A stretch of 64,000 bases of DNA from Oscillospiraceae bacterium. GTDB taxonomy: Bacteria > Bacillota > Clostridia > Oscillospirales > Oscillospiraceae. The position numbers and the translations under genes are program-made. The notes beneath the pieces are model-generated. The model saw only the letters and a list, made by a program, of their open reading frames with translations, made no database searches and was not told the origin of the DNA. The stretch is taken from the NCBI GenBank assembly GCA_015067765.1, contig SVLV01000005.1, positions 1 through 64,000 on the forward strand, given 5' to 3'. This document shows positions 1 to 64,000 of the stretch, one piece after another. Within the stretch, counting starts at the first letter, position 1; each line of letters starts with the position of its first letter.

Positions 1-1
1 G

Positions 2-1120
2 GTGTTGTTTTCCGTTTATTATTTGGGGCTCTCCTATGTGATCCGGCAGAGTTGGAAGCAGTACCTGTGCAGAAGCAAGAACATCACCAAGAAGTCTGCC
101 CTGTACATCATCAGTACCGCTGACCGGGCGGCGGATGTGGTGGACCGGTGCCTTGCGGAAAAAGTGTTCCCCTATCATCTGACAGGCATCTGTCTGCTGG
201 ATGAGAATCGAGGCGGCGGTGAGGTGCGCGGTGTTCCCGTCAACACCACGAGAGAAGATATGCTGGACTTCCTGTGTCGGGAGTGGGTGGACGAGGTGAT
301 CGTCTCTGTACCCGCCCAGCAGGGCTATCCTGTTGAGCTGGTGGACAAGCTGGTAGAGATGGGTATCGTGGTCCACGTGGAGATGGAGACGCCTACGCAG
401 TTGGAGTGGCAGAAGCAGGAGATCAAGAAGATGGCCGGCCGGCGGGTAATCACCGTGGGCCTCAGTATGGCCTCTCCGGTGCAGTTCGTTCTCAAGCGAG
501 TGCTGGACATCCTTGGTGGTATTGTGGGTTGTCTGCTGACATTGGTTCTGACGGTGATTATTGGCCCGATGATTTACATCAAATCTCCCGGTCCCATTTT
601 CTTTTCCCAGACAAGAGTGGGAAAGAACGGCAAACCCTTCAAGATGTACAAGTTCCGCAGCATGTATCTGGACGCAGAGGAGCGTAAGGCGGAACTGATG
701 GCCCAGAACCGTGTAGGCAGCGGCCTGATGTTCAAGCTGGACTACGATCCCCGGATTATCGGCTGCGAGAGGCGGGAGGACGGCACCATCAAAAAAGGCA
801 TCGGAAACCTGATCCGGGACTATAGTCTGGACGAGTTCCCCCAGTTCTGGAACTGCCTGAAGGGCGACATTTCCCTGGTGGGGACCCGCCCGCCCACGGT
901 GGACGAGTGGGACAAGTATGAACTGCACCACCGGGTGCGCTTGGCCATCAAACCCGGTATCACCGGCATGTGGCAGGTCAGCGGACGCAGCAAGATCACC
1001 GATTTTGAGCAGGTGGTGGAACTGGACAAGCAGTACATCAAAGAATGGTCTTTGGGGCTGGACATCAAGTTGATCTTTAAAACCGTCGGCGCAGTTCTGC
1101 GCAAGGATGGGTCTATGTGA
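2..1120 (+). CDS. Exopolysaccharide/undecaprenyl-phosphate sugar phosphotransferase (bacterial sugar transferase), 5' end cut by window edge
   Basis: Conserved sugar transferase block KRVLDILGG...KSPGPIFFSQTRVGKNGKPFKMYKFRSM...DEFPQFWNCLKGDISLVGTRPPT...KPGITGMWQVSGRS. Confidence 0.93.
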   Translation: MLFSVYYLGLSYVIRQSWKQYLCRSKNITKKSALYIISTADRAADVVDRCLAEKVFPYHLTGICLLDENRGGGEVRGVPVNTTREDMLDFLCREWVDEVIVSVPAQQGYPVELVDKLVEMGIVVHVEMETPTQLEWQKQEIKKMAGRRVITVGLSMASPVQFVLKRVLDILGGIVGCLLTLVLTVIIGPMIYIKSPGPIFFSQTRVGKNGKPFKMYKFRSMYLDAEERKAELMAQNRVGSGLMFKLDYDPRIIGCERREDGTIKKGIGNLIRDYSLDEFPQFWNCLKGDISLVGTRPPTVDEWDKYELHHRVRLAIKPGITGMWQVSGRSKITDFEQVVELDKQYIKEWSLGLDIKLIFKTVGAVLRKDGSM

Positions 1121-1182
1121 GGAATATAAAATCATTCCCGAACCAAAGGGGAACGAGATGCAATAAGGAAGAAGGAAACCGT

Positions 1183-2196
1183 ATGGAGAAGACTGTGCTT
1201 TTAACCGGTGGAGCCGGATTCATTGGGGCCCATGTGGCAGTAGAATTGCAGCAATTGGGATATCGGGTTATCCTGGCGGACAATCTGTCCAACAGTCAGG
1301 CAGATGTTGTCGGGAGGATCGGGCGTATCACCGGAGTGGATCCTAAACTTTGGGATATCGATGTAGCAGATCGTACGGAACTTGAGGGAGTTTTTGCTGC
1401 TGAACAAATCGATGCAGTCGTACACTTGGCAGGATTTAAAGCGGTTGGTGAATCGGTACAACAGCCGCTGAGCTACTATCGCAATAATCTGGACAGCACG
1501 CTGACCTTGCTGGAAGTGATGGCTGACTACGGTGTGAAGCGGCTTATTTTCAGTTCTTCTGCTACGGTTTATGGTGCGGATAATGCAGTGCCCTACACAG
1601 AAGATATGCCGGCCGGGCGATGCACAAACCCCTACGGTTGGACCAAGTGCATGATCGAGCAAATTTTGAAGGATTATGCCTTGGCAACCCCTGATTTTTC
1701 CGCTATTTGTCTGCGGTATTTTAACCCCGTCGGAGCCCATATGAGTGGTTTGATTGGAGAACGGCCCAATGGGATTCCCAATAACCTGATGCCCTATGTG
1801 ACTCAAACGGCGGCGGGAATCCGGCAGGAACTGTCAGTGTTTGGCAATGACTATCCTACCCCGGATGGTACCGGTATGCGCGATTATATTCATGTGGTAG
1901 ATCTGGCCAAGGGTCATGTCGCGGCGCTGGACTATTCGTTTGCCCATACCGGATGGGAAGCCATCAACCTGGGGACAGGAAAAGCCAGCAGCGTCTTGGA
2001 GTTGGTGCAAGTGTTTGAACAGGTGAATGGTGTGAAGGTTCCTTACCGTATTGCGCCACGGAGGGATGGCGATCTGGCCGTCTGCTATGCCGATGCATCC
2101 AAGGCGAAAAAACTGCTGAACTGGCAGACGGAGAAGACGTTGGCAGATATGTGCCGTGACAGTTGGAACTGGCAGAAGAACAACGCGGATGCTTAA
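1183..2196 (+). CDS. galE: UDP-glucose 4-epimerase
   Basis: Rossmann motif TGGAGFIGAH, YGWTK active-site motif, GTGMRDYIHVVDLAKGH; start chosen at MEKTVLLTGG inside the ORF. Confidence 0.93.
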   Translation: MEKTVLLTGGAGFIGAHVAVELQQLGYRVILADNLSNSQADVVGRIGRITGVDPKLWDIDVADRTELEGVFAAEQIDAVVHLAGFKAVGESVQQPLSYYRNNLDSTLTLLEVMADYGVKRLIFSSSATVYGADNAVPYTEDMPAGRCTNPYGWTKCMIEQILKDYALATPDFSAICLRYFNPVGAHMSGLIGERPNGIPNNLMPYVTQTAAGIRQELSVFGNDYPTPDGTGMRDYIHVVDLAKGHVAALDYSFAHTGWEAINLGTGKASSVLELVQVFEQVNGVKVPYRIAPRRDGDLAVCYADASKAKKLLNWQTEKTLADMCRDSWNWQKNNADA

Positions 2197-2245
2197 ATGC
2201 TCCCACGGGGCAGAGGCACCGGCGGCGGACAATAGAATAAAAGTG

Positions 2246-2280
2246 GTAGTATGCGTGTGCGCATACTACCATTTTTATGT
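2246..2280 (+). terminator. Intrinsic terminator after galE
   Basis: Inverted repeat tggtagtatgcg...cgcatactacca followed by T-rich tract. Confidence 0.75.
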
Positions 2281-2423
2281 TTTAAGAGGTGTTTGTTTTT
2301 TCAGAAAAAATGGGCATAGTGGATGAAAGAGAGCGAGAGTCCAAATAGAGGAACACAAAACATTGTAAACTGCATGTACAGTGTTCGGGAAGACGCATCG
2401 TGATTTCAAAAGGAGGGATCCAT

Positions 2424-3383
2424 ATGGAAGACAAGATGCTTTCGCAAGAGGATTTGAAAGCGTTTCGGGCGCACCTGCTTCGGGAGGAGAAGAGCCCGGC
2501 GACAGTGGAAAAGTATCTGCGCGATGCAGAGCGGTTCTGTGTATTTGCCCGGGGAAAGCCGGTGACAAAGGAATTGGCACTGGAGTTCAAGCGGGTACTA
2601 CAGGAGGAGGGATATGCGGTTCGTTCTGTGAATTCCATGCTGGCAGTGCTGAACAGCCTGCTGGAATTTTTGGGCAGGAGTGAGTGCAAGGTGAAGAAAC
2701 TGCGCTGCCAGCGGCAAATCTATTGTGCGGAGGAGAAGGAGTTGACCCGGGAGGAATATCTGCGGCTGCTGGCAGCGGCTGCCCGGCAGGAGCAGATGTA
2801 TCTGTTGCTGCAGACCATCTGCGCAACCGGGATCCGGGTGTCGGAACTGAAGCATTTTACCGTGGAAGCCGTGACGCAGGGAGACATTTCCGTGCGTTGC
2901 AAGAATAAGATCCGGGTGATCCTGGTGCCGGGGAAACTGCGGCAGCAGTTGTTGGACTACGCAGCCCGGCGGGGGATCACCCAAGGGACCATTCTGGTGA
3001 CCCGGGGCGGGAAACCTCTTGACCGGAGCAACATCTGGGCCAGAATGAAGCATCTGTGTCAGGCGGCAGAGGTCAGTCCCAGTAAAGTGTATCCCCATAA
3101 TTTGCGGAAATTGTTTGCTCAAACCTTTTACGGGATGGAGAAGGACATCGCCAAACTGGCAGATGTGTTGGGCCACAGCAGCATTGAGACCACCCGCATC
3201 TATATTATGACCACCGGAACAGAGCATTGCCGGAAACGAGGAGTTGTCCGCTCTGCCCGATTGCTCCCTGTTGTATGCCAAGCTGGGCAAAGCGATCCAT
3301 CTGGTCAAGGATCCCAATCTGAACCTGAAGATCACCAAACCGGAAGATTTCTATTACCTGAAGTCGTACCTGGATCTGAATGA
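2424..3383 (+). CDS. Tyrosine recombinase (XerC/D-like, about 280-aa type), C-terminus altered by fusion to foreign sequence
   Basis: ATGIRVSELK, HNLRKLF, LGHSSIETTRIYI motifs; diverges from the 6500-7339 paralogue after IYIMTTGTEH. Confidence 0.85.
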   Translation: MEDKMLSQEDLKAFRAHLLREEKSPATVEKYLRDAERFCVFARGKPVTKELALEFKRVLQEEGYAVRSVNSMLAVLNSLLEFLGRSECKVKKLRCQRQIYCAEEKELTREEYLRLLAAAARQEQMYLLLQTICATGIRVSELKHFTVEAVTQGDISVRCKNKIRVILVPGKLRQQLLDYAARRGITQGTILVTRGGKPLDRSNIWARMKHLCQAAEVSPSKVYPHNLRKLFAQTFYGMEKDIAKLADVLGHSSIETTRIYIMTTGTEHCRKRGVVRSARLLPVVCQAGQSDPSGQGSQSEPEDHQTGRFLLPEVVPGSE

Positions 3384-3408
3384 GAATAAGCAGATCCTGG
3401 GATTGTAA
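3234..3408 (+). pseudogene. C-terminal remnant of an IspD/TarI-like cytidylyltransferase
   Basis: Different frame from the recombinase: ...GNEELSALPDCSLLYAKLGKAIHLVKDPNLNLKITKPEDFYYLKSYLDLNENKQILGL*; LVK...NLKITKPEDF resembles the IspD/TarI C-terminal motif; no start or catalytic N-terminus present. Confidence 0.7.
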
Positions 3409-3422
3409 AAAGTGAGGTTGCC

Positions 3423-4442
3423 ATGAATGTCAGAGATATCAACATCATTCTGGATGCTCCGGCCACCTGGGGCGCATTGAAGGATCGCACCGTGCTGGTC
3501 ACCGGCGCTACCGGTCGGCTGGGCATGTATTTTGTCTATGCACTGGTGGAGGCAAACCGGCGCTGGGATCTCCACATCAATGTTCTGGCCTTGGCCCGTA
3601 GTGCAGAGAAGATCCGCCAGCTGTATGGTGATCTGGGCAGCGAGCTTACCGTTTTGGAGCAAGATGTCACCACGGCTATTGTGTATGACGGTGCTGTGGA
3701 CTATATTATCCATACTGCCGGGCTTGCCAGTCCCTCCGACTTTACCGCCCGCCCTGTGGAGACCCTGTGGGGCCACGTGATGGGCACCCGCAATGTGCTG
3801 GAGTTGGCCCGCACGCATGAAACCAAACGGGTGCTGTACACTTCCACGGTGGAAATCTACGGCGACTGGAAGAAAGAGGACTATATCAAAGAAACGGATA
3901 TGGGTCCCATGAGCCACCGCAATTCCCGTGCCTGCTATCAGGAAGCAAAGCGCCTGTGCGAAACCATGTTGGAGTGTTATAAGGCCCAGCACGGGGTGGA
4001 CTTTGTCACCACCAATATGTCCCACACCTTCGGCCCCGGCATCAGCCTCACCGATGGCCGCGCCTTCGCTGAGTTTATCCGTAATGTGGTGGAGGGTGAG
4101 GATATCGTCCTGCAGACCGACGGCAGCGCCGTACGTACCTATACCTATGTGGCCGATGCTGTGGCTGCCATGTTCCTGGCTCTGCTCAATGGCGATGAGC
4201 ACTACTATAATATTGCTGCCGTGGAGAATCAGATCAGTGTCCGGGATCTGGCGCAGTTGATCGCCTCTATGGATCCCAAGAAGAAGGTACAGGTGGTCTT
4301 TGCCAATCAGGCCAAGCAGAAGCTTCTGTACCTTCCCTTCAAGCTGGGTATTCTGGATTCCTCCCGGATGCTGGCTTTGGGTTGGAAGCCCCAGGTGGAT
4401 GTAGAGACCGCATTCCGTTGGACATTGGAGAGCTTTTTATGA
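3423..4442 (+). CDS. NAD-dependent epimerase/dehydratase (SDR family)
   Basis: VLVTGATGRLGMYFV, YTSTVEIYGD, YQEAKR active-site-like motif. Confidence 0.9.
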   Translation: MNVRDINIILDAPATWGALKDRTVLVTGATGRLGMYFVYALVEANRRWDLHINVLALARSAEKIRQLYGDLGSELTVLEQDVTTAIVYDGAVDYIIHTAGLASPSDFTARPVETLWGHVMGTRNVLELARTHETKRVLYTSTVEIYGDWKKEDYIKETDMGPMSHRNSRACYQEAKRLCETMLECYKAQHGVDFVTTNMSHTFGPGISLTDGRAFAEFIRNVVEGEDIVLQTDGSAVRTYTYVADAVAAMFLALLNGDEHYYNIAAVENQISVRDLAQLIASMDPKKKVQVVFANQAKQKLLYLPFKLGILDSSRMLALGWKPQVDVETAFRWTLESFL

Positions 4443-4831
4443 GAAAACGTAGTAAGACATCTTTGCGTTCAAAGCGGAATGATTCGATCTCAACTGTTGA
4501 GAAAAACTGAAATGGTGGGAGTTTTGCGCGTGTTTTTGAAGCAATGATTATCGTGATAATCGTACCCGTGCCTTCTTTATGAATGTTTCGCAAGAGTAGA
4601 CAAGCAATACCCCCATAGAATGGATGGGAAAAGGCGCGGTTTTGGGGACTTTTCCTGTTGTTTCTTATTAGCAAATGGTGTAAAATAAGTAAAGTATGGA
4701 TAAGTTAAACCGATGGGATATTTTGCTGCGGAATGAGAGACCGATCTGTGCCGAAATCCCTGAGATGCAAATAAGTTGCTGCGGCAGTTGCCGGCAGCCA
4801 TATCATAAGATCACATAAGAGGAATGTAGGA

Positions 4832-6283
4832 ATGTTCAAAAAGAATGTACAGGGCTGGATGAAGCATTGGGACTTTATCCTGCTGGATTTGCTGAGTTTG
4901 GAGCTTGCCTTCCTGCTGGCATACATGACCCGTATGGGTTGGGGACAATTCTATAACAATGAGCGGTATACAGAACTGGCTGTGATGCTGGCTTTTGTGG
5001 ACTTCGCGGTGCTGATCGTCCATGAGACCATGAAAAATGTGCTGTACCGCGAGGTACACCGGGAATTTGCACAGACGCTGAAGCATGTGTTTTTTGTGGA
5101 AGCATTGCTGATGCTGTATTTGTTTGCCACCAAGAGCAGTGCCTATTACTCCCGTATTATTCTGGTGAGCTTTGCCCTTTACTATTTTGCGGTATCCTTT
5201 GTGGTGCGGGTGCTTTGGAAAAAGTATCTGCGCAGCAGTAAATCTCCGCTGGCGAAGTCTGCGCTGTATCTGATCACCACCAGCGACCGTGTGGATGAGG
5301 TGGTGAGCCGCTACCTCTCCGACAAGGCAGTCCAGTATCTGGTGACGGGTATCTGTCTGCTGGATGAGGACCGGACCGGGACGGAGATCCAGGGGATTCC
5401 TGTCAATACAACGGAAAAGTCCGTGCTGGAGTTCCTGTGCCGGGAATGGGTGGATGAAGTGGTGCTCTCTGTGCCCTATAGTCACCCCTATCCGGAAGAG
5501 GTAGTGGATGCTCTGGTGGAGATGGGCATTGTGGTCCATGTGGAGATGGAGCGTCCCACCCGGCTGGGCTGGCAGCGGCAGGAAGTGAAAAAAGTTGCCG
5601 GAGCCCGGGTGATCACCGTGGGTTTGGGAATGGCATCCCCGCTGCAGTTCGCTTTCAAACGCATGATGGATATTCTGGGCGGTTTGATTGGCTGCCTGTT
5701 GACGCTGGTGCTGGTGGTGATCATCGGGCCCATCATCTATATCAAGTCTCCCGGCCCCATTTTCTTCTCGCAGACGAGAGTGGGCAAGAACGGCAAGCAG
5801 TTCAAGATGTATAAGTTCCGCAGCATGTATCTGGATGCCGAGGAGCGCAAGGCGGAGCTGATGGCCCAGAACCGGGTGGACAGCGGTCTCATGTTCAAGC
5901 TGGACTACGATCCCCGGATCATCGGTTGCGAGAAGCGGCCGGACGGCACCATCAAAAAGGGCATCGGCAACTTCATCCGGGACTACAGTCTGGATGAGTT
6001 TCCCCAGTTCTGGAACTGCCTGAAGGGCGACATCTCCCTGGTGGGCACCCGTCCTCCCACGGTGGATGAGTGGGAGAAGTATGAGCTGCACCACCGGGTG
6101 CGCCTGGCCATCAAGCCGGGAATCACCGGCATGTGGCAGGTCAGCGGCCGCAGCAAGATCACCGACTTTGAGCAGGTGGTGGAGCTGGACAAGCAGTACA
6201 TCAAGAACTGGACGCTGTGGCTGGATATCAAGCTGATCTGCAAGACCGTAGTGACGGTGCTGCGCAAGGATGGGTCTATGTGA
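4832..6283 (+). CDS. Exopolysaccharide biosynthesis polyprenyl glycosylphosphotransferase (full length, second copy)
   Basis: N-terminal TM segments plus sugar transferase domain; C-terminal half nearly identical to the 2-1120 product. Confidence 0.95.
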   Translation: MFKKNVQGWMKHWDFILLDLLSLELAFLLAYMTRMGWGQFYNNERYTELAVMLAFVDFAVLIVHETMKNVLYREVHREFAQTLKHVFFVEALLMLYLFATKSSAYYSRIILVSFALYYFAVSFVVRVLWKKYLRSSKSPLAKSALYLITTSDRVDEVVSRYLSDKAVQYLVTGICLLDEDRTGTEIQGIPVNTTEKSVLEFLCREWVDEVVLSVPYSHPYPEEVVDALVEMGIVVHVEMERPTRLGWQRQEVKKVAGARVITVGLGMASPLQFAFKRMMDILGGLIGCLLTLVLVVIIGPIIYIKSPGPIFFSQTRVGKNGKQFKMYKFRSMYLDAEERKAELMAQNRVDSGLMFKLDYDPRIIGCEKRPDGTIKKGIGNFIRDYSLDEFPQFWNCLKGDISLVGTRPPTVDEWEKYELHHRVRLAIKPGITGMWQVSGRSKITDFEQVVELDKQYIKNWTLWLDIKLICKTVVTVLRKDGSM

Positions 6284-6314
6284 GTGCTGCAGCGGAATGG
6301 AATCGAAAGAAATG

Positions 6315-6349
6315 AAAACTCCGATCCCCAAGGGATCGGAGTTTTTCTG
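6315..6349 (+). terminator. Intrinsic terminator; identical copy at 7368-7402
   Basis: aaaactccgatccccaagggatcggagtttttctg. Confidence 0.85.
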
Positions 6350-6499
6350 AATAGAGGGACAACCGCAGGGAGATAAAAGGCCTTGTGGCTGTCTCTTTTA
6401 TTTTCGCAAAATATTGGAAAAATTTTCATTTTTCTTCGATAAAGTGGAAACAATAGGAAGGAAAGCGAAATCAAGAATGGAGAACAAAGGAGGATGCAT

Positions 6500-7339
6500 A
6501 TGAAAGACAGAGTGCTTTCGCAGCAGGAACTGGACGGATTTCGTCGTCATCTGCTTCGGGAGGAGAAGAGTTTGGTGACGGTGGAGAAGTATCTGCGGGA
6601 TACCGGCAAGTTTCTCGCATTTGCGCAGAAGCGGCCGGTTACGAAGGAACTGACCGTCGCCTATAAGCAGACCCTGCAGGACTGCGGATATGCGGTCCGG
6701 TCCGTCAATTCCATGCTGGCATCACTGAACAGTATGATGGATTATTTGGGGTGGCACGATTGCAAGGTAAAAAAGCTGCGATGTCAGCGGCAGATTTACT
6801 GTGCGGAGGATCAAGAACTGACACGGGAGGAATATTTGCGTCTGCTGGAGGTGTCCCGGCGGTATCCGCAATTACACCTTGTGCTGCAGACCATCTGCAG
6901 TACGGGGATCCGCGTGTCAGAATTGCGGTATTTTACGGAAGAAGCAGTTCGCTGCGGTGAGATCTCCGTGCGCTGCAAGAACAAGATCCGTACCATCCTG
7001 CTCCCGGTCAAACTGCAGGAACGGTTGCTGAAGTATTTGGAGGAGAGACACATCACTGCGGGACCGGTGTTTGTCACCCGCAGTGGTCGTCCGCTGGATC
7101 GCAGCAATATCTGGACGCAGATGAAGAAATTGTGCGCTGCGGCGGAGGTGAATCCTGCCAAGGTATATCCTCACAATCTGCGCAAACTTTTTGCACAGAC
7201 CTTTTACGGATTGGAGAAGGATATTGCCAAGCTGGCGGATATCCTGGGACACAGCAGCATCGAGACCACCCGTATCTACATCATGACCACCGGCACGGAG
7301 CATCGCAGGAAGATTGATCAGATGGATCTGGTCATCTGA
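6500..7339 (+). CDS. Tyrosine recombinase (XerC/D-like, about 280 aa), intact
   Basis: STGIRVSELR, HNLRKLFAQTFY, LGHSSIETTRIYI; paralogous to 2424-3383 and 41333-42178. Confidence 0.92.
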   Translation: MKDRVLSQQELDGFRRHLLREEKSLVTVEKYLRDTGKFLAFAQKRPVTKELTVAYKQTLQDCGYAVRSVNSMLASLNSMMDYLGWHDCKVKKLRCQRQIYCAEDQELTREEYLRLLEVSRRYPQLHLVLQTICSTGIRVSELRYFTEEAVRCGEISVRCKNKIRTILLPVKLQERLLKYLEERHITAGPVFVTRSGRPLDRSNIWTQMKKLCAAAEVNPAKVYPHNLRKLFAQTFYGLEKDIAKLADILGHSSIETTRIYIMTTGTEHRRKIDQMDLVI

Positions 7340-7367
7340 GAGGGCGCCGGCGGCATGAAGGGCAACA

Positions 7368-7402
7368 AAAACTCCGATCCCCAAGGGATCGGAGTTTTTC
7401 TG
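7368..7402 (+). terminator. Intrinsic terminator, identical to 6315-6349
   Basis: aaaactccgatccccaagggatcggagtttttctg. Confidence 0.85.
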
Positions 7403-7413
7403 TTTTGTAGGCC

Positions 7414-8013
7414 TTACAGGGCGGCCTTGATGGCGGCCAGCAGATCGTCGTACTCCTCGAAGGCGGGGTACTGGGGATAGTCCTTCTTGATCTGCTCCGT
7501 GCTGCGGAACAGGAAGCCGGCCTTGCTGGCCCGGATCATCTCCAGATCGTTGAAGCTGTCGCCGCTGGCGATGGTCTCATAGCCCATGGACTGCAGAGCG
7601 CGGACGGTGGTCAGCTTGGAGTGGTCGCAGCGCATCTTGAAGTCCTCGATCATGCCGTCCTCACCCACCACCAGGGTGTTGCAGAAAATGGTGGGCCAGC
7701 CCAGCTTCTCCATGAGGGGGGTGGCAAACTGCTCGAAGGTATCGCTGAGGATCACCGCCTGGGTGGTGGCGCGCAGTTCATCCAAAAACTCTTTGGCGCC
7801 GGGCAGGGGATCGATCTTGGCGATGGTGGCCTGAATCTCCTTCAGGCCCAGACCGTGCTGGCGCAGGATCTCCAGACGCCAGCGCATCAGCTTGTCATAG
7901 TCCGGCTCATCCCGGGTGGTGCGCTTCAGCTCGGGGATGCCGCTGGCCTCGGCAAAGGCGATCCAGATCTCGGGGACCAGAACGCCCTCCATATCCAAAC
8001 ATACGATATTCAT
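7414..8013 (-). CDS. thrH: Phosphoserine phosphatase/homoserine phosphotransferase-like HAD protein
   Basis: MNIVCLDMEGVLVPEIWIAFAE...; HAD motif DMEGV; adjacent to thrC. Confidence 0.85.
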   Translation of the reverse strand: MNIVCLDMEGVLVPEIWIAFAEASGIPELKRTTRDEPDYDKLMRWRLEILRQHGLGLKEIQATIAKIDPLPGAKEFLDELRATTQAVILSDTFEQFATPLMEKLGWPTIFCNTLVVGEDGMIEDFKMRCDHSKLTTVRALQSMGYETIASGDSFNDLEMIRASKAGFLFRSTEQIKKDYPQYPAFEEYDDLLAAIKAAL

Positions 8014-8040
8014 ACAGTTTTTCTCCTTTTACAACAAGAT

Positions 8041-9504
8041 TTACAGGCCCATGGCGGAGAGCACGTAATCCAGCATCTCCTCCTTGTCGATCACATCGGT
8101 GTGGAGAACGGGTTTCTCCTTCAGACCCTGCAGATTGGCGGGGACCGGCACACCGGTGACCCGGTTCAGCTGCTCCATGACGGCGAATTCATCCTCCGCC
8201 GGCTGCTCCCCGATGGCGGACAGCACCGAGGCGGGGAACTTATAGGGGCTGGCGGTGGAGAGGACCACCACGGGAGCATCATCGGCGCAGGAGGCCTTGA
8301 ACTGCTCCGCCACATGCCATGCAACGGCCGTATGGGGATCGCACAGGTAGCCGTGCTGCTTCCACACCTTGCCGATGGCTTCGGCGGCCTGCTGCTCGTT
8401 GCAGCTGCCGCAGTCCATCACAGCCTGCAGCTTTTCCAGCAGATCGGCACGGAGGGTATACTTGCCCTGGGTAGCCAGCCGGTGCATCAGCTCCGCCACA
8501 TAGGCCTCATCCTCCGACAGCAGGAACAGCAGACGCTCCAGATTGCTGGAGACCAGAATATCCATGGAGGGGGAGGTGGTCTTATAGAAGGGGCGGCGCT
8601 TATCGTAGACACCGGTGGAGATGAACTCCGTCAGCACATCGTTGTCATTGGAGGCGCAGACCAGTCGGCCAACCGGCAGACCCAGAAGCTTGGCAAAGTA
8701 ACCGGCCAGAATATCGCCGAAGTTGCCGGTGGGTACCACGAAATGGACAGGCTGGCCGGCGGTGATGCGGCCGGCCTTCACCAGATCGGCATAGGCGCGG
8801 AAATAGTACACCACCTGAGGGGCCAGACGGCCAATATTGATGGAGTTGGCGGAGGACAGGCGCACGCCGGGCAGATCCCGCTGGGCGCAGGCGGCAAAGA
8901 CATTCTTTACCCCCGTCTGTGCATCGTCAAAGTTGCCCCGGACGGCGCAGACCCGCACGTTGTTGCCCACCTGGGTGGTCATCTGGGCCTGCTGGACGGC
9001 GGAGACGCCGCCGTGGGGGAAGAAGACGATGATCTGGGTGCCGGGTACATCGTGGAATCCCTCCAGTGCCGCCTTGCCGGTATCGCCGGAGGTGGCCGTC
9101 AGGATCACGGTGCGCTCCTCAATGCCCTCTACCTGCCGGGCTGCGGTGATGAACCGGGGCAGCAGGCTCAGGGCCACATCCTTAAAGGCGCTGGTGGGGC
9201 CGCGGAACAGCTCCAGCACATGGAAATCTCCTACTGCCACCAGAGGCGTCAGATCCTCGGTCTCAAACTTGCCGGCATAGCCGGTGCGGACAAGGCTGCC
9301 CATATCCGGAAAGTCCGGCAGCAGGGCGGCGAGGATCTTCTCCGACATAGTGAGGGTATCGGCCTGCAGCAGGGACTTCCAGTCGAAGCCCAGCTGATCC
9401 AGCCCTTTGGTCACATATAAACCGCCATCGGGCGCGATACCCTCCAGCACGGCATGGGTGCTGGGGGCCGTCAGTTCCCCGCTGCGGGTGCTTTGATATT
9501 TCAT
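8041..9504 (-). CDS. thrC: Threonine synthase
   Basis: MKYQSTRSGE..., GPTSAFKDVALSLLPRF, TATSGDTGKAALEG PLP motifs. Confidence 0.94.
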   Translation of the reverse strand: MKYQSTRSGELTAPSTHAVLEGIAPDGGLYVTKGLDQLGFDWKSLLQADTLTMSEKILAALLPDFPDMGSLVRTGYAGKFETEDLTPLVAVGDFHVLELFRGPTSAFKDVALSLLPRFITAARQVEGIEERTVILTATSGDTGKAALEGFHDVPGTQIIVFFPHGGVSAVQQAQMTTQVGNNVRVCAVRGNFDDAQTGVKNVFAACAQRDLPGVRLSSANSINIGRLAPQVVYYFRAYADLVKAGRITAGQPVHFVVPTGNFGDILAGYFAKLLGLPVGRLVCASNDNDVLTEFISTGVYDKRRPFYKTTSPSMDILVSSNLERLLFLLSEDEAYVAELMHRLATQGKYTLRADLLEKLQAVMDCGSCNEQQAAEAIGKVWKQHGYLCDPHTAVAWHVAEQFKASCADDAPVVVLSTASPYKFPASVLSAIGEQPAEDEFAVMEQLNRVTGVPVPANLQGLKEKPVLHTDVIDKEEMLDYVLSAMGL

Positions 9505-9657
9505 ACAATCTGCTCCCATCTTTTTCTTGCAATTTGCATGAGGCTATGATACACTGTCGTCAGTTGAATGTCAAGTGTTTTCCTGCGGCGGACAAAACGG
9601 CAAGAGAAGTCCGCATACAGGGGGATGTGATCCATAGAAAGGAAGTAACCGAAAACC

Positions 9658-10974
9658 ATGAGAAAGGTATTGAAATTTGGCGGCTCCTCCATGGCCGATG
9701 CCCGGCAGTTTGCCAAGGTAAAATCCATTGTGGAGGCCGATCCCAGCCGCAGTGTGGTGGTGGTATCCGCCGCCGGCAAGCGGTTTCAGGAGGACCATAA
9801 GCTGACGGATCTGCTGTATCTGTGCCATGCCCACCTGCAGTACGGTGTGGCCTGCGACAGTGTGTGGCAGATGATCTGTGACCGCTATATCGAGATCCGG
9901 GATCAGCTGGAGCTGCCCACCGATCTGGAGACGGAATTTGCTGAGCTGCGCCAGAAGATGGACCGGGGCATCAGCCAGGATGAGCTGGTGAGCCGGGGCG
10001 AGTACTTCGCCGCCCGTCTGATGGCGGACTATCTGGGCTTTGCCTTTGTGGACGCCGCCCACTGGCTGGTGTTCAAAATGGACGGCACGGTGGATCAGGA
10101 GATCTCCTATGAGAATCTGCAGCGGGCAGCCGGCGGCAGAAAGATCGTCACTCCCGGTTTCTACGGCGCCATGCCCGACGGGGCCATCAAGACCTTCACC
10201 CGGGGCGGCAGCGACATCACCGGTGCTCTGGCCGCTGCGGCGCTGGATGCCGATGTGTATGAAAACTGGACGGATGTGTCCGGTTTTCTCATGGCGGATC
10301 CCCGCATCGTGAAGGATCCCGATCCCATTTTGCAGATCACCTATTCCGAGCTGCGTGAGCTCAGCTACATCGGCGCGCAGGTGCTCCACGAGGGCACTAT
10401 CTTCCCGGTGCGGGAGAAGAACATCCCCCTGAATATCCGCAACACCAACCAGCCCGATGCCCCCGGTACCCTGATCCAGGAGAGCTTCGAGGAGCAGTTT
10501 GTGCCGGATGGACGGTTCATCACCGGTATCGCCGGTAAGAAGGATTTCTCCGTCATCAACCTGACCAAAAACGGCATGAGCAATGAGGTGGGCTTCCTGC
10601 GCCGTGTGCTGGAGATCCTGGAGCAGTACAAGGTCAGCGTGGAGTATCTGCCCTCCGGCATCGACTCCGCCTCCTTCGTGGTGGAGACGGCCCGGCTCAG
10701 CCCCTGTCTGTATCAGATCCTGGGGCAGATCGAGCGGGAGATCAAGCCCGATACCATCCACATGACCGAGGACATGGCCATTGTGGCCGCCGTAGGCCGC
10801 AAGATGGTGTTCCAGCCCGGCAGCTCCGGCCGCATCTTCGCCGCGCTGGGCGAAAACGGCATCAACATCCGCATGATCACCCAGGGCCCCGAGGAGCTGA
10901 ACATCATCGTGGGTGTGGACAACCGGGATTTCGAAAAGGCCATCCGTGTGCTGTATGACAATTTCGTTCGCTGA
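9658..10974 (+). CDS. Aspartate kinase
   Basis: MRKVLKFGGSSMAD, RGGSDITGAL, paired ACT-like C-terminus (GMSNEVGFLRRVLEIL..., FAALGENGINIRMITQG). Confidence 0.94.
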   Translation: MRKVLKFGGSSMADARQFAKVKSIVEADPSRSVVVVSAAGKRFQEDHKLTDLLYLCHAHLQYGVACDSVWQMICDRYIEIRDQLELPTDLETEFAELRQKMDRGISQDELVSRGEYFAARLMADYLGFAFVDAAHWLVFKMDGTVDQEISYENLQRAAGGRKIVTPGFYGAMPDGAIKTFTRGGSDITGALAAAALDADVYENWTDVSGFLMADPRIVKDPDPILQITYSELRELSYIGAQVLHEGTIFPVREKNIPLNIRNTNQPDAPGTLIQESFEEQFVPDGRFITGIAGKKDFSVINLTKNGMSNEVGFLRRVLEILEQYKVSVEYLPSGIDSASFVVETARLSPCLYQILGQIEREIKPDTIHMTEDMAIVAAVGRKMVFQPGSSGRIFAALGENGINIRMITQGPEELNIIVGVDNRDFEKAIRVLYDNFVR

Positions 10975-10985
10975 GGAGGTATCCT

Positions 10986-11990
10986 ATGAAACTGTATAAC
11001 GTAGCTATTCTGGGCGCCACCGGCGCCGTGGGTCAGGAGATGATGAAGATCCTGGCGGAACGCAATTTCCCTGTGGGCAAGCTCCGTCTGCTGGCCTCCG
11101 CCCGGTCTGTGGGGCAGATGGTGGAGTGGAACGGCCGGCGCATCTGCGTGGAACTGGCCTGTGACGAGGCCTTCGAGGGCATGGACATTGTGCTGGGCGC
11201 GGCGGAAAATGACATCGCCGAGCGCTTTGCCCCCGCCATTGTGAAGGCCGGCGCCGTGTTTGTGGATAACTCCAGCGCTTTCCGTCTGGATCCCGATGTG
11301 CCGCTGGTGGTGCCGGAGATCAACCCCGACGATGTGAGAAACCACAAGGGCATCATCTCCAACCCCAATTGCACCACCATCATCTCCCTGACGGCCATCA
11401 ACGCCCTCAATACCGACAGCCCCATCGAGAGCATCGTGGCATCCTCCTATCAGGCGGTGTCCGGTGCCGGTGCGGCAGGACCGGTGGAGCTGATGGAGCA
11501 GGTGGAGAAGCTGGGCCGGGGGGAGCAGGTAGAGCCCAAGGTGTTCCAGCATCAGATCGCCTTCAATGTGATCCCCCAGATCGGCGGCGAGGCCTATGCC
11601 GGCTATACCTCCGAGGAGATGAAGCTGCAGAACGAGGGCCGCAAGATCATGCACCTGCCGGAACTGAAGGTCAGCTGCACCTGCGTGCGTGTGCCGGTGG
11701 TCCGCAGCCACAGTGTGTCCATCGTGGTGCGGACGAAGGAGAAGATCTCCGTTCAGCGGGCCCGGGAACTGATCGCTCAGGCCCCCGGCTGCCGCCTGGT
11801 GGACGATCTGGCTGCCAAGTCCTACCCTATGCCGCTGGATACCAGCGATCAGGATCTGGTGTTCGTGGGCCGCATCCGGGAGGATCTGGTGGACGAGAAG
11901 GGCCTGAATATCTGGTGCTGCGGCGATCAGGTCCGCAAGGGTGCTGCCACCAACGCGGTGCAGATCGCCCTGCTGCTGACGCAGATTTAA
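10986..11990 (+). CDS. asd: Aspartate-semialdehyde dehydrogenase
   Basis: AILGATGAVGQEM, SNPNCTTI active-site Cys, SYQAVSGAGAAG. Confidence 0.95.
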   Translation: MKLYNVAILGATGAVGQEMMKILAERNFPVGKLRLLASARSVGQMVEWNGRRICVELACDEAFEGMDIVLGAAENDIAERFAPAIVKAGAVFVDNSSAFRLDPDVPLVVPEINPDDVRNHKGIISNPNCTTIISLTAINALNTDSPIESIVASSYQAVSGAGAAGPVELMEQVEKLGRGEQVEPKVFQHQIAFNVIPQIGGEAYAGYTSEEMKLQNEGRKIMHLPELKVSCTCVRVPVVRSHSVSIVVRTKEKISVQRARELIAQAPGCRLVDDLAAKSYPMPLDTSDQDLVFVGRIREDLVDEKGLNIWCCGDQVRKGAATNAVQIALLLTQI

Positions 11991-12000
11991 AGGAAAAGAG

Positions 12001-12036
12001 AAAAGACCCGGATACCCTTTGGTATCCGGGTCTTTT
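12001..12036. terminator. Bidirectional terminator between asd and obgE
   Basis: aaaagacccggatacc-cttt-ggtatccgggtctttt. Confidence 0.85.
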
Positions 12037-12044
12037 GTGTTGTC

Positions 12045-13325
12045 TCAGTGCTGGTACTCGAACTCCAGATTGTAGAGGGACACGATGTCGCCATCCTGAA
12101 TGCCCATGGCCTCCAGCTGGTCGAACAGGCCCGAGGCACGCAGCTGACGGTCGAAATACATGCGGCTCTCGTAGTCGGAGAAGTTGATGTTGGCCATGAG
12201 GCGCTGCAGCCAGGGACCTTCCACCAGCCAGGTGCCGTCCTCCTGCACGATGTTGAGGGGTTCGGACATATCCACCTGGGGGGGACGGGGCACATACTCC
12301 GGCTCGTAGACCACCACGGGGGGCAGCTCCGCCAGACGGGCGCCGATGCGGCCCACCAGCTCGCGGGTACCCTGATGGGTGGCGGCGGACATGGCGAAGA
12401 ACTCATAACCCTGCTGCTCCACATGGGCGCGGAAACGGTCCAGCGCCTCGGTGTCGTACAGAAGGTCCGTCTTGTTGGCCACCACGATCTGGGGGCGGGA
12501 GGACAGGTCGCCGCTGTACTGCTTGAGCTCGGCGTTGATGGCCTCGAAATCCTCGATGGGATCCCGGCCCTCGCTGCCGGACACATCCACCAGATGGACC
12601 AGCAGGCGGCAGCGGTCGATGTGCCGCAGGAAGTCGTGGCCCAGACCGGCACCCTCGCTGGCACCCTCGATGATGCCGGGGATATCCGCCATGACAAAGC
12701 TGACGCCCTCATCCACATACACCACGCCCAGATTGGGGTAGAGGGTGGTGAAGTGGTAGTTGGCGATCTTGGGATGGGCCTTGCTGACCACGCTGAGCAG
12801 GGTGCTCTTGCCCACATTGGGGAAGCCCACCAGACCCACATCGGCCAGCAGCTTCAGCTCCAGCACCACATCGTGGCTCTGACCCGGCAGACCGGCCTTG
12901 GCGAAACGGGGGACCTGACGGGTGGGGGTGGCGAAGTGCTGGTTGCCCCAGCCGCCCCGGCCGCCCTTGCAGAGGACGAAGGGTTCACTGCCGGACATAT
13001 CCTGGATGATCTCGCCGGTCTCCGCGTCCCGGATCAGGGTGCCCCGGGGGACCTTGATGGTGAGGGACTCGCCGTCCTTACCGGTGCGGCGGCCGCCCTG
13101 ACCGTCCATGCCGTTGCCGGCCACATACTTGCGCTTGTAGCGGAAGTCCATCAGGGTGGACATATTGTCATCCACCTGCACGATGATGCTGCCGCCCTGA
13201 CCGCCATCACCGCCGTCGGGGCCGCCGGCGGCCACATATTTTTCCCGGTGGAAGGCCACGGCACCGTTGCCGCCGTTGCCGGCGCGGACGGTGATGCGGG
13301 CCTTATCAATAAAACCAGATGCCAT
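12045..13325 (-). CDS. obgE: GTPase ObgE/CgtA
   Basis: MASGFIDKARITVRAGNGGNGAVAFHREK Obg domain; GFPNVGKSTLLS, DIPGIIEGASEGAGLGHDFLRHI, NKTD. Confidence 0.96.
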   Translation of the reverse strand: MASGFIDKARITVRAGNGGNGAVAFHREKYVAAGGPDGGDGGQGGSIIVQVDDNMSTLMDFRYKRKYVAGNGMDGQGGRRTGKDGESLTIKVPRGTLIRDAETGEIIQDMSGSEPFVLCKGGRGGWGNQHFATPTRQVPRFAKAGLPGQSHDVVLELKLLADVGLVGFPNVGKSTLLSVVSKAHPKIANYHFTTLYPNLGVVYVDEGVSFVMADIPGIIEGASEGAGLGHDFLRHIDRCRLLVHLVDVSGSEGRDPIEDFEAINAELKQYSGDLSSRPQIVVANKTDLLYDTEALDRFRAHVEQQGYEFFAMSAATHQGTRELVGRIGARLAELPPVVVYEPEYVPRPPQVDMSEPLNIVQEDGTWLVEGPWLQRLMANINFSDYESRMYFDRQLRASGLFDQLEAMGIQDGDIVSLYNLEFEYQH

Positions 13326-13456
13326 ATGAAAAAACCTCGCTTTCGAGTAAAGTCGCATACTAACCCAATTTACCCTATTGTACCCGAAAGGGGCGGTTTT
13401 CGTCAAGTGGAGGAACAGGAAACACCGCTGCGGTCAGCAAAACAGATTCCAGACAA

Positions 13457-13491
13457 AAAGCCACCCGGACTGGAAAGTCCGGGTGGCTTTT
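13457..13491. terminator. Intrinsic terminator
   Basis: aaaagccacccggactggaaagtccgggtggctttt. Confidence 0.8.
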
Positions 13492-13511
13492 GACAGGTTG
13501 GCAAAGAGGAA

Positions 13512-15113
13512 TCAGCAGGTGCCCTCGCAGGTGGCGCAGCTGCAGCAGCCGGATGCGGCGGGAGCGGCCACACCGGCAGCCTCGGCGGCGGCGCGGTCAC
13601 GCTGGACCTTGCAGTAGCAGACGCCCAGATCGTTCAGACCGTACTCCTTCAGCTTCAGACCCACGCGCAGCAGGGTCTCGGCCATCTCGTCCAGACTGGT
13701 GAGGGTCTCCACACCGCCCTTGGCGGCATTGGCGCAGATGGCGGCGGTGGGCACAGCGGTCATGTTGCGGATGAAGCAGGGCACCTGAGAGATGCCGTCC
13801 ACCGGGTCGCAGACCTGGCCCAGGATGCTCTGGGCACCCAGCACGGAGGCACGCTCGATCACATCCAGATCGTCGCTGATGAGGGAGGCCAGAGCGCCGG
13901 CCACCATGGAGATGCACACGCCGATTTCGGCCTGACAGCCCCATGCGCCGTGATAATGGGTGGGATAGTAGATGATGCCTACGATGCCGGCCACCAGCAG
14001 AGCCTTCAGCTCATCCTCGTGGGACTTGCCCAGAGCCTGGCAGGCGTGGTGGATGGCGGGAACGGGGATACCGGAGGCACCGCCGGTGGGCATGCAGGCA
14101 GTGACGCCGTGGGCGGCGGCAAACTGCATGATGGACAGGGCGTCCACAGCGGCGGGGTTGGCCATACCCAGAGGAATGACGGTGCCGTTTTCAAACAGGG
14201 CCTTCACCTCGTGGGCGTGGGGCAGGGTGTTGCCGTCCAGATCGGTGACCTTGTAGCCCTGCTCCACGGAGTTCAGGGACAGACCCCACAGCTCATCGGC
14301 GATGGCGAACAGCTCCTCGTCGGTGCGGCCGGAGATGGCCTTCTCATAGTCCAGAGCGGCCTGCCACAGGGGGATCTTCTGCTCGGCGGCATAGGCGAAC
14401 ATCTCCTTGGCGGTGACGAAGGGCATATCGGGCTCGTCAATGGGGATGATGTCATAGACGGGGTTGACGCAGCGGACATAGATGGTCTCCGCCATGGCGC
14501 GCAGCTGGGCCACGAAGTTCTCGCAGTAGGCGGTGCGGCGGCGGACGGTGATCAGGCTCTGGCCGCACTCGGTGCAGCTCTCCACACTGTAGCTGTCGGT
14601 GAGCTTGGCGGTGATCTTCTCCACATCGGCGGTGGCCAGACGGATCAGCAGGTAGTAGTACTTGCCGTCGATATAGGTCTTGATGCCATCCACATCGTCG
14701 ATATAGATCTCGCCGCCGCCCAGAGAGGCGGTCTTCATAAAGACCTTGTCGCCGGTGTCGGAGGTGAGGGTCAGCCATGCGGTCTCGGAGGGCTTGACGG
14801 GCACATTCTCGGTGAACTCGAAGCTGTAGGTCAGGTTCACGGCCTTGGCACCCTCGTAGGTCTGGTCGAAGGGGTAGGTGCGGATATTCTTCTTCATCAC
14901 GCCCACCAAGAAGCCCTTATCACTGTGCATGCCGTAGAAGGTGGCGGAGTAGCCGCCGCGGGTGCACATCTCCACATTCAGGTGGGCAGGCGCGCCGCTG
15001 AGCATATCGGAGGCCATGGCGCCCAGACGGTAGGGGCCGGCGGTATTGGAGCTGGAGGGGCCGGGGGACACGGGGGACAGGCAATCGTTAAAAATGCTGG
15101 GGTAAGCTTTCAT
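13512..15113 (-). CDS. L-serine ammonia-lyase (Fe-S dependent, one-chain) paralogue 1, Cys-rich C-terminal tail
   Basis: SPVSPGPSSSNTAGPYRLG (beta domain) and PTGGASGIPVPAI...GAWGCQAEIGV (alpha domain); C-terminus CCSCATCEGTC. Confidence 0.85.
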   Translation of the reverse strand: MKAYPSIFNDCLSPVSPGPSSSNTAGPYRLGAMASDMLSGAPAHLNVEMCTRGGYSATFYGMHSDKGFLVGVMKKNIRTYPFDQTYEGAKAVNLTYSFEFTENVPVKPSETAWLTLTSDTGDKVFMKTASLGGGEIYIDDVDGIKTYIDGKYYYLLIRLATADVEKITAKLTDSYSVESCTECGQSLITVRRRTAYCENFVAQLRAMAETIYVRCVNPVYDIIPIDEPDMPFVTAKEMFAYAAEQKIPLWQAALDYEKAISGRTDEELFAIADELWGLSLNSVEQGYKVTDLDGNTLPHAHEVKALFENGTVIPLGMANPAAVDALSIMQFAAAHGVTACMPTGGASGIPVPAIHHACQALGKSHEDELKALLVAGIVGIIYYPTHYHGAWGCQAEIGVCISMVAGALASLISDDLDVIERASVLGAQSILGQVCDPVDGISQVPCFIRNMTAVPTAAICANAAKGGVETLTSLDEMAETLLRVGLKLKEYGLNDLGVCYCKVQRDRAAAEAAGVAAPAASGCCSCATCEGTC

Positions 15114-15199
15114 GGGGATTTCCTCCTGTATTTGTTCTCGTTTGCCAGGAAACGGCCATCAGCCCTCCCGTTGGACGGGGAGGCGGATATTCTACCTGC

Positions 15200-15228
15200 A
15201 TTATACCGTGGCAGTCGATTTTTGGCAA
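15200..15228 (-). promoter_or_regulatory. Promoter of paralogue 1 (TTGCCA-17-TATAAT)
   Basis: Reverse strand TTGCCAaaaatcgactgccacggTATAAT. Confidence 0.75.
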
Positions 15229-15318
15229 GCGGATTTCCCCATGGGGACGGATAAGATTTGTCAATAAATAGGGGCAAAAAAGAGGGAGGAGCATGGCTCC
15301 TCCCTCCGGGGTATGCTC

Positions 15319-16095
15319 TTATTCCGTAAAGGTCACAGAGACATCGCCCATGCCGTAAAAACTGGCAGTGATGGTGTCTCCGGCCGAGACCAGCACCGGC
15401 GCGGTGACAGACCCGGTCAGCACGATGCTGCCGGCCTCCAGCGCCAGACCCTGACGGGCCAGACCGTCCACCATCACGGCGATGGCCCGGGCGGGATTCG
15501 TCAGCACCTCGGCGGTGGTGCCGCTGGAGAGCAGCTTTCCGTTGCACCGCAGGGTCATGCCGGTCAGCAGCAGGTCCACCTGCTGCACGGGGACTTTCCG
15601 GCCGCCCAGCACATAGCCCTTGGCAGAGCCGTTGTCGGCGATGGTATCCTCCAGCTTGATTTTCCAGTCGGCGATGCGGGTATCGGCGATCTCGATGGCC
15701 GGCTGCACATACTCGGTGGCGGCCAGCACATCCTCCACCGTGACACCGGGACCCCGGAGGGTCTTGTTGATATAGAAGGCCAGCTCACCCTCCGCCTTGG
15801 GGGCGGTCATGGTCTTCATGGAGCAGCTGCCGCCATCGGGCACCTGCATGGTATCGAAAAGATAGCCGAAATCCGGCTTGTCCACCTGCATCTGCCGCTG
15901 GGCACCGGCGCTGGTGAGACCGATCTTCCAGCCGGTCTGCACCTCACCGGACTCCTTGCGCCATGCGGCGCGGATGTGCTGGATCTGATAACTGTCCTGT
16001 TCCGTGAGGTCGGGGAACAGCTGGGTCAGCGGGGGAATGGGAGAGCAGTTGGCCTCAGCTTCGGCCAGCAGACGGGCTGCGTCCTTGTGGTCCAT
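15319..16095 (-). CDS. 2-keto-4-pentenoate hydratase / fumarylacetoacetate hydrolase-fold protein (MhpD-like)
   Basis: KIGLTSAGAQRQMQVDKPDFGYLFDTM..., EGELAFYINKTL, NPARAIAVMVDGLARQG. Confidence 0.85.
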   Translation of the reverse strand: MDHKDAARLLAEAEANCSPIPPLTQLFPDLTEQDSYQIQHIRAAWRKESGEVQTGWKIGLTSAGAQRQMQVDKPDFGYLFDTMQVPDGGSCSMKTMTAPKAEGELAFYINKTLRGPGVTVEDVLAATEYVQPAIEIADTRIADWKIKLEDTIADNGSAKGYVLGGRKVPVQQVDLLLTGMTLRCNGKLLSSGTTAEVLTNPARAIAVMVDGLARQGLALEAGSIVLTGSVTAPVLVSAGDTITASFYGMGDVSVTFTE

Positions 16096-16151
16096 AGGGA
16101 TACCTTCCTGTTCTTCCGGGTTGGCCCGGAGATTTTATGATTTGGATGGGC

Positions 16152-16910
16152 TTATGCCCCCAGCAGGGTGCTGATGCTGATGGCGGCCTCCCGGATATGC
16201 TGGCTCAGCTGGCGCTTGCGGGCCTCATCCATCTGGCTGATGGGGGAGGAGATGCTGATGGCACCCACCGGCTGGTGGTTGAAATTGGTGATGGCGGCGG
16301 CGATGCAGTAGACGCCGGTCTCGTGCTCCTCGTTGTCCACCGCGTAGCCCCGCTGGGCCGTCAGCTCCAGTTCCCGCTGCATGGCGCCGTAGGTGCAGAT
16401 GGTATTGGCCGTCAGCTTCACCACCTGGGTGCGGCTCCAGATGGTGCGCACCTCCGTCTCCGGCAGGAGGGCCAGAATGCTCTTGCCCATGGCGGTGCAG
16501 TACATGGGGGAGCGCAGACCCACGAAGGAGGCCATGCGGCCGGTGAGGTCGGCATGGGAGTCCTTATAGAGATAGACCACCTCGTCCTTATCCCGGACGG
16601 ACAGATGCACCGTCTCCCCGGCCACGGCGGCCAGATACTCCAGGAAGGGGCGGGCCACCGATACAATATTGGCGCCGGACACGATGCGGCTGCCCACCTC
16701 AAACATCCGGAAGGTGAGGCGGTACTTGCCGCTCTGGGGATCCTTGATGGCGTAGCCGCGGCTCACCAGCGCACCCACCAGACGGTGGGCCGTGGAGATG
16801 TGCAGTCCCACCTGATCGGCCAGATCGCTGAGGGCCAGACCCTGGGGGAAGGTGGACAGCAGCTCAACAATGTCCAGCACGCGGTCCAGAGATTGTACGG
16901 GGGTGGACAT
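16152..16910 (-). CDS. IclR-family transcriptional regulator
   Basis: SLDRVLDIVELLSTFPQGLALSDLADQVGLHISTAHRLVGALVSRGY wHTH and IclR effector domain. Confidence 0.92.
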   Translation of the reverse strand: MSTPVQSLDRVLDIVELLSTFPQGLALSDLADQVGLHISTAHRLVGALVSRGYAIKDPQSGKYRLTFRMFEVGSRIVSGANIVSVARPFLEYLAAVAGETVHLSVRDKDEVVYLYKDSHADLTGRMASFVGLRSPMYCTAMGKSILALLPETEVRTIWSRTQVVKLTANTICTYGAMQRELELTAQRGYAVDNEEHETGVYCIAAAITNFNHQPVGAISISSPISQMDEARKRQLSQHIREAAISISTLLGA

Positions 16911-17158
16911 GAAAAACACCTGCCTTTTCATCATGTGATAAATTTCATATGGTAAAAATGAAATCGTGATTCTGATAACAATGTACCATATCCACAAAGG
17001 GATTTCAATAGTGAAAATGTCGAAAAACGGCGGAGATTTTTCGTGAAAACGGAAAAAGGCTGCCGGTCGTCTTGACAAAGGGCCTGCGGGGTCCTATGAT
17101 GGGAGCAATCATAGATACTTGAAAATATATTTCATAATTTGAAAAGGTTGTGAGATGA

Positions 17159-17812
17159 ATGAGAGAAAATGTGGTACAGGCCGCACTGCGGCATAAAGTG
17201 ATCGCCATCGCCCGCGGGGTAGCCCCGGAGCAGAGCCTGCCGCTGGCCAGGGCCCTCTATGCCGGCGGCATCCGCCTGCTGGAGCTGACCTTCGCGCAGA
17301 AGGAGCCGGAGAGTTTCCGTCAGACGGCGGCCTCCATCGCCCGCCTCCGGCAGGAGTTCGGGGAGGAGATGTTCATGGGCGCCGGCACGGTGCTGACGGT
17401 GGAGCAGGCGGAGCTGGCCCATGAGGCGGGGGCCCAGTTCATCGTGTCCCCCGATGTAAATGCGGATGTGATCCGCCGGACGGTGGAGCTGGATATGGCC
17501 TCCTTCCCCGGTGCCATGACCCCCACAGAGGTGATGACGGCCCATCGGGCCGGCGCGGATCTGGTGAAGCTGTTCCCGGTGGCCCGGCTGGGCGCTGCCT
17601 ATGTGAAGGATCTGGTGGCACCCATCAGCCATGTGCCCCTGCTGGCGGTGGGCGGCGTGAATGTGGATAACGCGGCGGAGTTTCTGAAGGCGGGCTGCGT
17701 GGGTGTAGGCGTGGGCGGCCAGTTGGTCAATAAGGAGAAGATTGCTGCCGGCGACTGGGCCGGCATTACGGAGACGGCCCGCCGGATGATGGCTGTGGTG
17801 GAACAGGGTTAA
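17159..17812 (+). CDS. eda: KDPG/4-hydroxy-2-oxoglutarate aldolase
   Basis: GGIRLLELTF, GAGTVLT, FIVSPDVN, PGAMTPTEV, VKLFPV. Confidence 0.92.
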   Translation: MRENVVQAALRHKVIAIARGVAPEQSLPLARALYAGGIRLLELTFAQKEPESFRQTAASIARLRQEFGEEMFMGAGTVLTVEQAELAHEAGAQFIVSPDVNADVIRRTVELDMASFPGAMTPTEVMTAHRAGADLVKLFPVARLGAAYVKDLVAPISHVPLLAVGGVNVDNAAEFLKAGCVGVGVGGQLVNKEKIAAGDWAGITETARRMMAVVEQG

Positions 17813-17827
17813 GAAGGAGAGAAATCC

Positions 17828-18850
17828 ATGAAAAAGATTGTAACATTCGGTGAGGTCATGATGCGTCTGAATCCCGAGGGGTACCTGCGCTTTGTGCAGG
17901 CGGACCGCTGGGAGGTCAGCTATGCCGGCGGCGAGGCCAATGTGGCCGTATCCCTGGCCGGCTACGGGGTGGAGGCCGCCTTCATCAGCAAGGTGCCCGC
18001 CCATGAGATCGGTCAGTCCGCCATCAATGAGCTGCGCCGCTACGGGGTGGATACCTCCGGTGTGGTGCGGGGCGGTGAGCGCCTGGGTATCTACTTTGCC
18101 GAGAAGGGCGCCAGCCAGCGGGCCTCCAAGGTCATCTACGACCGGGCCGGCTCTGCCATCGCCAAGGCAAAGGCGGAGGAGTTTGACTGGGAGAAGATTT
18201 TCGCCGGGGCGGATTGGTTCCATTTCACCGGCATCACCCCCGCTCTGGGCGGTGAGCTGCCCGCCATCTGCCTGGCCGCCTGCCAGGCCGCCAAGAAGCT
18301 GGGACTGACGGTCAGCTGCGATCTGAACTACCGGGGCAAGCTCTGGAGCCGTGAGGCGGCCGGCGCCTGCATGGCAGGCCTGATGCCCTATGTGGATGTG
18401 TGCATCGCCAACGAGGCCGATGCCAAGGATGTGTTCGGCATTGTGGCAGAGGATACGGATCTGGAGGCCGGCAAGGTGAACCACGAGGGGTACATCAGCG
18501 TGGCCCGTCAGCTGACGGAGCGCTTCGGTTTTCAGAAGGTGGCCATCACCCTCCGGGGCAGCCTCTCCGCCAGTGACAACGACTGGGCGGCCATGCTGTA
18601 TGAGGGCGGGCAGGCCTGTTTCTCCCCCACCTACCGGGTCCACATCGTGGACCGCGTGGGCGGCGGCGACAGCTTTGCCGCAGGCCTCATCTACGGCCTG
18701 ATGAATGGCTATGACCAGCAGAAGACCGTCAACTTCGCTGTGGCGGCCAGCTGCCTGAAGCACAGCATTGAGCACGATTTCAACCTGATGAGCGTGGCAG
18801 AGGTGGAGAGTCTGGCAGCAGGCAACGCCTCCGGCCGCGTGCAGAGATGA
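17828..18850 (+). CDS. kdgK: PfkB-family sugar kinase, likely 2-dehydro-3-deoxygluconokinase
   Basis: FGEVMMRLNPEG, YAGGEANVAVSLAGYG, DRVGGGDSFAAGLIYG. Confidence 0.9.
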   Translation: MKKIVTFGEVMMRLNPEGYLRFVQADRWEVSYAGGEANVAVSLAGYGVEAAFISKVPAHEIGQSAINELRRYGVDTSGVVRGGERLGIYFAEKGASQRASKVIYDRAGSAIAKAKAEEFDWEKIFAGADWFHFTGITPALGGELPAICLAACQAAKKLGLTVSCDLNYRGKLWSREAAGACMAGLMPYVDVCIANEADAKDVFGIVAEDTDLEAGKVNHEGYISVARQLTERFGFQKVAITLRGSLSASDNDWAAMLYEGGQACFSPTYRVHIVDRVGGGDSFAAGLIYGLMNGYDQQKTVNFAVAASCLKHSIEHDFNLMSVAEVESLAAGNASGRVQR

Positions 18851-18860
18851 GGTGGCCGGC

Positions 18861-19490
18861 ATGACCGTTCTGGAACGTATGAAGCAGGCGGGCGTGGTGC
18901 CCGTTGTGGTCATTGAGAACGCGGCCGATGCCGTCCCCGCCGCAAGGGCCCTCCTGGCCGGCGGCATCGATGTGATGGAGATCACCTTCCGCACGGCAGC
19001 GGCGGCAGATGCCATCGCCGCCGTGGCGCAGGAGTGCCCCCAGATGCTGGTGGGTGCCGGCACCGTCATCAACGTGGACCAGTGCCGGACCGCCGTGGCG
19101 GCGGGGGCAAAGTTCATCGTCTCCCCCGGCTACAGCCGGGAGGTGGTGGCATGGTGCCAGCAGCAGGAGGTGGCGGTGGTGCCCGGCTGTGTGACCCCCA
19201 CGGAGATCATGGCGGCCCTGGAGCAGGGGCTGACGGTGCTGAAGTTCTTCCCCGCCAATGTGTACGGCGGTTTGACGGCCATGAAGGCCCTGTCCGCCCC
19301 CTTCACGCAGGTGAAGTTTATCCCCACCGGCGGTGTCAGCGGCGGCAATCTGGCGGAATATCTGTCCGCCCCCTTCATCCACGCGGTGGGCGGCAGCTGG
19401 CTGTGCACCAAGGGGGATGTGAGCGGCCACAACTTTGAGAAGATCACGGCGCTGTGCCGTGAGGCCAGAGCCATTGCGGACCAGCGGTGA
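18861..19490 (+). CDS. Second KDPG/KHG aldolase
   Basis: GGIDVMEITFRT, GAGTVINV, FIVSPGYSREV, PGCVTPTEI, LKFFPA. Confidence 0.92.
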   Translation: MTVLERMKQAGVVPVVVIENAADAVPAARALLAGGIDVMEITFRTAAAADAIAAVAQECPQMLVGAGTVINVDQCRTAVAAGAKFIVSPGYSREVVAWCQQQEVAVVPGCVTPTEIMAALEQGLTVLKFFPANVYGGLTAMKALSAPFTQVKFIPTGGVSGGNLAEYLSAPFIHAVGGSWLCTKGDVSGHNFEKITALCREARAIADQR

Positions 19491-19597
19491 ATAACCCATT
19501 TTACAGGAAAAGGCGCGCGGCGGCAGCCGTGCGCCTTTTTTTGGGGAGGAGGATGCTGCTCCCTTTTACCGTTTGGACTGATTTAGGATATTAAAGA

Positions 19598-19628
19598 ACC
19601 TCCCTCCGTCGAAATGACGGAGGGAGGT
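19598..19628. repeat. Perfect 13-bp stem-loop (terminator or small dispersed repeat)
   Basis: acctccctccgtc-gaaat-gacggagggaggt. Confidence 0.6.
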
Positions 19629-19695
19629 ATGTTCCCAGACCACAACTGTTCAATAAATTGGAATTGGTCTGATTTAGAATGATATTCCAACGGGC

Positions 19696-19998
19696 TCAAT
19701 CCCCTTCATGGTTTCCTTTGTTTTGCCTGTGCCTGCTGCGAATACGATATATCAAGTCTGCTATCATAGCACCGAGTATCATGATGGCAAATATTGCAAC
19801 TCTAAGTTCAAGTTTTCGAAGATATGCGCTGAGTGTACTGTTTATTACAGTAATAACAAGGTCCCCAACGATCACGGCAAATATGAGGCAAACCGTCACA
19901 AGCAATGGCTTAGCCCATTTTCGTGATGCATAGCGTATCGCCCCCCCTATTATGAACGGAAAGAGGCAGCCTACAAAGATGTCCAATGCATTCCACAT
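19696..19998 (-). CDS. Small hypothetical membrane protein
   Basis: 100-aa ORF with three hydrophobic segments; low-GC relative to neighbours. Confidence 0.6.
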   Translation of the reverse strand: MWNALDIFVGCLFPFIIGGAIRYASRKWAKPLLVTVCLIFAVIVGDLVITVINSTLSAYLRKLELRVAIFAIMILGAMIADLIYRIRSRHRQNKGNHEGD

Positions 19999-20227
19999 AG
20001 AATTACCTCCTTTTCGTCAAATTCTTATTTATCGTTTAGTTTATTTTATCATATTTCTCGGTTCAAATCAATGCTTGGTGAAACTGACGGAGTTGGAACC
20101 TGTCAGTCCAAAGGGTAAAAGGGTCGGACCCTGTCCCTGTTTGACAAGACAGGTGGCGGGATGATACAATAGATAAAATTGTACCCAAAACAGGACCCTG
20201 TGGTCTGTTGGGAGGGAGGATATATCC

Positions 20228-21148
20228 ATGAGCAACCAGACGGAGCAAAAGAAGGAGCGCTATATCGGCAGCGTACGCTTTTACAAGAACCTGATCCTGC
20301 TGCCCTTTTTCCTGATGATCATCATTCCCACGGTGCTGTGCTTCGTGTTTTACAACGACCTGTCCCAGAGTGAGACGGAGCGGGAGCAGCTGCAGAGCCA
20401 GCTGACGGATACCACGGAGAAGCTGAACCGCTACGAGGGAGTCACCGCCGGAGAGGGGGTGTCCTATCAGAGTTTGTATGCGGACTTCTATGCCCCCCAA
20501 CCGCTGGATGCCACCGCTGCCGTGAAGAATACCATCTATCTGACCTTTGATGACGGTCCCTCTGTGCGGACCGATGAGGTGCTGGATATTCTCAAGGAGG
20601 CCGGCGTGAAGGCCACCTTCTTCGTCACCGGCAAGACCGGTGAGGCGGACATTGCCCGCCTCAAGCGCATCGTGGAGGAGGGCCACACCATCGGCATGCA
20701 CACCTATACCCACAACTACCGCCAGATCTACGCCTCTGTGGAGGCCTTCCTGGAGGATATGTATCAGGTGTTCCAGCTGGTGAAGGAGAACACCGGGGTC
20801 ACTCCCACCGTGTTCCGTTTCCCCGGCGGCAGCATCAACGGCTATAATCAGGGCATCTATCAGGAGCTGCTGGCAGAGATGCTGCGCCGCGGCTTTGTGC
20901 CCCACGACTGGAATATCTCCAGCCAGGATGCCGCCGGCTACAGCATGACGGCAGCGCAGATGACCCAGCTGGTGCTGCGGGATGCCGAGGAGGTGGAGCG
21001 GGGCATCGTGCTGATGCACGACGCCGGCGACAAGACCACCACCGTGGCGGCCCTGCCGGAGATGATCCGGGGGCTGAAGGAGCAGGGCTTCCAGTTTGCG
21101 GGCCTGTCCCACGACACCAAGCCGGTGCTGTTCGGCTACATCGCATAA
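20228..21148 (+). CDS. Polysaccharide deacetylase (NodB domain) with N-terminal TM anchor
   Basis: IYLTFDDGPS, THNYRQ, FRFPGGS, LMHDAG motifs. Confidence 0.92.
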   Translation: MSNQTEQKKERYIGSVRFYKNLILLPFFLMIIIPTVLCFVFYNDLSQSETEREQLQSQLTDTTEKLNRYEGVTAGEGVSYQSLYADFYAPQPLDATAAVKNTIYLTFDDGPSVRTDEVLDILKEAGVKATFFVTGKTGEADIARLKRIVEEGHTIGMHTYTHNYRQIYASVEAFLEDMYQVFQLVKENTGVTPTVFRFPGGSINGYNQGIYQELLAEMLRRGFVPHDWNISSQDAAGYSMTAAQMTQLVLRDAEEVERGIVLMHDAGDKTTTVAALPEMIRGLKEQGFQFAGLSHDTKPVLFGYIA

Positions 21149-21267
21149 CAATTACATCCTGCAAGGACGGCGGACACGGTGCGGTGTCCGCCGTCATAGT
21201 TTGTTTACTTGCCCTTTGGAGGGGAATCTGCTATACTGAGGGGCAAAGGAATTGGAAAAAAGAGGTG

Positions 21268-22389
21268 TTGTCCTTGAAACTGGATTGGAAGACCTGCCTG
21301 CGGGTGGGAGTCAGCCTGTTTGTGCTGTATCTGGCCATCCATTACTGGCCGTCGGTCTCCGGCTTTTTGTCGCTGATCCTGTCGGCGGCGCTGCCGCTGA
21401 TGATCGGTGCGGCCATCGCCTACTGCATCAATATCCCCATGGATCACTACGAGGCCCTGTTCCGCCGGGTGCTGAAGGGGGAGCGGGGGCAGAAGCTGGT
21501 GCGTCCCGTGTCCCTTGTGCTGGCACTGGTGAGCGTGGTGGCCATCGTGGTGCTGGTGGTGTGGCTGGTGCTGCCCCAGCTGGTGGAGTGCGTCCGCCTC
21601 ATCGCGGCGGAGGTGCCGGGCTTTATCCAGCGTCTGCTGGTGCTGGCCGATGAGTACCACGTGCTGTCGGAGGATGTGATCGAGACCCTCTCCAATATCG
21701 ACTGGCAGAGCCGCATGGGAGAGATCGTCAAGGCGGTCACCTCCGGTGTGGGCAGCATGATGGATGTGGTGGTGACGGCGGTCACCGGTGTGTTCTCCGG
21801 CATCGTCACCGGTTTTCTTGCCCTCATCTTCGCCCTGTACCTGCTGGCGGGGAAGGAGCGCCTGTCCGGCCAGCTGAAGGCCATCAGCCGGCGGTATCTG
21901 CCCCAGCGGTGGTATGACGGCGGCGTCTATGTGCTGGGCATCTTCAACACCTGCTTCCGCCGCTACATTGTGGGCCAGTGCACCGAGGCCGTCATTCTGG
22001 GCAGCCTCTGCGCGTTGGGTATGCTGCTGCTGCAGCTGCCCTATGCCACCATGATCGGCGCACTGGTGGCCTTTACGGCCCTGATCCCTGTGGCAGGCGC
22101 CTATATCGGTGCGGTGGTGGGCGCATTCATGATCCTCACCGTGTCCCCCATGAAGGCGCTGATCTTCCTGATCTTTCTGGTGGTGCTGCAGCAGCTGGAG
22201 GGGAATCTCATCTATCCCCGCGTGGTGGGCTCCTCTCTGGGCCTGCCGGGCATCTGGGTGCTGGCGGCAGTTACCGTGGGCGGCGGCGTGATGGGCATCG
22301 TGGGTATGCTGCTGGGCGTGCCCATGGCGGCGGCCATCTACCGTCTGCTGCGCAACGATGTGCGCCGCGGACAGGAAAACCCGTCATGA
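21268..22389 (+). CDS. AI-2E family transporter
   Basis: Multiple TMs, PVAGAYIGAVVGAF..., EGNLIYPRVVGSSLGLPGIWVL motif; start is approximate (TTG codons). Confidence 0.87.
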   Translation: MSLKLDWKTCLRVGVSLFVLYLAIHYWPSVSGFLSLILSAALPLMIGAAIAYCINIPMDHYEALFRRVLKGERGQKLVRPVSLVLALVSVVAIVVLVVWLVLPQLVECVRLIAAEVPGFIQRLLVLADEYHVLSEDVIETLSNIDWQSRMGEIVKAVTSGVGSMMDVVVTAVTGVFSGIVTGFLALIFALYLLAGKERLSGQLKAISRRYLPQRWYDGGVYVLGIFNTCFRRYIVGQCTEAVILGSLCALGMLLLQLPYATMIGALVAFTALIPVAGAYIGAVVGAFMILTVSPMKALIFLIFLVVLQQLEGNLIYPRVVGSSLGLPGIWVLAAVTVGGGVMGIVGMLLGVPMAAAIYRLLRNDVRRGQENPS

Positions 22390-22445
22390 CGGGCCCGGGA
22401 TCCGGGTATCATGAGGTATGATTTCAACAGAGGAGGCTATGTCCT

Positions 22446-23312
22446 TTGAAAAAGATTTATGACGTGGTGGACCGCTTCTGCGCCACCCATCCCCGGTTCG
22501 GGATCCCCAATCTGATGCGGGTGGTGACCATCGGCACGGTGGCGGTGTACGCCCTGTACATGCTGCTGTCCCGGCGCTTTCCCGAGATCCTGACCTATTT
22601 GGTGCTGTCCCTTGGGGGACTGATGCAGGGCCGCATCTGGACACTGGTGACCTTTCCGCTGGTGCCCTCCACGGGCTCGCTGCTGTCTTTGGCCATCTCC
22701 CTGTATTTCTATTACTGGATCGGCTCCACGCTGGAGCGGCGCTGGGGGACGGCCAAGTTCAATCTCTACTATTTCGGCGGTGTGGTGCTGACCGTTATCG
22801 GTACGCTGGCGGCCTCCCTCATCTCCGGCAACCCCTATCTCTTCGCCGCCGGCACGGAGTATGTGAACCTGTCCATGTTCCTGGCCTTCGCCCTGCTGTT
22901 CCCGGACACCACGGTGCTGCTGTTCTTCGTGATCCCGGTGAAGATGAAGTGGCTGGCCATTCTGGACGGCGCCCTGTTCCTGCTGCAGATCCTCAGCTCC
23001 CTCATCGCGGCGGATCTGGCCGGTGTGGTGCTGCCGGTGGTGGCGCTGCTGAACTTCGCCATCTTTGTGTGGCCGGAGGTGCTGTATTTCAAGCAGCGGC
23101 AGCAGTATCGCCATTCCCCTCAGGCGGTGCAGTTCAAAAAAGCGGTGCAGCAGCAGAAGCAGCAGCGGGGGTATGTGCACAAGTGCTCCGTCTGCGGCAA
23201 GACGGATACGGACTATCCGGATCTGCAGTTCCGTTACTGCAGCAAGTGCGCCGGGTATCACTGCTTCTGTCAGGACCATATCTTCAGCCACACCCACTAT
23301 ACCGGGGAATAA
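22446..23312 (+). CDS. Rhomboid-like membrane protein with C-terminal zinc-ribbon-like Cys motif
   Basis: Six-TM pattern with YYWIGSTLERRWGT; C-terminal CSVCGKTDTDYPDLQFRYCSKCAGYHCFCQDH. Confidence 0.65.
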   Translation: MKKIYDVVDRFCATHPRFGIPNLMRVVTIGTVAVYALYMLLSRRFPEILTYLVLSLGGLMQGRIWTLVTFPLVPSTGSLLSLAISLYFYYWIGSTLERRWGTAKFNLYYFGGVVLTVIGTLAASLISGNPYLFAAGTEYVNLSMFLAFALLFPDTTVLLFFVIPVKMKWLAILDGALFLLQILSSLIAADLAGVVLPVVALLNFAIFVWPEVLYFKQRQQYRHSPQAVQFKKAVQQQKQQRGYVHKCSVCGKTDTDYPDLQFRYCSKCAGYHCFCQDHIFSHTHYTGE

Positions 23313-23382
23313 GCAGAACAGGAGGAGCCATGGCTTCTCCTGTTTTTTTGCGCCCATTCGGCGGTCCATGCGTGATTTCTCG

Positions 23383-23411
23383 TTGCCAAACAGCATCTGT
23401 GCCTGTATAAT
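23383..23411 (+). promoter_or_regulatory. Promoter of serine dehydratase paralogue 2 (TTGCCA-17-TATAAT)
   Basis: TTGCCAaacagcatctgtgcctgTATAAT. Confidence 0.78.
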
Positions 23412-23475
23412 ACAGGTAATATCCTGTTTCCCCCGAGGGAACAGAAAGAGAAGAACCATACAGGAGGAAAACCCT

Positions 23476-25035
23476 ATGAAAGCCTATCCCAGTATTTTCA
23501 ACGACTGTCTGTCCCCCGTGTCCCCCGGTCCCTCCAGTTCCAATACCGCAGGTCCTTACCGCCTAGGCTCCATGCTCCGGGATATGCTCTGCGGCAAGCC
23601 CCAGCATCTCTACGGCGAGATGAGCAAGGGCGGCGGCTACTTCGCCACCTTCTACGGCATGCACAGCGACAAGGCCTTCCTGGTGGGCATCATGAAGCAG
23701 GACATCCGCACCTACAAGCTGGATGATACCTATGCCGATGCCGAGGCCATGGGCTTCACCTATACCTATGAGTTTACCGACAATGTGCCCATCCGTCCCT
23801 CCGAGACGGCCCAGCTGACCCTCACCTCCGACACCGGCGACAAGGTCTATATCAACACCGCCTCTCTGGGCGGCGGCGAGATCTACATCGACAATGTGGA
23901 CGGCCTGAAGACCTACATTGACGGCAAGTATTACTATATGCTGATCCGTCTGGCCACCGCCGATGTGGAGAAGGTCACCGCCAAGCTCTCCGGCATCTAC
24001 ACCGTGGAGAGCTGCGCTGAGTGCGGCCAGAGCCTGATCACCGTCCGCCAGCGCACCGCCTACTGCGAGAACTTTGTGGCAGAGCTGAAGGCCATGGCAG
24101 AGGTCACCTATGTCCGCTGCGTGGAGCCCGTCTATGACATCATCCCGCTGGATGAGCCCGAGATGCCCTTTGTCACCGCCAAGGAGATGTTCGCCTACGC
24201 CGCCGAGAAGAAGATCCCTCTGTGGCAGGCCGCCATCGACTATGAGAAGGCCATCTCCGGCCGCACCGACGAGGAGATCATGGGTCTGGCTGAGATGATG
24301 TGGGATCTGTCCGTCCTGTCCGTGAAGAACGGCTATCAGGACAACCGGGTGGACGGCCTCACCCAGCCCCACGCAGTGGAGTGCCGGGATCTGTTCGCCC
24401 AGGGCACCGTCATCCCTCTGGGCATCGCCAATCCCGCTGCCGCCGATGCTCTGTGCATCATGGAGTACGGCTCTGCCCACGGCGTCATCGCCTGCATGCC
24501 CACCGGCGGCGCCTCCGGTATCCCTGTTCCCGCCATCCGCTACTCCGCTGAGGCCCTGGGCCTGAGCAAGGAGGACTGCCTGAAGGCTCTGCTGGTGGCC
24601 GGTATCGTGGGCATCATCTACTATCCCACCCACTACCACGGCGCATGGGGCTGCCAGGCCGAGATCGGCGTGTGCATCTCCATGGTGGCCGGCGCTCTGG
24701 CCTCCATGATCAGTGACGATCTGGATGTGATCGAGCGGGCTGCCGTGCTGGGTGCACAGAGCATTCTGGGTCAGATCTGCGATCCTATCGCCGGCTGCTC
24801 TCAGGTGCCCTGCTTCATCCGCAACATGACCGCCATCCCCACCGCCGCCATCTGCGCCAATGCCGCCAAGGGCGGTGTGGAGACCCTCACCAGCCTGGAT
24901 GAGATGGCAGAGACCCTGCTGCGCGTGGGTCTGAAGCTGAAGGAGTACGGCCTGAACGATCTGGGCGTGTGCTACGCTGCCGAGCAGCGCAAGAATGCCG
25001 CCTCCGGCTGCGGCTGCTGCTCCGGCTGCTGCTGA
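23476..25035 (+). CDS. L-serine ammonia-lyase (Fe-S dependent, one-chain) paralogue 2, Cys-rich C-terminal tail
   Basis: MKAYPSIFNDCLSPVSPGPSSSNTAGPYRLGSM...; C-terminus SGCGCCSGCC. Confidence 0.85.
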   Translation: MKAYPSIFNDCLSPVSPGPSSSNTAGPYRLGSMLRDMLCGKPQHLYGEMSKGGGYFATFYGMHSDKAFLVGIMKQDIRTYKLDDTYADAEAMGFTYTYEFTDNVPIRPSETAQLTLTSDTGDKVYINTASLGGGEIYIDNVDGLKTYIDGKYYYMLIRLATADVEKVTAKLSGIYTVESCAECGQSLITVRQRTAYCENFVAELKAMAEVTYVRCVEPVYDIIPLDEPEMPFVTAKEMFAYAAEKKIPLWQAAIDYEKAISGRTDEEIMGLAEMMWDLSVLSVKNGYQDNRVDGLTQPHAVECRDLFAQGTVIPLGIANPAAADALCIMEYGSAHGVIACMPTGGASGIPVPAIRYSAEALGLSKEDCLKALLVAGIVGIIYYPTHYHGAWGCQAEIGVCISMVAGALASMISDDLDVIERAAVLGAQSILGQICDPIAGCSQVPCFIRNMTAIPTAAICANAAKGGVETLTSLDEMAETLLRVGLKLKEYGLNDLGVCYAAEQRKNAASGCGCCSGCC

Positions 25036-25067
25036 TCCTGCCTGCGGGAAAGACCTTTCCAAACACA

Positions 25068-25101
25068 ACCGGCCTGCGGCGAAACCGCAGGCCGGTCCTT
25101 T
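25068..25101 (+). terminator. Intrinsic terminator
   Basis: accggcctgcggcgaaaccgcaggccggtccttttt. Confidence 0.8.
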
Positions 25102-25230
25102 TTGGCCCGGATGTGCTTCAGGCGCGGGGAAAGGTGACAGAAAATTGTCGGTTTTCCCCGAATTTCCGCATTTTTCCTATTGACAAACGGGGAAGTGTGC
25201 CATAAAATAAGAAATTGCGAAAACTGAATA

Positions 25231-25325
25231 CCTTATCAAGAGTGGCGGAGGGAACGGCCCGATGAAGCCACGGCAACCTGTTATTTCAAGGTGCCAAATC
25301 CGACGAACGAATCGAAAGATGAGGA
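25231..25325 (+). ncRNA. SAM-I (S-box) riboswitch upstream of metK
   Basis: CTTATCAAGAGtGGcgGAGGGAaCgGcCCgaTGAAGCCaCGGCAACC...GGTGCcAAaTCC...CGAAAGATGAGG; followed by hairpin ttccctgtcggttcggcagggaa plus T-rich tract. Confidence 0.95.
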
Positions 25326-25401
25326 AAGGCAGAAACACCCATTCCCTGTCGGTTCGGCAGGGAATTTTGCTTTTCACAAACGAAAAAAGGAGAATGTAAT
25401 T

Positions 25402-26586
25402 ATGGCAAAGAGACTGTTTACTTCTGAGTCCGTCACGGAAGGACATCCCGATAAGATCTGCGACCAGATCTCCGACGCGGTACTGGACGCCATTCTGGCA
25501 CAGGATCCCAACGGCCGCGTGGCCTGCGAAACCTGCGTGTCCACGGGCCTGATCCATGTGATGGGCGAGATTACCACCAACTGCTATGTGGACATCGCCA
25601 AGATCGCCCGCCAGGTGGTGCTGGACATCGGCTATGACCGGGCCAAGTACGGCTTCGACGGCCACACCTGCGGCGTCATCACCAACATCGATGAGCAGTC
25701 CAGCGACATCGCCATGGGCGTGGATAAGAGCCTGGAGGCCAAGGAGTCCGGCGACAGCGAGCTGGACAACGGCGCCGGCGACCAGGGTATGATGTTCGGT
25801 TATGCCTGCAACGAGACCCCTGAACTGATGCCCCTGGCCATCTCTCTGGCTCAGAAGATGGCAAAGCGCCTGACCGACGTGCGCAAGCAGGGTCTGGTGA
25901 ACTATCTGCGTCCCGACGGCAAGACCCAGGTCACCGTGGAGTACGATGAAAACGGCAAGCCCGTCCGTGTGGATACTGTGGTGGTGTCCACCCAGCACAG
26001 CCCCGATGTGGAGCTGGAGACCATCCGCAAGGATATGACCGAGCTGGTGATCAAGCCCACCGTTCCCGCCCAGCTGCTGGATGACAGCACCAAGATCTAT
26101 GTCAACCCCACCGGCCGCTTCGTCATCGGCGGTCCTCAGGGCGACAGCGGTCTCACCGGCCGCAAGATCATCGTGGATACCTATGGCGGCAGCGCACCCC
26201 ACGGCGGCGGCGCATTCTCCGGCAAGGATCCCACCAAGGTGGACCGCAGCGCTGCCTACGCAGCCCGCTATGTGGCCAAGAATGTGGTGGCTGCCGGTCT
26301 GGCCGACAAGTGCCAGGTGCAGCTGGCCTATGCCATCGGTGTAGCCCGTCCCGTCAGCGTGCTGGTGGAGACCTTCGGCACCGGCAAGGTGTCCGACGAG
26401 GTGCTGGAGGAGGCCGTGAACAAGGTCTTCGACCTGCGTCCCACCGCCATCATCCGGGATCTGGAGCTGCGCCGTCCCATCTACCGCCAGCTGGCTGCCT
26501 ACGGTCACATGGGCCGCGAGGATCTGGGCGTCAAGTGGGAGCAGACCGACCGGGTGGAGGCACTGAAGGCCGCCATCGCCCAGTAA
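25402..26586 (+). CDS. metK: S-adenosylmethionine synthetase
   Basis: [65 protein letters not shown]. Confidence 0.98.
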
Positions 26587-26607
26587 CCCACCGTTTTTTC
26601 CAAAGAC

Positions 26608-26639
26608 AACAGGAGGAGCATCGGCTCCTCCTGTTTTTG
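26608..26639 (+). terminator. metK terminator
   Basis: acaggaggagcatcggctcctcctgttttt. Confidence 0.82.
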
Positions 26640-26650
26640 TTTTGGGAAAG

Positions 26651-26684
26651 AAAAAACCTCCCGGGCGCACATGAGCCCGGGAGG
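26651..26684 (-). terminator. Terminator of serine dehydratase paralogue 3
   Basis: Reverse strand cctcccgggctcatgtgcgcccgggaggtttttt. Confidence 0.8.
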
Positions 26685-26702
26685 AAGATGACGGGGGAGA
26701 GA

Positions 26703-28274
26703 TCAGCAGGCACCGCAGCCGGTGCAGTTGCAGCAGGCGGCAGCAGCGGCGGCCTTGCGCTGCTCGGCAGCATAGCACACGCCCAGATCGTTCAGGCCAT
26801 ACTCCTTCAGCTTCAGACCCACGCGCAGCAGGGTCTCGGCCATCTCGTCCAGACTGGTGAGGGTCTCCACACCGCCCTTGGCGGCATTGGCGCAGATGGC
26901 GGCGGTGGGGATGGCGGTGATGTTGCGGATCATGCAGGGCACATGGCCGGCGCCTGCGATGGGATCGCAGATCTGACCCAGAATACTCTGTGCACCCAGC
27001 ACGGCGGCCCGCTCGATCACATCCAGATCATCGCTGATGAAGGAGGCCAGGGCGCCGGCGGTCATGGAGATGGCCACGCCGATCTCAGCCTGGCAGCCCC
27101 ATGCACCGTGGTAGTGGGTGGGATAGTAGATGATGCCGATGATGCCGGCCACCAGCAGGGCCTTCAGGCAGTCCTCCTTGCTCAGGCCCAGAGCCTCGGC
27201 GGAGTAGCGGATGGAGGGCACGGGGACACCGGAGGCACCGCCGGTAGGCGTGCAGGCGATGACACCGTGGGTCAGGGCGTGCTGGCCGATGGACAGGGCA
27301 TCCGAGGCGGCGCGGTTGGCGATGCCCAGAGGGATGACGGTGCCGGTCTGCATCAGCTCGCGCAGCTGGATGGCATGGGACTTGGTGAGACCCTCATCGT
27401 GGGTGAGGGCGTTGTAGCCCTGCTCGGCGGAGTAGACGGACACATCCCAGATCCGCTCGGCCAGACCCATGATCTGCTGGTCGCTGAGGCCGGAGAGGGC
27501 CTTCTCATAGTCGATGGCGGCCTGCCACAGGGGGATGTTCTTCTCCTTTGCGTAGGCGAACATCTCGGTGGCGGTGACGAAGGGCATCTGAGGATCGTCG
27601 ATGGGGATGATGTCATAGACCGGCTCCACGCAGCGGACATAGATAGCCTCGGCCATGGCACGCAGCTCAGCCACAAAATCGGGGCAGTAGGGGGTGCGCT
27701 GGCGGACGGTGATCAGGCTCTGGCCACACTGGGCGCAGCTCTCCACAGTGTAATAGCCGGAGAGCTTGGCGGTGAACTTCTCCACATCGGCGGTGGCGGT
27801 GCGGATGAGCATGTAGTAGTACTTGCCGTCAATGTAGGTTTTCAGGCCGTCCACCTCGTCGATGATGATCTCACCGCCGCCCAGAGAGGCGGTCTTGATG
27901 AAGACCTTGTCACCGGTATCGGAGGTGAGGGTCAGCCATGCGCTCTCGGAGGGGCGGATGGGCACATTGTCGGTGAACTCGTAGGTATAGGCCATGCCCA
28001 TGGCCTTGGCATCGGCATAGGCGTTATCCAGCTTGTAGGAGAGCAGATCCTTCTTCATGACACCAACCAGAAAGGCCTTGTCACTGTGCATGCCGTAGAA
28101 GGTGGCGAAGTAGCCGCCGCCCTTGCTCATCTCGCCGTAGAGATCCACAGGGGTGCCGCTGAGCATATCGCGAAGCATGGAGCCCAGACGGAAGGGACCA
28201 GCCGTATTGGAGCTGGAGGGGCCGGGCGCCACGGGGGAGAGGCAATCGTTAAAAATAGTGGGGTAAGACTTCAT
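26703..28274 (-). CDS. L-serine ammonia-lyase (Fe-S dependent, one-chain) paralogue 3, Cys-rich C-terminal tail
   Basis: MKSYPTIFNDCLSPVAPGPSSSNTAGPFRLGSM...; C-terminus CCNCTGCGAC. Confidence 0.85.
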   Translation of the reverse strand: MKSYPTIFNDCLSPVAPGPSSSNTAGPFRLGSMLRDMLSGTPVDLYGEMSKGGGYFATFYGMHSDKAFLVGVMKKDLLSYKLDNAYADAKAMGMAYTYEFTDNVPIRPSESAWLTLTSDTGDKVFIKTASLGGGEIIIDEVDGLKTYIDGKYYYMLIRTATADVEKFTAKLSGYYTVESCAQCGQSLITVRQRTPYCPDFVAELRAMAEAIYVRCVEPVYDIIPIDDPQMPFVTATEMFAYAKEKNIPLWQAAIDYEKALSGLSDQQIMGLAERIWDVSVYSAEQGYNALTHDEGLTKSHAIQLRELMQTGTVIPLGIANRAASDALSIGQHALTHGVIACTPTGGASGVPVPSIRYSAEALGLSKEDCLKALLVAGIIGIIYYPTHYHGAWGCQAEIGVAISMTAGALASFISDDLDVIERAAVLGAQSILGQICDPIAGAGHVPCMIRNITAIPTAAICANAAKGGVETLTSLDEMAETLLRVGLKLKEYGLNDLGVCYAAEQRKAAAAAACCNCTGCGAC

Positions 28275-28338
28275 GGGGGTTCCTCCTTCTGCGTGTCTTA
28301 TTTCACCGGGCCGGGGGATATCCGGTAACCGTATCTGT

Positions 28339-28367
28339 ATTATACAGGGACAGGGGTGGTTTGGCAA
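28339..28367 (-). promoter_or_regulatory. Promoter of paralogue 3 (TTGCCA-17-TATAAT)
   Basis: Reverse strand TTGCCAaaccacccctgtccctgTATAAT. Confidence 0.78.
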
Positions 28368-28479
28368 CGAAAAACGGGCCATTGGGCTATAAGTTTTCGA
28401 TATGGTGTTCCCGGTCGGCGGGGCGGGGAGGAGAGAAAACGCCGCCCTCCCGACAGGGAGGACGGCGCAGGTCATTTTC

Positions 28480-28668
28480 TCAATAGGGCTTTTCTTCCGG
28501 GATGATGATGGTGCAGACGATGTAGGCCAGCACACCGCTGCCGCCCAGCAGGGAGAACAGCACCCAACCCAGGCGCACCAGCGTGGGGTCAAGACCGAAA
28601 TAGTGGGCGATGCCGGTGCAGACGCCGCAGAGCATGGAGCCCTCCTTGACCCGGTACAGTTTCTTCAT
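28480..28668 (-). CDS. PspC domain protein
   Basis: MKKLYRVKEGSMLCGVCTGIAHYFGLDPTLVRLGWVLFSL. Confidence 0.88.
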   Translation of the reverse strand: MKKLYRVKEGSMLCGVCTGIAHYFGLDPTLVRLGWVLFSLLGGSGVLAYIVCTIIIPEEKPY

Positions 28669-28686
28669 AGCGGTTTCCTCCTTCTG

Positions 28687-29172
28687 TTATCGGTGGTCGT
28701 AGGGGATGACCTCCACCTGCTGCTTGTCAAAGTCCAGCAGGATCTGGAAGGCGTAGTTGTCCTCGCTGGTATCCCACACCTCCACAAACTTGGGGGTCAC
28801 GGAGATGATGATCTCGGTGTCCTCATGGGAATACTTGTTGTAGCTGCCCCACAGGTGCTCCTTGTAGAGCTTCTCAAAGCGGCGGTCGGGCTCATCCACC
28901 ACCAGGCCGCAGTTCTCCGCCACGCCCTCGATCTGCACGCCGGACCAGCACATGGCCACCCGGGGATTCTGATACAGCTGCTGGGTCTTGCGGAAGTTCT
29001 TGTCGGTCTTGAACCAGACCTTGCCGTCATAGAACAGGCAGCTGACGTTGCGGACCATCACATGGTCCTCCACGCTGCTGGCCAGGGCCATGATCTTCCA
29101 GTCGCCCAGCTTGTCAAACATCACCTGCACGGCCTCGTCGAAGGTGAGGGTTTTATCCACACTGAAATTCAT
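28687..29172 (-). CDS. Pyridoxamine 5'-phosphate oxidase-family (FMN-binding split barrel) protein
   Basis: MALASSVEDHVMVRNVSCLFYDGKVWFKTDKNFRKTQQLYQNPRVAMCWSGVQIEG. Confidence 0.8.
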   Translation of the reverse strand: MNFSVDKTLTFDEAVQVMFDKLGDWKIMALASSVEDHVMVRNVSCLFYDGKVWFKTDKNFRKTQQLYQNPRVAMCWSGVQIEGVAENCGLVVDEPDRRFEKLYKEHLWGSYNKYSHEDTEIIISVTPKFVEVWDTSEDNYAFQILLDFDKQQVEVIPYDHR

Positions 29173-29185
29173 AGGGGGGTCCTCC

Positions 29186-29785
29186 TTACTGGATCAGCTT
29201 TTTCAGCGGCACGCTGATGCGCTTGTAGGTGACAAAGGCCAGCACCGCTGTGATGGTACGGGAGATGAGGTTGAAGGGGATCACGGAGAAGACCACCATG
29301 GTGGGGATATCCCGGATCCAGGGGTTGACGGCGCTGAACATGGCCACGATGCCATCCCAGTTCATGCCGTAGAGCTTGATGTAGAAGGGGAAGATCAGAT
29401 ACAGGTTGGTGAAGATGGCCACGATCACGCTGACCACCGCGCCGATGGCCAGACCCACGGCGGCACCCTTCTTGGTGCGGTGGCGGCGGTAGTACAGGAC
29501 GGCCGGCAGCACATAGGCCAGACTCAAAATCAGGTTCTGCAGCTCACCGGTCAGCATGGACTCCGAGCCCTGGATGGCCAGCTTCAGGCCGATCTTCACC
29601 ACCACGATCATGGCGGCGCCCACCGGGCCCAGAATGAAGCCGCCGATCAGCTCCGGCAGGGCCGACAGGTCAAACTCCGCCACCGGGGACAGGAAGGGGA
29701 CACCGAAATTGATGAAGATCAGCACAAAGGCGATGGCGCCCATGACGGCCGCCATGGTCATACGGCGCAGACGGGTTTTGTTCAT
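29186..29785 (-). CDS. ribU: ECF transporter S component, likely riboflavin (RibU-like)
   Basis: Multi-TM MNKTRLRRMTMAAVMGAIAFVLIFINFGVPF...LPELIGGFILGPVGAA; preceded by FMN riboswitch. Confidence 0.85.
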   Translation of the reverse strand: MNKTRLRRMTMAAVMGAIAFVLIFINFGVPFLSPVAEFDLSALPELIGGFILGPVGAAMIVVVKIGLKLAIQGSESMLTGELQNLILSLAYVLPAVLYYRRHRTKKGAAVGLAIGAVVSVIVAIFTNLYLIFPFYIKLYGMNWDGIVAMFSAVNPWIRDIPTMVVFSVIPFNLISRTITAVLAFVTYKRISVPLKKLIQ

Positions 29786-29903
29786 AACAGTTGCCTCCAT
29801 AAAGCATAATATCCGAAGCCTGTACAAAAGCAGCCCCGGAAAATCTCTATGGCGGACCGGCCGCCGCAGGCACAGGCCTGCCGCAACCACAACCACAAAA
29901 ACA

Positions 29904-30024
29904 CATCTTTTCCCATCCGGACTATACCGTCGGTCCCGGAATTGCACCGGGTCGGCCCGCGGGATGCCCCGCAGGTTCATGGACTATACCATCGGTCAGG
30001 AATTTCACCTTGCCCCAAAGACTG
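29904..30024 (-). ncRNA. FMN riboswitch (RFN element)
   Basis: Reverse strand: gggGCAaGGTGAAATTCCtGACCGatGGTATAGTCC...CCCGCGGGCCGACCCGGTGCAATTCCGGGACCGACGGTATAGTCCGGATGGGAaAAGATG. Confidence 0.95.
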
Positions 30025-30199
30025 TTTCGTATTTACTTCAACGGTATTGTAGCACGGGCGACACCCCTCGTCAAGAGTCGGCAGGGAACGGCGGGCGGCG
30101 GCGCAGACAGTTTTTTTCGGGCCTGTTGCATAGGAAGAGGGCAACAAAGTCCGCCGGCGGGCCTATCTGTAGAGAGATTTTTGACAGGGAGGACCGTCT

Positions 30200-30454
30200 A
30201 TGAGCAAGCAACCGCCGGGAGTGATGGTGTATTTTGATCTGCAGCCGGGTCTGCGGCATCTGACCAACGAGGAGAAGGGCCTGCTGCTGCAGGCCATGCT
30301 GGACTACGGACAGACCGGGGAACTGCCCCAACTGGAGGGGGCACCGGCGCTGGTGTGGGACTTTGTGCAGCCCCGTCTGGACCGGGACCGGGAGCGCTAT
30401 GAGCGGGTCTGCCGCCGCAACCGGGACAATGCCCGCCGCCGCTGGGAGGAGTAA
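30200..30454 (+). CDS. DUF6291-like small protein
   Basis: VMVYFDLQPGLRHLTNEEKGLLLQAMLDYGQTGELPQLEG; basic C-terminus. Confidence 0.6.
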   Translation: MSKQPPGVMVYFDLQPGLRHLTNEEKGLLLQAMLDYGQTGELPQLEGAPALVWDFVQPRLDRDRERYERVCRRNRDNARRRWEE

Positions 30455-30534
30455 GGGCTTCGACAAAAGGTGCTCTTGCGCGGGACGAAGAAATGTGCTA
30501 TACTGTACCCTACGCCAGAGAAAGGAGGTCCTCT

Positions 30535-31008
30535 ATGGAGAAGAAAGGCATCAAGATCGCGGCCCAGAACCGCAAGGCCCACCACGACTACTTTGTGGAG
30601 GACCGCTACGAGGCCGGCATCGAGCTGTTCGGCACGGAGGTCAAGTCCATCCGGGCCGGCACCGTCAACCTGAAGGACAGCTTCTGTGTGGCCAAGGATG
30701 GGGAGATCTACGCCTACCAGCTGCACATCTCCCCCTATGAGCACGGCAATATCTTCAACCGCGACCCCGACCGGCCCAAGCGTCTGCTGCTGCACAAGCG
30801 GGAGATCCGCAAGCTCCACGCCCTGCAGAAGCAGGACGGCTATGCCCTGGTGCCCCTGAGCCTGTATTTCAAGGACTCCCGGGTGAAGGTGGAGCTGGGC
30901 CTGTGCAAGGGTAAAAAGACCTACGACAAGCGGGATGCCATCGCCAAGCGGGATGCCAAGCGGGAGATGGACCGCGCCGTCTGGGAGAAAAACCGGTCAT
31001 ACGACTAA
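30535..31008 (+). CDS. smpB: SsrA-binding protein
   Basis: IAAQNRKAHHDYFVEDRYEAGIELFGTEVKSIRAGTVNLKDSF...GKKTYDKRDAIAKRDAKREM. Confidence 0.97.
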   Translation: MEKKGIKIAAQNRKAHHDYFVEDRYEAGIELFGTEVKSIRAGTVNLKDSFCVAKDGEIYAYQLHISPYEHGNIFNRDPDRPKRLLLHKREIRKLHALQKQDGYALVPLSLYFKDSRVKVELGLCKGKKTYDKRDAIAKRDAKREMDRAVWEKNRSYD

Positions 31009-31026
31009 ACAGAAGGAGAAGGACCT

Positions 31027-31566
31027 ATGAACAATCCCATTGCTACCATCACCATGGCAGACGGCGGTCAGATCGTCTGCGAGCTGTACCCCGAGATCGC
31101 TCCCCAGAGCGTGTATAACTTCATCGAGCTGGCCAACTCCGGCTACTACAACGGCCTGATCTTCCACCGGGTGATCCCCGGCTTCATGATCCAGGGCGGC
31201 TGCCCCCAGGGCACCGGCATGGGCGGCCCCGGCTACTGCATCCGCGGCGAGTTTGAGAGCAACGGCTTCCGCAATGACCTGCGCCACAGCCGCGGCGTCC
31301 TCAGCATGGCCCGCACCATGGTGCCCGACAGCGCCGGCAGCCAGTTCTTCATCATGCACAAGGATTCCCCCCATCTGGATGGCGACTATGCCGCCTTCGG
31401 TATGGTGCTCTCCGGCATCGAGGTGGTGGATGCCATTGCCTCCGTGCCCCGTGATATGCAGTCCAACCGTCCCAAGCGGGATCAGGTGATCCAGTCCATC
31501 ACCGTGGACACCAAGGGCGTGGAGTATCCGGCTGCCGAGAAGCTGCCTGATCCCTTCCACCGTTAA
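31027..31566 (+). CDS. Cyclophilin-type peptidyl-prolyl isomerase
   Basis: FIELANSGYYNGLIFHRVIPGFMIQGG...GSQFFIMHKDSPHLDGDYAAFGMV. Confidence 0.95.
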   Translation: MNNPIATITMADGGQIVCELYPEIAPQSVYNFIELANSGYYNGLIFHRVIPGFMIQGGCPQGTGMGGPGYCIRGEFESNGFRNDLRHSRGVLSMARTMVPDSAGSQFFIMHKDSPHLDGDYAAFGMVLSGIEVVDAIASVPRDMQSNRPKRDQVIQSITVDTKGVEYPAAEKLPDPFHR

Positions 31567-31672
31567 GTGATTTCTGCGCTCCGCGGGAGGGATTTCCCTC
31601 CCGCAGGGCGGTTGAAAGTTTTGCGGCAGTGTGATGAAATGAAAAATGCCTGGCATTTTCAGCGAAATATCC

Positions 31673-32020
31673 GGGGGTGTACCGGTTTCGACGGGGGTGT
31701 GGAGGCAGGATAAGCGGGCGGTGGCGCCTGGCCACCATAAAACGGGCAAATTATAAATTAACTAACAACACTAACACTGTTGCTGTCGCTGCCTAAGCAG
31801 TGACCGTCTGAACCGGAGAGGCCGCAGGCCGGGGAAGGCGTCGTTGATGCGGCGGACGTGAGGCGGGTAAGAGTTGCCCCGCCCATGCATCATGACTCTA
31901 CCAAACCGTACAGTCTGTTACGTGTCTGTACGGGGCGGGAATTCTGAATCGTAACTGCGCCCGGAGAAGGTCCTGTCAAAGTACTTTCGGACAGGGGTTC
32001 GACTCCCCTCACCTCCACCA
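31673..32020 (+). ncRNA. ssrA: tmRNA; tag ANYKLTNNTNTVAVAA encoded at 31746-31796
   Basis: 5' gggggtgtaccggtttcgacgggg and 3' ggttcgactcccctcacctccacca; tag reading frame ends in taa; smpB lies upstream. Confidence 0.96.
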
Positions 32021-32171
32021 AATCTAACTAGTGCAACTATTGATTAGATTTAATATGAAAGCTAATAGAAACCCTCTTCCCATCAAGGTTTTGACCATTG
32101 GTCGGCAGATGGAATTAGCTTTAAAGAGTATGTTGAAAATCGCTCTATTTTTGCACTAGTATTTTAAAGTT

Positions 32172-32205
32172 AATTGCCGCAGCGGAATGCTCCGCTGCGG
32201 CAATT
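32172..32205. terminator. Stem-loop/terminator, stem shared with 33558-33590
   Basis: aattgccgcagcgga-atgc-tccgctgcggcaatt. Confidence 0.7.
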
Positions 32206-32256
32206 TTATGTTTTATGCGAGATAGTAAGCACAAAATCAAAACAGAAGGATACTGT

Positions 32257-32559
32257 ATGCCTAAAGTGACTATATCTGGAAAATTTGAAGTTGACCCAAA
32301 CTGCGATGAGATGAGAGATTTCGAACAGAATAAAACAGTTGTGCGTGCCTATTTTACTGCATTGATGGGTACCTTTCGAACTGCAGAATCAATCGGAGGT
32401 TTCCTTTCAACAATAACCACATTACCCGCAAACCCAACTTGTCGTGGTGCGACAAACAAAACTTCCTTCTCCAAAACAATTACCCCGCGCAGGTCTATCC
32501 TGCGCAGGATTCTTCACAGTCACCTCTATGCTATCTACCACCGTCTATTTTACTTTTAA
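32257..32559 (+). CDS. Small hypothetical protein, possibly truncated
   Basis: MPKVTISGKFEVDPNCDEMRDFEQNKTVVRAYFTALMGTFRTAES; C-terminus low-complexity. Confidence 0.35.
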   Translation: MPKVTISGKFEVDPNCDEMRDFEQNKTVVRAYFTALMGTFRTAESIGGFLSTITTLPANPTCRGATNKTSFSKTITPRRSILRRILHSHLYAIYHRLFYF

Positions 32560-33007
32560 TGCCGTCCATCCACCATATTTACATCCGCTTTGTTAAAATT
32601 AGCCAAAAAGGCGCGCACTTTTTTGACAGGCTTCTCTCTATATTTTGTGACTTCACCACTTGTGTAGATACTATATATTGTGTTACTATGTTGCGGAACA
32701 GGTAATATATAGACTCCCAAATTTACATAACGCATTTTAGAGGCGTTTTCTTGTGTTCCAGACAAAAGGGAACAGCGCACCGCGATGTTCCAGATCGCGA
32801 TACGCTGCTCGTTCGTCCACACAGTGATCAGCATGAGCCGTGATCAACTGCGCGTAGTAGATGCAGAAATCATATCACGGATCCTTGCCGGTTTCAAGAA
32901 AAAAGTTGACGTGCGGCAACAATTTCCGTGTGGGCGAATTCCTCTTTTGGCTGTTTTTATAGTAGGTACAAGCCATAAGACCGCGCTTGCGCAGAAAGGA
33001 ATTCACC

Positions 33008-33277
33008 ATGTTTTATGCAGAAAAAATCAAGATGAAAGCTGGGTGCTATTACTCCCAGCAGCCGGAGGAGATTGACGAAATCTATATCTCCGAGGTGGGC
33101 TTCTACAAAAAGGACGTTATTCACAGATATGTGAAGGAGCACCCTGGCACTATCCGCGTGAAAATCTCTCCCTATCCGGCACTTATCCCCGCCATCAGTT
33201 CCCGTGGAGAGCCGTATGTAAGATCGAATCCTGACAAGTATCGTCATGACGATCTTCTTGATCTTCCTCGCGTGTGA
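33008..33277 (+). CDS. DUF3892-like protein
   Basis: C-terminal RGEPYVRSNPDKYRHDDLLDLPRV pattern. Confidence 0.6.
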   Translation: MFYAEKIKMKAGCYYSQQPEEIDEIYISEVGFYKKDVIHRYVKEHPGTIRVKISPYPALIPAISSRGEPYVRSNPDKYRHDDLLDLPRV

Positions 33278-33291
33278 CAAGGAGGTGCGCT

Positions 33292-33516
33292 ATGGGAAAG
33301 AATCAACATGTCACACCACATCCCAAGGGTGGTTGGCAGGTAAAGGGTGCAGGCAATATTAGGGCTACCGTCCGCACAGCGACCCAGAAAGAAGCTGCTG
33401 CCATTGCGCGTGAAATCGCGATCCATCAGAGATCCGAGCGTGTGATCCATGGCACAGACGGAAAAATCAGAGCCAAAGACTCTTACGGCAACGATCCCTG
33501 TCCGCCTAAAGGCTGA
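33292..33516 (+). CDS. DUF2188-like protein
   Basis: QHVTPHPKGGWQVKGAGN...AIAREIAIHQRSERVIHGTDGKIRAKDSYGNDP. Confidence 0.75.
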   Translation: MGKNQHVTPHPKGGWQVKGAGNIRATVRTATQKEAAAIAREIAIHQRSERVIHGTDGKIRAKDSYGNDPCPPKG

Positions 33517-34486
33517 CAAACCAACGCTCCCGTAGGGCGCTTTCGATCCACTTAAAGAATTGCCGCAGCGGAACATACGCTGCGGCAATTTTTATTAGAT
33601 TCGTCGCTGGGCAAACTGTCTTTTCATTGACCGCAAAAATCAGTTGATTGTTGCACTGACAACAAAATCGCACACAGATTCCATCGGCATCCACTTCATC
33701 ATAAGAAGACTGCGAATCATCAATAATTCCATCGTGTTGTACCTCTCGGCAAAGGACTCGCAGTTCCTCTACAAAAGGGCTGGTACTTTGCGCAAGACAT
33801 CTCTGCAAATAGGGTGAAATTTGTGCTTGGTGCAGGCGACCGGTTTTAGAAAATGTCTCTTCTACGAACCCGCGTTTGATATGATCGGCGTTTGCCGTAA
33901 TGGATAAGACCGAGGAGATTCGATACCCCGTCTCCACCGAGCAGAGGAAGATGCACCGATCTCGAAGCGAAAGCGCGTTCGCCACAAGTTCGATTTCTTC
34001 CGGTGTATACCACTTGGTATATGTCACCATCAGGGGTGTTTTGTTTTTTCCTTTCTTGCTGATTTTTCGCCGAACGATGTTTCCGGCAAGTGTATAATGC
34101 TTGCGCTTCTTCTTGCTGCGCCCACCGGAAGCATATTCTGCGTCGCCTTTCATCAGTGTCGTGTGAGGGTGACCGTTAAGTTCCAGAAACGCATTAAAAA
34201 TCTCACTGATAAGAGCCGCATACGCTTCCACCACAGATGCGCTCTTTCCCTCTGCGATGAGTGTCTCTGCAAAAAAGCGGATATCTGCTGCGGTCACTTC
34301 GGATAAATCGGCAATACTTTTCTCTTGCAGATAGGAACAAAAGTGCTGCGCATAGTAGCACAGAGGCTTCCCGGAGGATTGCCGTTTGGTCTGTAGATCT
34401 ACCAACGCGGCATTGATGGGGACGATGAGGTCAGATGTGCCGTCAAGGATCCAATGTGCTTTTTTATTGATTTTGATCTGTCTCAT
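33506..34486 (-). CDS. Tyrosine-recombinase-like protein lacking recognisable C-terminal catalytic motifs
   Basis: N-terminal core-binding-like domain and ETGYRISSVLSI box-I-like segment; no HxxR/LGH/Y block; 3' end reads through a terminator hairpin. Confidence 0.5.
   Translation of the reverse strand: MRQIKINKKAHWILDGTSDLIVPINAALVDLQTKRQSSGKPLCYYAQHFCSYLQEKSIADLSEVTAADIRFFAETLIAEGKSASVVEAYAALISEIFNAFLELNGHPHTTLMKGDAEYASGGRSKKKRKHYTLAGNIVRRKISKKGKNKTPLMVTYTKWYTPEEIELVANALSLRDRCIFLCSVETGYRISSVLSITANADHIKRGFVEETFSKTGRLHQAQISPYLQRCLAQSTSPFVEELRVLCREVQHDGIIDDSQSSYDEVDADGICVRFCCQCNNQLIFAVNEKTVCPATNLIKIAAAYVPLRQFFKWIESALRERWFVSL
33558..33590. terminator. Stem-loop/terminator sharing its stem with 32172-32205
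   Basis: aattgccgcagcg...cgctgcggcaatt plus flanking T/A tracts. Confidence 0.7.
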
Positions 34487-34512
34487 CGTCGCTCCTCACA
34501 AAGCTCTTTCTT

Positions 34513-35190
34513 TTAACGGCTCTTTCTAACAGCTTTCTTCAGCAGAGGCCGCAGCCCGCGTATGTTCTCCTCAAGTTGCGGCAGGAAAGGTTTCCGAGGA
34601 TTGAACCCTCCAAAAAGCGCCCAAATCGTACGAGAGAAGGCTCGTTCCAGATAATGGTCGTTCGTAATCTCGAGGAAAAACTTCACAACTTCTGCATACG
34701 CTTGCTCGCAGGCAGCATAAAGCTGCTCATCTTCTTTCGTCCCGTCCAACCACTGCATAGCAGCCATAGCACATCCTTTCGAGGAGCCAGCGCAGCGGTT
34801 ACCATGCGGTTGGATATAAGTATAACGGCGTTCCTCTGCGTCGTAGATGCGCCCCAGAGGGTACAGTGCACAGACAGCCGGTTTGGCCTCGTGTACTGCA
34901 CAGTCTCTGCCCTCCAGCAGGCAGCAAACCCCATCCGGAGTCACCGAGAGGACGCAAATCGGCAGGCCAGAGGAAGTCTGACTCACGGAGATGATGCGTG
35001 TCTCGATGAGGTCCATCGTCGAGCGCATACCAAGCGCTCCGGCCAGCTTGTACATGTCATATCCGGTCAAGATAATCGGCGCCGAGATGCGGTCGCGGCA
35101 GCAAGCGCCGCACCGCTGGCATTGGAAAGTAATTTGCGTAAGCGCTGTAATCGGTGCGCCAACTTGGCTCAAAATTTCGCTGGGAATCAT
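34513..35190 (-). CDS. YkgJ-family Cys-cluster protein
   Basis: FQCQRCGACCRDR...CCLLEGRDCAVHEAKPAVCALYPLGR. Confidence 0.78.
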   Translation of the reverse strand: MIPSEILSQVGAPITALTQITFQCQRCGACCRDRISAPIILTGYDMYKLAGALGMRSTMDLIETRIISVSQTSSGLPICVLSVTPDGVCCLLEGRDCAVHEAKPAVCALYPLGRIYDAEERRYTYIQPHGNRCAGSSKGCAMAAMQWLDGTKEDEQLYAACEQAYAEVVKFFLEITNDHYLERAFSRTIWALFGGFNPRKPFLPQLEENIRGLRPLLKKAVRKSR

Positions 35191-36374
35191 CGTTCTTGTT
35201 CCTCTCTTTCGTATCGTTTATTCGTGGCTGTATCAGCACGCTGTTCAGCCGATGTAATCTGCAGGCTCAATGCCAGCTTTTCCCCTTCCTCTGCAAGTTG
35301 AGGGCTCTGGCACTGTTCAAGTGGCATCTGCGTGACCAGCTCAAAGCCCAAAAGATTGCGAAGTCGAGCAAAAAAGCTCACGAGCTTTTCCCGAAGTTTT
35401 TCAAAAAAATTCGCCTCCGCTTTTTTGTCACGCAGTAGTGCTCCACGGGACAAAAATTCAGTAATCGCGTCAAATATCTCTTGCAAAATTGACCTGCAAT
35501 TCGTAACTTCCTCCGCATATTCTGTCATATCTTGCAAGTCTGTCAGCGCCGCTCTTTGAGCCTCGATGTCTACTGTCAGCTGTGCGCTGATGCCTTCAAG
35601 CTGCTCCGCTTTGGCAGCTGCGGCCTTGGCACGCGCGGCATCTTGCTCCAGCTTGTACTCGACGATGCTTTTGTGCTTGCCCCGCTTTCCCTCGATACCT
35701 CGCTCCACATCGGTATACCCGTGCGTTCGCATATACTGCGCAAAGCGTGTCTGCAGCGCGCCATACGACGGTGCCAAGATAACCTTTCCCTTTTCGTCGC
35801 GCAGCGGCTTCCCATCCTCCCCCAGCACGGGCTCAGACTTCCACCGTTTGCTGTGACTGACTTGGGTGATAACCTCTTTGACGGTACCAACCAACGCAGG
35901 ATCTTTGCACCGCTTCGAGTAGCGCACCTCTTTTTTTACTGTGGGTAGGTAGACGACATGCATGTGGTGGTGCCACACATCGTACCCAAGCTCCTCACTC
36001 AGCGACCGATTGCGCTCATCAGCGTGCATAACCGCGGAGACGATGTTCTCCTCACCGACCTCTTCACAACAGAAGCGATACGCATCTCCAAAGAATCTTT
36101 TTGCAAATTCATAGCCGCCGTGTTCTTCGAAATATCTCGAATTGACATCCGCCAAAAACTCACAGAACAGGATCGCATCACCTTTTAAGCCACGCAAACT
36201 GACTTGCTTCTCATCTACCAACCTGTCCAACACTTCGGTATATAGTCCACCAGGCCGTTTGAAATGGATGTTGAGACCACTTCGCCCCAGATTGATATCT
36301 GGGTTGCGGTACTCATCCCTCATTCGCTCATTGTGGGCGTTGATCCCCCGGATCTCGCCTCGAGTATCTGGCAT
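35187..36374 (-). CDS. MobV/Pre-type plasmid mobilisation relaxase
   Basis: NAHNERMRDEYRNPDINLGRSGLNIHF..., AVMHADERN, HHHMHVVYLPTV; C-terminal coiled coil. Confidence 0.82.
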   Translation of the reverse strand: MPDTRGEIRGINAHNERMRDEYRNPDINLGRSGLNIHFKRPGGLYTEVLDRLVDEKQVSLRGLKGDAILFCEFLADVNSRYFEEHGGYEFAKRFFGDAYRFCCEEVGEENIVSAVMHADERNRSLSEELGYDVWHHHMHVVYLPTVKKEVRYSKRCKDPALVGTVKEVITQVSHSKRWKSEPVLGEDGKPLRDEKGKVILAPSYGALQTRFAQYMRTHGYTDVERGIEGKRGKHKSIVEYKLEQDAARAKAAAAKAEQLEGISAQLTVDIEAQRAALTDLQDMTEYAEEVTNCRSILQEIFDAITEFLSRGALLRDKKAEANFFEKLREKLVSFFARLRNLLGFELVTQMPLEQCQSPQLAEEGEKLALSLQITSAEQRADTATNKRYEREEQER

Positions 36375-36392
36375 CTATAGTGTTGGGATTAC

Positions 36393-36435
36393 ACAAACAA
36401 CAAGAGCCACCCGTGAGGGTGGCTCTTGTTGTTTG
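36393..36435. terminator. Long stem-loop upstream of the relaxase gene
   Basis: caaacaacaagagccaccc-gtga-gggtggctcttgttgtttg. Confidence 0.8.
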
Positions 36436-36755
36436 GACTTCGCTCCCGTTGGTCGCTGCGCCCCAATGCTGTCAATATTGGCATGCTCTTTGAAACTATT
36501 GGCATTGTATGCCCTGTCGGCTACCGGTTGTGCGAGCGCTGGCTATTACGGTAACTACGTTCGCGTCAAGGTGGGGAGCCACGAAGAGCAAATCCTCATT
36601 GGCTATAAATGCTCTATCTGCGAGACACTACAATGTCATGAATAGAATCCATAACGGGAGGTCGACCATAGTGCCTGCTGCTTTGGGATATTCTCGGCAG
36701 AGCACTGGGTGAAAAAGCATGCACTTATTTACCATATCAGTGGAAAATATTTAAG

Positions 36756-37181
36756 CTACGGGCGCCTTGCCTTGTCATAATTGATACGCCCATAGGGCAC
36801 TCTGGCATTTGAATCATACTTCCACTGCGTAAGCACCAGCGAATATCCCCAAACAGGAAGATCAATTAAAAATAATTTGATGCCCACAAACAACGCCAAT
36901 TGTTCCGGAAAGAGTCCTATCAACACTCCGGCAATAACCAGTCCGACATAATTACATAAGCGAACGTATTGAAACAATTTCATATGGAAAGGCGCGTGTG
37001 TTGGTGTGGCAGAGGTATATGCACGCAGTATGCGGTAGATAAGAAGAATCTCTTTATTGTGTTTTCGTATAGCTGATTTGCTTTTCTTGTACCAAAAAGC
37101 TTCTGCCACTGCGTTACGAGCCACTAATGCTGTATGAATTGTCGAACAAAGCAAAATAGCAACAATTAATCCATCATTCAT
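36756..37181 (-). CDS. Membrane protein, candidate immunity protein of the adjacent Rhs/YD-repeat protein
   Basis: ORF 36756-37244 with TM segments, just downstream of the Rhs C-terminus; start chosen at MNDGLIVAILL. Confidence 0.5.
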   Translation of the reverse strand: MNDGLIVAILLCSTIHTALVARNAVAEAFWYKKSKSAIRKHNKEILLIYRILRAYTSATPTHAPFHMKLFQYVRLCNYVGLVIAGVLIGLFPEQLALFVGIKLFLIDLPVWGYSLVLTQWKYDSNARVPYGRINYDKARRP

Positions 37182-37194
37182 CCATTTTCTCCAT

Positions 37195-40100
37195 TTACTC
37201 CCAATTAATAACTGCGCTAATGCCTGAATAAGCAACGTTCCCAAGATTTAGAACAAAATTTTTGAGATTAAACATGTTATTAGTTACTTTAACAGTACTT
37301 TTAATGTAGTGGACAGCAGCTTTTTTAGATTCCTTCGCGTACGCAGCAAGGCCTCCGTTAGACATTGCAGAAACCGTTCTCTTTATGGTGCTGGTTCCCA
37401 AATTTACCATCTGCTTTGCTCCACCGGCACCCGCTTTTACACTCGAAGCTCCTGCACCACTTATCAATCCCGTTGCTGCCCCAATAGTCGTATCAACAAT
37501 CACCTGCTTCACACTAACGGAATTTGAACTACGTAATTGAGACTCAACACTTGTGGCTGCCGAAATTGTAGCATTGGCCACTACCTGTCCAACAGCACCT
37601 ACGCCAGAGGCGGCCAAAGCACCGCTGGCAGCTGCTCCAGCATATGCAAGTACTGAAGACGTGGGTTTCAGTATATCTAGCCCCTTTTTCCCACTGGCAA
37701 TATTGCTAACTACATCAGATGCATATTTTACTGCTACTCCGACAACTGCACCAACAATCAGATGCCAAAACTCTCCGCCATCATCCATTCTGGATACAGG
37801 ATTATTGCAGCAATATGCAAATACATTATTACCCAACAGATCCTGGCCAGTAGAAATATACCCATCGGCATTAATAAATCGTCCCATACCGGGATCATAA
37901 TAGCGGCTGGTGAGATAGTAAAGCCCCGTCTCGTTGTCGTAGACATATCCGCGATAGCGGAAGGGGTTATCCTGACCCAAAGTAGAGGCCATAGTGCCGT
38001 CAATGCTGAGAATATTACCCCAGGCATCGTAGCGATAGGATACCACCTGAGTGCCGCTGCTGTTAGCAATGCCAATGACATCGCCCTGTGCGTTGCGGAG
38101 GTAGTAGTAAGTACTATTCCCATAGGTAACCGTAGCAGGCCCCAACAGATCGTACGTGAAACGAAGGAAATTGCTACCGAAGTCTGTAATGGCCACCAAC
38201 TGGTCCCCGGCATAGTGGTATTCCAGTTCCTGCTGTGTCGAGAGAGGAACACCGGCCTGCGCCATTTCCGGACTCACAGACATCGGAGGCGTCAGATATG
38301 TTTTGCTGATCCGTTTTCCCTCTGCGTCGTAGGTATAGCGTACCTGCGCACCGGGATAGGTATAGGAGAAGCTGTTCCCCTCGCTATCCTCTGCCGTACG
38401 GGTGCTGTCAGGCTGGGCCATCATGGCCAGCTGCCGTCCGTGCTGCCAGGTATAGTTCCAAGCACCATCACCGGTCAGGTTACCCACGCCGTCATAGGTC
38501 AGGGTCTGGCCATCGTAGGTGGTCAGCAGATCCTTCCAGGTCGCATCGCCATAGGCATAGGAGACGGTATCCAGTGCCGGCCCCAGATCCCCGGTGGCAT
38601 AGTCATGCTCCGTCTTGCTGAGGATATTGCCGCCGTTGTCATAGGTGTAGACCCAGCTCTTTCCGGCCGCCTGATTGTTCTCCCGAACCAGCTGATCCAG
38701 ATGGTCATAAACGTAGCTGGTGGTATGAGTGCCATCCGAGATAGTAATGATATTTCCGCGGCTATCGTAGGTGTAGGTATAGGCGGTGGTGCCACCGGAG
38801 GTGATGTTCTTCCACTCCGAAATCTGCGTGGATGTGGTGGCGCTTGTGGGGGCTTTGTAGGAGATCTCCGAAGTGACGACGGTACTGCCATCCTTCTTCC
38901 CTATGACAGAGTTCATCCGACCAAAGCCATCATAGGCGTAGGTGCCGGTGAAGCTGCCCTGCGTGGTCCCGGTCAGCTGATTGTCATCATCATAGGTGAA
39001 GTTTGTTGTGTAGGTGGACCCATTCAGCAGCTGGGTCTGGGAGGTCAAATTGTTCCTGACGTCATAGATCCAGGTAACGCTGTTGCTGTAGCCCGTCCCC
39101 GTTTCCGTGTAGGCCGAGAGGCGGTCCTGCAGATCATAGGCATACTGAGTGGTACGGCCCGACTCGCTGTCGGTGACCAGACCCAGATTGCCGTTGGCAT
39201 CGTAGGCATAGGTAACCTTGTCGCCGTCCTCGTAGGTCTTGACGGTATTGCGTCCCAGATCATCGTAGGTATAGGAAACGGTATCCCCGTTGCCGTAGGT
39301 GGACTGGGTCAGGTAGTAGTTGCCGTCCGTACTGTACTGATGGGCAATGAGGGAACGGCTGCCCGCCTTCACACTCTGAACCAGATCAAAGGCACCGTAG
39401 GCAAAATCATAGACAGTTCCACTGGCAGAGGTGATGGTATCCAGCAGGTCGTTTTCGTAGGTATATGCTGCGGTGGTTGCGCCCTTGCTGACCCCCGTGG
39501 TACGGAATACACTGTCGTGGGAATAGTTGGTGCGGGTGGAACTTGTCTCACCGGGGGCCTGCAGCCAATCCAGGACACCTGTCTGGCTGTTGTAGCCGTA
39601 GGTAGTGGTATTGCCCAGAGCATCCGTTACCGTAGACAGCTGATTGCCACCTGAGGCATAGGTGGCAGTGGAGGTGATCTCCTTCCCACCATTGACGATG
39701 GTCACCTTCGTGTTGTTGCCATAGTCATCATAGGTGAAGTTGGTGGTCACGCCGGTTTCGCTGACAGCCTGGGTGACATTATTATACGTGTCATACTGGT
39801 AACTGGCAATAACCTGATTGTCATTGAGGAGGATTTTGGTCAGATTATTGTTGGTGTACTCATAGCTGGTCTTCTGCTTCTGCAGATCGATGGTAGAGAC
39901 GAGCTTGTCGTCTTCATAGGTATAGCTCTGGCCGAATTCCTCCTTGAACAGCTGAAGACCGTCATAGTACACGGTGTTCATGTTGTTCCCATAGAGCAGA
40001 TAGACCTTGATGGAGGAATAGGCCTTGTCCGCAATGGCGCGATCCGCCACATACTGCCAGTTGTTGGAGCTATCGCAGTCCGGATTAAAGGAAATCGTCT

Positions 40101-40611
40101 TCTTTGTAGTAGTTCCGTCCGTATTGACAAATTCCAGCATAAGACCAAAGGTTCTCGTATCATCACTCAAAGGAACCGAGTCACCCTTGCCCCAGCCGGC
40201 CAGGGAATAGACATCACCTGCTGCTCCGGAGACATTCACCGTCTGATAGACACTCTTGGATGCCGTTGCGCTGCCGCTGATCTTGTATGCGGAAGTATTC
40301 AGCTGAGGTGCTGCGCTGGCAGAAACCGTAGTCACCGTATCCGAGGAGGTGCAAGTAGAGCCCTTTGTCCATCCACTGGTGCCAAAACGGAAGTCAGCAT
40401 TATTGATCAGATTATAGCGGGTAGGTCCGGCAGATTCGACCAACTGAATACTGTCAAAATAGGAGGTGCCTCTTTCCGCGTGGTAAAGAATTACATTGGC
40501 AGTAGTCGCCGTTGCCGTTTCGGGATGCGTATAGGTCGCAATCACCTGCTTCCATCCGCTGGTTCCCACGGGCCGCAAAGTCGGACTGACGGAGGTATTT
40601 CCGATGTACAA
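37195..40611 (-). CDS. Rhs/YD-repeat (WapA-like) protein, 5'-truncated
   Basis: Many YDxxGN/YxYDxxG repeats, terminal core YRYDAWGN...[37 protein letters not shown], then a divergent C-terminal region; ORF opens mid-domain after a TGA. Confidence 0.85.
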   Translation of the reverse strand: [1138 protein letters not shown]

Positions 40612-40937
40612 GGTAACATGACCTCAACTTATATCGTAAAGAACTTGTGCTACGTAAATGACCACTTCTATTAGTTATCGATCCTGGTTGCGGTCAGAAG
40701 AATGCTGTCTTTCAAGTTTTCCTTCAAACAGTGCTTCGAATTCTTCGAGTGTTCCTTTAGAAAGAAGCGTAAGAACATCCAACTGCAAACACAGGGAAGT
40801 TGCATTGATTATCACCCTATTAGCTATATTTGACAGAAAAAGAAAGAAAAAATCAATAGAGTAAACAGACTTTTGTCATAGTCATTTGATGTTCTGTGAC
40901 TTATACAAAAATGACTTACGCAGACAGGGGAAAAGGC

Positions 40938-40972
40938 CTCGTGATTTGTGTAAAATCACGAGGCCTTTGGAA
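40938..40972. terminator. Intrinsic terminator
   Basis: aaaggcctcgtgatt-tgtgta-aaatcacgaggccttt. Confidence 0.75.
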
Positions 40973-41332
40973 GATTGTACAAGAAGGGGGCAATCAATTT
41001 TGCGTGCGAGGTAAGAATTTAAGAGCCCAATTAACTTTAACATATCCACGAGTTTTTCAAAAATATCAGCCATCCTGTTAGGGGGGCTGATATTTTTCGC
41101 GGAGATTTTTGGACGGGAGGAGCTGAACCGATGAGATGTAACAGCCCGGTGGGCGGCTCTTTTTGTTGTGTGGAGGACAAGGGATGGGCGCTTGTTGCTG
41201 GTATGTCATTAAGAACAAATGATTGCCGACACAATTCCGTTCCCTGGAAGATGCATGGGAGACCGACTGCGGGAAGATCCTCCTTTTTTGCGGGAAATCC
41301 ACTATAATAGGACATAACAGGAGGTGGAATTT

Positions 41333-42178
41333 ATGACAGAACGATATGTCACAATGCCGGTGCTGGAGGGCTTTGCCGCATGGCTGCGCAGCGATGAGAA
41401 GAGCTGCAATACGGTGGAGAAGTATGTGCGGGATGCGCGGATCTTTGCTGCGTACGCAGGGGAACGGGAGATCACCAAGGAACTGGTGATCGATTACAAG
41501 CGGGAGCTGATAGAGCGGCAGTATGCGCCCCGGAGTATCAACTCTATGCTGGCGGCGCTGAATAGCCTGTTGACTTTTTTAGGATGGACGGACTGCCGGG
41601 TACGTACCCTGCGGCTGCAGCGGCAGATCTACTGTCCGGAGGAGCGGGAACTGTCCCGGGAGGAGTATGTCCGGCTGGTACAGGCGGCCCGGAAACGAGG
41701 GGACCGGCGGATGGAAATGGTGCTGCAGACCCTCTGCGGCACAGGCATCCGGGTCAGCGAACTGCCCTACATCACTGTGGAGGCGGTCCGGCGGGGGCAG
41801 GCGGAGGTGCGGCTGAAGGGTAAGACGCGTCAGGTGTTTTTGGTGCGTGAACTGCAGCGGCAGCTACTGCGGTACATTGAGGAGCGGGGCCTTCGGACGG
41901 GATCCGTTTTTGTGACCTGCACAGGCAGACCATTGAGCCGCAGCAACATCTGGCGCGCCATGAAGCGTCTGTGCGCTTTGGCGGGAGTGGACGAGAGGAA
42001 GGTGTTTCCCCACAATCTGCGGCACCTGTTTGCCCGTATTTTCTACCGGCTGGAGCGGGATATTGCCAAGCTGGCGGATGTTCTGGGACACAGCAGCATC
42101 AATACCACGCGGATCTATGTGGTGACCACCGGGCAGGAGCACCGGAGGCAGATGGAGCACATGCATCTGATCCTATAA
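41333..42178 (+). CDS. Tyrosine recombinase (XerC/D-like); candidate invertase of the adjacent promoter switch
   Basis: CGTGIRVSELP, HNLRHLFARIFYRLE, LGHSSINTTRIYV; paralogous to the two capsule-locus recombinases. Confidence 0.92.
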   Translation: MTERYVTMPVLEGFAAWLRSDEKSCNTVEKYVRDARIFAAYAGEREITKELVIDYKRELIERQYAPRSINSMLAALNSLLTFLGWTDCRVRTLRLQRQIYCPEERELSREEYVRLVQAARKRGDRRMEMVLQTLCGTGIRVSELPYITVEAVRRGQAEVRLKGKTRQVFLVRELQRQLLRYIEERGLRTGSVFVTCTGRPLSRSNIWRAMKRLCALAGVDERKVFPHNLRHLFARIFYRLERDIAKLADVLGHSSINTTRIYVVTTGQEHRRQMEHMHLIL

Positions 42179-42205
42179 AAAAAGCGCCCCCAAAGGACGG
42201 TGAGC

Positions 42206-42229
42206 ACATAATCCACATTATGTTTCAGC
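42206..42229 (+). repeat. Left inverted repeat of invertible promoter segment
   Basis: acataatccacattatgtttcagc; exact reverse complement at 42507-42530. Confidence 0.92.
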
Positions 42230-42239
42230 GCGGCAAAAA

Positions 42240-42272
42240 AAGACGCCCACGGAGTTCTCCGTGAGCGTCAAT
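42240..42272 (-). terminator. Terminator acting on the minus strand inside the invertible segment
   Basis: Reverse strand: gacgctcacggagaactccgtgggcgtcttttttt. Confidence 0.7.
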
Positions 42273-42303
42273 TTTGTAAAAAAGCGCATGAAAAGCAGGC
42301 CGC

Positions 42304-42333
42304 TTCCTTGTGTGGCAAGGAAAGGGCTTTTTT
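42304..42333 (+). terminator. Plus-strand terminator-like hairpin inside the invertible segment
   Basis: ttccttg-tgtgg-caaggaa followed by agggctttttt. Confidence 0.55.
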
Positions 42334-42390
42334 GTCTTGCCACAAATTGGAAATCCGTTTTAAATGTCGTATATTTTTTCCTTATTTTGC

Positions 42391-42419
42391 TTGCAAGTAA
42401 AGCAAAAATATAGTATAGT
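42391..42419 (+). promoter_or_regulatory. Sigma-A-type promoter inside the invertible segment, facing the giant gene
   Basis: TTGCAA-17 nt-TATAGT. Confidence 0.75.
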
Positions 42420-42467
42420 ATAGGGACTGTATTACTGTCGTTGAGGTTTTTTGCCTCTACCCATTAC

Positions 42468-42486
42468 AACATAATGTGGATTATGT
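42468..42486 (-). repeat. Third, internal copy of the 18-bp dyad core
   Basis: aacataatgtggattatgt, same orientation as the right repeat. Confidence 0.85.
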
Positions 42487-42506
42487 ACTCGTCCTTCCAA
42501 AAACAA

Positions 42507-42530
42507 GCTGAAACATAATGTGGATTATGT
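42507..42530 (-). repeat. Right inverted repeat of invertible promoter segment
   Basis: gctgaaacataatgtggattatgt; exact reverse complement of 42206-42229. Confidence 0.92.
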
Positions 42531-42761
42531 TGTTGCTCTGCTGCAAGAAGCCTGAACGAGGAATTGTTCAGGCATTTCGCCGTTACAGGGACAAATGCAG
42601 GGGGGTAGGAATACAGAGGTTTTCTGTGCGGAAATGTTCTGAATATAGAATAAATCCGCATGAAATAACCAAATTCCGATCTATAAAATCAGGATCGGGA
42701 TGCAATATTTGAGAATGCGATGTGCGTGCGTATTCTCAAAAAGTAAGGATGTGGAATCGAA

Positions 42762-45700
42762 ATGAAGCGCAGCAAACAGTTCCTCAAACGCGGCATTTCC
42801 CTGCTGCTGGTGTTTACGATGGTGTTGTCCATGATGCCTGTCGTACACGTCCACGCAGAAGAGAATGTGCCGACAGCCTCGCTGGTTGATTTGATCGTGA
42901 AGAATTACACGGATCTCAGCGAGGAAGAAAAGGCGGTTTTCAAGGCCGGTGTGCTGAAAGACAAGACGCTTTCGTACCGCGCACCGGTGCAGGAAAACAG
43001 TGATGCTCTTGTGAGCGTGGAGAGCGCCAACAAGAAGGTCACGGCGAAGGTATTCCAGGATGAGAAGGGCAACCTTTGGACTCCTGTGAAGTATACCGTT
43101 ACCGTGGGTGAAGAAGTGAAGGAGACGGTGGCACTGACCAAGAGTGGCAGCGTCTATCTCGGCGTATTCACCGGCACCTATGAGGCATACAACATTGATG
43201 TCACTTATCAGCTGCAGTGGACTGTGGAGCACAGTGCACTGCTGAATGCTGTCTATGAGCTGGTTGATGACTATGCTGCGCTGGCCTCCCTGAAAGAGGA
43301 GGATATCAAGACCCTTCTGGGCGGTCTGGAAATGTCCAGCGCCGAGACGGGCAATATGACGGCCATTGAGCTGATTGAAAAGATGGCAAACGGCGGTTAT
43401 GAGCTGGAGGTCCCCGGCGGTTTCGGTGACTATCTCCCCGGCGTCAACACCACCATCGTCATCTCCGGTCAGCCCACCAAGGACGCCTCCTCCGCTCTGG
43501 TGGACAGCATGGTGGACGGCAAGCTGCCGCTGAGCAGCTATGTCAACCAGACTACGCTGAAGTGGCTGGTGACCGATGACCGCGAGACTCTGTTTGATGC
43601 TATCATCAGCAGCTATGAGAACGTGAAGGCCATGGCCGAGGATCCCAACGGTGTGGCAACCATCGGCCAGCAGATTCAGGACCTGATCGACGCCTGCGAG
43701 GATGCAGACGCAACGGTGATCAGCCAGATCAACGACAAGGTGACGGATCTGAACGATGCCATCGACGATCTGAACACCAAGATCGGTGATCTGAACACCA
43801 AGATCGGCCAGCTGAACGATAAGATCGAGGATCTCAATGATCAGCTGCCCGACGGTGAGCCCGTCATTGACACCATTGATACCATTCAGCCGGTGGCCAA
43901 GGTCACTGTGAACACCAATGGGGATGACGCACAGACGGCATTGACCAAGATCGATACCGCACTGGGCACGGTCGGTACTTCCCTCACCAATCTGGGCACC
44001 CAGCTGACCGGTCTGGGCACGGACCTGTCCACCCTCAACAGCCGCATTGGTGAGGTGATCACTGACATCGATGAGACGGTGGAAGAGGCCAATAAGCAGA
44101 TGGACGAGGCCTTTGACGCCATCAACGATGAGATCGACAAGGTCAATGTGAATCTGGCCGATGAGGACAAGATCTCTCATGTGGACTCCGTGGCCGATGT
44201 CCGCGCTCTGAAGGGCAAGCTGCAGGCACAGGCCAACAAGGTGTATGACGCCATCGAAGAGGTGGCTGCCGATAACGATCAGACCGTCACCATCGAGAAT
44301 GCCGATGATGTGCGGGATCTGAAGACCGATCTGCAGAAGACCTACAATGAGCTGCTGGATACCCTCAATGAGGAGCTGGCCGAGGCAAATGCTACTGTCC
44401 GCCTCTATGTGGGCACGGAGAATTACTTCAACACCAATGTGAAGAATTCCGATGAAGTGGAAACTGAGATCGGCAAGATGGAAGATCTGCTGAAAATCTT
44501 CCCGAATCTGCAGGATGCTCTGACCGCTCTGGAGGATGCCAGAGATGTTCTGGTGGCCATCGAAGATGCCGTTGCTCAGATCGATGAGAATCTGACCAAT
44601 CTGGATCAGCTGGATGCCGCCATTGAAGCCGTGAACACGGCTCTGGTGGGCCCCAACGGAAACGACGGTCTGGAGGCTGCAGAGGATGCACTGGCGGAAG
44701 CCGCCGACTATAAGGCCCAGCTGCAGGACGCACAGCAGCAGCTGAACACGGCCAAGGATCAGCTGACCCCGGCACAGGAAGAGATCGCAAGTGCCGGCGA
44801 TACCATTGATGCTGCCCGGGAAGATATTGCGGCAGCCAAGGATGCTCTGCTGGAACTGCCTGAAAAGGTGGAGTCCATGAAGGAGATGAAGAAGGTCATC
44901 GACAAGCTGCCCAACCTGATGACGAAGTTCTGCGATGCTCTGGCAGGTGCCTATCAGCGCACGAAGAGCGATGCCTGGTATCTGGACAAGAATGCAGACA
45001 TTCTGGCAGATCAGGTGGACTATGCAGTGCTCAATGAGAAGGTCGCCGCCGCTGTGGGTCATGTGACCCACCGCAGCCCCAAGGAGCAGCTGGATGTCAC
45101 CGAGGGCACGGTCCGCAGCAATGTGGGTACCGTGAACGTGACGGTGAAGCTGACGGTTCAGGCAGTGGGGAAGGACAACGTACTTACCGAGCTCACCTGG
45201 ACTCCCGATGAAATGATCTCTGTTACCGAGGGTACCACCAAGGACGTCCTGCTGCAGAAGCTGGCAGCTGCCGGTGTGGAGGCACAGGGCCTTGCTACCT
45301 TCGATGCATATTTCAACATCAATACCACCAACTATACCCGCACGGTTTCTGTTCTGCCTGAGACGGTGACGGAGGATCTGGTCTATGAGATCTTCTTTGT
45401 CCCCAAGAAGATGCAGGTGACGAAGCTGTGGGAGGCTGTGGGCCAGCAGACCTATGATGTGGACTACGGCGAGCTGATGGTGCTGCCCACCCATGAGAAC
45501 AGCGCCAAGGGTTATGTGTACACCGTGACCGTCGGTCAGGAGTCTCAGACCCTGTATCAGGGCACCCAGATCCGCGTGCTGAGCAATATGACCATTGCAC
45601 GGGTGGAAGGCGACGCCATGACGGCCTTCTATCTGGAGGACCTGCTGCCCAAGACCCACACGGTGGATCCCGCTGTGCTGGCACTGCTGAACAGCGGTGC

Positions 45701-48700
45701 CCTGAACAAGAGCCAGCAGGTGCTGCTGCGTGTGCCCGGCGATCTGGCAACGGTGGAGGAGAACACCATCACGGTGCCCGACTATCCCGCCGGCCTGGGT
45801 GATCTGGTCTGGATCGCCACCTCCGCCAAGGCAACGCTGAACGGCGGCGGAACGGAGAATGTGGTGCTGGTGGCCGATAACGGCAGCCACAAGGGCACCA
45901 TCCAGGGCCTGTGGACCAAGGTGGACATCTACTACACCCTGACCTTCGGCCACAGCGATCTGGACGTGACTGCCGGTCAGCTGGAGTCTGCTCTGCTGCT
46001 GCCCCACACTCTGCATACGGAGTATACGATACAGAAGTCCCAGCTGGATCAGCTGGCAGCCTCTGCCGGCGAGCTGAGCATTCTGAATGCCGAGCTGATC
46101 GGTACGCTGAATGTGGCCATGGGTCAGCTGAGCACCGCAGAGGGCAAGGCTGCCGTGGAGACCATCGTTAACCGCATCAACGCCGGTGACGGCACCCTGA
46201 TGCTGGCAAAGATGGCCAACCAGTACAAGAACGGCGGCATGGTCTACTACTATCGCGACAACAACAGCATCCTGTTCCGGCAGGAGATGGAGATCATGTG
46301 CCAGGCCATGAATGACCTGCTGGATGATCCGCAATTCAAGTCCCTGTGGGAATCTCAGGGCGCATCTGCTGCCGGCGGCAAGAGCTATGAGGATCTGTTG
46401 GATATCCGGGATGAGCTCAACGGTGTGACGCTGCAGGCAGTGAATCCCGCCATCAACAATTCTCCGGAAAAGGTGATCGATCCGGATACCAATCAGGAGC
46501 GTGACCCGCTGGTCATTCTGGTGGACGCCCTGGAGGACATCCAGACCACCGTCTCCTCTGTGAACACCAGCTCCCTGGTCTGGACGGAGACCATGAGCCG
46601 TACCGGCGCCAACTACAGCAGCGTGAATGTGACCGTGTCCTACAAGGGTCAGACCATGACCAGCGATGCAGTGACCGTGGTTAAGGGCAGCGCCCTGAGT
46701 CAGGCGGATTACAACACGCTGGCCGGTTACCTGAGCGACATGGAGACGAAGCTGGGCGTGGATAAGAGCCACTACACCGTTTCCGGCGCTCTGCCCGCCG
46801 CAGGCACCGTCATCAGTGCCGATACCGCGGTGCAGGTCAACTGGACGGCCAAGACCTACACGGTGGTGCTGGAGGGTGAAGCGCCCTGGACCATCACCTA
46901 CGAGAACCGTACCATCCAGCTGCCCGCCTGCACCCAGGCCGGTCACCGCTATGACTACACCATCGACAATGAGGTGCTGGGCGCCGGTGCATATACCTTC
47001 GCAGCTGACCGGTTTGACGCTCTGTTTGCCAACGGAACTTACACCATCACCCGCAAGCTGGTGAACATCGCCGATGAGAAGATGTCCGCTCTGGTGGGTG
47101 AGATGAACGGCGCGGCAATCCTGAGTAAGGACGATGCGGGCAACTACTCCATCGTGGTGCCGGTGGATCCTGCCGCTGCAAAGGACGATCTGGTGGACTT
47201 TGTGATGGGCCTGGTGCTGGGCAACCAGTACAGCTACATCGGCATGAAGACCGGTGAGTATTCCGCCTCCCTGCTGGAGGGTGGTTCTCAGATGGTTCCC
47301 GCCATTGATACCTTCTATGCCAGCGGTAAGTACCACCTGCAGACCCTGCTGGACGGCATCGCCAACAGCGGCACCGGTACCGATGTGATCCTGAGCGCCA
47401 TCAACACTGACGGCTCTGTGAATCACATGAACCTGGCCGGCCAGACGGTGCTGGTGGGTGCAGCCGGTGAGACCCTGACCGCTCTGGGCGGCAAGGTGCT
47501 GGAGCTGCAGCTGTACTTCGGCGAGGACGATGAAAACAACGTTCCCGTGAAGCTGTACCTGACTCTCAACGGTGCAGCATCCGAGCTGACCAGCCTGCGC
47601 AACAAGCTGGCAGACCTGAAGGATTACGTACAGGTGGTGTGCGAGGACGGCCGCTTCAAGCTGAATGTGACGCTGCCCGAGCTGGCCTATGAGGCCTACA
47701 TGGCACTGCTGCTGATCAAGGGTGAGGCCGATATCCGCAACTTCGAGCAGGTGAATGCGGTAACCGCATTCGGCTGGATCATGGAGCTGATGGATGGCGT
47801 GCTGGAAGATCCCGATGTGACGCTGGATACCTATATTAATACTGCTGAAAAGCTGGGTCAGACCATCCAGAATGATCTGTCCGGTTATGAAGCTACTTAT
47901 CAGAAGCTGGTTGGTTACTACAACAAGGGCAAGAATGGGATCCATGAGGAGCAGGATGGCTGGTACATCGATCCCGTGGTCAGCATCGATTCCGTGGTGG
48001 ATAACCAGCTGCAGAAGCTGGTGGATCAGGCCGCCGCAGCAATGAATCTGCCGGCAGGTTCCCTGACCATGTCCGAGATGATCGCTGAGTACGGTACCGA
48101 GGGCATCCACTTCACGGCCGCTGCCAAGCTGACCAACCTGAACACGACTTACGATGCGCTGGTGTTTGACCTGCAGAAGGCAGAGCTTAAGAAGCTGGCC
48201 GGTCTGGAGGAGAACCTGGTGGCCAACGCCCCCGCCCTGTCCGGCATGGCGTCTGTGACGCTGCTGCGGGATGTGACGGTCCCGGCAGGGGAGAAGCTGA
48301 CCTTCTCCACCACCACGGTGCTGGATCTGAACGGCTACACCATCACCGGTGACATCGCCGCAACCGATACCCTGATCATCACCGACAGCCGCATCGGCAG
48401 CGAGAATGCCGGACAGGTCACCGGCAGCATCACCGGCAGCAAGGTCATGATCAATGCCGGTTATTATCCCAACTGCGATGTGTCTGCTTACCTGAAGAAC
48501 GGCTTTGCGCAGGATGCGCAGACCGGCATGGTCAGCAGCACCCTCTATACGGTGAGCAAGACCGAGGCCGCTGCCGGCGCCGGTTACGACGATGAGATCG
48601 TCATCACTGTGAACGCCTCCGCAGCAGAGCTGCGTCAGGCCGCCAACAAGCAGAGCCTGGCTCTGACTGCACTGGATGCCGTGCTGGATACGGTCCTGTC

Positions 48701-51700
48701 CTACTACAACAGCGCCAACCTCTATGTGGAGGGCGAGAAGGTCATCGATCTGTCTGTGGAGGATGTGGTGAACCTGATCAGCGGCAGTGATCGGATGGAT
48801 AAGCTCATCAATGAAAGCCTGAGCTTCTTCTCCGCAGCAGATCTGGCAGATCTGGTGAACCGTTTCACCGCCGATCTGACCGATTTTGCCGCCCTGAAGG
48901 ACGCCGTGGATAACGGCACTCCCGTGGCCGGTTACACCTTCTCTGTGGCACCCTGGGATATCCAGGTGCGCCGCGCAGCAGGGGACTATGTGACGGCAGA
49001 CATCGGCGGTATCGCGGCCGAGGCCAAGACCGGCAAGATCAGCATCGTCATCGACGGTGCACAGAAGGATGCCATCTCCACGGTTCTGGGTGCCTTTGCC
49101 GATACCATCGATGTGGATCTGCAGCTGGCGCTGAACGATCTGCAGCTGTCCGGTACCTCCATCCCCGTGACGGGCGAAGTGGACGGCAGCCTGGTGGCTG
49201 ATTTCTCCCACGATCCCAACTATGTGATCATGATGGCAGTGATCCTGGCCAACAGCGCAGACACTGCCCTGAAGAACGAACTGGTGGCCGCCGTGGAGGA
49301 GTACTACGGCTCCAGCAGCCTGGCTGAGATGGAGACGGTGTTTGACACCATCTCTGTGGAGGACCTGTGCACGGCCCTGCGCGGCAACGGGAACTTTGCC
49401 GCCATGGTGGATGCCCTGCCTCTGCAGGCAGCGACCAAGCAGGCCATCAAGTCCGAGATCGACGGCACCGAGAAGGGTTACTACGCTGTGATCGAGGCGG
49501 TGGGCCGCGTGCTGACCCGCCTGGATGTGACGGGCACCGAGGGCGCCCTGAACGGCAAGACCATGGGCGGCGTGAAGAAGACAGAGAAGAAGACCGATGC
49601 GGCAACGCAGGAGCAGATCGATGTCAACTATTACGGCGTCAGCAAGTCCCGGAGCTTTGATAAGTCTGTTGGCCTGCCGGGTGCCTATACCCTGGATACC
49701 GATATTCAGGTGTCCGACCTGTCCCTGAAGCTGTACCTGTTCACCGATGTTGCACGGATCAACGTCTCCTGCAACGGTGTGGTGACGGAGTATGAGGATT
49801 TGGCAACGGCCCTGAAGCATGTGGCAGCAGCCCATCAGAACTGCACCGTGTATGTCAATCTGGCACAGACGGAGCTGAAGGAAGATGTGGAGCTGAACCA
49901 CGATGTGACCATCGTACACGCCAACCGCATCGCTGCCGGCAGCAAGACGATCAAGCTGGCAACCGGTGTGGAGCTGCACACCGACGCAGCCATGCCTCAG
50001 GGCATGTTGGCAGCCAAGGACAGCGAGCAGTACACCATTGGCTGCACGCAGAGCGGCAATACCTATATCTATAAGCCCGTGGAGAACCGCGTCCACGTGA
50101 AGAACCCCAACGGCGATGTGCTCTACAGCGGCGAGGATCTGGCAGAGGCCATCAAGGCCGCTGTGGCCGGCAGTGTTATCACCATCAACGAGGAGATGGA
50201 GCTGCTGGAGGACGTGCTGGTGGAGGAATCCATTACGCTGGAGAACGCCGAGAACATTGACTTCGGCGACAAGAAGCTGATTCTGGACACTGAGGCCGTG
50301 CTGGTCACCGATTATGCCCTGCCTGCCGGCGCGATCGTGCCGGAGGATGCCGATCGCTACACCATCTCCCGTACCTTCGAAAACGGTGTTTATACCTACA
50401 CCGCACTGGAGAACGCCGTCCATGTGAACAAGGGTGAAGACCTGCTGAGCAGCGGCGACGATCTGATGGATGCCTTTGCCGCAGCAACCGACGGCAGCAC
50501 CCTGCAGATCAACAGACCCGTTGCCCTGACCGGAGATGTGACGCTGCATGCCGGCGTGACCATCCAGGGCGCTGCAAAGATCAACTTTGCCACCTTCCGG
50601 ATCCTGCTGGATCCCAACGGCGTGCTGGTTACCGACAGTGCCCTGCCTGTCGGCGCAGTGGTGCCGGTGGATGGTGACAGATACACCGTCACCTGCACGG
50701 AGGCAAACGGCGTGTTCACCTACGCAGTGCTGGAGAACCTGATCCACGTGACCAGAGGCAGCACCCTGCTCTACAGCGGCAGCGACCTGAATGCCGCCTT
50801 TGAGGCAGCCATGGCTACCGACGGCAGCACCATCACGGTGAACCGTGCCGTTACTCTAAGCCAGAAGGTTACCCTGACCGGCGTCACGGTGACCATTGTG
50901 GGTGCCGGCAACATCACCTTCGAGAAGGAGATCGTGCTGGGCATGAACTCCGCCGAGCTGAAGGCAGATGCCGACATCTCCGCCCATGTGGTTTCCGGCC
51001 TGGCAGACAGATATGTTCTGTGTGTCAACAACACCTACTCTCTGGCCAAGTATCCCTATCAGGTGGGCAGCAACTACTTCACCACCCTGCAGGATGCCAT
51101 TGACAGCATCTCCGACAGCGGTGTGATCACCGTGTACGGTGCAGCAGAGCTGAGCGGTCAGATCACCGTCAGCGGCAAGCAGATCTCTGTGGTGGGCGCC
51201 GATGCCCTGAGCGTGGATCTGAACACCCTGCGCATTACCCTCAGCCAGGTGGGCGACAGCTTCCAGCTGGATGCCGTGCCCGCCGGTGTGTCGGCACAGG
51301 AGCTGAAGTCCCACTTTGTCAGCGGTGCAGGTACCTGCTCCACGGTGGAAGTTACCGTCACCTCCGGCGTACAGGCCCTGGTGAAGGAGAAGCACACCAT
51401 GGTGGAGAAGGTGGACGACCAGTATCTGAAGGCCACCGCCACCACGACGGCTGCTGCCCAGTACTGGAAGAGCTGCTCTGTCTGCGGCACCGCCAGCACC
51501 ACGGAGTACTTCTCCCATGGCAGCCCGCTGAACACCGCACCCACCATCACCAAGCCTGTGATCTCCGGCTCCAGCAATCTGCTCTACGGTCACAAGATCG
51601 ACACGGACAACAAGATGCTGTATCTGGATATTCACAAGAACGGCATGACCGTGGAGGAACTGAAGGCTATTTTGGGCGCTGCGATGACCAACGACGCCGA

Positions 51701-52049
51701 TAACAAGCCGACCGTAACGGTGAACCTCACGGCAAACTTCAACAACCAGCTGCTGGTCTGCACCGGTTCCACTGTGGTGCTGACGGCGGAAAACAGCAGC
51801 GGACAGAAAGCCAGCATCACCTATCAGGTGGTCATCATGGGTGATACCAACAGCAACGGCCGTGTGGAATCCAACGACTCGCTGCGTATGAGCCTGCACT
51901 ATGTGAAGAAGCAGGAGCTGACCGGTCTGCAGCTGCTGGCTGCCGACAACAACCAGAATGGCAGAATCGAGTCGAACGATGCGCTGAAGAATGCCATCAA
52001 GTTTACGGGACGTGCCCAGCATGTTTCCGGTCTGAAAAACGATCGTTGA
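42762..52049 (+). CDS. Giant secreted surface protein (3095 aa) with signal peptide, coiled coils, tandem beta-rich repeats and C-terminal dockerin-like module
   Basis: MKRSKQFLKRGISLLLVFTMVLSMMPVVHVHAEE signal peptide; LNDKIEDLNDQL-type coiled coil; terminal GDTNSNGRVESNDSLRMSLHYVKKQELTGLQLLAADNNQNGRIESNDALKNAIKF. Confidence 0.92.
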   Translation: MKRSKQFLKRGISLLLVFTMVLSMMPVVHVHAEENVPTASLVDLIVKNYTDLSEEEKAVFKAGVLKDKTLSYRAPVQENSDALVSVESANKKVTAKVFQDEKGNLWTPVKYTVTVGEEVKETVALTKSGSVYLGVFTGTYEAYNIDVTYQLQWTVEHSALLNAVYELVDDYAALASLKEEDIKTLLGGLEMSSAETGNMTAIELIEKMANGGYELEVPGGFGDYLPGVNTTIVISGQPTKDASSALVDSMVDGKLPLSSYVNQTTLKWLVTDDRETLFDAIISSYENVKAMAEDPNGVATIGQQIQDLIDACEDADATVISQINDKVTDLNDAIDDLNTKIGDLNTKIGQLNDKIEDLNDQLPDGEPVIDTIDTIQPVAKVTVNTNGDDAQTALTKIDTALGTVGTSLTNLGTQLTGLGTDLSTLNSRIGEVITDIDETVEEANKQMDEAFDAINDEIDKVNVNLADEDKISHVDSVADVRALKGKLQAQANKVYDAIEEVAADNDQTVTIENADDVRDLKTDLQKTYNELLDTLNEELAEANATVRLYVGTENYFNTNVKNSDEVETEIGKMEDLLKIFPNLQDALTALEDARDVLVAIEDAVAQIDENLTNLDQLDAAIEAVNTALVGPNGNDGLEAAEDALAEAADYKAQLQDAQQQLNTAKDQLTPAQEEIASAGDTIDAAREDIAAAKDALLELPEKVESMKEMKKVIDKLPNLMTKFCDALAGAYQRTKSDAWYLDKNADILADQVDYAVLNEKVAAAVGHVTHRSPKEQLDVTEGTVRSNVGTVNVTVKLTVQAVGKDNVLTELTWTPDEMISVTEGTTKDVLLQKLAAAGVEAQGLATFDAYFNINTTNYTRTVSVLPETVTEDLVYEIFFVPKKMQVTKLWEAVGQQTYDVDYGELMVLPTHENSAKGYVYTVTVGQESQTLYQGTQIRVLSNMTIARVEGDAMTAFYLEDLLPKTHTVDPAVLALLNSGALNKSQQVLLRVPGDLATVEENTITVPDYPAGLGDLVWIATSAKATLNGGGTENVVLVADNGSHKGTIQGLWTKVDIYYTLTFGHSDLDVTAGQLESALLLPHTLHTEYTIQKSQLDQLAASAGELSILNAELIGTLNVAMGQLSTAEGKAAVETIVNRINAGDGTLMLAKMANQYKNGGMVYYYRDNNSILFRQEMEIMCQAMNDLLDDPQFKSLWESQGASAAGGKSYEDLLDIRDELNGVTLQAVNPAINNSPEKVIDPDTNQERDPLVILVDALEDIQTTVSSVNTSSLVWTETMSRTGANYSSVNVTVSYKGQTMTSDAVTVVKGSALSQADYNTLAGYLSDMETKLGVDKSHYTVSGALPAAGTVISADTAVQVNWTAKTYTVVLEGEAPWTITYENRTIQLPACTQAGHRYDYTIDNEVLGAGAYTFAADRFDALFANGTYTITRKLVNIADEKMSALVGEMNGAAILSKDDAGNYSIVVPVDPAAAKDDLVDFVMGLVLGNQYSYIGMKTGEYSASLLEGGSQMVPAIDTFYASGKYHLQTLLDGIANSGTGTDVILSAINTDGSVNHMNLAGQTVLVGAAGETLTALGGKVLELQLYFGEDDENNVPVKLYLTLNGAASELTSLRNKLADLKDYVQVVCEDGRFKLNVTLPELAYEAYMALLLIKGEADIRNFEQVNAVTAFGWIMELMDGVLEDPDVTLDTYINTAEKLGQTIQNDLSGYEATYQKLVGYYNKGKNGIHEEQDGWYIDPVVSIDSVVDNQLQKLVDQAAAAMNLPAGSLTMSEMIAEYGTEGIHFTAAAKLTNLNTTYDALVFDLQKAELKKLAGLEENLVANAPALSGMASVTLLRDVTVPAGEKLTFSTTTVLDLNGYTITGDIAATDTLIITDSRIGSENAGQVTGSITGSKVMINAGYYPNCDVSAYLKNGFAQDAQTGMVSSTLYTVSKTEAAAGAGYDDEIVITVNASAAELRQAANKQSLALTALDAVLDTVLSYYNSANLYVEGEKVIDLSVEDVVNLISGSDRMDKLINESLSFFSAADLADLVNRFTADLTDFAALKDAVDNGTPVAGYTFSVAPWDIQVRRAAGDYVTADIGGIAAEAKTGKISIVIDGAQKDAISTVLGAFADTIDVDLQLALNDLQLSGTSIPVTGEVDGSLVADFSHDPNYVIMMAVILANSADTALKNELVAAVEEYYGSSSLAEMETVFDTISVEDLCTALRGNGNFAAMVDALPLQAATKQAIKSEIDGTEKGYYAVIEAVGRVLTRLDVTGTEGALNGKTMGGVKKTEKKTDAATQEQIDVNYYGVSKSRSFDKSVGLPGAYTLDTDIQVSDLSLKLYLFTDVARINVSCNGVVTEYEDLATALKHVAAAHQNCTVYVNLAQTELKEDVELNHDVTIVHANRIAAGSKTIKLATGVELHTDAAMPQGMLAAKDSEQYTIGCTQSGNTYIYKPVENRVHVKNPNGDVLYSGEDLAEAIKAAVAGSVITINEEMELLEDVLVEESITLENAENIDFGDKKLILDTEAVLVTDYALPAGAIVPEDADRYTISRTFENGVYTYTALENAVHVNKGEDLLSSGDDLMDAFAAATDGSTLQINRPVALTGDVTLHAGVTIQGAAKINFATFRILLDPNGVLVTDSALPVGAVVPVDGDRYTVTCTEANGVFTYAVLENLIHVTRGSTLLYSGSDLNAAFEAAMATDGSTITVNRAVTLSQKVTLTGVTVTIVGAGNITFEKEIVLGMNSAELKADADISAHVVSGLADRYVLCVNNTYSLAKYPYQVGSNYFTTLQDAIDSISDSGVITVYGAAELSGQITVSGKQISVVGADALSVDLNTLRITLSQVGDSFQLDAVPAGVSAQELKSHFVSGAGTCSTVEVTVTSGVQALVKEKHTMVEKVDDQYLKATATTTAAAQYWKSCSVCGTASTTEYFSHGSPLNTAPTITKPVISGSSNLLYGHKIDTDNKMLYLDIHKNGMTVEELKAILGAAMTNDADNKPTVTVNLTANFNNQLLVCTGSTVVLTAENSSGQKASITYQVVIMGDTNSNGRVESNDSLRMSLHYVKKQELTGLQLLAADNNQNGRIESNDALKNAIKFTGRAQHVSGLKNDR
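50089..51150 (+). repeat. Divergent tandem protein repeats (about 100 aa) in the giant protein
   Basis: Repeated pattern [VI]HVxx(G)xxLLxSGxDLxxAFxAAxxGSTIxxNxxxxLxxDVTLxxxVTIxxAxxIxF...VLVTDxALPxGAxVPxDxDRYTxxxxxxNGVxTYxxLEN. Confidence 0.8.
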
Positions 52050-52062
52050 AGGGGATTGAGTC

Positions 52063-53148
52063 ATGAAAAAGTTTTCTAAATTGATTGCGGTGCTTGTGGC
52101 ACTGCTTATGACCCTGGTGCTGATCCCTTCTGCCTATGCGGCAGAAGGGGCTCCGGGGAGCACAGTGACCGTGCGTCTGTCTCTGGGTACCGTGTCCTCT
52201 GTGGACGGCACCGTGTCCCTGAGCAACCCCGGCCTGTTCAGCAGCGTGAGCTATAAGGTGGAGGCCGGCTCCCTGACCAACGGCTCCTCCGGCAATACCA
52301 TCTTCTGCTACGGCGGCGGTGAGACGGCTGGTGTTACCGTGGTGGTGACGGGTACCATCAGCCCCAATGCTGCCGATGGCGCCTCCTGCAAGATCACGGC
52401 CAGCTACTCCTACAGTGATGCCGACTACAACTACATTGAAGGCAAGAGCAAGAGCGGCACGGTGACCGTGAAGGTTCCTGCAGCGCCTCCCGGTGGCGGC
52501 GGTGGTGGTGGAACTACTCCCACGCCCCCTCCCACTCCCTCCGGCCCCTCCGAGCCTGTTGTGCAGATCGATTATTCCGAGCTGAACAAGCAGATCGATG
52601 CCGCCAATAAGCTCTCTGCCGAGGGGTATACCGATGCCTCCTGGGCCGCCCTGAAGGATGCCCTGAACAAGGCAACCTCCATGCGCAGCAGCAAGAGCCA
52701 GGCTGACGTGGATCAGGCCGCCAAGGATCTGGCAGCCGCCATTGCCGCACTGGCCAAGGTGGATTACACCGCTCTGAAGCAGGCCATCGAGAAGACCGAG
52801 ACCCTGCTGACCAACGAGAAGATCGGCGGCCAGCTGAAGGATCTGCTGACTGCTCTGGAGAGCAGCAAGGGTCTGCTGACTTCCGGCGACCAGGGTGCAG
52901 TGGATGCTGCAGCCAAGTCTCTGGAGGATCTGCTGCTGGCCCTGCAGCAGGAACTGGATGCCATGAAGATCCCTGAGGACGGCTTCTGCAACATCACCAT
53001 CCATCAGGTATGGCCCATCCTGTTCTTCATCAGCCTGGCAGTGAACGTTGCCTTTGTTGCACTGGCAGCCGTTTACGTGGTGCGCCGCAAGAAGAACCAG
53101 AAGGACGATACCCCTCTGGTGGACTACGACATCGGTGACGATCAGTAA
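52063..53148 (+). CDS. Membrane-anchored surface protein with cohesin-like N-terminal domain, FIVAR-like helical repeats and C-terminal TM
   Basis: Signal peptide; AAEGAPGSTVTVRLSLGTVSS...GTVTVKVPAAPP beta domain; poly-Gly/Pro linker; LNKQIDAANKLSAEGYTDASWAALKDALNKA; TM VWPILFFISLAVNVAFVALAAVYVVRRKK. Confidence 0.75.
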   Translation: MKKFSKLIAVLVALLMTLVLIPSAYAAEGAPGSTVTVRLSLGTVSSVDGTVSLSNPGLFSSVSYKVEAGSLTNGSSGNTIFCYGGGETAGVTVVVTGTISPNAADGASCKITASYSYSDADYNYIEGKSKSGTVTVKVPAAPPGGGGGGGTTPTPPPTPSGPSEPVVQIDYSELNKQIDAANKLSAEGYTDASWAALKDALNKATSMRSSKSQADVDQAAKDLAAAIAALAKVDYTALKQAIEKTETLLTNEKIGGQLKDLLTALESSKGLLTSGDQGAVDAAAKSLEDLLLALQQELDAMKIPEDGFCNITIHQVWPILFFISLAVNVAFVALAAVYVVRRKKNQKDDTPLVDYDIGDDQ

Positions 53149-53167
53149 CCGATAACAGACATCCAAA

Positions 53168-53212
53168 TAGTCTCGGTACGGCCTGAAAAAAGCGAAGGCC
53201 GTACCGAGACTA
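53168..53212 (+). terminator. Perfect 17-bp stem-loop between operon genes (attenuator/processing hairpin)
   Basis: tagtctcggtacggcct-gaaaaaagcga-aggccgtaccgagacta. Confidence 0.65.
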
Positions 53213-53215
53213 AAG

Positions 53216-54709
53216 GTGCTTTTTAAGAAACATGCAAAATGGGGTGTTTTTTTGAAGGAAAACAACTGGAAGAGAATGGAATATGAGACCTGGGACGAGG
53301 CCTTCCGCGGTCAGGTGGCGGCAGTGCGCCAGCAGTCTGTCCGTGTGGCCGCCTATACACAGGCGCTGTTTCTGCAGGCCTGTGCCGATTCCTTCGGCAA
53401 AAACACCCCCGGCGGCAGCGATCAGATCCGCAGCCAGTACGGCGATCTGGCCTACAAGTGCGGACTGTATCATCAGCTGGGCAAGGCACTGGTCCCGCCG
53501 GAATATCAGATCTGGCAGAAGGACTATACGGAGGAAGAGGTGGCGGTGTACCAAAAGTACACCACGGACGGCCGCGCGCTGGTGGCGTCCCTGCAGGAGC
53601 GGGGGCAGCGTGCCAAAGAGAAGCGCAAGGGCGCCGTGGAGGAGCTGCCCACCCAGAACATCCCCTGGCTGATGATCCGGGAGAGCTGCGAGCAGCACAT
53701 GGAGCGCTGGAACGGGTCGGGATACCCCCACGGGCGACAGGGCAGACAGATCAGCCCCATCGCCCAGATCGTGGGTCTGGCCAAGGAACTGGACCGGCTG
53801 GCCTCCGAGACCAAGCGGGAGGATCCCTTTGAGGATGCCTGCCGCACCCTGCAGGAACAGGAGAATACCCTGTGGTCTCCGGAGCTGATCGCTGTGCTGA
53901 AAAATGCCCGCAGCAAGTGCCGCGCCGTGTACAACAAGTACATCCACTACACCATGACCGTGCCCAAGACGATCCCGCTGGTGAAGAAGACAAAGGATCG
54001 GCCCATGGGTCTGAGCTACCGGCCCATGGTGTCGGACATGACGGGGACGGTGGTTGCCTACGAGGCGGAGCCCTGGTACGGCGGCATCGCCAACAACCCC
54101 GGTGAGCGGGAGGGAACGGCGGAGATCCACGATATGCTGGTGCGCACCGGCATGATCGCGGACATGGCCTTCTACTTCCTGTATGAGGCGGCGGATGCGC
54201 TGGTACGCATCGAAAACTGCAGGCTGAACCTGCGGGGCGTGCTGGTGAATATGCTGCCCGGATTTTACACCCTGCCCACGCAGCTGCAGCGGTTTGAGCA
54301 GCTGTTTGAGGATCAGGGCATCGATCGCAGCAAGCTGTGGATCACGGTGCCGGAGGAGAGCTTCCGCAAGGCCACCAAGGGTCAGAAGGAACTGATGGCC
54401 CGGTATCTGCGCAACGGTGTCGTGCTGGTGCTGGATGGGGTACATCCGGAGGGCATGGACTGGGAGGAGGTCAAGGCTCTGGGTCTGCGCCATGTGCGCC
54501 TGGCACCGGAGACGGGTCTGAACCCCGATACCGCGCAGTTGATGAAGCAGCTGACGGCGGATGGCTTTGTGCTGCTGGGCGGCGGCGCCGATACCCACGA
54601 TCTGCTGGGCTGGCAGCTGGCCTGCGGCGTGAGCTGCAGCAGCGGTACGGTGACCGGTCTGCCGGTCAGCGAGGAGGAAATGATCCGGGACCGCCTGCTG
54701 GCTGAGTGA
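53216..54709 (+). CDS. Degenerate HD-GYP-like plus EAL-like regulatory protein
   Basis: YHQLGKALVP (HD to HQ), HMERWNGSGYPHGRQGRQISPIAQIVGLAKELDRL (GYP retained), VAYEAEPWYGG EAL-like region and C-terminal LGWQLACGVSCSSGTVTGLPVSEEEM. Confidence 0.6.
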   Translation: MLFKKHAKWGVFLKENNWKRMEYETWDEAFRGQVAAVRQQSVRVAAYTQALFLQACADSFGKNTPGGSDQIRSQYGDLAYKCGLYHQLGKALVPPEYQIWQKDYTEEEVAVYQKYTTDGRALVASLQERGQRAKEKRKGAVEELPTQNIPWLMIRESCEQHMERWNGSGYPHGRQGRQISPIAQIVGLAKELDRLASETKREDPFEDACRTLQEQENTLWSPELIAVLKNARSKCRAVYNKYIHYTMTVPKTIPLVKKTKDRPMGLSYRPMVSDMTGTVVAYEAEPWYGGIANNPGEREGTAEIHDMLVRTGMIADMAFYFLYEAADALVRIENCRLNLRGVLVNMLPGFYTLPTQLQRFEQLFEDQGIDRSKLWITVPEESFRKATKGQKELMARYLRNGVVLVLDGVHPEGMDWEEVKALGLRHVRLAPETGLNPDTAQLMKQLTADGFVLLGGGADTHDLLGWQLACGVSCSSGTVTGLPVSEEEMIRDRLLAE

Positions 54710-55818
54710 TGGCCATGAAAAAGAAACAGACGCCTCCTGTGGAGGCACAAGGAACAACCCTCCCCCAGGGACACACCCCCCAGCGGCGGCTGCTGAAAAA
54801 GCGCCGCGCAGGTGTGGTGCTCTCCCGGGAAGAGGTCAGGACCATACAGCTGGGGCGCAAAAAGCTGCGCCGGGAGCTGCGGAAGAAGGGCATCAAAAAA
54901 CGCAAGGATTTTGAGCTGACCGCTTCCAGTCTGGGCCTGTATTTTGACAAGAACCGTCTGGGTGCGCTGCTGCTGTGGCTGCTCCACGGACGGGGACTTT
55001 GGGCATTGCTGGGTGCAGCCGGCCTGCTGCTGACGGTACTGTTTGCCTTCTCCCTGATCTCACAGATGCAGGGACATTTCACCATCAACCTGACAGGAGA
55101 TCTGCTGAAGGAGGGCTTTGTGCTCAGCGAAACGGCGGATTTCAAAGAGGGCTCCATGCGTCTGTTTGCAGAACCTGCCACAGACGTGCCCTGCTTTTCC
55201 CTGGCGGACCTGCACGAAGATGTGAACGATGTGGACGGCCAGCACAACGAGGCCGGCTACTTTGCCTACACCTTCTACATCCGCAATGAGGGCGAAAACA
55301 CGGTGGATTACGACTGGGAGCTGGTCATCAACTCCGAGAGCAGAAATCTCACCGATGCCACATGGGTCATGTTCTTCGAGGACAACCGGATGAACATGTA
55401 TGCCAAGGCCCGGACGGACGGAAGTCAGGAGGCGCTGCCCGGTTTCGGCGACAACAGCCGGGGCTATCTGCGCGTGCCGCTGGCGGACCGTGCTGCATCG
55501 GAGGACCTGTACCGGGTGGTTGCCACCCGGGGCGGCGTGAACTATTACCGCGTGGTCCCCACCTCCTTTGAGAGCGATGACATAGTGACCTCCGGCACCC
55601 AACTGCAGGTGGCCCCTATGGAGACCCACAAGTACACGATCGTCATCTGGCTGGAGGGCGATGATCCCGACTGCACCGACGAACTGATCGGTGGCCATGC
55701 CGGTGTGGAGATGCGTTTCCACATGGCAGAGGAAGAGGAAACAGATGACCCGGCAGACAGCGGTGTGCTGACCCACTGGGATGCCTTTTGGGACAACCTG
55801 CTGTTCTGGAAAGATTAA
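54709..55818 (+). CDS. Membrane-anchored TasA-like/SipW-associated surface protein with long basic cytoplasmic N-terminus
   Basis: Single TM (LWALLGAAGLLLTVLFAFSLI) then beta-rich ectodomain; WLEGDDPDCTDELIGG motif shared with the 58471-59463 product. Confidence 0.55.
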   Translation: MAMKKKQTPPVEAQGTTLPQGHTPQRRLLKKRRAGVVLSREEVRTIQLGRKKLRRELRKKGIKKRKDFELTASSLGLYFDKNRLGALLLWLLHGRGLWALLGAAGLLLTVLFAFSLISQMQGHFTINLTGDLLKEGFVLSETADFKEGSMRLFAEPATDVPCFSLADLHEDVNDVDGQHNEAGYFAYTFYIRNEGENTVDYDWELVINSESRNLTDATWVMFFEDNRMNMYAKARTDGSQEALPGFGDNSRGYLRVPLADRAASEDLYRVVATRGGVNYYRVVPTSFESDDIVTSGTQLQVAPMETHKYTIVIWLEGDDPDCTDELIGGHAGVEMRFHMAEEEETDDPADSGVLTHWDAFWDNLLFWKD

Positions 55819-55940
55819 ACACACCATGTATGGATTCGCCTTGCCGCTGCAAGCACTCCGGCGGCGGCCCGGCGTATACATAGAATTCCGGCGGGAAGCA
55901 AAACACGCCAAATCAAAATTTTGAGAAAGGATGAATTGTC

Positions 55941-58265
55941 ATGAATTATACGCAAAAGCGGCAGATGAGCATTCGCAACAAGCTGTTTGGTGCCATCTCC
56001 ATGCTGCTGGTTGCCAGTATCATGATGGTTTCCACCACCTATGCGTGGTTCACCCTGTCCACGGCTCCGGAAGTGCAGGGCATCACCACCACGGTGGGCT
56101 CCAACGGCAATCTGGAGATCGCCCTGTCCCCCACGGACGGTGATTCCGACAGCATCACCAGCGCCATGGGTGATTCTGACAAGAGCTGGGCGATCAAGAA
56201 CCTGACCTGGGGTAACCTGCTGAATCTGAGCGATACCAGCTACGGCCTGGGCGGGATCAGTCTGCTGCCTGCACAGCTGAGCATCTCCGACTCCGGTCTG
56301 ACCACCGCCCCGCTGAAGACCCCCACCTACGGTGCCGACGGTCGTATCAGCCAGCTGGAGGCCAACACCGCCTATGGTAAGTACACCAACCAGGGCTACG
56401 AGGTGGACAGCGCATTCCGCGGCGTCCGCGCCATTGGTACCTCCTCCACCATGACGGAGTACCAGATCACCTTCAACAACTATCTGGCCAAGATGGGTAC
56501 CGACGCCGCCGCTGCCAGAAGCCTGGCGGAGTCCTCCCTGCGCAACAACGGTTCGAAGCTGGCCGATATGGCGGTGTCCCACGCAACGGTTTCCGGCACG
56601 GATGGCAACAACTACAAAGAGTATGTTACCGCTATGGAAAATGTTGTCACCACCATGCTGGAGGCCAATGCCAAGCTGAAGGACTCCATCTATGCCGGTG
56701 CCGTGGCCGCTGTGGCCAGTAACTTCTCCGGCAACGATCACGCTATGTATACTGTCGCCATGAACATGGTGAACAACAACGCCACCCTGGAGGAATTGAT
56801 GGTGGCCGCCCAGAAGGCCAACTGGGTGGATGAGGCCGATCACAGCAAGGGCATTGAGGTGCCTACTGCGGACATTGGCAACAACCCCCTGGGCATGGCC
56901 TACAATGCCTGGAAGCTGATCAATACCAATCTGTCCGAGGCCAACACCGCTATCGCCACCCTGAAGCAGGATGACGATGTCAGATGGGATGAGGCATCCA
57001 CCGTGCTGACCAAGATGATGAACACCGAGGGCGTCAAGGTCAACAACAAGAACCTGACGGAACTGAAGGAACTGGCCTCCTGGTATCTGGCAGATAGAAT
57101 TAACCCGGGTGAGGAGAATTATCAGAAGCAGCAGGACGCCATCACCTTCGTGAACTCCATGCTGCGCAACATCGAGGTGCAGCTGGATGCACGGTCCGGC
57201 GTCTACGGTGACATGGCCTCCATGGTGGGCAACCTGAGCGCCACCATCGGCCTGAACGTGAGCTATGCAGGTGTTACGCTGAAGGATGCTCCCGCCACCA
57301 TCAAGACCACCAATGCCAGCCCCAGCGATTCCGGTACCATGGGCCGCGCCCGCACCACTCTGGCCAATCTGGGCGCCCTGCAGACCAACGACAGCACCTC
57401 TACCGGTATGCTGAACGAGACCTACGGCTACATGGTGGACTTCTACTTCCGCACCAACGCCAACGGCTCCAAGCTGCAGCTGCAGAGCGATGCCGCCCAG
57501 CGTGTCTATGAGAGCAGCCAGAGCCAGGCGACTCAGGGCTCCGGCAGCACCATGACCTTCACCACCGGCACCATCAGTGTGCAGGCCGTGGAGAACCTGA
57601 TGGACTGCATCCGCGTGGTCTTTGTGGATCCCACCAACAATGCCGTGTTCGGCATTGCCAAGCTGGATGCCACCACCATCGCCCACGCTGGCAACAGCGA
57701 CGGCACCACCGCCGTGACGGCCAAGCTGAAGCTGTATGACTACACCATCAATGCCGACGGCAGCCTGACCCTGTCCGCACCCAAGACCAGCGCGGCTCTG
57801 TGCGACATGCCCACCAATACCGCCAAGGCAGTTTCTGCTCTGGTGTATCTGGATGGCGATCAGGTGACCAACGCCGATGTGGCCAATGCCGCCACCGCTA
57901 TGACCGGTACCATGAACCTGCAGTTCTCCAGCTCTGCCGAGCTGGTGCCCATGGAGAATGCGGCACTGGAGAACATGGCGGATAACTCCGGCAGCGGCTC
58001 CGGCAACAACCAGCAGCCCGCTCTGACCGCCACCACCGTGACGCTGCAGGGCGAAGCCTCCACCGTTACCGTGACCGGTTACAAGACGGCGGAGAGCCAG
58101 AGTGCTGAGCCGCAGACGGTGACCCTGGATGGCACCAATCCCCAGACGGTGACGGTGTATACCGGAACCAGTGTGGATTACACCGTGACCGTGGGTGATG
58201 GCTTTGCGGTAACGCAGGATCCCACCCATACCTGGACGGTTGCCACGGCACCCGCAAACCCCTAA
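55941..58265 (+). CDS. Major TasA/SipW-type exported matrix protein candidate (774 aa)
   Basis: N-terminal IRNKLFGAISMLLVASIMMVSTTYAWFTLSTAPEVQGI (SipW-type signal anchor with TYAWF motif). Confidence 0.65.
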   Translation: MNYTQKRQMSIRNKLFGAISMLLVASIMMVSTTYAWFTLSTAPEVQGITTTVGSNGNLEIALSPTDGDSDSITSAMGDSDKSWAIKNLTWGNLLNLSDTSYGLGGISLLPAQLSISDSGLTTAPLKTPTYGADGRISQLEANTAYGKYTNQGYEVDSAFRGVRAIGTSSTMTEYQITFNNYLAKMGTDAAAARSLAESSLRNNGSKLADMAVSHATVSGTDGNNYKEYVTAMENVVTTMLEANAKLKDSIYAGAVAAVASNFSGNDHAMYTVAMNMVNNNATLEELMVAAQKANWVDEADHSKGIEVPTADIGNNPLGMAYNAWKLINTNLSEANTAIATLKQDDDVRWDEASTVLTKMMNTEGVKVNNKNLTELKELASWYLADRINPGEENYQKQQDAITFVNSMLRNIEVQLDARSGVYGDMASMVGNLSATIGLNVSYAGVTLKDAPATIKTTNASPSDSGTMGRARTTLANLGALQTNDSTSTGMLNETYGYMVDFYFRTNANGSKLQLQSDAAQRVYESSQSQATQGSGSTMTFTTGTISVQAVENLMDCIRVVFVDPTNNAVFGIAKLDATTIAHAGNSDGTTAVTAKLKLYDYTINADGSLTLSAPKTSAALCDMPTNTAKAVSALVYLDGDQVTNADVANAATAMTGTMNLQFSSSAELVPMENAALENMADNSGSGSGNNQQPALTATTVTLQGEASTVTVTGYKTAESQSAEPQTVTLDGTNPQTVTVYTGTSVDYTVTVGDGFAVTQDPTHTWTVATAPANP

Positions 58266-58315
58266 TCAGGTGAAGGCGCACAGCACGTCATTCCCTGATT
58301 GACACAAACCCAATA

Positions 58316-58349
58316 CCCCCGTCCCGGCAGGGGTTCTGCCGGGGCGGGG
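58316..58349 (+). other. GC-rich 14-bp hairpin in intergenic RNA downstream of the 774-aa gene
   Basis: ccccgtcccggcag-gggtt-ctgccggggcgggg. Confidence 0.65.
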
Positions 58350-58470
58350 AGAGCCGGGCATGACGGCTGTGGGCGCTCTTTGCAGGAGTGCGTAAAGGGG
58401 CCCATAGCCTGCAGCCGTTTGCTCGTGTCATATTCCCGCAATCCCCGGAAGAACAGAAAGGAGGCCACCC

Positions 58471-59463
58471 TTGCAGACAAAGGAAAGGCGCAGCAATGGA
58501 AGAGCGCTGCGCGTGGTGAGTTATCTGTATGTGATTTTGATTCTGCTCATATTGTCTGTGGTGGCCACCTATACCTGGTTTGCAATGAGCCGGGCCCCGA
58601 AGGTCAGTGACCTGGGACTCTATGTCAATGCCCCCACCGGTCTGGAGCTTTCGCAGGACCCGCAGGCAGAGGAGTGGGTACTGCAGTTGGATTTCCCCGC
58701 CCTGGTGGGCGAAACCGCACCGCTGCGGCCGGTGACCTGGTCCCAGCAGAACGGACAGTTTTTTGCAGCAACTTACGGGCATGACGGGCGGCGCACCAAT
58801 GTGTGGGAGCCGCTGACCGATGAGCGCCATGCCAATCAGAATAACGCCGACGGATACTATGTCGTTGGCACCTTTTACGCCCGCAGTCAACAGGTGACGA
58901 CGGTGCACCTCTCCCCGGCGGTGGAGGTGGACGATGGACTGCAGGGCGCCGGAACCTATGTGATCGGCACCCCGGTATGGGATGACGAGCGGGTGCTCCA
59001 CAGCGATGGAGGCAACGGAGCACAGCAGGCCATCCGCATCGGCCTGCGGGTGCAGAAGACCGATCTGCAGGGCAATGCCGCCGGAGACAGTACCTTTTAT
59101 ATCTACGAACCCAATGCCGACACCCATGTGGACGGCACCACCGGATACATCGCCACCCCCAATATGGATGATGGGGCGGGTCTGGTGGATGAGGCGCATC
59201 TGATCACCCAGACCACCAGTCAGTGGGAAGAGGTGTCCCCCGTGGAACGGAATGTGGTGATGCGCACGCTGGGGGAATTTACCAGCGAAACAGAGCTTTT
59301 TTCCATCGGTCCGGAGGAGCTGGTGCAGATCCGCCTCTATGTCTGGCTGGAAGGCCAGGATGTGGACTGCAGCAATGCCATCGGACAGGCCGCACAGGTG
59401 GTGGCCAGCATCCAGTTTGGTACGGCGGATGATACGCAGTCCGGACTGGTTCCCATTGGTTAA
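58471..59463 (+). CDS. TasA/SipW-type exported protein
   Basis: VVSYLYVILILLILSVVATYTWFAMSRAPKVSDLGLYV; C-terminal VWLEGQDVDCSNAIGQAAQVVASIQF. Confidence 0.65.
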   Translation: MQTKERRSNGRALRVVSYLYVILILLILSVVATYTWFAMSRAPKVSDLGLYVNAPTGLELSQDPQAEEWVLQLDFPALVGETAPLRPVTWSQQNGQFFAATYGHDGRRTNVWEPLTDERHANQNNADGYYVVGTFYARSQQVTTVHLSPAVEVDDGLQGAGTYVIGTPVWDDERVLHSDGGNGAQQAIRIGLRVQKTDLQGNAAGDSTFYIYEPNADTHVDGTTGYIATPNMDDGAGLVDEAHLITQTTSQWEEVSPVERNVVMRTLGEFTSETELFSIGPEELVQIRLYVWLEGQDVDCSNAIGQAAQVVASIQFGTADDTQSGLVPIG

Positions 59464-59514
59464 TCGATAACTTGTTATCTTTCTATAGAAACATAAGCGA
59501 AGGGAGATCCCGCT

Positions 59515-60354
59515 ATGAAGAAGAAGTTGAAGGAACCCTCTGCCGCAAAGGACGTGCAGACCCAGCAGGTCAATGAGAACGGGGAAGTGGTGAAGGAGCA
59601 GAGCAAGAAACAGAAGATCATCGGCATGCTGATCAACGTGTTGCTGGTGGTGGCCATTGCGTTGGCCGCTGTTTCCACCTATGTCTCCTATGTGTCCACC
59701 TCCGGAAACGGTGTGCCCAGCATTCTGGGCATTCGGATCTTCTCCATTCAGACCAAATCCATGTATCCCACCCTGCTGCCCGGCGACCTGATCTTCGATG
59801 TGGCAGTCAATGACCCCGGCGAGCTGAAGAAGGGGGATATCATCACCTACTGGACCGTGATCAACGGGGAGCGGGTGCTGAATACCCATACCATCCATGA
59901 GATCTACGATGGCGGTGATTACCGGATCTTCAGCACCAAGGGTGACAACAACACCGCCGCCGACCCCCTGACCGTCCATGAGGCGGAGGTGGTGGGCAAG
60001 TATGTGGCCCGGGTGGGCGGTCTGGGCAAGGTGTTTGACTACCTGCAGACCAGCACCGGCTTTTTGATCGTGGTGGTGATCCCGGTATTTCTGTTCTTCC
60101 TGTTCTATCTGATCCAGTTCTTCCGGGTGCTGTTTGAGTATCAGAATGTGAAGAACCTGATCAAGTATGAGCAGGAGCGGGGCCGCACGGAGGATCTGAT
60201 CGCCGAGGAGGCCCGCAGACAGCAGGAGACCAAGGACAGAGAACGGGCGGCGCTGGAGGCAGAGCTGCGGGAGAAACTGCGCGCCGAGCTGATGGCCGAT
60301 ATGGGCATTGCCAAGCCTGAACCGGAGGAGAAAAAAGAGACGCCGGAGCAGTAA
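59515..60354 (+). CDS. SipW-like (ER-type) signal peptidase I
   Basis: IFSIQTKSMYPTLLPGDLIF, KKGDIITYW, FSTKGDNNTAADPLTV; N- and C-terminal TMs. Confidence 0.85.
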   Translation: MKKKLKEPSAAKDVQTQQVNENGEVVKEQSKKQKIIGMLINVLLVVAIALAAVSTYVSYVSTSGNGVPSILGIRIFSIQTKSMYPTLLPGDLIFDVAVNDPGELKKGDIITYWTVINGERVLNTHTIHEIYDGGDYRIFSTKGDNNTAADPLTVHEAEVVGKYVARVGGLGKVFDYLQTSTGFLIVVVIPVFLFFLFYLIQFFRVLFEYQNVKNLIKYEQERGRTEDLIAEEARRQQETKDRERAALEAELREKLRAELMADMGIAKPEPEEKKETPEQ

Positions 60355-60412
60355 GCGGCTCGTCACAGGCGCAGCCACCGCAGAGAGACCGCCTGATTGA
60401 CAGGAGAGAGAT

Positions 60413-62023
60413 ATGGACAACTTTTTTCGATATTTTTATCAGGATATTGGCCGGGTGTTCCGTGCATTTCTGGAGATTTTCGGCGCATTTTTCGACTTTT
60501 TGAATTATCTGCTGAACTTCCCCATGCGCATGGAGATCATCGAGAGCTACGAGGGGGAATTCTCCATAGGAGAGTGGATCGCCCTGTTTGTGGCCAATCT
60601 GGCGCTGATCGTTGCGGCGGTGGCGCTGTTTGTGGTGCTGGGCAGGCTGCTGCGCAAGGTGTTCCGCCGCTATGTGCCCGCCAAGAAGTATGACGAGGTG
60701 GTGCGGCAGGTCCGCACCCTGCAGCGGGATCTGATCCGGGCCAACTACGAGAAGGACAAGCTGCTGGCCATGCGTGTGGCGGAACTGGGCGGCAGCGCCG
60801 AGGGTCTGAGCACCGATGACCTGCTGAAGGGTCTGAAGGACGAGGAGGAGTCTGTGCCGGAGCAGGAGGAGAAGAAGGAGGAGGAGTTTGTGGCGGATAT
60901 GACCCGCAACAACATCCATTCCCCCTGTGTGGATCCCCAGGAGAGCCGTTTCTTCCGTCTGACCTCGGTGGACAACTTCTACAAGACCACCTATGTGGTG
61001 CCCGCCTATGACGACGAGATCACCCTGGAGGAGTTCTGCATCCGGTTCCGCAAGTACGCAGCCTCCCAGCTGCAGCTGTACTACGATCTGGACATGATGC
61101 GGTATTTCATCGCCTCGCTGGGTACGGCCCGCATCATCATTCTGCAGGGTATTTCCGGTACCGGTAAGACCTCGCTGCCCTACGCCTTCGGTAAGTTTGT
61201 CAACAACCCCACCTCCGTGGTATCGGTGCAGCCGGCCTGGCGTGAGCGCACGGAGCTCTACGGTTATTTCAACGAGTTTTCCAAGAAGTATTCGGAGACG
61301 GACTTCCTGCGTGCCGTCTATGAGGCCAACTACTACCGGGATCCCCACATGGTGATCCTGGATGAGATGAACATCGCCCGCGTGGAGTACTACTTTGCCG
61401 AGATGCTCTCCATTCTGGAGATGCCCCGGCAGGAGGAGCGGGTGATGGATATTGTGTCCGCCACCTGGGAGAACGACCCCTGCCTGATCCACAACGGCAA
61501 GGTGCAGATCAGCGACAACGTGTGGTTTGTGGGCACCATCAACAACGACGACTCCACCTTCGCCGTGGCCGATAAGGTGTACGACCGTGCCATCCCCATC
61601 GACCTGGACAGCCGCGCCGATCCCTTCGCCTGTGAACCCACCGATCCGGTCTATGTGTCCACCGACCATCTGGTGAAGCTGTTTGACGAGGCCAAGGAGC
61701 AGTATCCCATCAGCCAGAGCTCCATGGATAAGCTGGAGGAACTGAACGCATATCTGATCAAGAATTTCCGTCTGGCCTTCGGTAACCGTATCATGAAGCA
61801 GATCCACGACTATGTGCCCTGCTTTGTGGGCTGCGGCGGTACGGAGCAGCAGGCCATCGACTTCATCGTGGCCAAGAAGGTGCTGCGTAAGTTTGAATCC
61901 CTGAACCTGGGCTTTATGAAGGATGAGCTGACCAAGTTCAACAATTATCTGGACAAGCTGTTCGGCAAGAATGCCATGAAGATCTGCAAGGACTACGTGG
62001 AGCTGCTGAAGAGAAACAACTAA
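60413..62023 (+). CDS. Membrane-anchored McrB-like AAA+ ATPase
   Basis: N-terminal TM; Walker A LQGISGTGKTSLPYAFG; Walker B MVILDEMNIARVEYYFAEML; sensor VWFVGTINNDDSTF...VYDRAIPIDL. Confidence 0.82.
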   Translation: MDNFFRYFYQDIGRVFRAFLEIFGAFFDFLNYLLNFPMRMEIIESYEGEFSIGEWIALFVANLALIVAAVALFVVLGRLLRKVFRRYVPAKKYDEVVRQVRTLQRDLIRANYEKDKLLAMRVAELGGSAEGLSTDDLLKGLKDEEESVPEQEEKKEEEFVADMTRNNIHSPCVDPQESRFFRLTSVDNFYKTTYVVPAYDDEITLEEFCIRFRKYAASQLQLYYDLDMMRYFIASLGTARIIILQGISGTGKTSLPYAFGKFVNNPTSVVSVQPAWRERTELYGYFNEFSKKYSETDFLRAVYEANYYRDPHMVILDEMNIARVEYYFAEMLSILEMPRQEERVMDIVSATWENDPCLIHNGKVQISDNVWFVGTINNDDSTFAVADKVYDRAIPIDLDSRADPFACEPTDPVYVSTDHLVKLFDEAKEQYPISQSSMDKLEELNAYLIKNFRLAFGNRIMKQIHDYVPCFVGCGGTEQQAIDFIVAKKVLRKFESLNLGFMKDELTKFNNYLDKLFGKNAMKICKDYVELLKRNN

Positions 62024-62045
62024 GAAGAGAGAGGAGCGAGACGCG

Positions 62046-63902
62046 GTGGCAGCAAAAGGGCAGACAAAAGGAAATCGGAAAAAGGGCTCGGCTGCGCGGA
62101 TCGATCCCATTTATCAGAAGTTTACCAAGGGCGTGATGCGGGCGATCTCCAGCACGGAGTTCTATGAGTTTTTCATGGATGCGCTGGCGAAGGCGGAAAA
62201 CGAGATCCAGTTTTCCAACCGCAAGCTGGAAAAGGCGGTGGATCTGAACTGGATCGATCAGATCGAAAAGACGCTGCCGGCCATGCAGAACATCATCTCC
62301 AGCCCCCGTAACGTGATCCGGGAGGAGGAGCTGATCGTCAACGCGGCCCACGCCAAGAAGGCGGGGCCGGATGTGGTGCGCCATCTGAGCCAGCACGCCT
62401 CCTTTGTGGAGGACTACAACGAGCGCAGCGGGGATGTGCGTCCCTCCCGGTTGATGCAGAAGTACCGGGACGACTCGGAGGAGCTGTACGAAAACCGGCT
62501 GGTGTTCACCACCATGGAGATGGCCTACCACTTCGTCAAGATTCGTCACGACGCCCTGTTTGAAGCCATGAGCGACGAATACGGCGCCAAGCTGCGGGTC
62601 CGGTCGGATATGCAGAGCGCCACGGAATCGGTGCACATGGAGATGTTCTTGCACATCAAGGAGACGGAGTCGGCCATGGCTGCCGACGAGCGCAACTCGG
62701 AGATCTTCGGCCGCATTTCCCGGATCTACCGGCTGCTGTCGGTGTTTATGAACAGCACCTTTGCCCAGCATATGGCCAAAGCGCCCCGCATCAAGGGCAC
62801 CATCATCAAGACCAACGTGCTGAAGAAAAATCCCGATTACCGGCACATTGAGCATCTGCTGGAGTACCTGCGCGGGTATTCCGATATCGGTTATTCCATC
62901 CGGGTGATCGAGCAGAGTCCCGAGATCAGCGAGACCTTCCAGCGGGACATTTTCCACAATGTGTTATTCAACTACATGGTGCTGAAGGGGTATCTGGAGG
63001 ATGAGACGGACCGTGTCATTCCCACCAAGCCCTATGAAAAGCAAAAGACCCTGAAGCCGAAGTTTGTGCATCAGATCATCGAGGAGCTGACGGAGGACTA
63101 CGACCTGCCGGATGTGGAGATCCGCAAGGTGCTCATCGAGGAGCTGACCAAGGAGCAGCTGATGCATGAGGAGGCGGAGGAGCGCCGCCGTCTGGTGGAG
63201 GAGCAGGCCCGGAAAAAGAAGGAGGAGGCCGAGCGGATCCGTCAGGAGAAGGCGGCGGAGCGGGAGCGCATCCGGCAGGAGAAGGAAGCCGAGCGGGAGC
63301 GGATCCGTCAGGAGAAAGAGGCGGAGAAGCAGCGGCTGTTCCACGAGCGGATGATGCGGGAGGCGGAGGATCGCCGCCGCAGCGCTCTGCTGCGCAAGGA
63401 ACTGGAGCGCTTTGAAGAGGAGCGGGCCGATCAGATCGCTGCCCGCAAGGCCGCCTGGGCCAAGTATCTGGCAGAGCAGGAAGACTTTGCCGATGCCGCC
63501 CGGCTGCTGGAGGAGGCAGAGCAGCGCAAGCTGGAGCAGGCGGAGCGGGAGCGCATCCGCCGTGAGGAGGAGCAGGCCCGGGCCGCCCGGGAGAAACTGC
63601 TGGAAGAGGAGCGGCGCAGACAGGAGAAGCTGCGGCAGAAGGAGGAGGCCCGTCGGGCAGAGCTTGCCCGGCAGGCGGAGCTGGAGCGGCAGGCCCGTGA
63701 GGAGCTGGAGCGGCAGATCGCAGCCGAGCGCCAGCTGCTGAAGGACTATGACCTGTGCCTGCAGGAGTTCTATGCCTCTCTGGAGGGACATAAGGCGCAG
63801 CGCGCGGCCTATGTCAGAAGCCTGGAGGAGGAGCAGGAGCGCCGGGAGCAGGAGCGCCGGGAGCGCATGGCCCAGCGGGCCGGACAGAAAGCGGCCCGAT
63901 GA
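62046..63902 (+). CDS. DUF2357-like partner of the McrB-like ATPase with long charged coiled coil
   Basis: ELYENRLVFTTMEMAYHFVKIRHDAL and RISRIYRLLSVFMNS; C-terminal E/R/Q-rich coiled coil. Confidence 0.6.
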   Translation: MAAKGQTKGNRKKGSAARIDPIYQKFTKGVMRAISSTEFYEFFMDALAKAENEIQFSNRKLEKAVDLNWIDQIEKTLPAMQNIISSPRNVIREEELIVNAAHAKKAGPDVVRHLSQHASFVEDYNERSGDVRPSRLMQKYRDDSEELYENRLVFTTMEMAYHFVKIRHDALFEAMSDEYGAKLRVRSDMQSATESVHMEMFLHIKETESAMAADERNSEIFGRISRIYRLLSVFMNSTFAQHMAKAPRIKGTIIKTNVLKKNPDYRHIEHLLEYLRGYSDIGYSIRVIEQSPEISETFQRDIFHNVLFNYMVLKGYLEDETDRVIPTKPYEKQKTLKPKFVHQIIEELTEDYDLPDVEIRKVLIEELTKEQLMHEEAEERRRLVEEQARKKKEEAERIRQEKAAERERIRQEKEAERERIRQEKEAEKQRLFHERMMREAEDRRRSALLRKELERFEEERADQIAARKAAWAKYLAEQEDFADAARLLEEAEQRKLEQAERERIRREEEQARAAREKLLEEERRRQEKLRQKEEARRAELARQAELERQAREELERQIAAERQLLKDYDLCLQEFYASLEGHKAQRAAYVRSLEEEQERREQERRERMAQRAGQKAAR

Positions 63903-63924
63903 AACCGGAATAAGGAAGAGTGCA

Positions 63925-64000
63925 ATGAACAAACTGCTTGCCAAGCTGTTGACGGTGACGCTGGCCCTTACGGTGTCGGCTGCGTTGATGGTGATGTCTT
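63925..64000 (+). CDS. Start of another exported protein, cut by window edge
   Basis: ATG with signal-peptide-like MNKLLAKLLTVTLALTVSAALMVMS, co-directional with upstream operon. Confidence 0.55.
   Translation, partial: MNKLLAKLLTVTLALTVSAALMVMS

Follow-up and report, generated by a model that had tools for sequence, protein, structure and literature searches.

The question of an invertible promoter

In the genome of an Oscillospiraceae bacterium (contig SVLV01000005.1), a tyrosine recombinase gene is followed by a short piece of DNA bounded by inverted repeats and then by a gene encoding a giant secreted protein of 3095 aa. This arrangement raises the question of whether the DNA between the repeats is an invertible promoter that turns the downstream operon on and off. 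The whole stretch that was analysed (64,000 nucleotides, positions 1 to 64,000 of the contig) is referred to below as the window. An invertible promoter captured in its ON orientation, as proposed in the initial annotation, proved to be the best-supported reading, and the evidence that carries it comprises inverted orthologues, the recombinase-site-promoter-target layout and contig breaks at the site. Judging from the sequences compared here, the locus is very likely a phase-variable promoter switch that is presently ON and flipped by the adjacent recombinase.

The recombinase gene and its paralogues in the window

The predicted invertase is encoded on the + strand at 41333-42178 (281 aa from an ATG, or 284 aa from a GTG at 41324) and, as had been described, its reading frame stops 27 bp ahead of the left repeat. 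The protein matches PF00589 (E=1.5e-25) and PF02899, and its catalytic set is complete (R140, K164, H227, R230, H253 and Y262), while the XerC and XerD models gave only scores far below their cut-offs. Association with the sites and the catalytic residues support it as the putative cognate recombinase of the switch. Upstream of this gene, a 1138-aa RHS/YD-repeat protein is encoded on the - strand (37195-40611).

Two paralogues of the recombinase (2400-3383 and 6494-7339, 56% and 57% identical to it) flank polysaccharide genes (sugar transferases, epimerases) elsewhere in the window, and no recognisable sites were found at either of them. At its 3' end, the first paralogue continues as an ispD-like remnant (PF01128, E=0.0057, under the cut-off), and it looks as if a deletion took out its switch. 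Both paralogues could act instead of, or alongside, the adjacent recombinase.

Three recombination sites at the switch

The perfect 24-bp inverted repeat reported previously (42206-42229 and 42507-42530, its arms separated by 277 bp) was recovered and both of its arms are real, but the description of a two-copy repeat had to be amended: the site cores number three, and a middle copy had been overlooked. The 18-bp core, ACATAAT-CCAC-ATTATGT, occurs three times in the window (shuffle mean 0.02), and a search without mismatches found no exact copy elsewhere in the 1.54-Mb assembly. The left site (42206-42223, + strand) lies about 30 bp past the recombinase stop codon, as it does in most relatives. 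The middle site (42469-42486, - strand) is oriented like the right copy and shows 96% complementarity with the left arm across 23 nt, and the outer site (42513-42530, - strand), which falls within the right arm of the 24-bp repeat, is in tandem with it at a distance of 44 bp.

Comparison with related loci indicated which of the two right copies is the usual partner. In relatives, the starts of the paired cores are usually separated by 240-265 bp, and the left-to-middle distance in the window (263 bp, start to start) is the modal value among them, while the left-to-outer distance is 307 bp. The distance from the promoter-proximal core to the -35 box is mostly 64-79 nt in relatives (range about 55-86); in the window the box lies 78 nt from the middle core, whose inner flank, TTGTAA, is the common one among relatives. 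Since spacing, -35 distance and flank all match those of relatives, the middle copy is the likely canonical partner, and the inverting pair probably consists of the left and middle sites, with the outer copy being extra.

Extra tandem sites that are cognate to the pair also occur in four other loci (L012, L107, L123 and L137), where they stand 63, 33, 53 and 32 bp, respectively, from the next site. In all five loci, the window included, they are found at the end to which the promoter points. An extra copy moving together with the segment would be expected to give this arrangement; five is a small number of cases. Locus L122 was omitted from this count, as its third site is at the promoter-distal end, has a non-matching centre and is not cognate. 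The spacings of the extra sites (32-63 bp) are near whole helical turns, with too few cases for a conclusion.

The presence of three cognate cores, and the recurrence of such extra sites in other loci, leave a small but appreciable chance that the main event at this locus is something other than simple inversion, namely loss or gain of the 44-bp unit via the direct right copies, or alternation between left-outer and left-middle states of different strength. Most relatives, however, manage with two sites, and every state that these events could produce would still present the promoter either forward or reversed.

Promoter, terminators and the predicted mechanism of switching

The sequence TTGCAA-17-TATAGT, which the initial annotation had placed between the repeats and facing the 3095-aa gene, is indeed found there (42391-42419, + strand). 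It is a predicted promoter in the ON orientation, matches the consensus at 9/12 positions and lies within an invertible segment of 245 bp (42224-42468, no strand assigned), whose length and layout are as in relatives. Sigma-70-like matches numbered 8 against an expected 2.8 +/- 1.8, which is weak evidence alone; it is the agreement of its position with that of the promoters of relatives that makes the window promoter credible. The segment also contains a strong intrinsic terminator on the - strand (42242-42269; 12-bp stem, seven T, -21.3 kcal/mol) and, upstream of the promoter, a terminator-like hairpin on the + strand (42304-42334, also delimited as 42304-42322), which is predicted to insulate it from recombinase transcription. 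A weaker terminator on the - strand (42185-42199) is located outside the left site. None of these three elements figured in the initial annotation. The segment thereby has the appearance of a combined promoter-and-terminator unit.

We infer that the recombinase acts on these sites, that the centre of the site is the crossover region and that the orientation of the segment sets transcription ON or OFF. In the proposed mechanism, the enzyme would bind the ACATAAT/ATTATGT half-sites, exchange strands within the 4-nt centre and invert the DNA bounded on one side by the left site and on the other by the middle site (or the outer extra copy). In the ON state, TTGCAA-17-TATAGT would drive a leader of about 335 nt followed by the giant gene and the SipW/TasA-like operon, with the terminators, including the + strand hairpin, insulating promoter and operon from the recombinase gene. 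It had been suggested that inversion turns the promoter away from the operon, and virtual inversion agrees with this: the promoter then points left, toward the weaker terminator (42199-42185), which would halt leftward transcripts beyond the left site in the OFF state. The same virtual flip places the 12-bp-stem terminator on the + strand before the operon, where it would block read-through.

It is this last feature, a strong terminator that faces the operon in the flipped orientation only, which speaks for a switch of the cwpV kind, with a working promoter upstream (e.g. that of the recombinase gene) and an inversion that mainly adds or removes a terminator before the operon. Such a switch is nevertheless unlikely here, because in the ON state the hairpin at 42304-42334 would still halt read-through from the recombinase gene, the segment itself contains a promoter-like sequence whose distance to the promoter-proximal site is conserved in relatives, and this sequence is found on opposite strands in the inverted orthologues described below.

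Between the promoter and the giant gene, candidate leader hairpins were noted at 42550-42580 and 42708-42740 (GCCTGAAC/GTTCAGGC and TTTGAGAAT/ATTCTCAAA), for which attenuation or control of the ribosome-binding site is possible; a search of the segment and leader, these hairpins included, for riboswitches and other known RNAs gave nothing near the gathering score (Rfam). A further observation concerns an element of 10-15 nt (AATCATACTTTTC) that precedes the recombinase start by 40-55 bp and has a second copy, identically oriented, ahead of the invertible promoter. It is doubled in this way in more than a dozen relatives (L010, L039-L049, L055, L062, L068 and others), the window not being among them, and may place the recombinase and the switched promoter under shared control.

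Opposite orientations in related genomes

A fixed orientation of the segment across related genomes had been named at the outset as an observation that would speak against switching. The opposite was found, in orthologous loci of two genomes of the window's own genus (G015 and G022) and in the Gemmiger isolates An50 and An87, and both orientations are thus met in nature. In G015 and G022 the recombinase genes are identical at 792/804 positions (98.5%) and the flanks are about 96% identical (287/300 for the right flank), whereas the segments align (241/254, 95%) only as reverse complements, with the change of orientation located at the sites. As a result, the promoter-like sequence TTGACA-17-TACTAT is directed at the target in G015, while in G022 it points the other way. 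In a third genome of this genus with the orthologous locus (G028, 97-98% identical), the start of the contig coincides exactly with the left site's inner edge. The recombinases of these inverted orthologues are about 60% identical to that of the window. Among other relatives, the segment of locus L048, for which the promoter call was made manually, is opposite to those of L039, L041 and L055, and promoter calls over 63 segments gave 13 ON, 44 OFF and 6 unclear.

Contig breaks were also found to be concentrated at the site. In 8 of 55 loci the contig runs out no more than 350 bp past the recombinase gene, compared with 1.2 expected (P about 1e-5) and with 2 on the upstream side, and four further contigs (L146, L148, L149 and L150) end in the site itself. 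Such breaks are what mixed orientations do to an assembler, and paralogues or low coverage can cause them too.

One past inversion in relatives is no proof of ongoing switching, and a locked-ON relic, in which the repeats and promoter persist while switching has been lost, would fit the single orientation available for this species as well as the two site-less paralogues in the window, one of them fused to the ispD-like remnant. We nevertheless hold such a relic to be improbable: the recombinase keeps all of its catalytic residues, and the three cores are letter-perfect, two of them sharing 24 bp, where drift would be expected in unused sites. Moreover, a contig assembled through the site says nothing about minor orientations.

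Distribution of the recombinase and its sites in relatives

Relatives of the window recombinase with 42-65% identity were found on 43 genome contigs, and also in several families of the order. In the taxonomic family to which the window belongs, they are present in 60 of 175 good genomes, representing 21 of 46 genera, with up to 14 copies per genome. Where the sequence extends far enough, most loci, dozens in all, have a site pair about 0-65 bp past the recombinase stop codon. No site pair was detected at 14 distant XerC-like homologues used as controls. When 394 genomes were scanned with the DNA pattern only, 16 pairs were obtained (0 with a reversed control pattern), 12 of which adjoin a family recombinase or part of one; the 4-nt centres are complementary in all 16, even though the pattern left them unconstrained.

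The half-sites differ by subgroup (ACATAAT, ACAAAAT, ACATTAT and ACGGAAT); in 52 of 64 cases the nearest-neighbour recombinase belongs to the same site class, compared with 33.6 under shuffled labels. This is consistent with a site that the neighbouring enzyme recognises and in whose variable centre crossover presumably takes place. The chemistry of tyrosine recombinases is established, and the reading of the centre as the region of crossover derives from it.

The same cassette layout recurs in many genera before different target genes. That the repeat is a chance occurrence or the end of a mobile element (transposon terminal repeats, an integron or a phage attachment site), with a merely coincidental promoter, has a negligible probability, for although integrative elements also carry tyrosine recombinases, this recurrence before differing targets and the absence of matches to the reversed pattern argue against it, and the inverted orthologues already disfavour it.

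A phage origin was considered and rejected, no relative being found in IMG/VR.

Several of the target regions deserve separate mention. In seven loci (L011, L039, L040, L044, L052, L060 and L064) a like switch stands before an operon that starts with an SPFH/Band-7 protein, followed in L044 by TIR-domain proteins; these are possibly phase-variable immune operons. In L068 (5319-8865) the genes that follow the switch encode a phosphoesterase of the calcineurin-like type and an ATPase resembling SbcC/LmuB (LmuB, E=1.3e-21), which makes this operon a candidate Lamassu-like one. Locus L064 also contains a site pair 2.3 kb apart (6859-9178) around an ORF of about 640 aa that runs in the opposite direction, possibly a much longer invertible segment. 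Finally, family cassettes occur upstream of SipW/TasA-like genes in other lineages (L022, L058, L059 and L067), with a site pair in L022, L059 and L067 and a single site in L058, so the pairing of such a switch with a matrix operon recurs.

The target operon and its counterpart in a sister species

The target had been called a giant surface-protein operon. A giant secreted protein does head it, but the operon as a whole is better described as a SipW/TasA-like extracellular-fibre operon. All of its genes are on the + strand. The 3095-aa protein (42762-52049) has an apparent signal peptide, a long coiled coil at about residues 300-730 and a C-terminal dockerin-like stretch. It is followed by a secreted protein with a FIVAR-like region and a C-terminal membrane anchor (52063-53148), an HD + EAL protein that is a candidate c-di-GMP phosphodiesterase (53216-54709; PF13487, E=1.9e-13, with PF00563 below the cut-off) and a 370-aa membrane protein (54706-55818). 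Next come two TasA-like secreted proteins (55941-58265 and 58471-59463), recognised by reading their sequences, the first of which has an N-terminal hydrophobic segment followed by TYAWF, and then a SipW-type signal peptidase I (59515-60354; TIGR02228, 81 bits against a cut-off of 51.85), which also matched the SipW model with E=4.6e-24 and 85 bits, under the cut-off of 190. Neither of the two fibre-like proteins matched the TasA family models; both have the look of SipW-type signal peptides. An AAA ATPase-like protein (60413-62023; PF07728 just below the cut-off) and a 618-aa coiled-coil protein (62046-63902) complete the series. Likeness to SipW and TasA suggests that the product of the operon is a surface or matrix fibre.

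In a sister species (G008), gene order and sequence of the operon are conserved, at about 69-90% identity. The giant protein orthologue is 69-70% identical, and the 370-aa membrane protein and both TasA-like proteins have conserved counterparts. Neither the site nor a related recombinase was found at this operon in G008. Upstream of it there are instead a divergent HTH regulator and TTGAAA-17-TATAAT inside a palindrome. A switch in the window as opposed to an HTH regulator with a fixed promoter in G008 predicts stochastic control of this operon in one species and regulated control in the other.

Wider implications

Invertible promoters are already known as a kind of mechanism. Novelty lies in the locus and its target, in the explicit architecture of sites and cassette, in orthologues in both orientations and in the recurrent third site, together with the range of targets, which includes SPFH/TIR and SbcC/Lamassu-like operons resembling immune genes. 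Phase-variable promoters are best described in Bacteroidota, and a compact, recognisable cassette of recombinase and sites is now defined for a large group of gut Clostridia, most of them uncultured. The DNA signature of this cassette allows any metagenome to be scanned for it. The window species and G008 permit a clean comparison of one predicted surface-fibre operon under two predicted modes of control, stochastic in the former and regulated in the latter.

A broader proposal is offered tentatively, with the balance of probability somewhat against it in full. A recombinase, two or three sites and a promoter-terminator segment may constitute a portable cassette that has spread across Oscillospirales and come to stand ahead of operons unrelated to one another: some for polysaccharides, matrix fibres or giant surface proteins, and others (SPFH/TIR, SbcCD/Lamassu-like, helicase) that resemble immune systems. 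The cassette may in this way allow stochastic switching of surface architecture and, possibly, of phage defence. Within the lineage of the window, it would have replaced the HTH-regulated promoter of a conserved fibre operon, and the third site may add states.

Comparison with known systems

The tapA-sipW-tasA matrix operon of Bacillus subtilis encodes a SipW-type signal peptidase and TasA secreted proteins and is under SinR control. The window operon is similar in joining a SipW-type signal peptidase with TasA-like secreted proteins, but it begins with a 3095-aa coiled-coil protein, includes an HD/EAL protein and is predicted to be controlled by inversion and not by SinR.

With regard to the switch itself, the initial annotation had likened it to Clostridioides difficile cwpV and to Bacteroides capsule promoters. 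The predicted mechanism is that of invertible promoters. cwpV is a poor and only partial analogue, as its promoter is outside the inverted DNA and it relies for switching on a terminator within the OFF transcript (PMC2784873); the candidate promoter of the window is inside the segment (42391-42419). More generally, the RecV switches of C. difficile (flg, cwpV and cmrRST; PMC7446863, PMC2784873, PMC8844915) resemble the window in that a tyrosine recombinase inverts a short 5' segment of surface or motility genes in Clostridia. RecV, however, serves several sites, whereas the window recombinase and its switch form one cassette. The invertons of gut bacteria (Bacteroides capsule promoters and PhaseFinder sets; PMC8748976, PMC11892184) share with it short inverted repeats around a promoter, surface genes as targets and ON/OFF states. 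The window switch differs from them in its occurrence in Clostridia, in the dedicated tyrosine recombinase beside the repeat, in its ACATAAT-N4-ATTATGT site family and in its built-in terminators.

The closest counterpart is inverton group 139, of whose 33 invertons 32 are from Clostridia; according to the accessible portion of the source (PMC11892184), this group is statistically linked to a nearby tyrosine-type recombinase/integrase (invertase group 35), and shifts in orientation were measured for it. That portion, in its account of group 139, mentions neither this species nor the target operon. An adjacent tyrosine-type recombinase in Clostridia is present in the window too, and the member from Intestinimonas butyriciproducens given there has a start-to-start distance of 241 bp, within the range of the window's family (PMC11892184). 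Group 139 and invertase group 35, likened here by description and spacing and not by repeat motif, are probably the same class of system as the switch in the window.

Follow-up and report, generated by a model that had tools for sequence, protein, structure and literature searches.

Putative membrane tethering of a giant surface protein by a dockerin-cohesin pair from a conserved operon of an Oscillospiraceae bacterium

Overview

The window analysed here, a stretch of 64,000 nucleotides from an Oscillospiraceae bacterium (assembly GCA_015067765.1, contig SVLV01000005.1, positions 1 to 64,000), carries two adjoining genes whose products, a giant surface protein and its partner, are likely joined one-to-one in a non-cellulosomal dockerin-cohesin membrane tether. 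According to the proposed mechanism, the giant, once secreted, would be retained at the cell surface by non-covalent contact between its C-terminal type I dockerin and a cohesin-fold domain of the next gene's product, which would be fixed in the membrane via its C-terminal helix, with FIVAR helices serving as a spacer across the wall. The dockerin family, cohesin fold, topology signals, gene order and conservation, co-variation, and loss of catalytic residues discussed below were all established by computation; binding between the two proteins and its Ca2+ dependence are inferred. All features given with coordinates are on the forward (+) strand.

The giant protein and its dockerin

The giant secreted protein (3095 aa, 42762..52049), recognized from its open reading frame, profile searches, and dockerin-tailed homologues, comprises a signal peptide followed by helical or coiled regions, a long beta-rich body, and a C-terminal dockerin. 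Pfam gave no informative family for the 3000-aa body, and an adhesive or matrix role of the protein is inferred. Its C-terminus (...GDTNSNGRVESNDSLRMSLHYVKKQELTGLQLLAADNNQNGRIESNDALKNAIKFTGRAQHVSGLKNDR) has no LPXTG signal and contains two EF-hand-type loops, DTNSNGRVESND and DNNQNGRIESND, which bears out the dockerin-like tail described in the first-pass annotation. Dockerin_1 (PF00404, cut-off 22.9 bits) matches the isolated tail with 30.2 bits (E 5e-7), is slightly below cut-off on the whole 3095-aa protein (22.0 bits), and was found above cut-off at 51840-51986 in a profile scan of the whole genome. The tail also matches solved dockerin chains in phmmer searches. As judged from PF00404, phmmer, and the loop alignment, the module at 51840..51986 meets the definition of a type I dockerin, namely two Ca2+-type F-hand loops with D/N ligands at positions 1, 3, 5, and 12 and duplicated recognition residues, here the pair S-N in each loop. 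Symmetrical loops are expected in dual-face type I dockerins. Among 17 proteins, loop positions 10-11 were identical within the protein in 28 of 34 cases, compared with 13.7 expected (p 5e-5), which fits a dual-face type I dockerin and counts towards a dedicated pair.

The membrane-anchored cohesin protein

The next gene lies directly downstream of the giant, as previously noted, at a distance of 13 bases (52050..52062) rather than the 14 bp first given. This gap contains a ribosome-binding site, AAGGGG, abutting the giant's stop codon, suggesting that the gene at 52063-53148 is translationally coupled to the giant. Its product (361 aa, 52063..53148; open reading frame, profiles, and alignments) is composed of a signal peptide, a beta domain, a Pro/Gly linker, FIVAR-type helices, a C-terminal transmembrane helix, RRKK, and then a cytoplasmic tail, so that every part of the architecture read earlier from the sequence is present. 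The FIVAR-type repeat (52570..52752) scores 25.0 bits with PF07554, slightly below the cut-off of 29.2, while orthologues score 59-81 bits, and it has a phmmer match to 7jrm. The transmembrane helix (53011..53082; sequence and alignment) is preceded by a conserved CNI..H..WP motif.

The beta domain (52135..52482, residues ~25-140) begins where the signal peptide ends and is predicted to fold like a cohesin. The AlphaFold2 model is of high quality (pLDDT 96, pTM 0.86) and has nine strands. In a Foldseek search against PDB, ranks 1-6 were all cohesins, mostly from dockerin complexes, with a best E of 8e-6 and TMq of 0.64-0.68; among them were 5nrm and 3ul4, both solved with dockerins. The domain thus passed the fold half of the test set beforehand for it, a cohesin or jelly-roll fold. 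At the profile level, membership of Pfam Cohesin (PF00963) was not reached (14.3 bits, E 0.049, cut-off 24.1), and only two of 26 family members match this profile at E<=1. The domain is also shorter than classical cohesins (116 vs. ~140 aa). Ca2+-dependent dockerin binding by this domain is inferred, with the co-variation described below as its only, indirect, evidence.

Conservation and co-variation

A dockerin-ended giant is present upstream in the same cluster at 18 of the 21 homologue loci. At L058, the tail gene carries SH3 in place of the cohesin and the dockerin giant is ~30 kb away, where it is again followed directly 3' by a beta-domain/TM protein (L119). Two related clusters, L060 and L061, speak against the pairing, since the beta-domain protein is present there but no dockerin giant adjoins it. 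Two cohesin proteins occur in some clusters, indicating that the stoichiometry is variable. With the distance of the neighbouring HD-GYP/EAL gene partialled out, dockerin and cohesin distances remained correlated (partial r 0.455, p 0.002), and likewise when only single-cohesin loci were considered (r 0.54, p 0.004); a control gene whose L051 sequence held a stop was excluded from these figures. Taken together, the conservation, loop symmetry, and co-variation, all drawn from sequence comparison, support a dedicated dockerin-cohesin pair, with binding itself inferred.

Cytoplasmic tail and HD-GYP+EAL pseudo-enzyme

The cohesin protein ends in a conserved cytoplasmic tail, DDTPLVDYDIGDDQ (53104..53145; alignment and pattern scan of genomes), with the near-invariant consensus DDTPLVDYDIxDDE. 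This tail was overlooked in the first-pass annotation, as were the remaining operon genes. The motif TPLVDYDI was found in eight of 248 genomes of relatives, all eight of which also carry the HD-GYP/EAL gene, compared with only one of the 240 genomes without the motif. In another arrangement (G057), the HD-GYP/EAL gene accompanies an SLH-domain protein and the tail gene is absent.

The HD-GYP+EAL protein (53216..54709; PF13487, 50.9 bits; PF00563, 30.7 bits) is soluble and listed as 497 aa, and its true start is probably at ~53252. In 20 of 20 sequences HD is changed to HQ (an invariant D-to-Q replacement), HHE to HME, and DDFG is gone; EALxR (ExLxR) is replaced by EAxPW in nearly all. As judged from these residues, it does not meet the criteria for an active c-di-GMP phosphodiesterase and is a pseudo-enzyme. 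The tail of the cohesin protein might dock on this catalytically dead protein, which would then act as an intracellular assembly or placement factor linked to the surface tether. This step is weaker than the dockerin-cohesin tether and remains tentative; the contact is inferred and rests on co-occurrence only, and the G057 arrangement weighs against it.

Rest of the operon

The pair belongs to a conserved nine-gene block, and therefore the earlier description of a "self-contained, non-cellulosomal" system is too narrow in its first term; the second term stands. The gene at 54706..55818, whose homologue is the next gene in nearly all clusters, encodes by its sequence a membrane protein with a basic cytoplasmic N-terminus, a transmembrane segment, and an extracellular beta domain ending in WLEGDDPDCTDELIGGH. 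Two predicted secreted beta proteins follow, one of 774 aa with a leader of TYAWF type (55941..58265; sequence and conserved block) and one of 330 aa with a leader of TYTWF type (58471..59463; conserved block, AlphaFold2, and Foldseek). Neither has a Pfam match. The model of the 330-aa protein (pLDDT 82) gave a best Foldseek E of 0.06, with TasA absent among the top 50 matches listed. A TasA/camelysin identity was rejected in the absence of a significant Foldseek match and of a Pfam match, and because AlphaFold2 and Foldseek gave nothing significant, the proteins are termed SipW-linked rather than TasA.

A SipW-like signal peptidase I is encoded at 59515..60354 (TIGR02228, 81 bits, cut-off 51.85; NF046067 SipW, 85 bits, below the Bacillus-specific cut-off of 190). 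It is followed by a membrane-linked AAA ATPase of AAA_5/McrB-like type (60413..62023; PF07728, 20.3 bits, sub-threshold), with 65-90% identity across clusters, and by a coiled-coil protein assigned to the block by conservation (62046..63902). A simple scan for promoters and terminators gave no promoter above chance. The surface layer that the proposed assembly or placement factor would serve may be fibre- or matrix-like, with secretion via the operon's SipW-like peptidase. A wider machine, in which the dockerin-cohesin plug would be continuous via the TPLVDYDI tail with a dead HD-GYP+EAL adaptor, mostly without c-di-GMP synthesis, with a modular anchor slot (cohesin, SH3, or SLH), and serving a SipW-dependent surface layer, is a possibility that we hold with some doubt.

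Alternative explanations

The genome (1.54 Mb, 79% complete) contains two dockerins, one Pfam-detectable cohesin, and a single cohesin per membrane anchor protein. The system is regarded as non-cellulosomal because of these counts, and a cellulosome was rejected on them, there being no multi-cohesin scaffoldin with several dockerin CAZymes in this 79% complete genome. A small cellulosome-like enzyme complex, in which several dockerin enzymes gather on the membrane cohesin, the giant being just one client among them, could draw on the second dockerin protein, on contig C12, with its VgrG3-type C-terminal domain and ricin lectin, and on the 8-12 dockerins of some related genomes. However, the C12 dockerin has its own adjoining cohesin gene and differing recognition pairs (V-T/I-T vs. 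the giant's S-N/S-N), and Pfam found no CAZyme domain in the giant, so we consider this quite improbable. It also appears unlikely that the beta domain is unconnected with the dockerin, being a jelly-roll or carbohydrate-binding domain of a general kind, and that the dockerin docks on another scaffold or is merely a Ca2+-stabilised end cap; the sub-threshold Pfam score and the CNA/pilin-type beta sandwiches past the first few PDB ranks would allow it, but the top structural matches are all cohesins, and the conserved adjacency, co-variation with the dockerin, and loop symmetry speak against it.

The third explanation is Lap-like, with the HD-GYP/EAL protein sensing c-di-GMP and switching retention of a giant adhesin inside-out, as LapD does for LapA (PMC3032553). 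One operon does hold a giant surface protein, a membrane partner, and a degenerate EAL domain. Nevertheless, the ExLxR motif is lost in nearly all sequences, the HD metal centre is lost, a LapG-type periplasmic protease was not seen among the nine operon genes, and GGDEF was undetected in six of nine cassette genomes, three of them at least 94% complete; c-di-GMP sensing is unlikely for this last reason. Lap-like sensing was rejected on the lost residues and GGDEF absence, and we give this explanation very little weight. The preferred reading is still the one-to-one membrane tether.

Comparison with known systems

Similar to cellulosomal type I pairs (5nrm, A. cellulolyticus ScaB cohesin; 3ul4, C. 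thermocellum OlpA cohesin/Doc918), the present pair has two symmetrical dockerin loops, a predicted nine-stranded cohesin fold, and, as in OlpA, a putative cohesin on the cell surface. Unlike them, it has one cohesin per protein, a dedicated operon, no cellulosome, a transmembrane anchor bearing a conserved cytoplasmic tail in place of SLH or sortase anchoring, and a giant client without a recognised enzyme domain. Pairwise use outside cellulosomes is shared with the Archaeoglobus fulgidus cohesin (2xdh) and Clostridium perfringens glycoside hydrolases; those examples join enzymes or proteins of unknown role, whereas here a giant and a dedicated membrane cohesin occur in 18 clusters. The Limousia mucinolysome (PMC12997984) likewise uses cohesins and dockerins in gut Firmicutes, including a cohesin protein for surface anchoring; it differs in being a scaffold for enzymes, in having its cohesins in tandem, and in attaching cSca5 by sortase.

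As in the matrix operons C. perfringens sipW-bsaABCRSD and B. subtilis tapA-sipW-tasA (PMC7395162), a SipW-like peptidase is found beside secreted beta-protein genes; in contrast to those operons, neither Pfam nor the TasA fold gave a match for the secreted proteins of this block, which additionally encodes a dockerin giant, a cohesin anchor, an HD-GYP/EAL pseudo-enzyme, and an AAA ATPase. The LapA-LapD system also combines a giant surface protein with a degenerate EAL protein, but retention here would be by cohesin-dockerin, and the HD-GYP/EAL protein is soluble, lacks the c-di-GMP-binding motif, and occurs in genomes mostly without GGDEF.

Implications

In uncultured gut Oscillospiraceae-type bacteria, a giant surface protein seems to be retained at the membrane by a plug-and-socket, with a dedicated dockerin-cohesin pair taking the place of a covalent anchor. 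To our knowledge, cohesin-dockerin pairs are known almost solely from enzyme complexes. The conserved operon is apparently undescribed, as no description was found in a literature search that left most subscription papers outside its reach. It is also a clear example of HD-GYP and EAL domains being retained in a pseudo-enzyme in the absence of detectable c-di-GMP synthesis, and the tether gives a testable role for the orphan dockerins and cohesins of non-cellulolytic genomes.

Dockerin-ended giant protein and its membrane-bound neighbor

The giant ORF (42762-52049, forward strand) encodes a protein of 3095 aa with an N-terminal signal peptide and two EF-hand-type loops at the C-terminus, for which the first-pass annotation had proposed a dockerin-like module. 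This proposal is confirmed, as the tail alone matches Pfam Dockerin_1 at 30.2 bits (cut-off 22.9), a profile scan of the source genome places the domain above cut-off at 51840-51986, and the phmmer matches include solved dockerins; the full-length protein scores 22.0 bits against the same cut-off. Across 17 proteins, the two loops agree with each other at 28 of 34 recognition positions (positions 10-11), versus 13.7 by shuffling (p 5e-5), while the remaining loop positions give p 0.014; a type I dockerin with dual binding faces is expected to show such symmetry. A tyrosine recombinase gene (PF00589, 90 bits; 41324-42178) is present immediately 5' of the giant gene.

The gene encoding the membrane anchor protein (52063-53148) starts 13 bases past the giant's stop, and its AAGGGG ribosome-binding site sits right at that stop codon, which suggests that the two genes are translationally coupled. 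Its product of 361 aa begins with a signal peptide, which is followed by the beta domain, a linker rich in Pro/Gly and helices of FIVAR type; a single C-terminal TM segment and RRKK then lead into a cytoplasmic tail with the sequence DDTPLVDYDIGDDQ. The beta domain does not meet cohesin membership by profile (Pfam Cohesin sub-threshold, 14.3 bits, E 0.049), yet the AlphaFold2 model of residues 25-140 with 25 homologues has nine strands (pLDDT 96, pTM 0.86), and ranks 1 to 6 of a Foldseek search against the PDB are all cohesins (best 5nrm_A, E 8.3e-6, TMq 0.68), including ones solved as dockerin complexes. The non-cellulosomal A. fulgidus cohesin 2xdh stands lower in the same ranking, and unrelated beta sandwiches are found with weaker scores from rank 7 onwards. 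The cohesin-like domain previously suggested for this gene is thus a cohesin by predicted fold, not by profile.

The source genome (1.54 Mb, 79% complete) contains just two dockerins and one Pfam-detectable cohesin, counts on which a cellulosome is rejected and which agree with a non-cellulosomal pair. The second dockerin protein (contig C12, 799 aa, with a VgrG3-type C-terminal domain and a ricin lectin) is encoded directly before its own cohesin protein (33.8 bits, two cadherin-like domains, TM). Since the recognition pairs of the dockerin loops differ (V-T/I-T in C12 vs S-N/S-N in the giant), each dockerin-cohesin pair is probably orthogonal to the other. In the C12 pair (locus L004, 5576-9765), the cohesin protein has a long acidic cytoplasmic tail that terminates MSLDDLLKDIRDM, and the arrangement recurs in genome G003 (L121) with a similar C-terminal ending, MSLDELLRDIKNM.

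Conservation and co-variation of the pair

A locus homology search yielded 21 true homologues of the anchor protein, and most of the MAGs carrying them bear the label Oscillospiraceae or Clostridia; a 22nd match, Olsenella L062, has a different architecture and was left out. Because the cytoplasmic tail was one of the search patterns, its conservation in this set arises partly by selection; a protein search free of this bias found five genomes with tail-bearing homologues. Tail variants occur in L048 and L053. A dockerin-ended giant is encoded immediately upstream, or one cohesin gene beyond, in 18 of the 21 clusters, counting L055 (giant on the same contig) and L043 (dockerin at the contig edge), and is absent from that position in L058, L060 and L061. 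The tail gene of L058 carries an SH3_3 domain (41.6 bits) in place of the cohesin; its homologue of the giant, with a C-terminal dockerin (27.7 bits), lies ~30 kb off. At that homologue (L119, 3065-10530, genome G176), a small beta-domain/TM protein is encoded directly after the giant, with a sortase next; as this small domain does not match the Cohesin profile, its identification is an inference from sequence pattern. Dockerin and cohesin distances remain correlated after removal of the distance of the HD-GYP/EAL gene, the third gene of the cluster (partial r 0.455, p 0.002), and also at single-cohesin loci only (r 0.54, p 0.004).

HD-GYP/EAL gene and downstream SipW-linked block

The third gene (53216-54709; HD_5 50.9 bits, EAL 30.7 bits, the latter marginally below cut-off, with orthologues reaching 55.3) is located directly 3' of the tail gene in 20 of the 21 clusters, and elsewhere in the same cluster in L055. 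Of 248 relative genomes, eight show the tail pattern and nine have the HD-GYP/EAL gene, the nine including all eight (nominal hypergeometric p ~3e-14, uncorrected for kinship, five being of one genus). In the ninth, G057, the gene is located behind an SLH-domain protein, and the locus (L098, 2153-8987) continues with TM and TYxWF-leader genes, without dockerin or tail gene. Compared with the canonical HD, HHE, DDFG and EALxR motifs, all 20 HD-GYP/EAL sequences read HQ for HD and HME for HHE and have lost DDFG, and nearly all read EAxPW for EALxR. Given these losses, and no GGDEF match in six of nine genomes with the cassette, the protein is best read as a pseudo-enzyme.

Gene order is conserved further downstream as well. 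A TM protein whose cytoplasmic N-terminus is basic comes first, then two secreted proteins with TYxWF leaders, a signal peptidase resembling SipW (TIGR02228, 81 bits), an AAA ATPase and, last, a coiled-coil protein; of the 17 clusters with contigs long enough to cover them, 16 have the signal peptidase and the ATPase. Among described clostridial systems, the C. perfringens sipW-bsa operon (PMC7395162) comes nearest in organization, but the one secreted protein tested from the window's block did not show the TasA fold. Within the block, conservation is highest for the AAA_5/McrB-like ATPase (60413-62023; 65-90% identity across clusters), which is apparently membrane-linked. The SipW-linked block, which spans 54706-63902 and continues into L101 (G000:C56:60000-75619), encodes several secreted proteins with TYxWF leaders; past the end of the window it also has another signal-peptidase-like gene (at ~65.2-66.0 kb of the contig) and a protein of 1765 aa with a TYxWF-class leader.

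Proposed docking system

The cohesin-dockerin kind of interaction is already known, and no description of a membrane cohesin with conserved tail combined with a giant client, a pseudo-enzyme and a SipW operon was found in the literature searched. The docking pair proposed initially is supported by the available tests of fold, conservation and co-variation, without binding data. The giant would be secreted and its dockerin would dock onto the cohesin of the membrane protein (binding and Ca2+ dependence have not been shown), with the FIVAR helices acting as a spacer that holds the cohesin apart from the membrane. The cytoplasmic tail might then touch an intracellular factor, a contact that has not been shown, and by co-occurrence the HD-GYP/EAL pseudo-enzyme is the best candidate for this partner. 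The anchor slot occurs with cohesin, SH3 or SLH modules, which fits a role as connector.

What the first reader, a model, noticed from the sequence alone, without database searches (positions are those of the whole stretch)
60413..63902. Membrane-anchored McrB-like AAA+ ATPase with a nuclease-less-looking DUF2357-like partner in a surface-fibre operon
Seen: the ATPase has an N-terminal TM, and McrB-type Walker A/B and sensor signatures (DEMNIARVEYYFAEM). The next gene encodes a DUF2357-like region followed by about 220 residues of E/R/Q-rich coiled coil; I see no obvious PD-(D/E)XK motif. Established: McrBC pairs are usually restriction/defence nucleases. Inference: this pair may be repurposed as an envelope-associated motor/remodeller for fibre export, or it may be a defence module parked beside it.
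Basis: partly seen in the sequence, partly recalled or inferred. Interest (0 to 1): 0.75.

Follow-up and report, generated by a model that had tools for sequence, protein, structure and literature searches.

The report
McrBC-derived membrane motor in fibre operon
Gut Clostridia carry, inside an operon for exported surface-fibre proteins, a membrane-anchored motor built from the parts of a DNA-restriction system but without the DNA-cutting part, so an antiviral machine seems to have been turned into a cell-surface assembly machine; the family was named in one paragraph of a 2024 paper but its function has not been tested.

Summary
60413-62023 encodes a 536-aa AAA+ protein with one N-terminal transmembrane helix, a coiled coil and an McrB-type NxD nucleotide-binding core. 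62046-63902 encodes a McrC-type DUF2357 domain followed by about 260 residues of coiled coil, with no PD-(D/E)XK domain. The pair is a member of the "CoCoPALM" clade, named in one paragraph of Bell et al. 2024 (eLife; PMC11090510), function unknown.

In 80 related loci the partner is adjacent in 78, a SipW-like signal peptidase lies within 6 kb in 76 and a fibre-type exported protein in 78. No viral contig matched. Among 293 Clostridia genomes, a membrane-anchored paralogue of the fibre subunit (54706-55818 here) occurs in exactly the same 10 genomes as the motor, while strong SipW-like peptidases occur in 78. The motor also goes with its own fibre class, carrying a W-x-[ED]-G-x-D-x-x-C motif (83/91 motor loci against 1/21 SipW loci without motor).

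Two corrections: the fibre proteins do not match TasA/BsaA families, and the closest non-fibre sisters sit beside another surface protein, so membrane anchoring probably came before the SipW link. NTP-driven fibre anchoring or assembly is likely but inferred.

The parts
60413..62023 (+). McrB-like NxD AAA+ NTPase, membrane-anchored (536 aa)
   Evidence: ORF; AAA_5 weak, PADLOC PDC-M26A 1.4e-43; E. coli McrB closest in PDB by sequence; tree
60584..60640 (+). Transmembrane helix, about residues 58-76, followed by a basic stretch (C-terminal AAA+ side predicted cytosolic) and a coiled coil of about residues 90-124 (FtsB-like arrangement)
   Evidence: hydropathy 2.93, a comparable helix in all 34 PALM rows; AF2 helices H52-85 and H90-124; weak FtsL hits in 4 members
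61148..61171 (+). Walker A GISGTGKT
61352..61378 (+). Walker B VILDEMNIA
61532..61558 (+). NxD-type sensor/consensus loop GTINNDDST (N-N-D followed by a second D)
   Evidence: G374, T375, N377, N378, D379, S381 and T382 invariant in 65 sequences, D380 at least 90%; GTxNNDDST in all 34 PALM rows of the motif scan; NxD definition in PMC11090510
62046..63902 (+). McrC-like partner, DUF2357 plus long coiled coil, no nuclease (618 aa)
62256..62912 (+). DUF2357 (McrC N-terminal type) region, residues 71-289, with the YENR motif
   Evidence: hhalign to CoCoNuT partners, prob 99.8
63114..63896 (+). Coiled coil, residues 357-617, in the place where McrC has its nuclease
   Evidence: AF2 single helix H357-617; length varies among relatives
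59515..60354 (+). SipW-related (ER/archaeal-type) signal peptidase I
   Evidence: TIGR02228 81.1 bits over cut-off 51.85; NF046067 85 bits, cut-off 190
54706..55818 (+). Membrane-anchored paralogue of the fibre subunit ('anchor', called P370 here): basic cytosolic tail, one TM, exported domain with WLEGDDPDC, no A-W-F processing site
   Evidence: alignments A3, A6; same 10 of 293 genomes as the motor
58471..59463 (+). Fibre-type exported subunit with SipW-like signal (ATYTWFAMS) and WLEGQDVDC motif
55941..58265 (+). Large exported subunit with SipW-like signal (TTYAWFTLS), 774 aa
   Evidence: no Pfam family
63925..64000 (+). Start of the next exported subunit (SSFAWFTMS, WLEGQDEDC); it continues in the contig, followed by a second SipW-like peptidase and further exported proteins
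   Evidence: L001

Best explanation
The two genes are a CoCoPALM-type McrBC derivative working in the cell envelope. Shown by sequence: a membrane-anchored NxD McrB-like AAA+ protein; a McrC-like DUF2357 partner whose nuclease is replaced by a coiled coil; a near-constant operon context of SipW-like peptidase, a membrane-anchored fibre-subunit paralogue and a distinct class of exported fibre subunits. Inferred: the AAA+ protein forms a hexamer on the inner face of the membrane; the DUF2357 protein sits in the ring and stimulates NTP hydrolysis as McrC does; its coiled coil, instead of cutting DNA, connects the ring to the cytosolic tail of the anchor subunit or to neighbouring rings; hydrolysis drives anchoring, release or polymerisation of the fibre after the signal peptidase has cleaved the other subunits.
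For: Partner adjacent in 78/80 loci (the other two are cut by the contig end), SipW-like peptidase within 6 kb on the same strand in 76/80, fibre-type subunit in 78/80. In 293 Clostridia genomes the anchor gene and the motor occupy the same 10 genomes, from 9 families, against 78 with strong SipW-like peptidase. In the genus, 5/32 have the motor and 6/32 the anchor; the sixth is a contig end. The W.[ED]G.D..C fibre motif is in 83/91 motor loci and 1/21 SipW loci without motor. No nuclease in the partner. PDDEXK_7 was found in 5 of 196 genomes, none of them a motor genome. TM helix in all PALM, two-ATPase and L111 rows, absent from the four CoCoNuT rows and from the nuclease-paired rows L112 and L117. 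PALM clade one side of a branch, 93/81. No relative in viral contigs. The ATPase is the slowest-evolving of the four operon families compared, mean distance 0.46 against 0.64-0.65. McrC-type proteins stimulate the McrB hexamer from its central pore (PMC7680126).
Against: No experiment shows a fibre, a motor activity or an interaction. Known TasA fibres assemble by donor-strand exchange (PMC9674648), so a motor is not obviously needed. Patchy occurrence (5 of 32 species in the genus) is also typical of defence genes. PADLOC's candidate model PDC-M26A matches the ATPase (1.4e-43), although it matches every NxD AAA core tested. The PALM branch is not strongly supported (93/81), and co-occurrence counts are not corrected for phylogeny. 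In G145 the anchor lies about 37 kb from the motor and its frame is broken.
Confidence: 0.62

Rival explanations
1. Defence module: a CoCoNuT-like anti-phage system in which the membrane-bound pair senses infection at the envelope, for example through the fibre as a phage receptor, and acts by abortive infection without its own nuclease.
For: Family background is Type IV restriction (tree); PADLOC PDC-M26A hit; patchy distribution in the genus; plasmid-borne relatives of the AAA core exist.
Against: No nuclease in the partner; no nuclease or toxin domain in the operon genes scanned, whereas CoCoNuTs that lost the McrC nuclease always have another one nearby (PMC11090510); constant operon with exported proteins and the anchor; none in viral contigs, and the plasmid relatives never cover 80% of the query; PDC-M26B is not matched by the partner.
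Confidence: 0.13
2. Regulator or quality-control chaperone rather than assembly motor: the AAA+ ring with its partner remodels or disassembles misprocessed subunits, or controls SipW-like peptidase activity or operon expression, with no direct role in polymerisation.
For: MoxR/AAA_5 proteins are commonly chaperone-like remodellers (NorQD, titles and abstracts); c-di-GMP-type HD/EAL genes lie beside several of the operons.
Against: The TM anchor and the strict tie to one membrane subunit and one fibre class point to a structural partner, but do not exclude this.
Confidence: 0.2
3. Hitch-hiking: two operon genes with no functional link to the fibre genes.
For: SipW-like fibre operons mostly exist without the pair (68 of 78 genomes).
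Against: Pair inside the operon in nearly all loci across families, exact co-occurrence with the anchor, correlated distances 0.77 and 0.73.
Confidence: 0.05

Closest known systems
[quoted passage not shown] 2024 eLife, PMC11090510
   Same: NxD McrB-like protein fused to TM plus coiled coil (FtsB-like), McrC homologue with coiled coil, signal peptidase neighbours
   Different: The main text gives one paragraph and no mechanism; supplements could not be read. Here added: nuclease absence checked over the family, a dedicated membrane-anchored subunit, a distinct fibre-subunit class, and a TM-anchored sister group without a SipW-like gene.
CoCoNuT systems (Type IV restriction-like, PMC11090510)
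   Same: NxD AAA core, DUF2357 partner with coiled coils, nuclease often lost
   Different: No TM helix, partner loss of nuclease compensated by nearby nucleases, not in fibre operons
E. coli / T. gammatolerans McrBC (6ut6, 6hz4; PMC7680126)
   Same: AAA+ McrB ring and McrC N-terminal (DUF2357) regulator
   Different: NxxD motif, DNA-binding N-domain instead of TM, PD-(D/E)XK nuclease present
B. subtilis tapA-sipW-tasA (PMC9674648) and SipW/BsaA operons (TIGR04088/TIGR04090)
   Same: SipW-like peptidase beside exported fibre subunits with an N-terminal hydrophobic signal
   Different: No AAA+ motor, different subunit family, anchoring attributed to TapA rather than to a subunit with a cytosolic tail

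Membership tests
CoCoPALM (Bell et al. 2024) | McrB-like AAA core with NxD, not NxxD, motif | tested here: met
   GTINNDDST; aligned with the NxD set GTxNxD[ED][ST]T. Caution: NNDD can be read as NxxD without a gap, but the tree places it with NxD proteins.
CoCoPALM (Bell et al. 2024) | GTPase fused to FtsB-like TM plus coiled coil | tested here: met
   TM in all 34 PALM rows, then helix 90-124. FtsB homology itself only weakly seen (FtsL hit 0.001 in 4 members).
CoCoPALM (Bell et al. 2024) | Association with signal peptidase family proteins | tested here: met
   76/80 loci
CoCoPALM (Bell et al. 2024) | Coiled coil fused to the McrC homologue | tested here: met
   helix 357-617 in the model; Lachnospiraceae forms are shorter (384-447 aa), so usual rather than universal
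CoCoPALM (Bell et al. 2024) | Same sequences as in the authors' clade | not testable with these tools
McrBC Type IV restriction | PD-(D/E)XK nuclease in McrC | tested here: not met
McrBC Type IV restriction | McrC N-terminal DUF2357 domain | tested here: met
McrBC Type IV restriction | GTP rather than ATP hydrolysis | not testable with these tools
   needs an enzyme assay
CoCoNuT | Cytosolic coiled-coil CnuB without TM | tested here: not met
   TM present; absent from the four CoCoNuT-like rows
CoCoNuT | Another nuclease nearby when the McrC nuclease is lost | tested here: not met
   no nuclease family in the operon proteins scanned
TasA/BsaA SipW-dependent fibres | Subunits match TasA/TIGR04088/TIGR04090 | tested here: not met
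   TIGR04088 weak (0.035 at best) in 4 of 40 members; the motor-less operon L127 in the same genus does match
SipW signal peptidase | NF046067 equivalog cut-off | tested here: not met
   85 bits against 190; TIGR02228 is met
PDC-M26 defence candidate (PADLOC) | Both PDC-M26A and PDC-M26B | tested here: not met
   A matched, B not matched by the partner at E up to 1; the A model matches every NxD core tested

The most novel reading that the evidence does not exclude
A restriction-derived GTPase/ATPase ring at the membrane is a dedicated energy source for building or anchoring a Gram-positive surface fibre, acting through a fibre subunit kept in the membrane with a cytosolic tail. This would be a class of fibre machinery distinct from type IV pili, sortase pili, chaperone-usher and self-assembling TasA.
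Probability: 0.45. Interest if true: 0.88.

Novelty: new member of a known kind. Interest (0 to 1): 0.6.

Why it matters
If the inference is right, an antiviral motor has been converted into an envelope machine, and gut bacteria including Ruminococcus bromii would build surface fibres with a cytosolic NTPase, which SipW/TasA systems are not known to have. The exact match between motor and membrane-anchored subunit makes the idea testable with one operon and one Walker mutant. It also warns that PADLOC-type models will label such operons as phage defence.

Tried and rejected
Foldseek of the partner model against PDB: no hit below 0.001. E. coli McrC chains appear at ranks 8 and 16 (E 0.29 and 0.58) and are not significant, probably because the long helix spoils the comparison. 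Foldseek of the ATPase gives general AAA+ (MCM, dynein, Lon, NorQ, McrB), which does not discriminate. PDB search with the partner profile: only coiled-coil chance hits. PDB search with the fibre-subunit profile: nothing. Phage hits to MT835511 and MT837127 are remote AAA matches (30-32% identity) on unannotated faecal contigs and were not pursued. Defence reading from PADLOC rejected as non-specific. The R. bromii and TasA literature searches gave no report of this operon. The McrC basic residue that contacts the NxxD loop (PMC7680126) was not mapped onto the partner.

Full report
Setting. The window is bases 1-64000 of a 75.6-kb contig of a 1.54-Mb, 58-contig genome about 79% complete. All genes discussed lie on the plus strand. 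The contig continues past the window as L001.

The two genes. The ATPase (60413-62023, 536 aa) and the partner (62046-63902, 618 aa, GTG start) are 22 bp apart. A SipW-like gene ends 58 bp upstream and the next exported protein starts 22 bp downstream, so they form one operon by layout. The ATPase has one strong transmembrane helix near residue 58, a helix at 90-124 and an AAA core whose nearest solved relative is E. coli McrB. Its sensor region reads GTINNDDST. This is the NxD version (N-N-D followed by a second acidic residue) that Bell et al. define for one large branch of McrB proteins (PMC11090510). A gap-free reading as NxxD is also possible, but the tree places the protein with the NxD set.

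The partner. Pfam finds nothing in the window protein alone, but 34 of 77 family members match DUF2357, the McrC N-terminal domain, at up to 8.5e-13. Profile comparison to CoCoNuT partners gives 99.8% probability and E 2.5e-28 over residues 71-289. Against nuclease-bearing McrC proteins the match (94.9%) covers only DUF2357 and stops before the nuclease. The same Pfam scan that detects PDDEXK_7 in five McrC controls does not detect it in any PALM partner examined singly, nor does it appear among the 25 commonest families of the 77-member scan. The model has about 60 residues between the DUF2357 region and a single helix running from 357 to 617, which leaves no room for a nuclease domain of about 160 residues. 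The gene therefore keeps the regulator part of McrC and has a coiled coil where the nuclease was.

Relatives and context. A scan of genome contigs found more than 480 relatives; the best 80 were kept. The partner is adjacent in 78 (two loci end at the contig edge), a SipW-like peptidase lies within 6 kb in 76, and a fibre-type exported protein in 78, all on the same strand. They come from Oscillospiraceae, Lachnospiraceae and Ruminococcus, including R. bromii and Anaerosporobacter faecicola. No viral contig holds a relative. On plasmids only remote relatives of the AAA core occur, none covering 80% of the query.

A dedicated anchor subunit. Upstream lies P370 (54706-55818). Its exported part shares the C-terminal motif W-x-E-G-x-D-x-x-C with the fibre subunits, but it lacks their A-W-F processing site and has a basic cytosolic tail before its membrane helix. 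In 293 Clostridia genomes P370 (E below 1e-8) is found in exactly the 10 genomes, from 9 families, that have the SipW-linked motor, while 78 have a SipW-like peptidase over the cut-off. Treated as independent draws the coincidence would be about 1e-12 even among SipW genomes, but genomes are related, so this is only a guide. In one of the ten (G145) the P370 match is broken by stops and lies about 37 kb away. In the genus 5 of 32 species have the motor and 6 have P370; the sixth sits on an 8.5-kb contig that ends before the motor's place. In a sample of 300 genomes of the phylum P370 was found only in the window's own genome.

A dedicated fibre class. The motif W.[ED]G.D..C occurs in 83 of 91 motor loci and in 1 of 21 SipW loci that lack the motor. 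A motor-less SipW operon in the same genus (L127) has subunits that match the known families TIGR04088 and TIGR04090, whereas the motor-linked subunits do not do so significantly. These are SipW-associated exported proteins of their own class, and their fold was not tested.

Descent. In a tree of the AAA domain the SipW-linked proteins form one side of a branch (93/81). Next to them is a group with two membrane-anchored ATPases flanking a DUF2357 partner (L108, L109); there the operon carries a 1350-1390-aa membrane-anchored protein with a transglutaminase domain and no SipW-like gene. Then comes L111, also membrane-anchored, and then the CoCoNuTs, which have no membrane helix. Membrane anchoring thus seems to precede the SipW link. 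Long branches make the deeper joins unsure.

What it is. These features fit CoCoPALM, named in one paragraph by Bell et al. with further work announced. No later paper was found. Their supplementary list could not be checked, so membership rests on the features tested here.

How it may work. McrC sits in the pore of the McrB hexamer and stimulates hydrolysis through its N-terminal domain, and a rotary mode has been proposed (PMC7680126). TasA fibres assemble by donor-strand exchange, with TapA thought to nucleate and anchor them (PMC9674648). Putting these together, I infer a membrane-bound ring whose partner's coiled coil reaches the cytosolic tail of the anchor subunit and uses hydrolysis to anchor, prime or release the fibre. 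Nothing here shows a fibre, an interaction or an enzymatic activity. The rival readings are a chaperone or regulatory role (20%) and a defence role (13%). The PADLOC hit does not decide the matter, since the same model matches every NxD core tested, with or without a nuclease partner.

Noticed in passing
window 53216-54709; L044:7321-7977; L101:2523-3482: HD_5 and/or EAL (c-di-GMP phosphodiesterase type) genes lie just upstream of the anchor gene in several operons. In the window protein the HD and EAL motifs look degenerate (read by eye), which hints at c-di-GMP sensing.
   Followed up: partly
L059:17151-20363 (Ruminococcus bromii 5AMG): The R. bromii operon encodes a 1071-aa exported protein with InlB-like repeats and a CBM26 starch-binding module, so the fibre may carry starch-binding parts in this resistant-starch degrader.
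   Followed up: no
L108, L109 (G170, G281): Sister systems with two membrane-anchored McrB-like proteins flanking one DUF2357 protein, next to a large transglutaminase-domain surface protein, beside ribosomal-protein genes.
   Followed up: partly
L111 (G183): A membrane-anchored McrB-like protein with several TM helices and an 835-aa partner without Pfam hits, in a housekeeping neighbourhood.
   Followed up: no
window 42762-52049: A 3095-aa exported protein upstream of the operon ends in what looks by eye like two dockerin-type repeats (GDTNSNGRVESNDSLRMSL, ADNNQNGRIESNDALKN).
   Followed up: no
L001:5938-7887 and L001:15129-15617 (contig beyond the window): Further surface proteins in the same operon region: a beta-helix protein and a BspA-type LRR_5 protein.
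   Followed up: no
60413-62023 and relatives: PADLOC's PDC-M26A model hits every NxD McrB-like core tested, so automatic annotation would call these fibre operons phage defence.
   Followed up: yes
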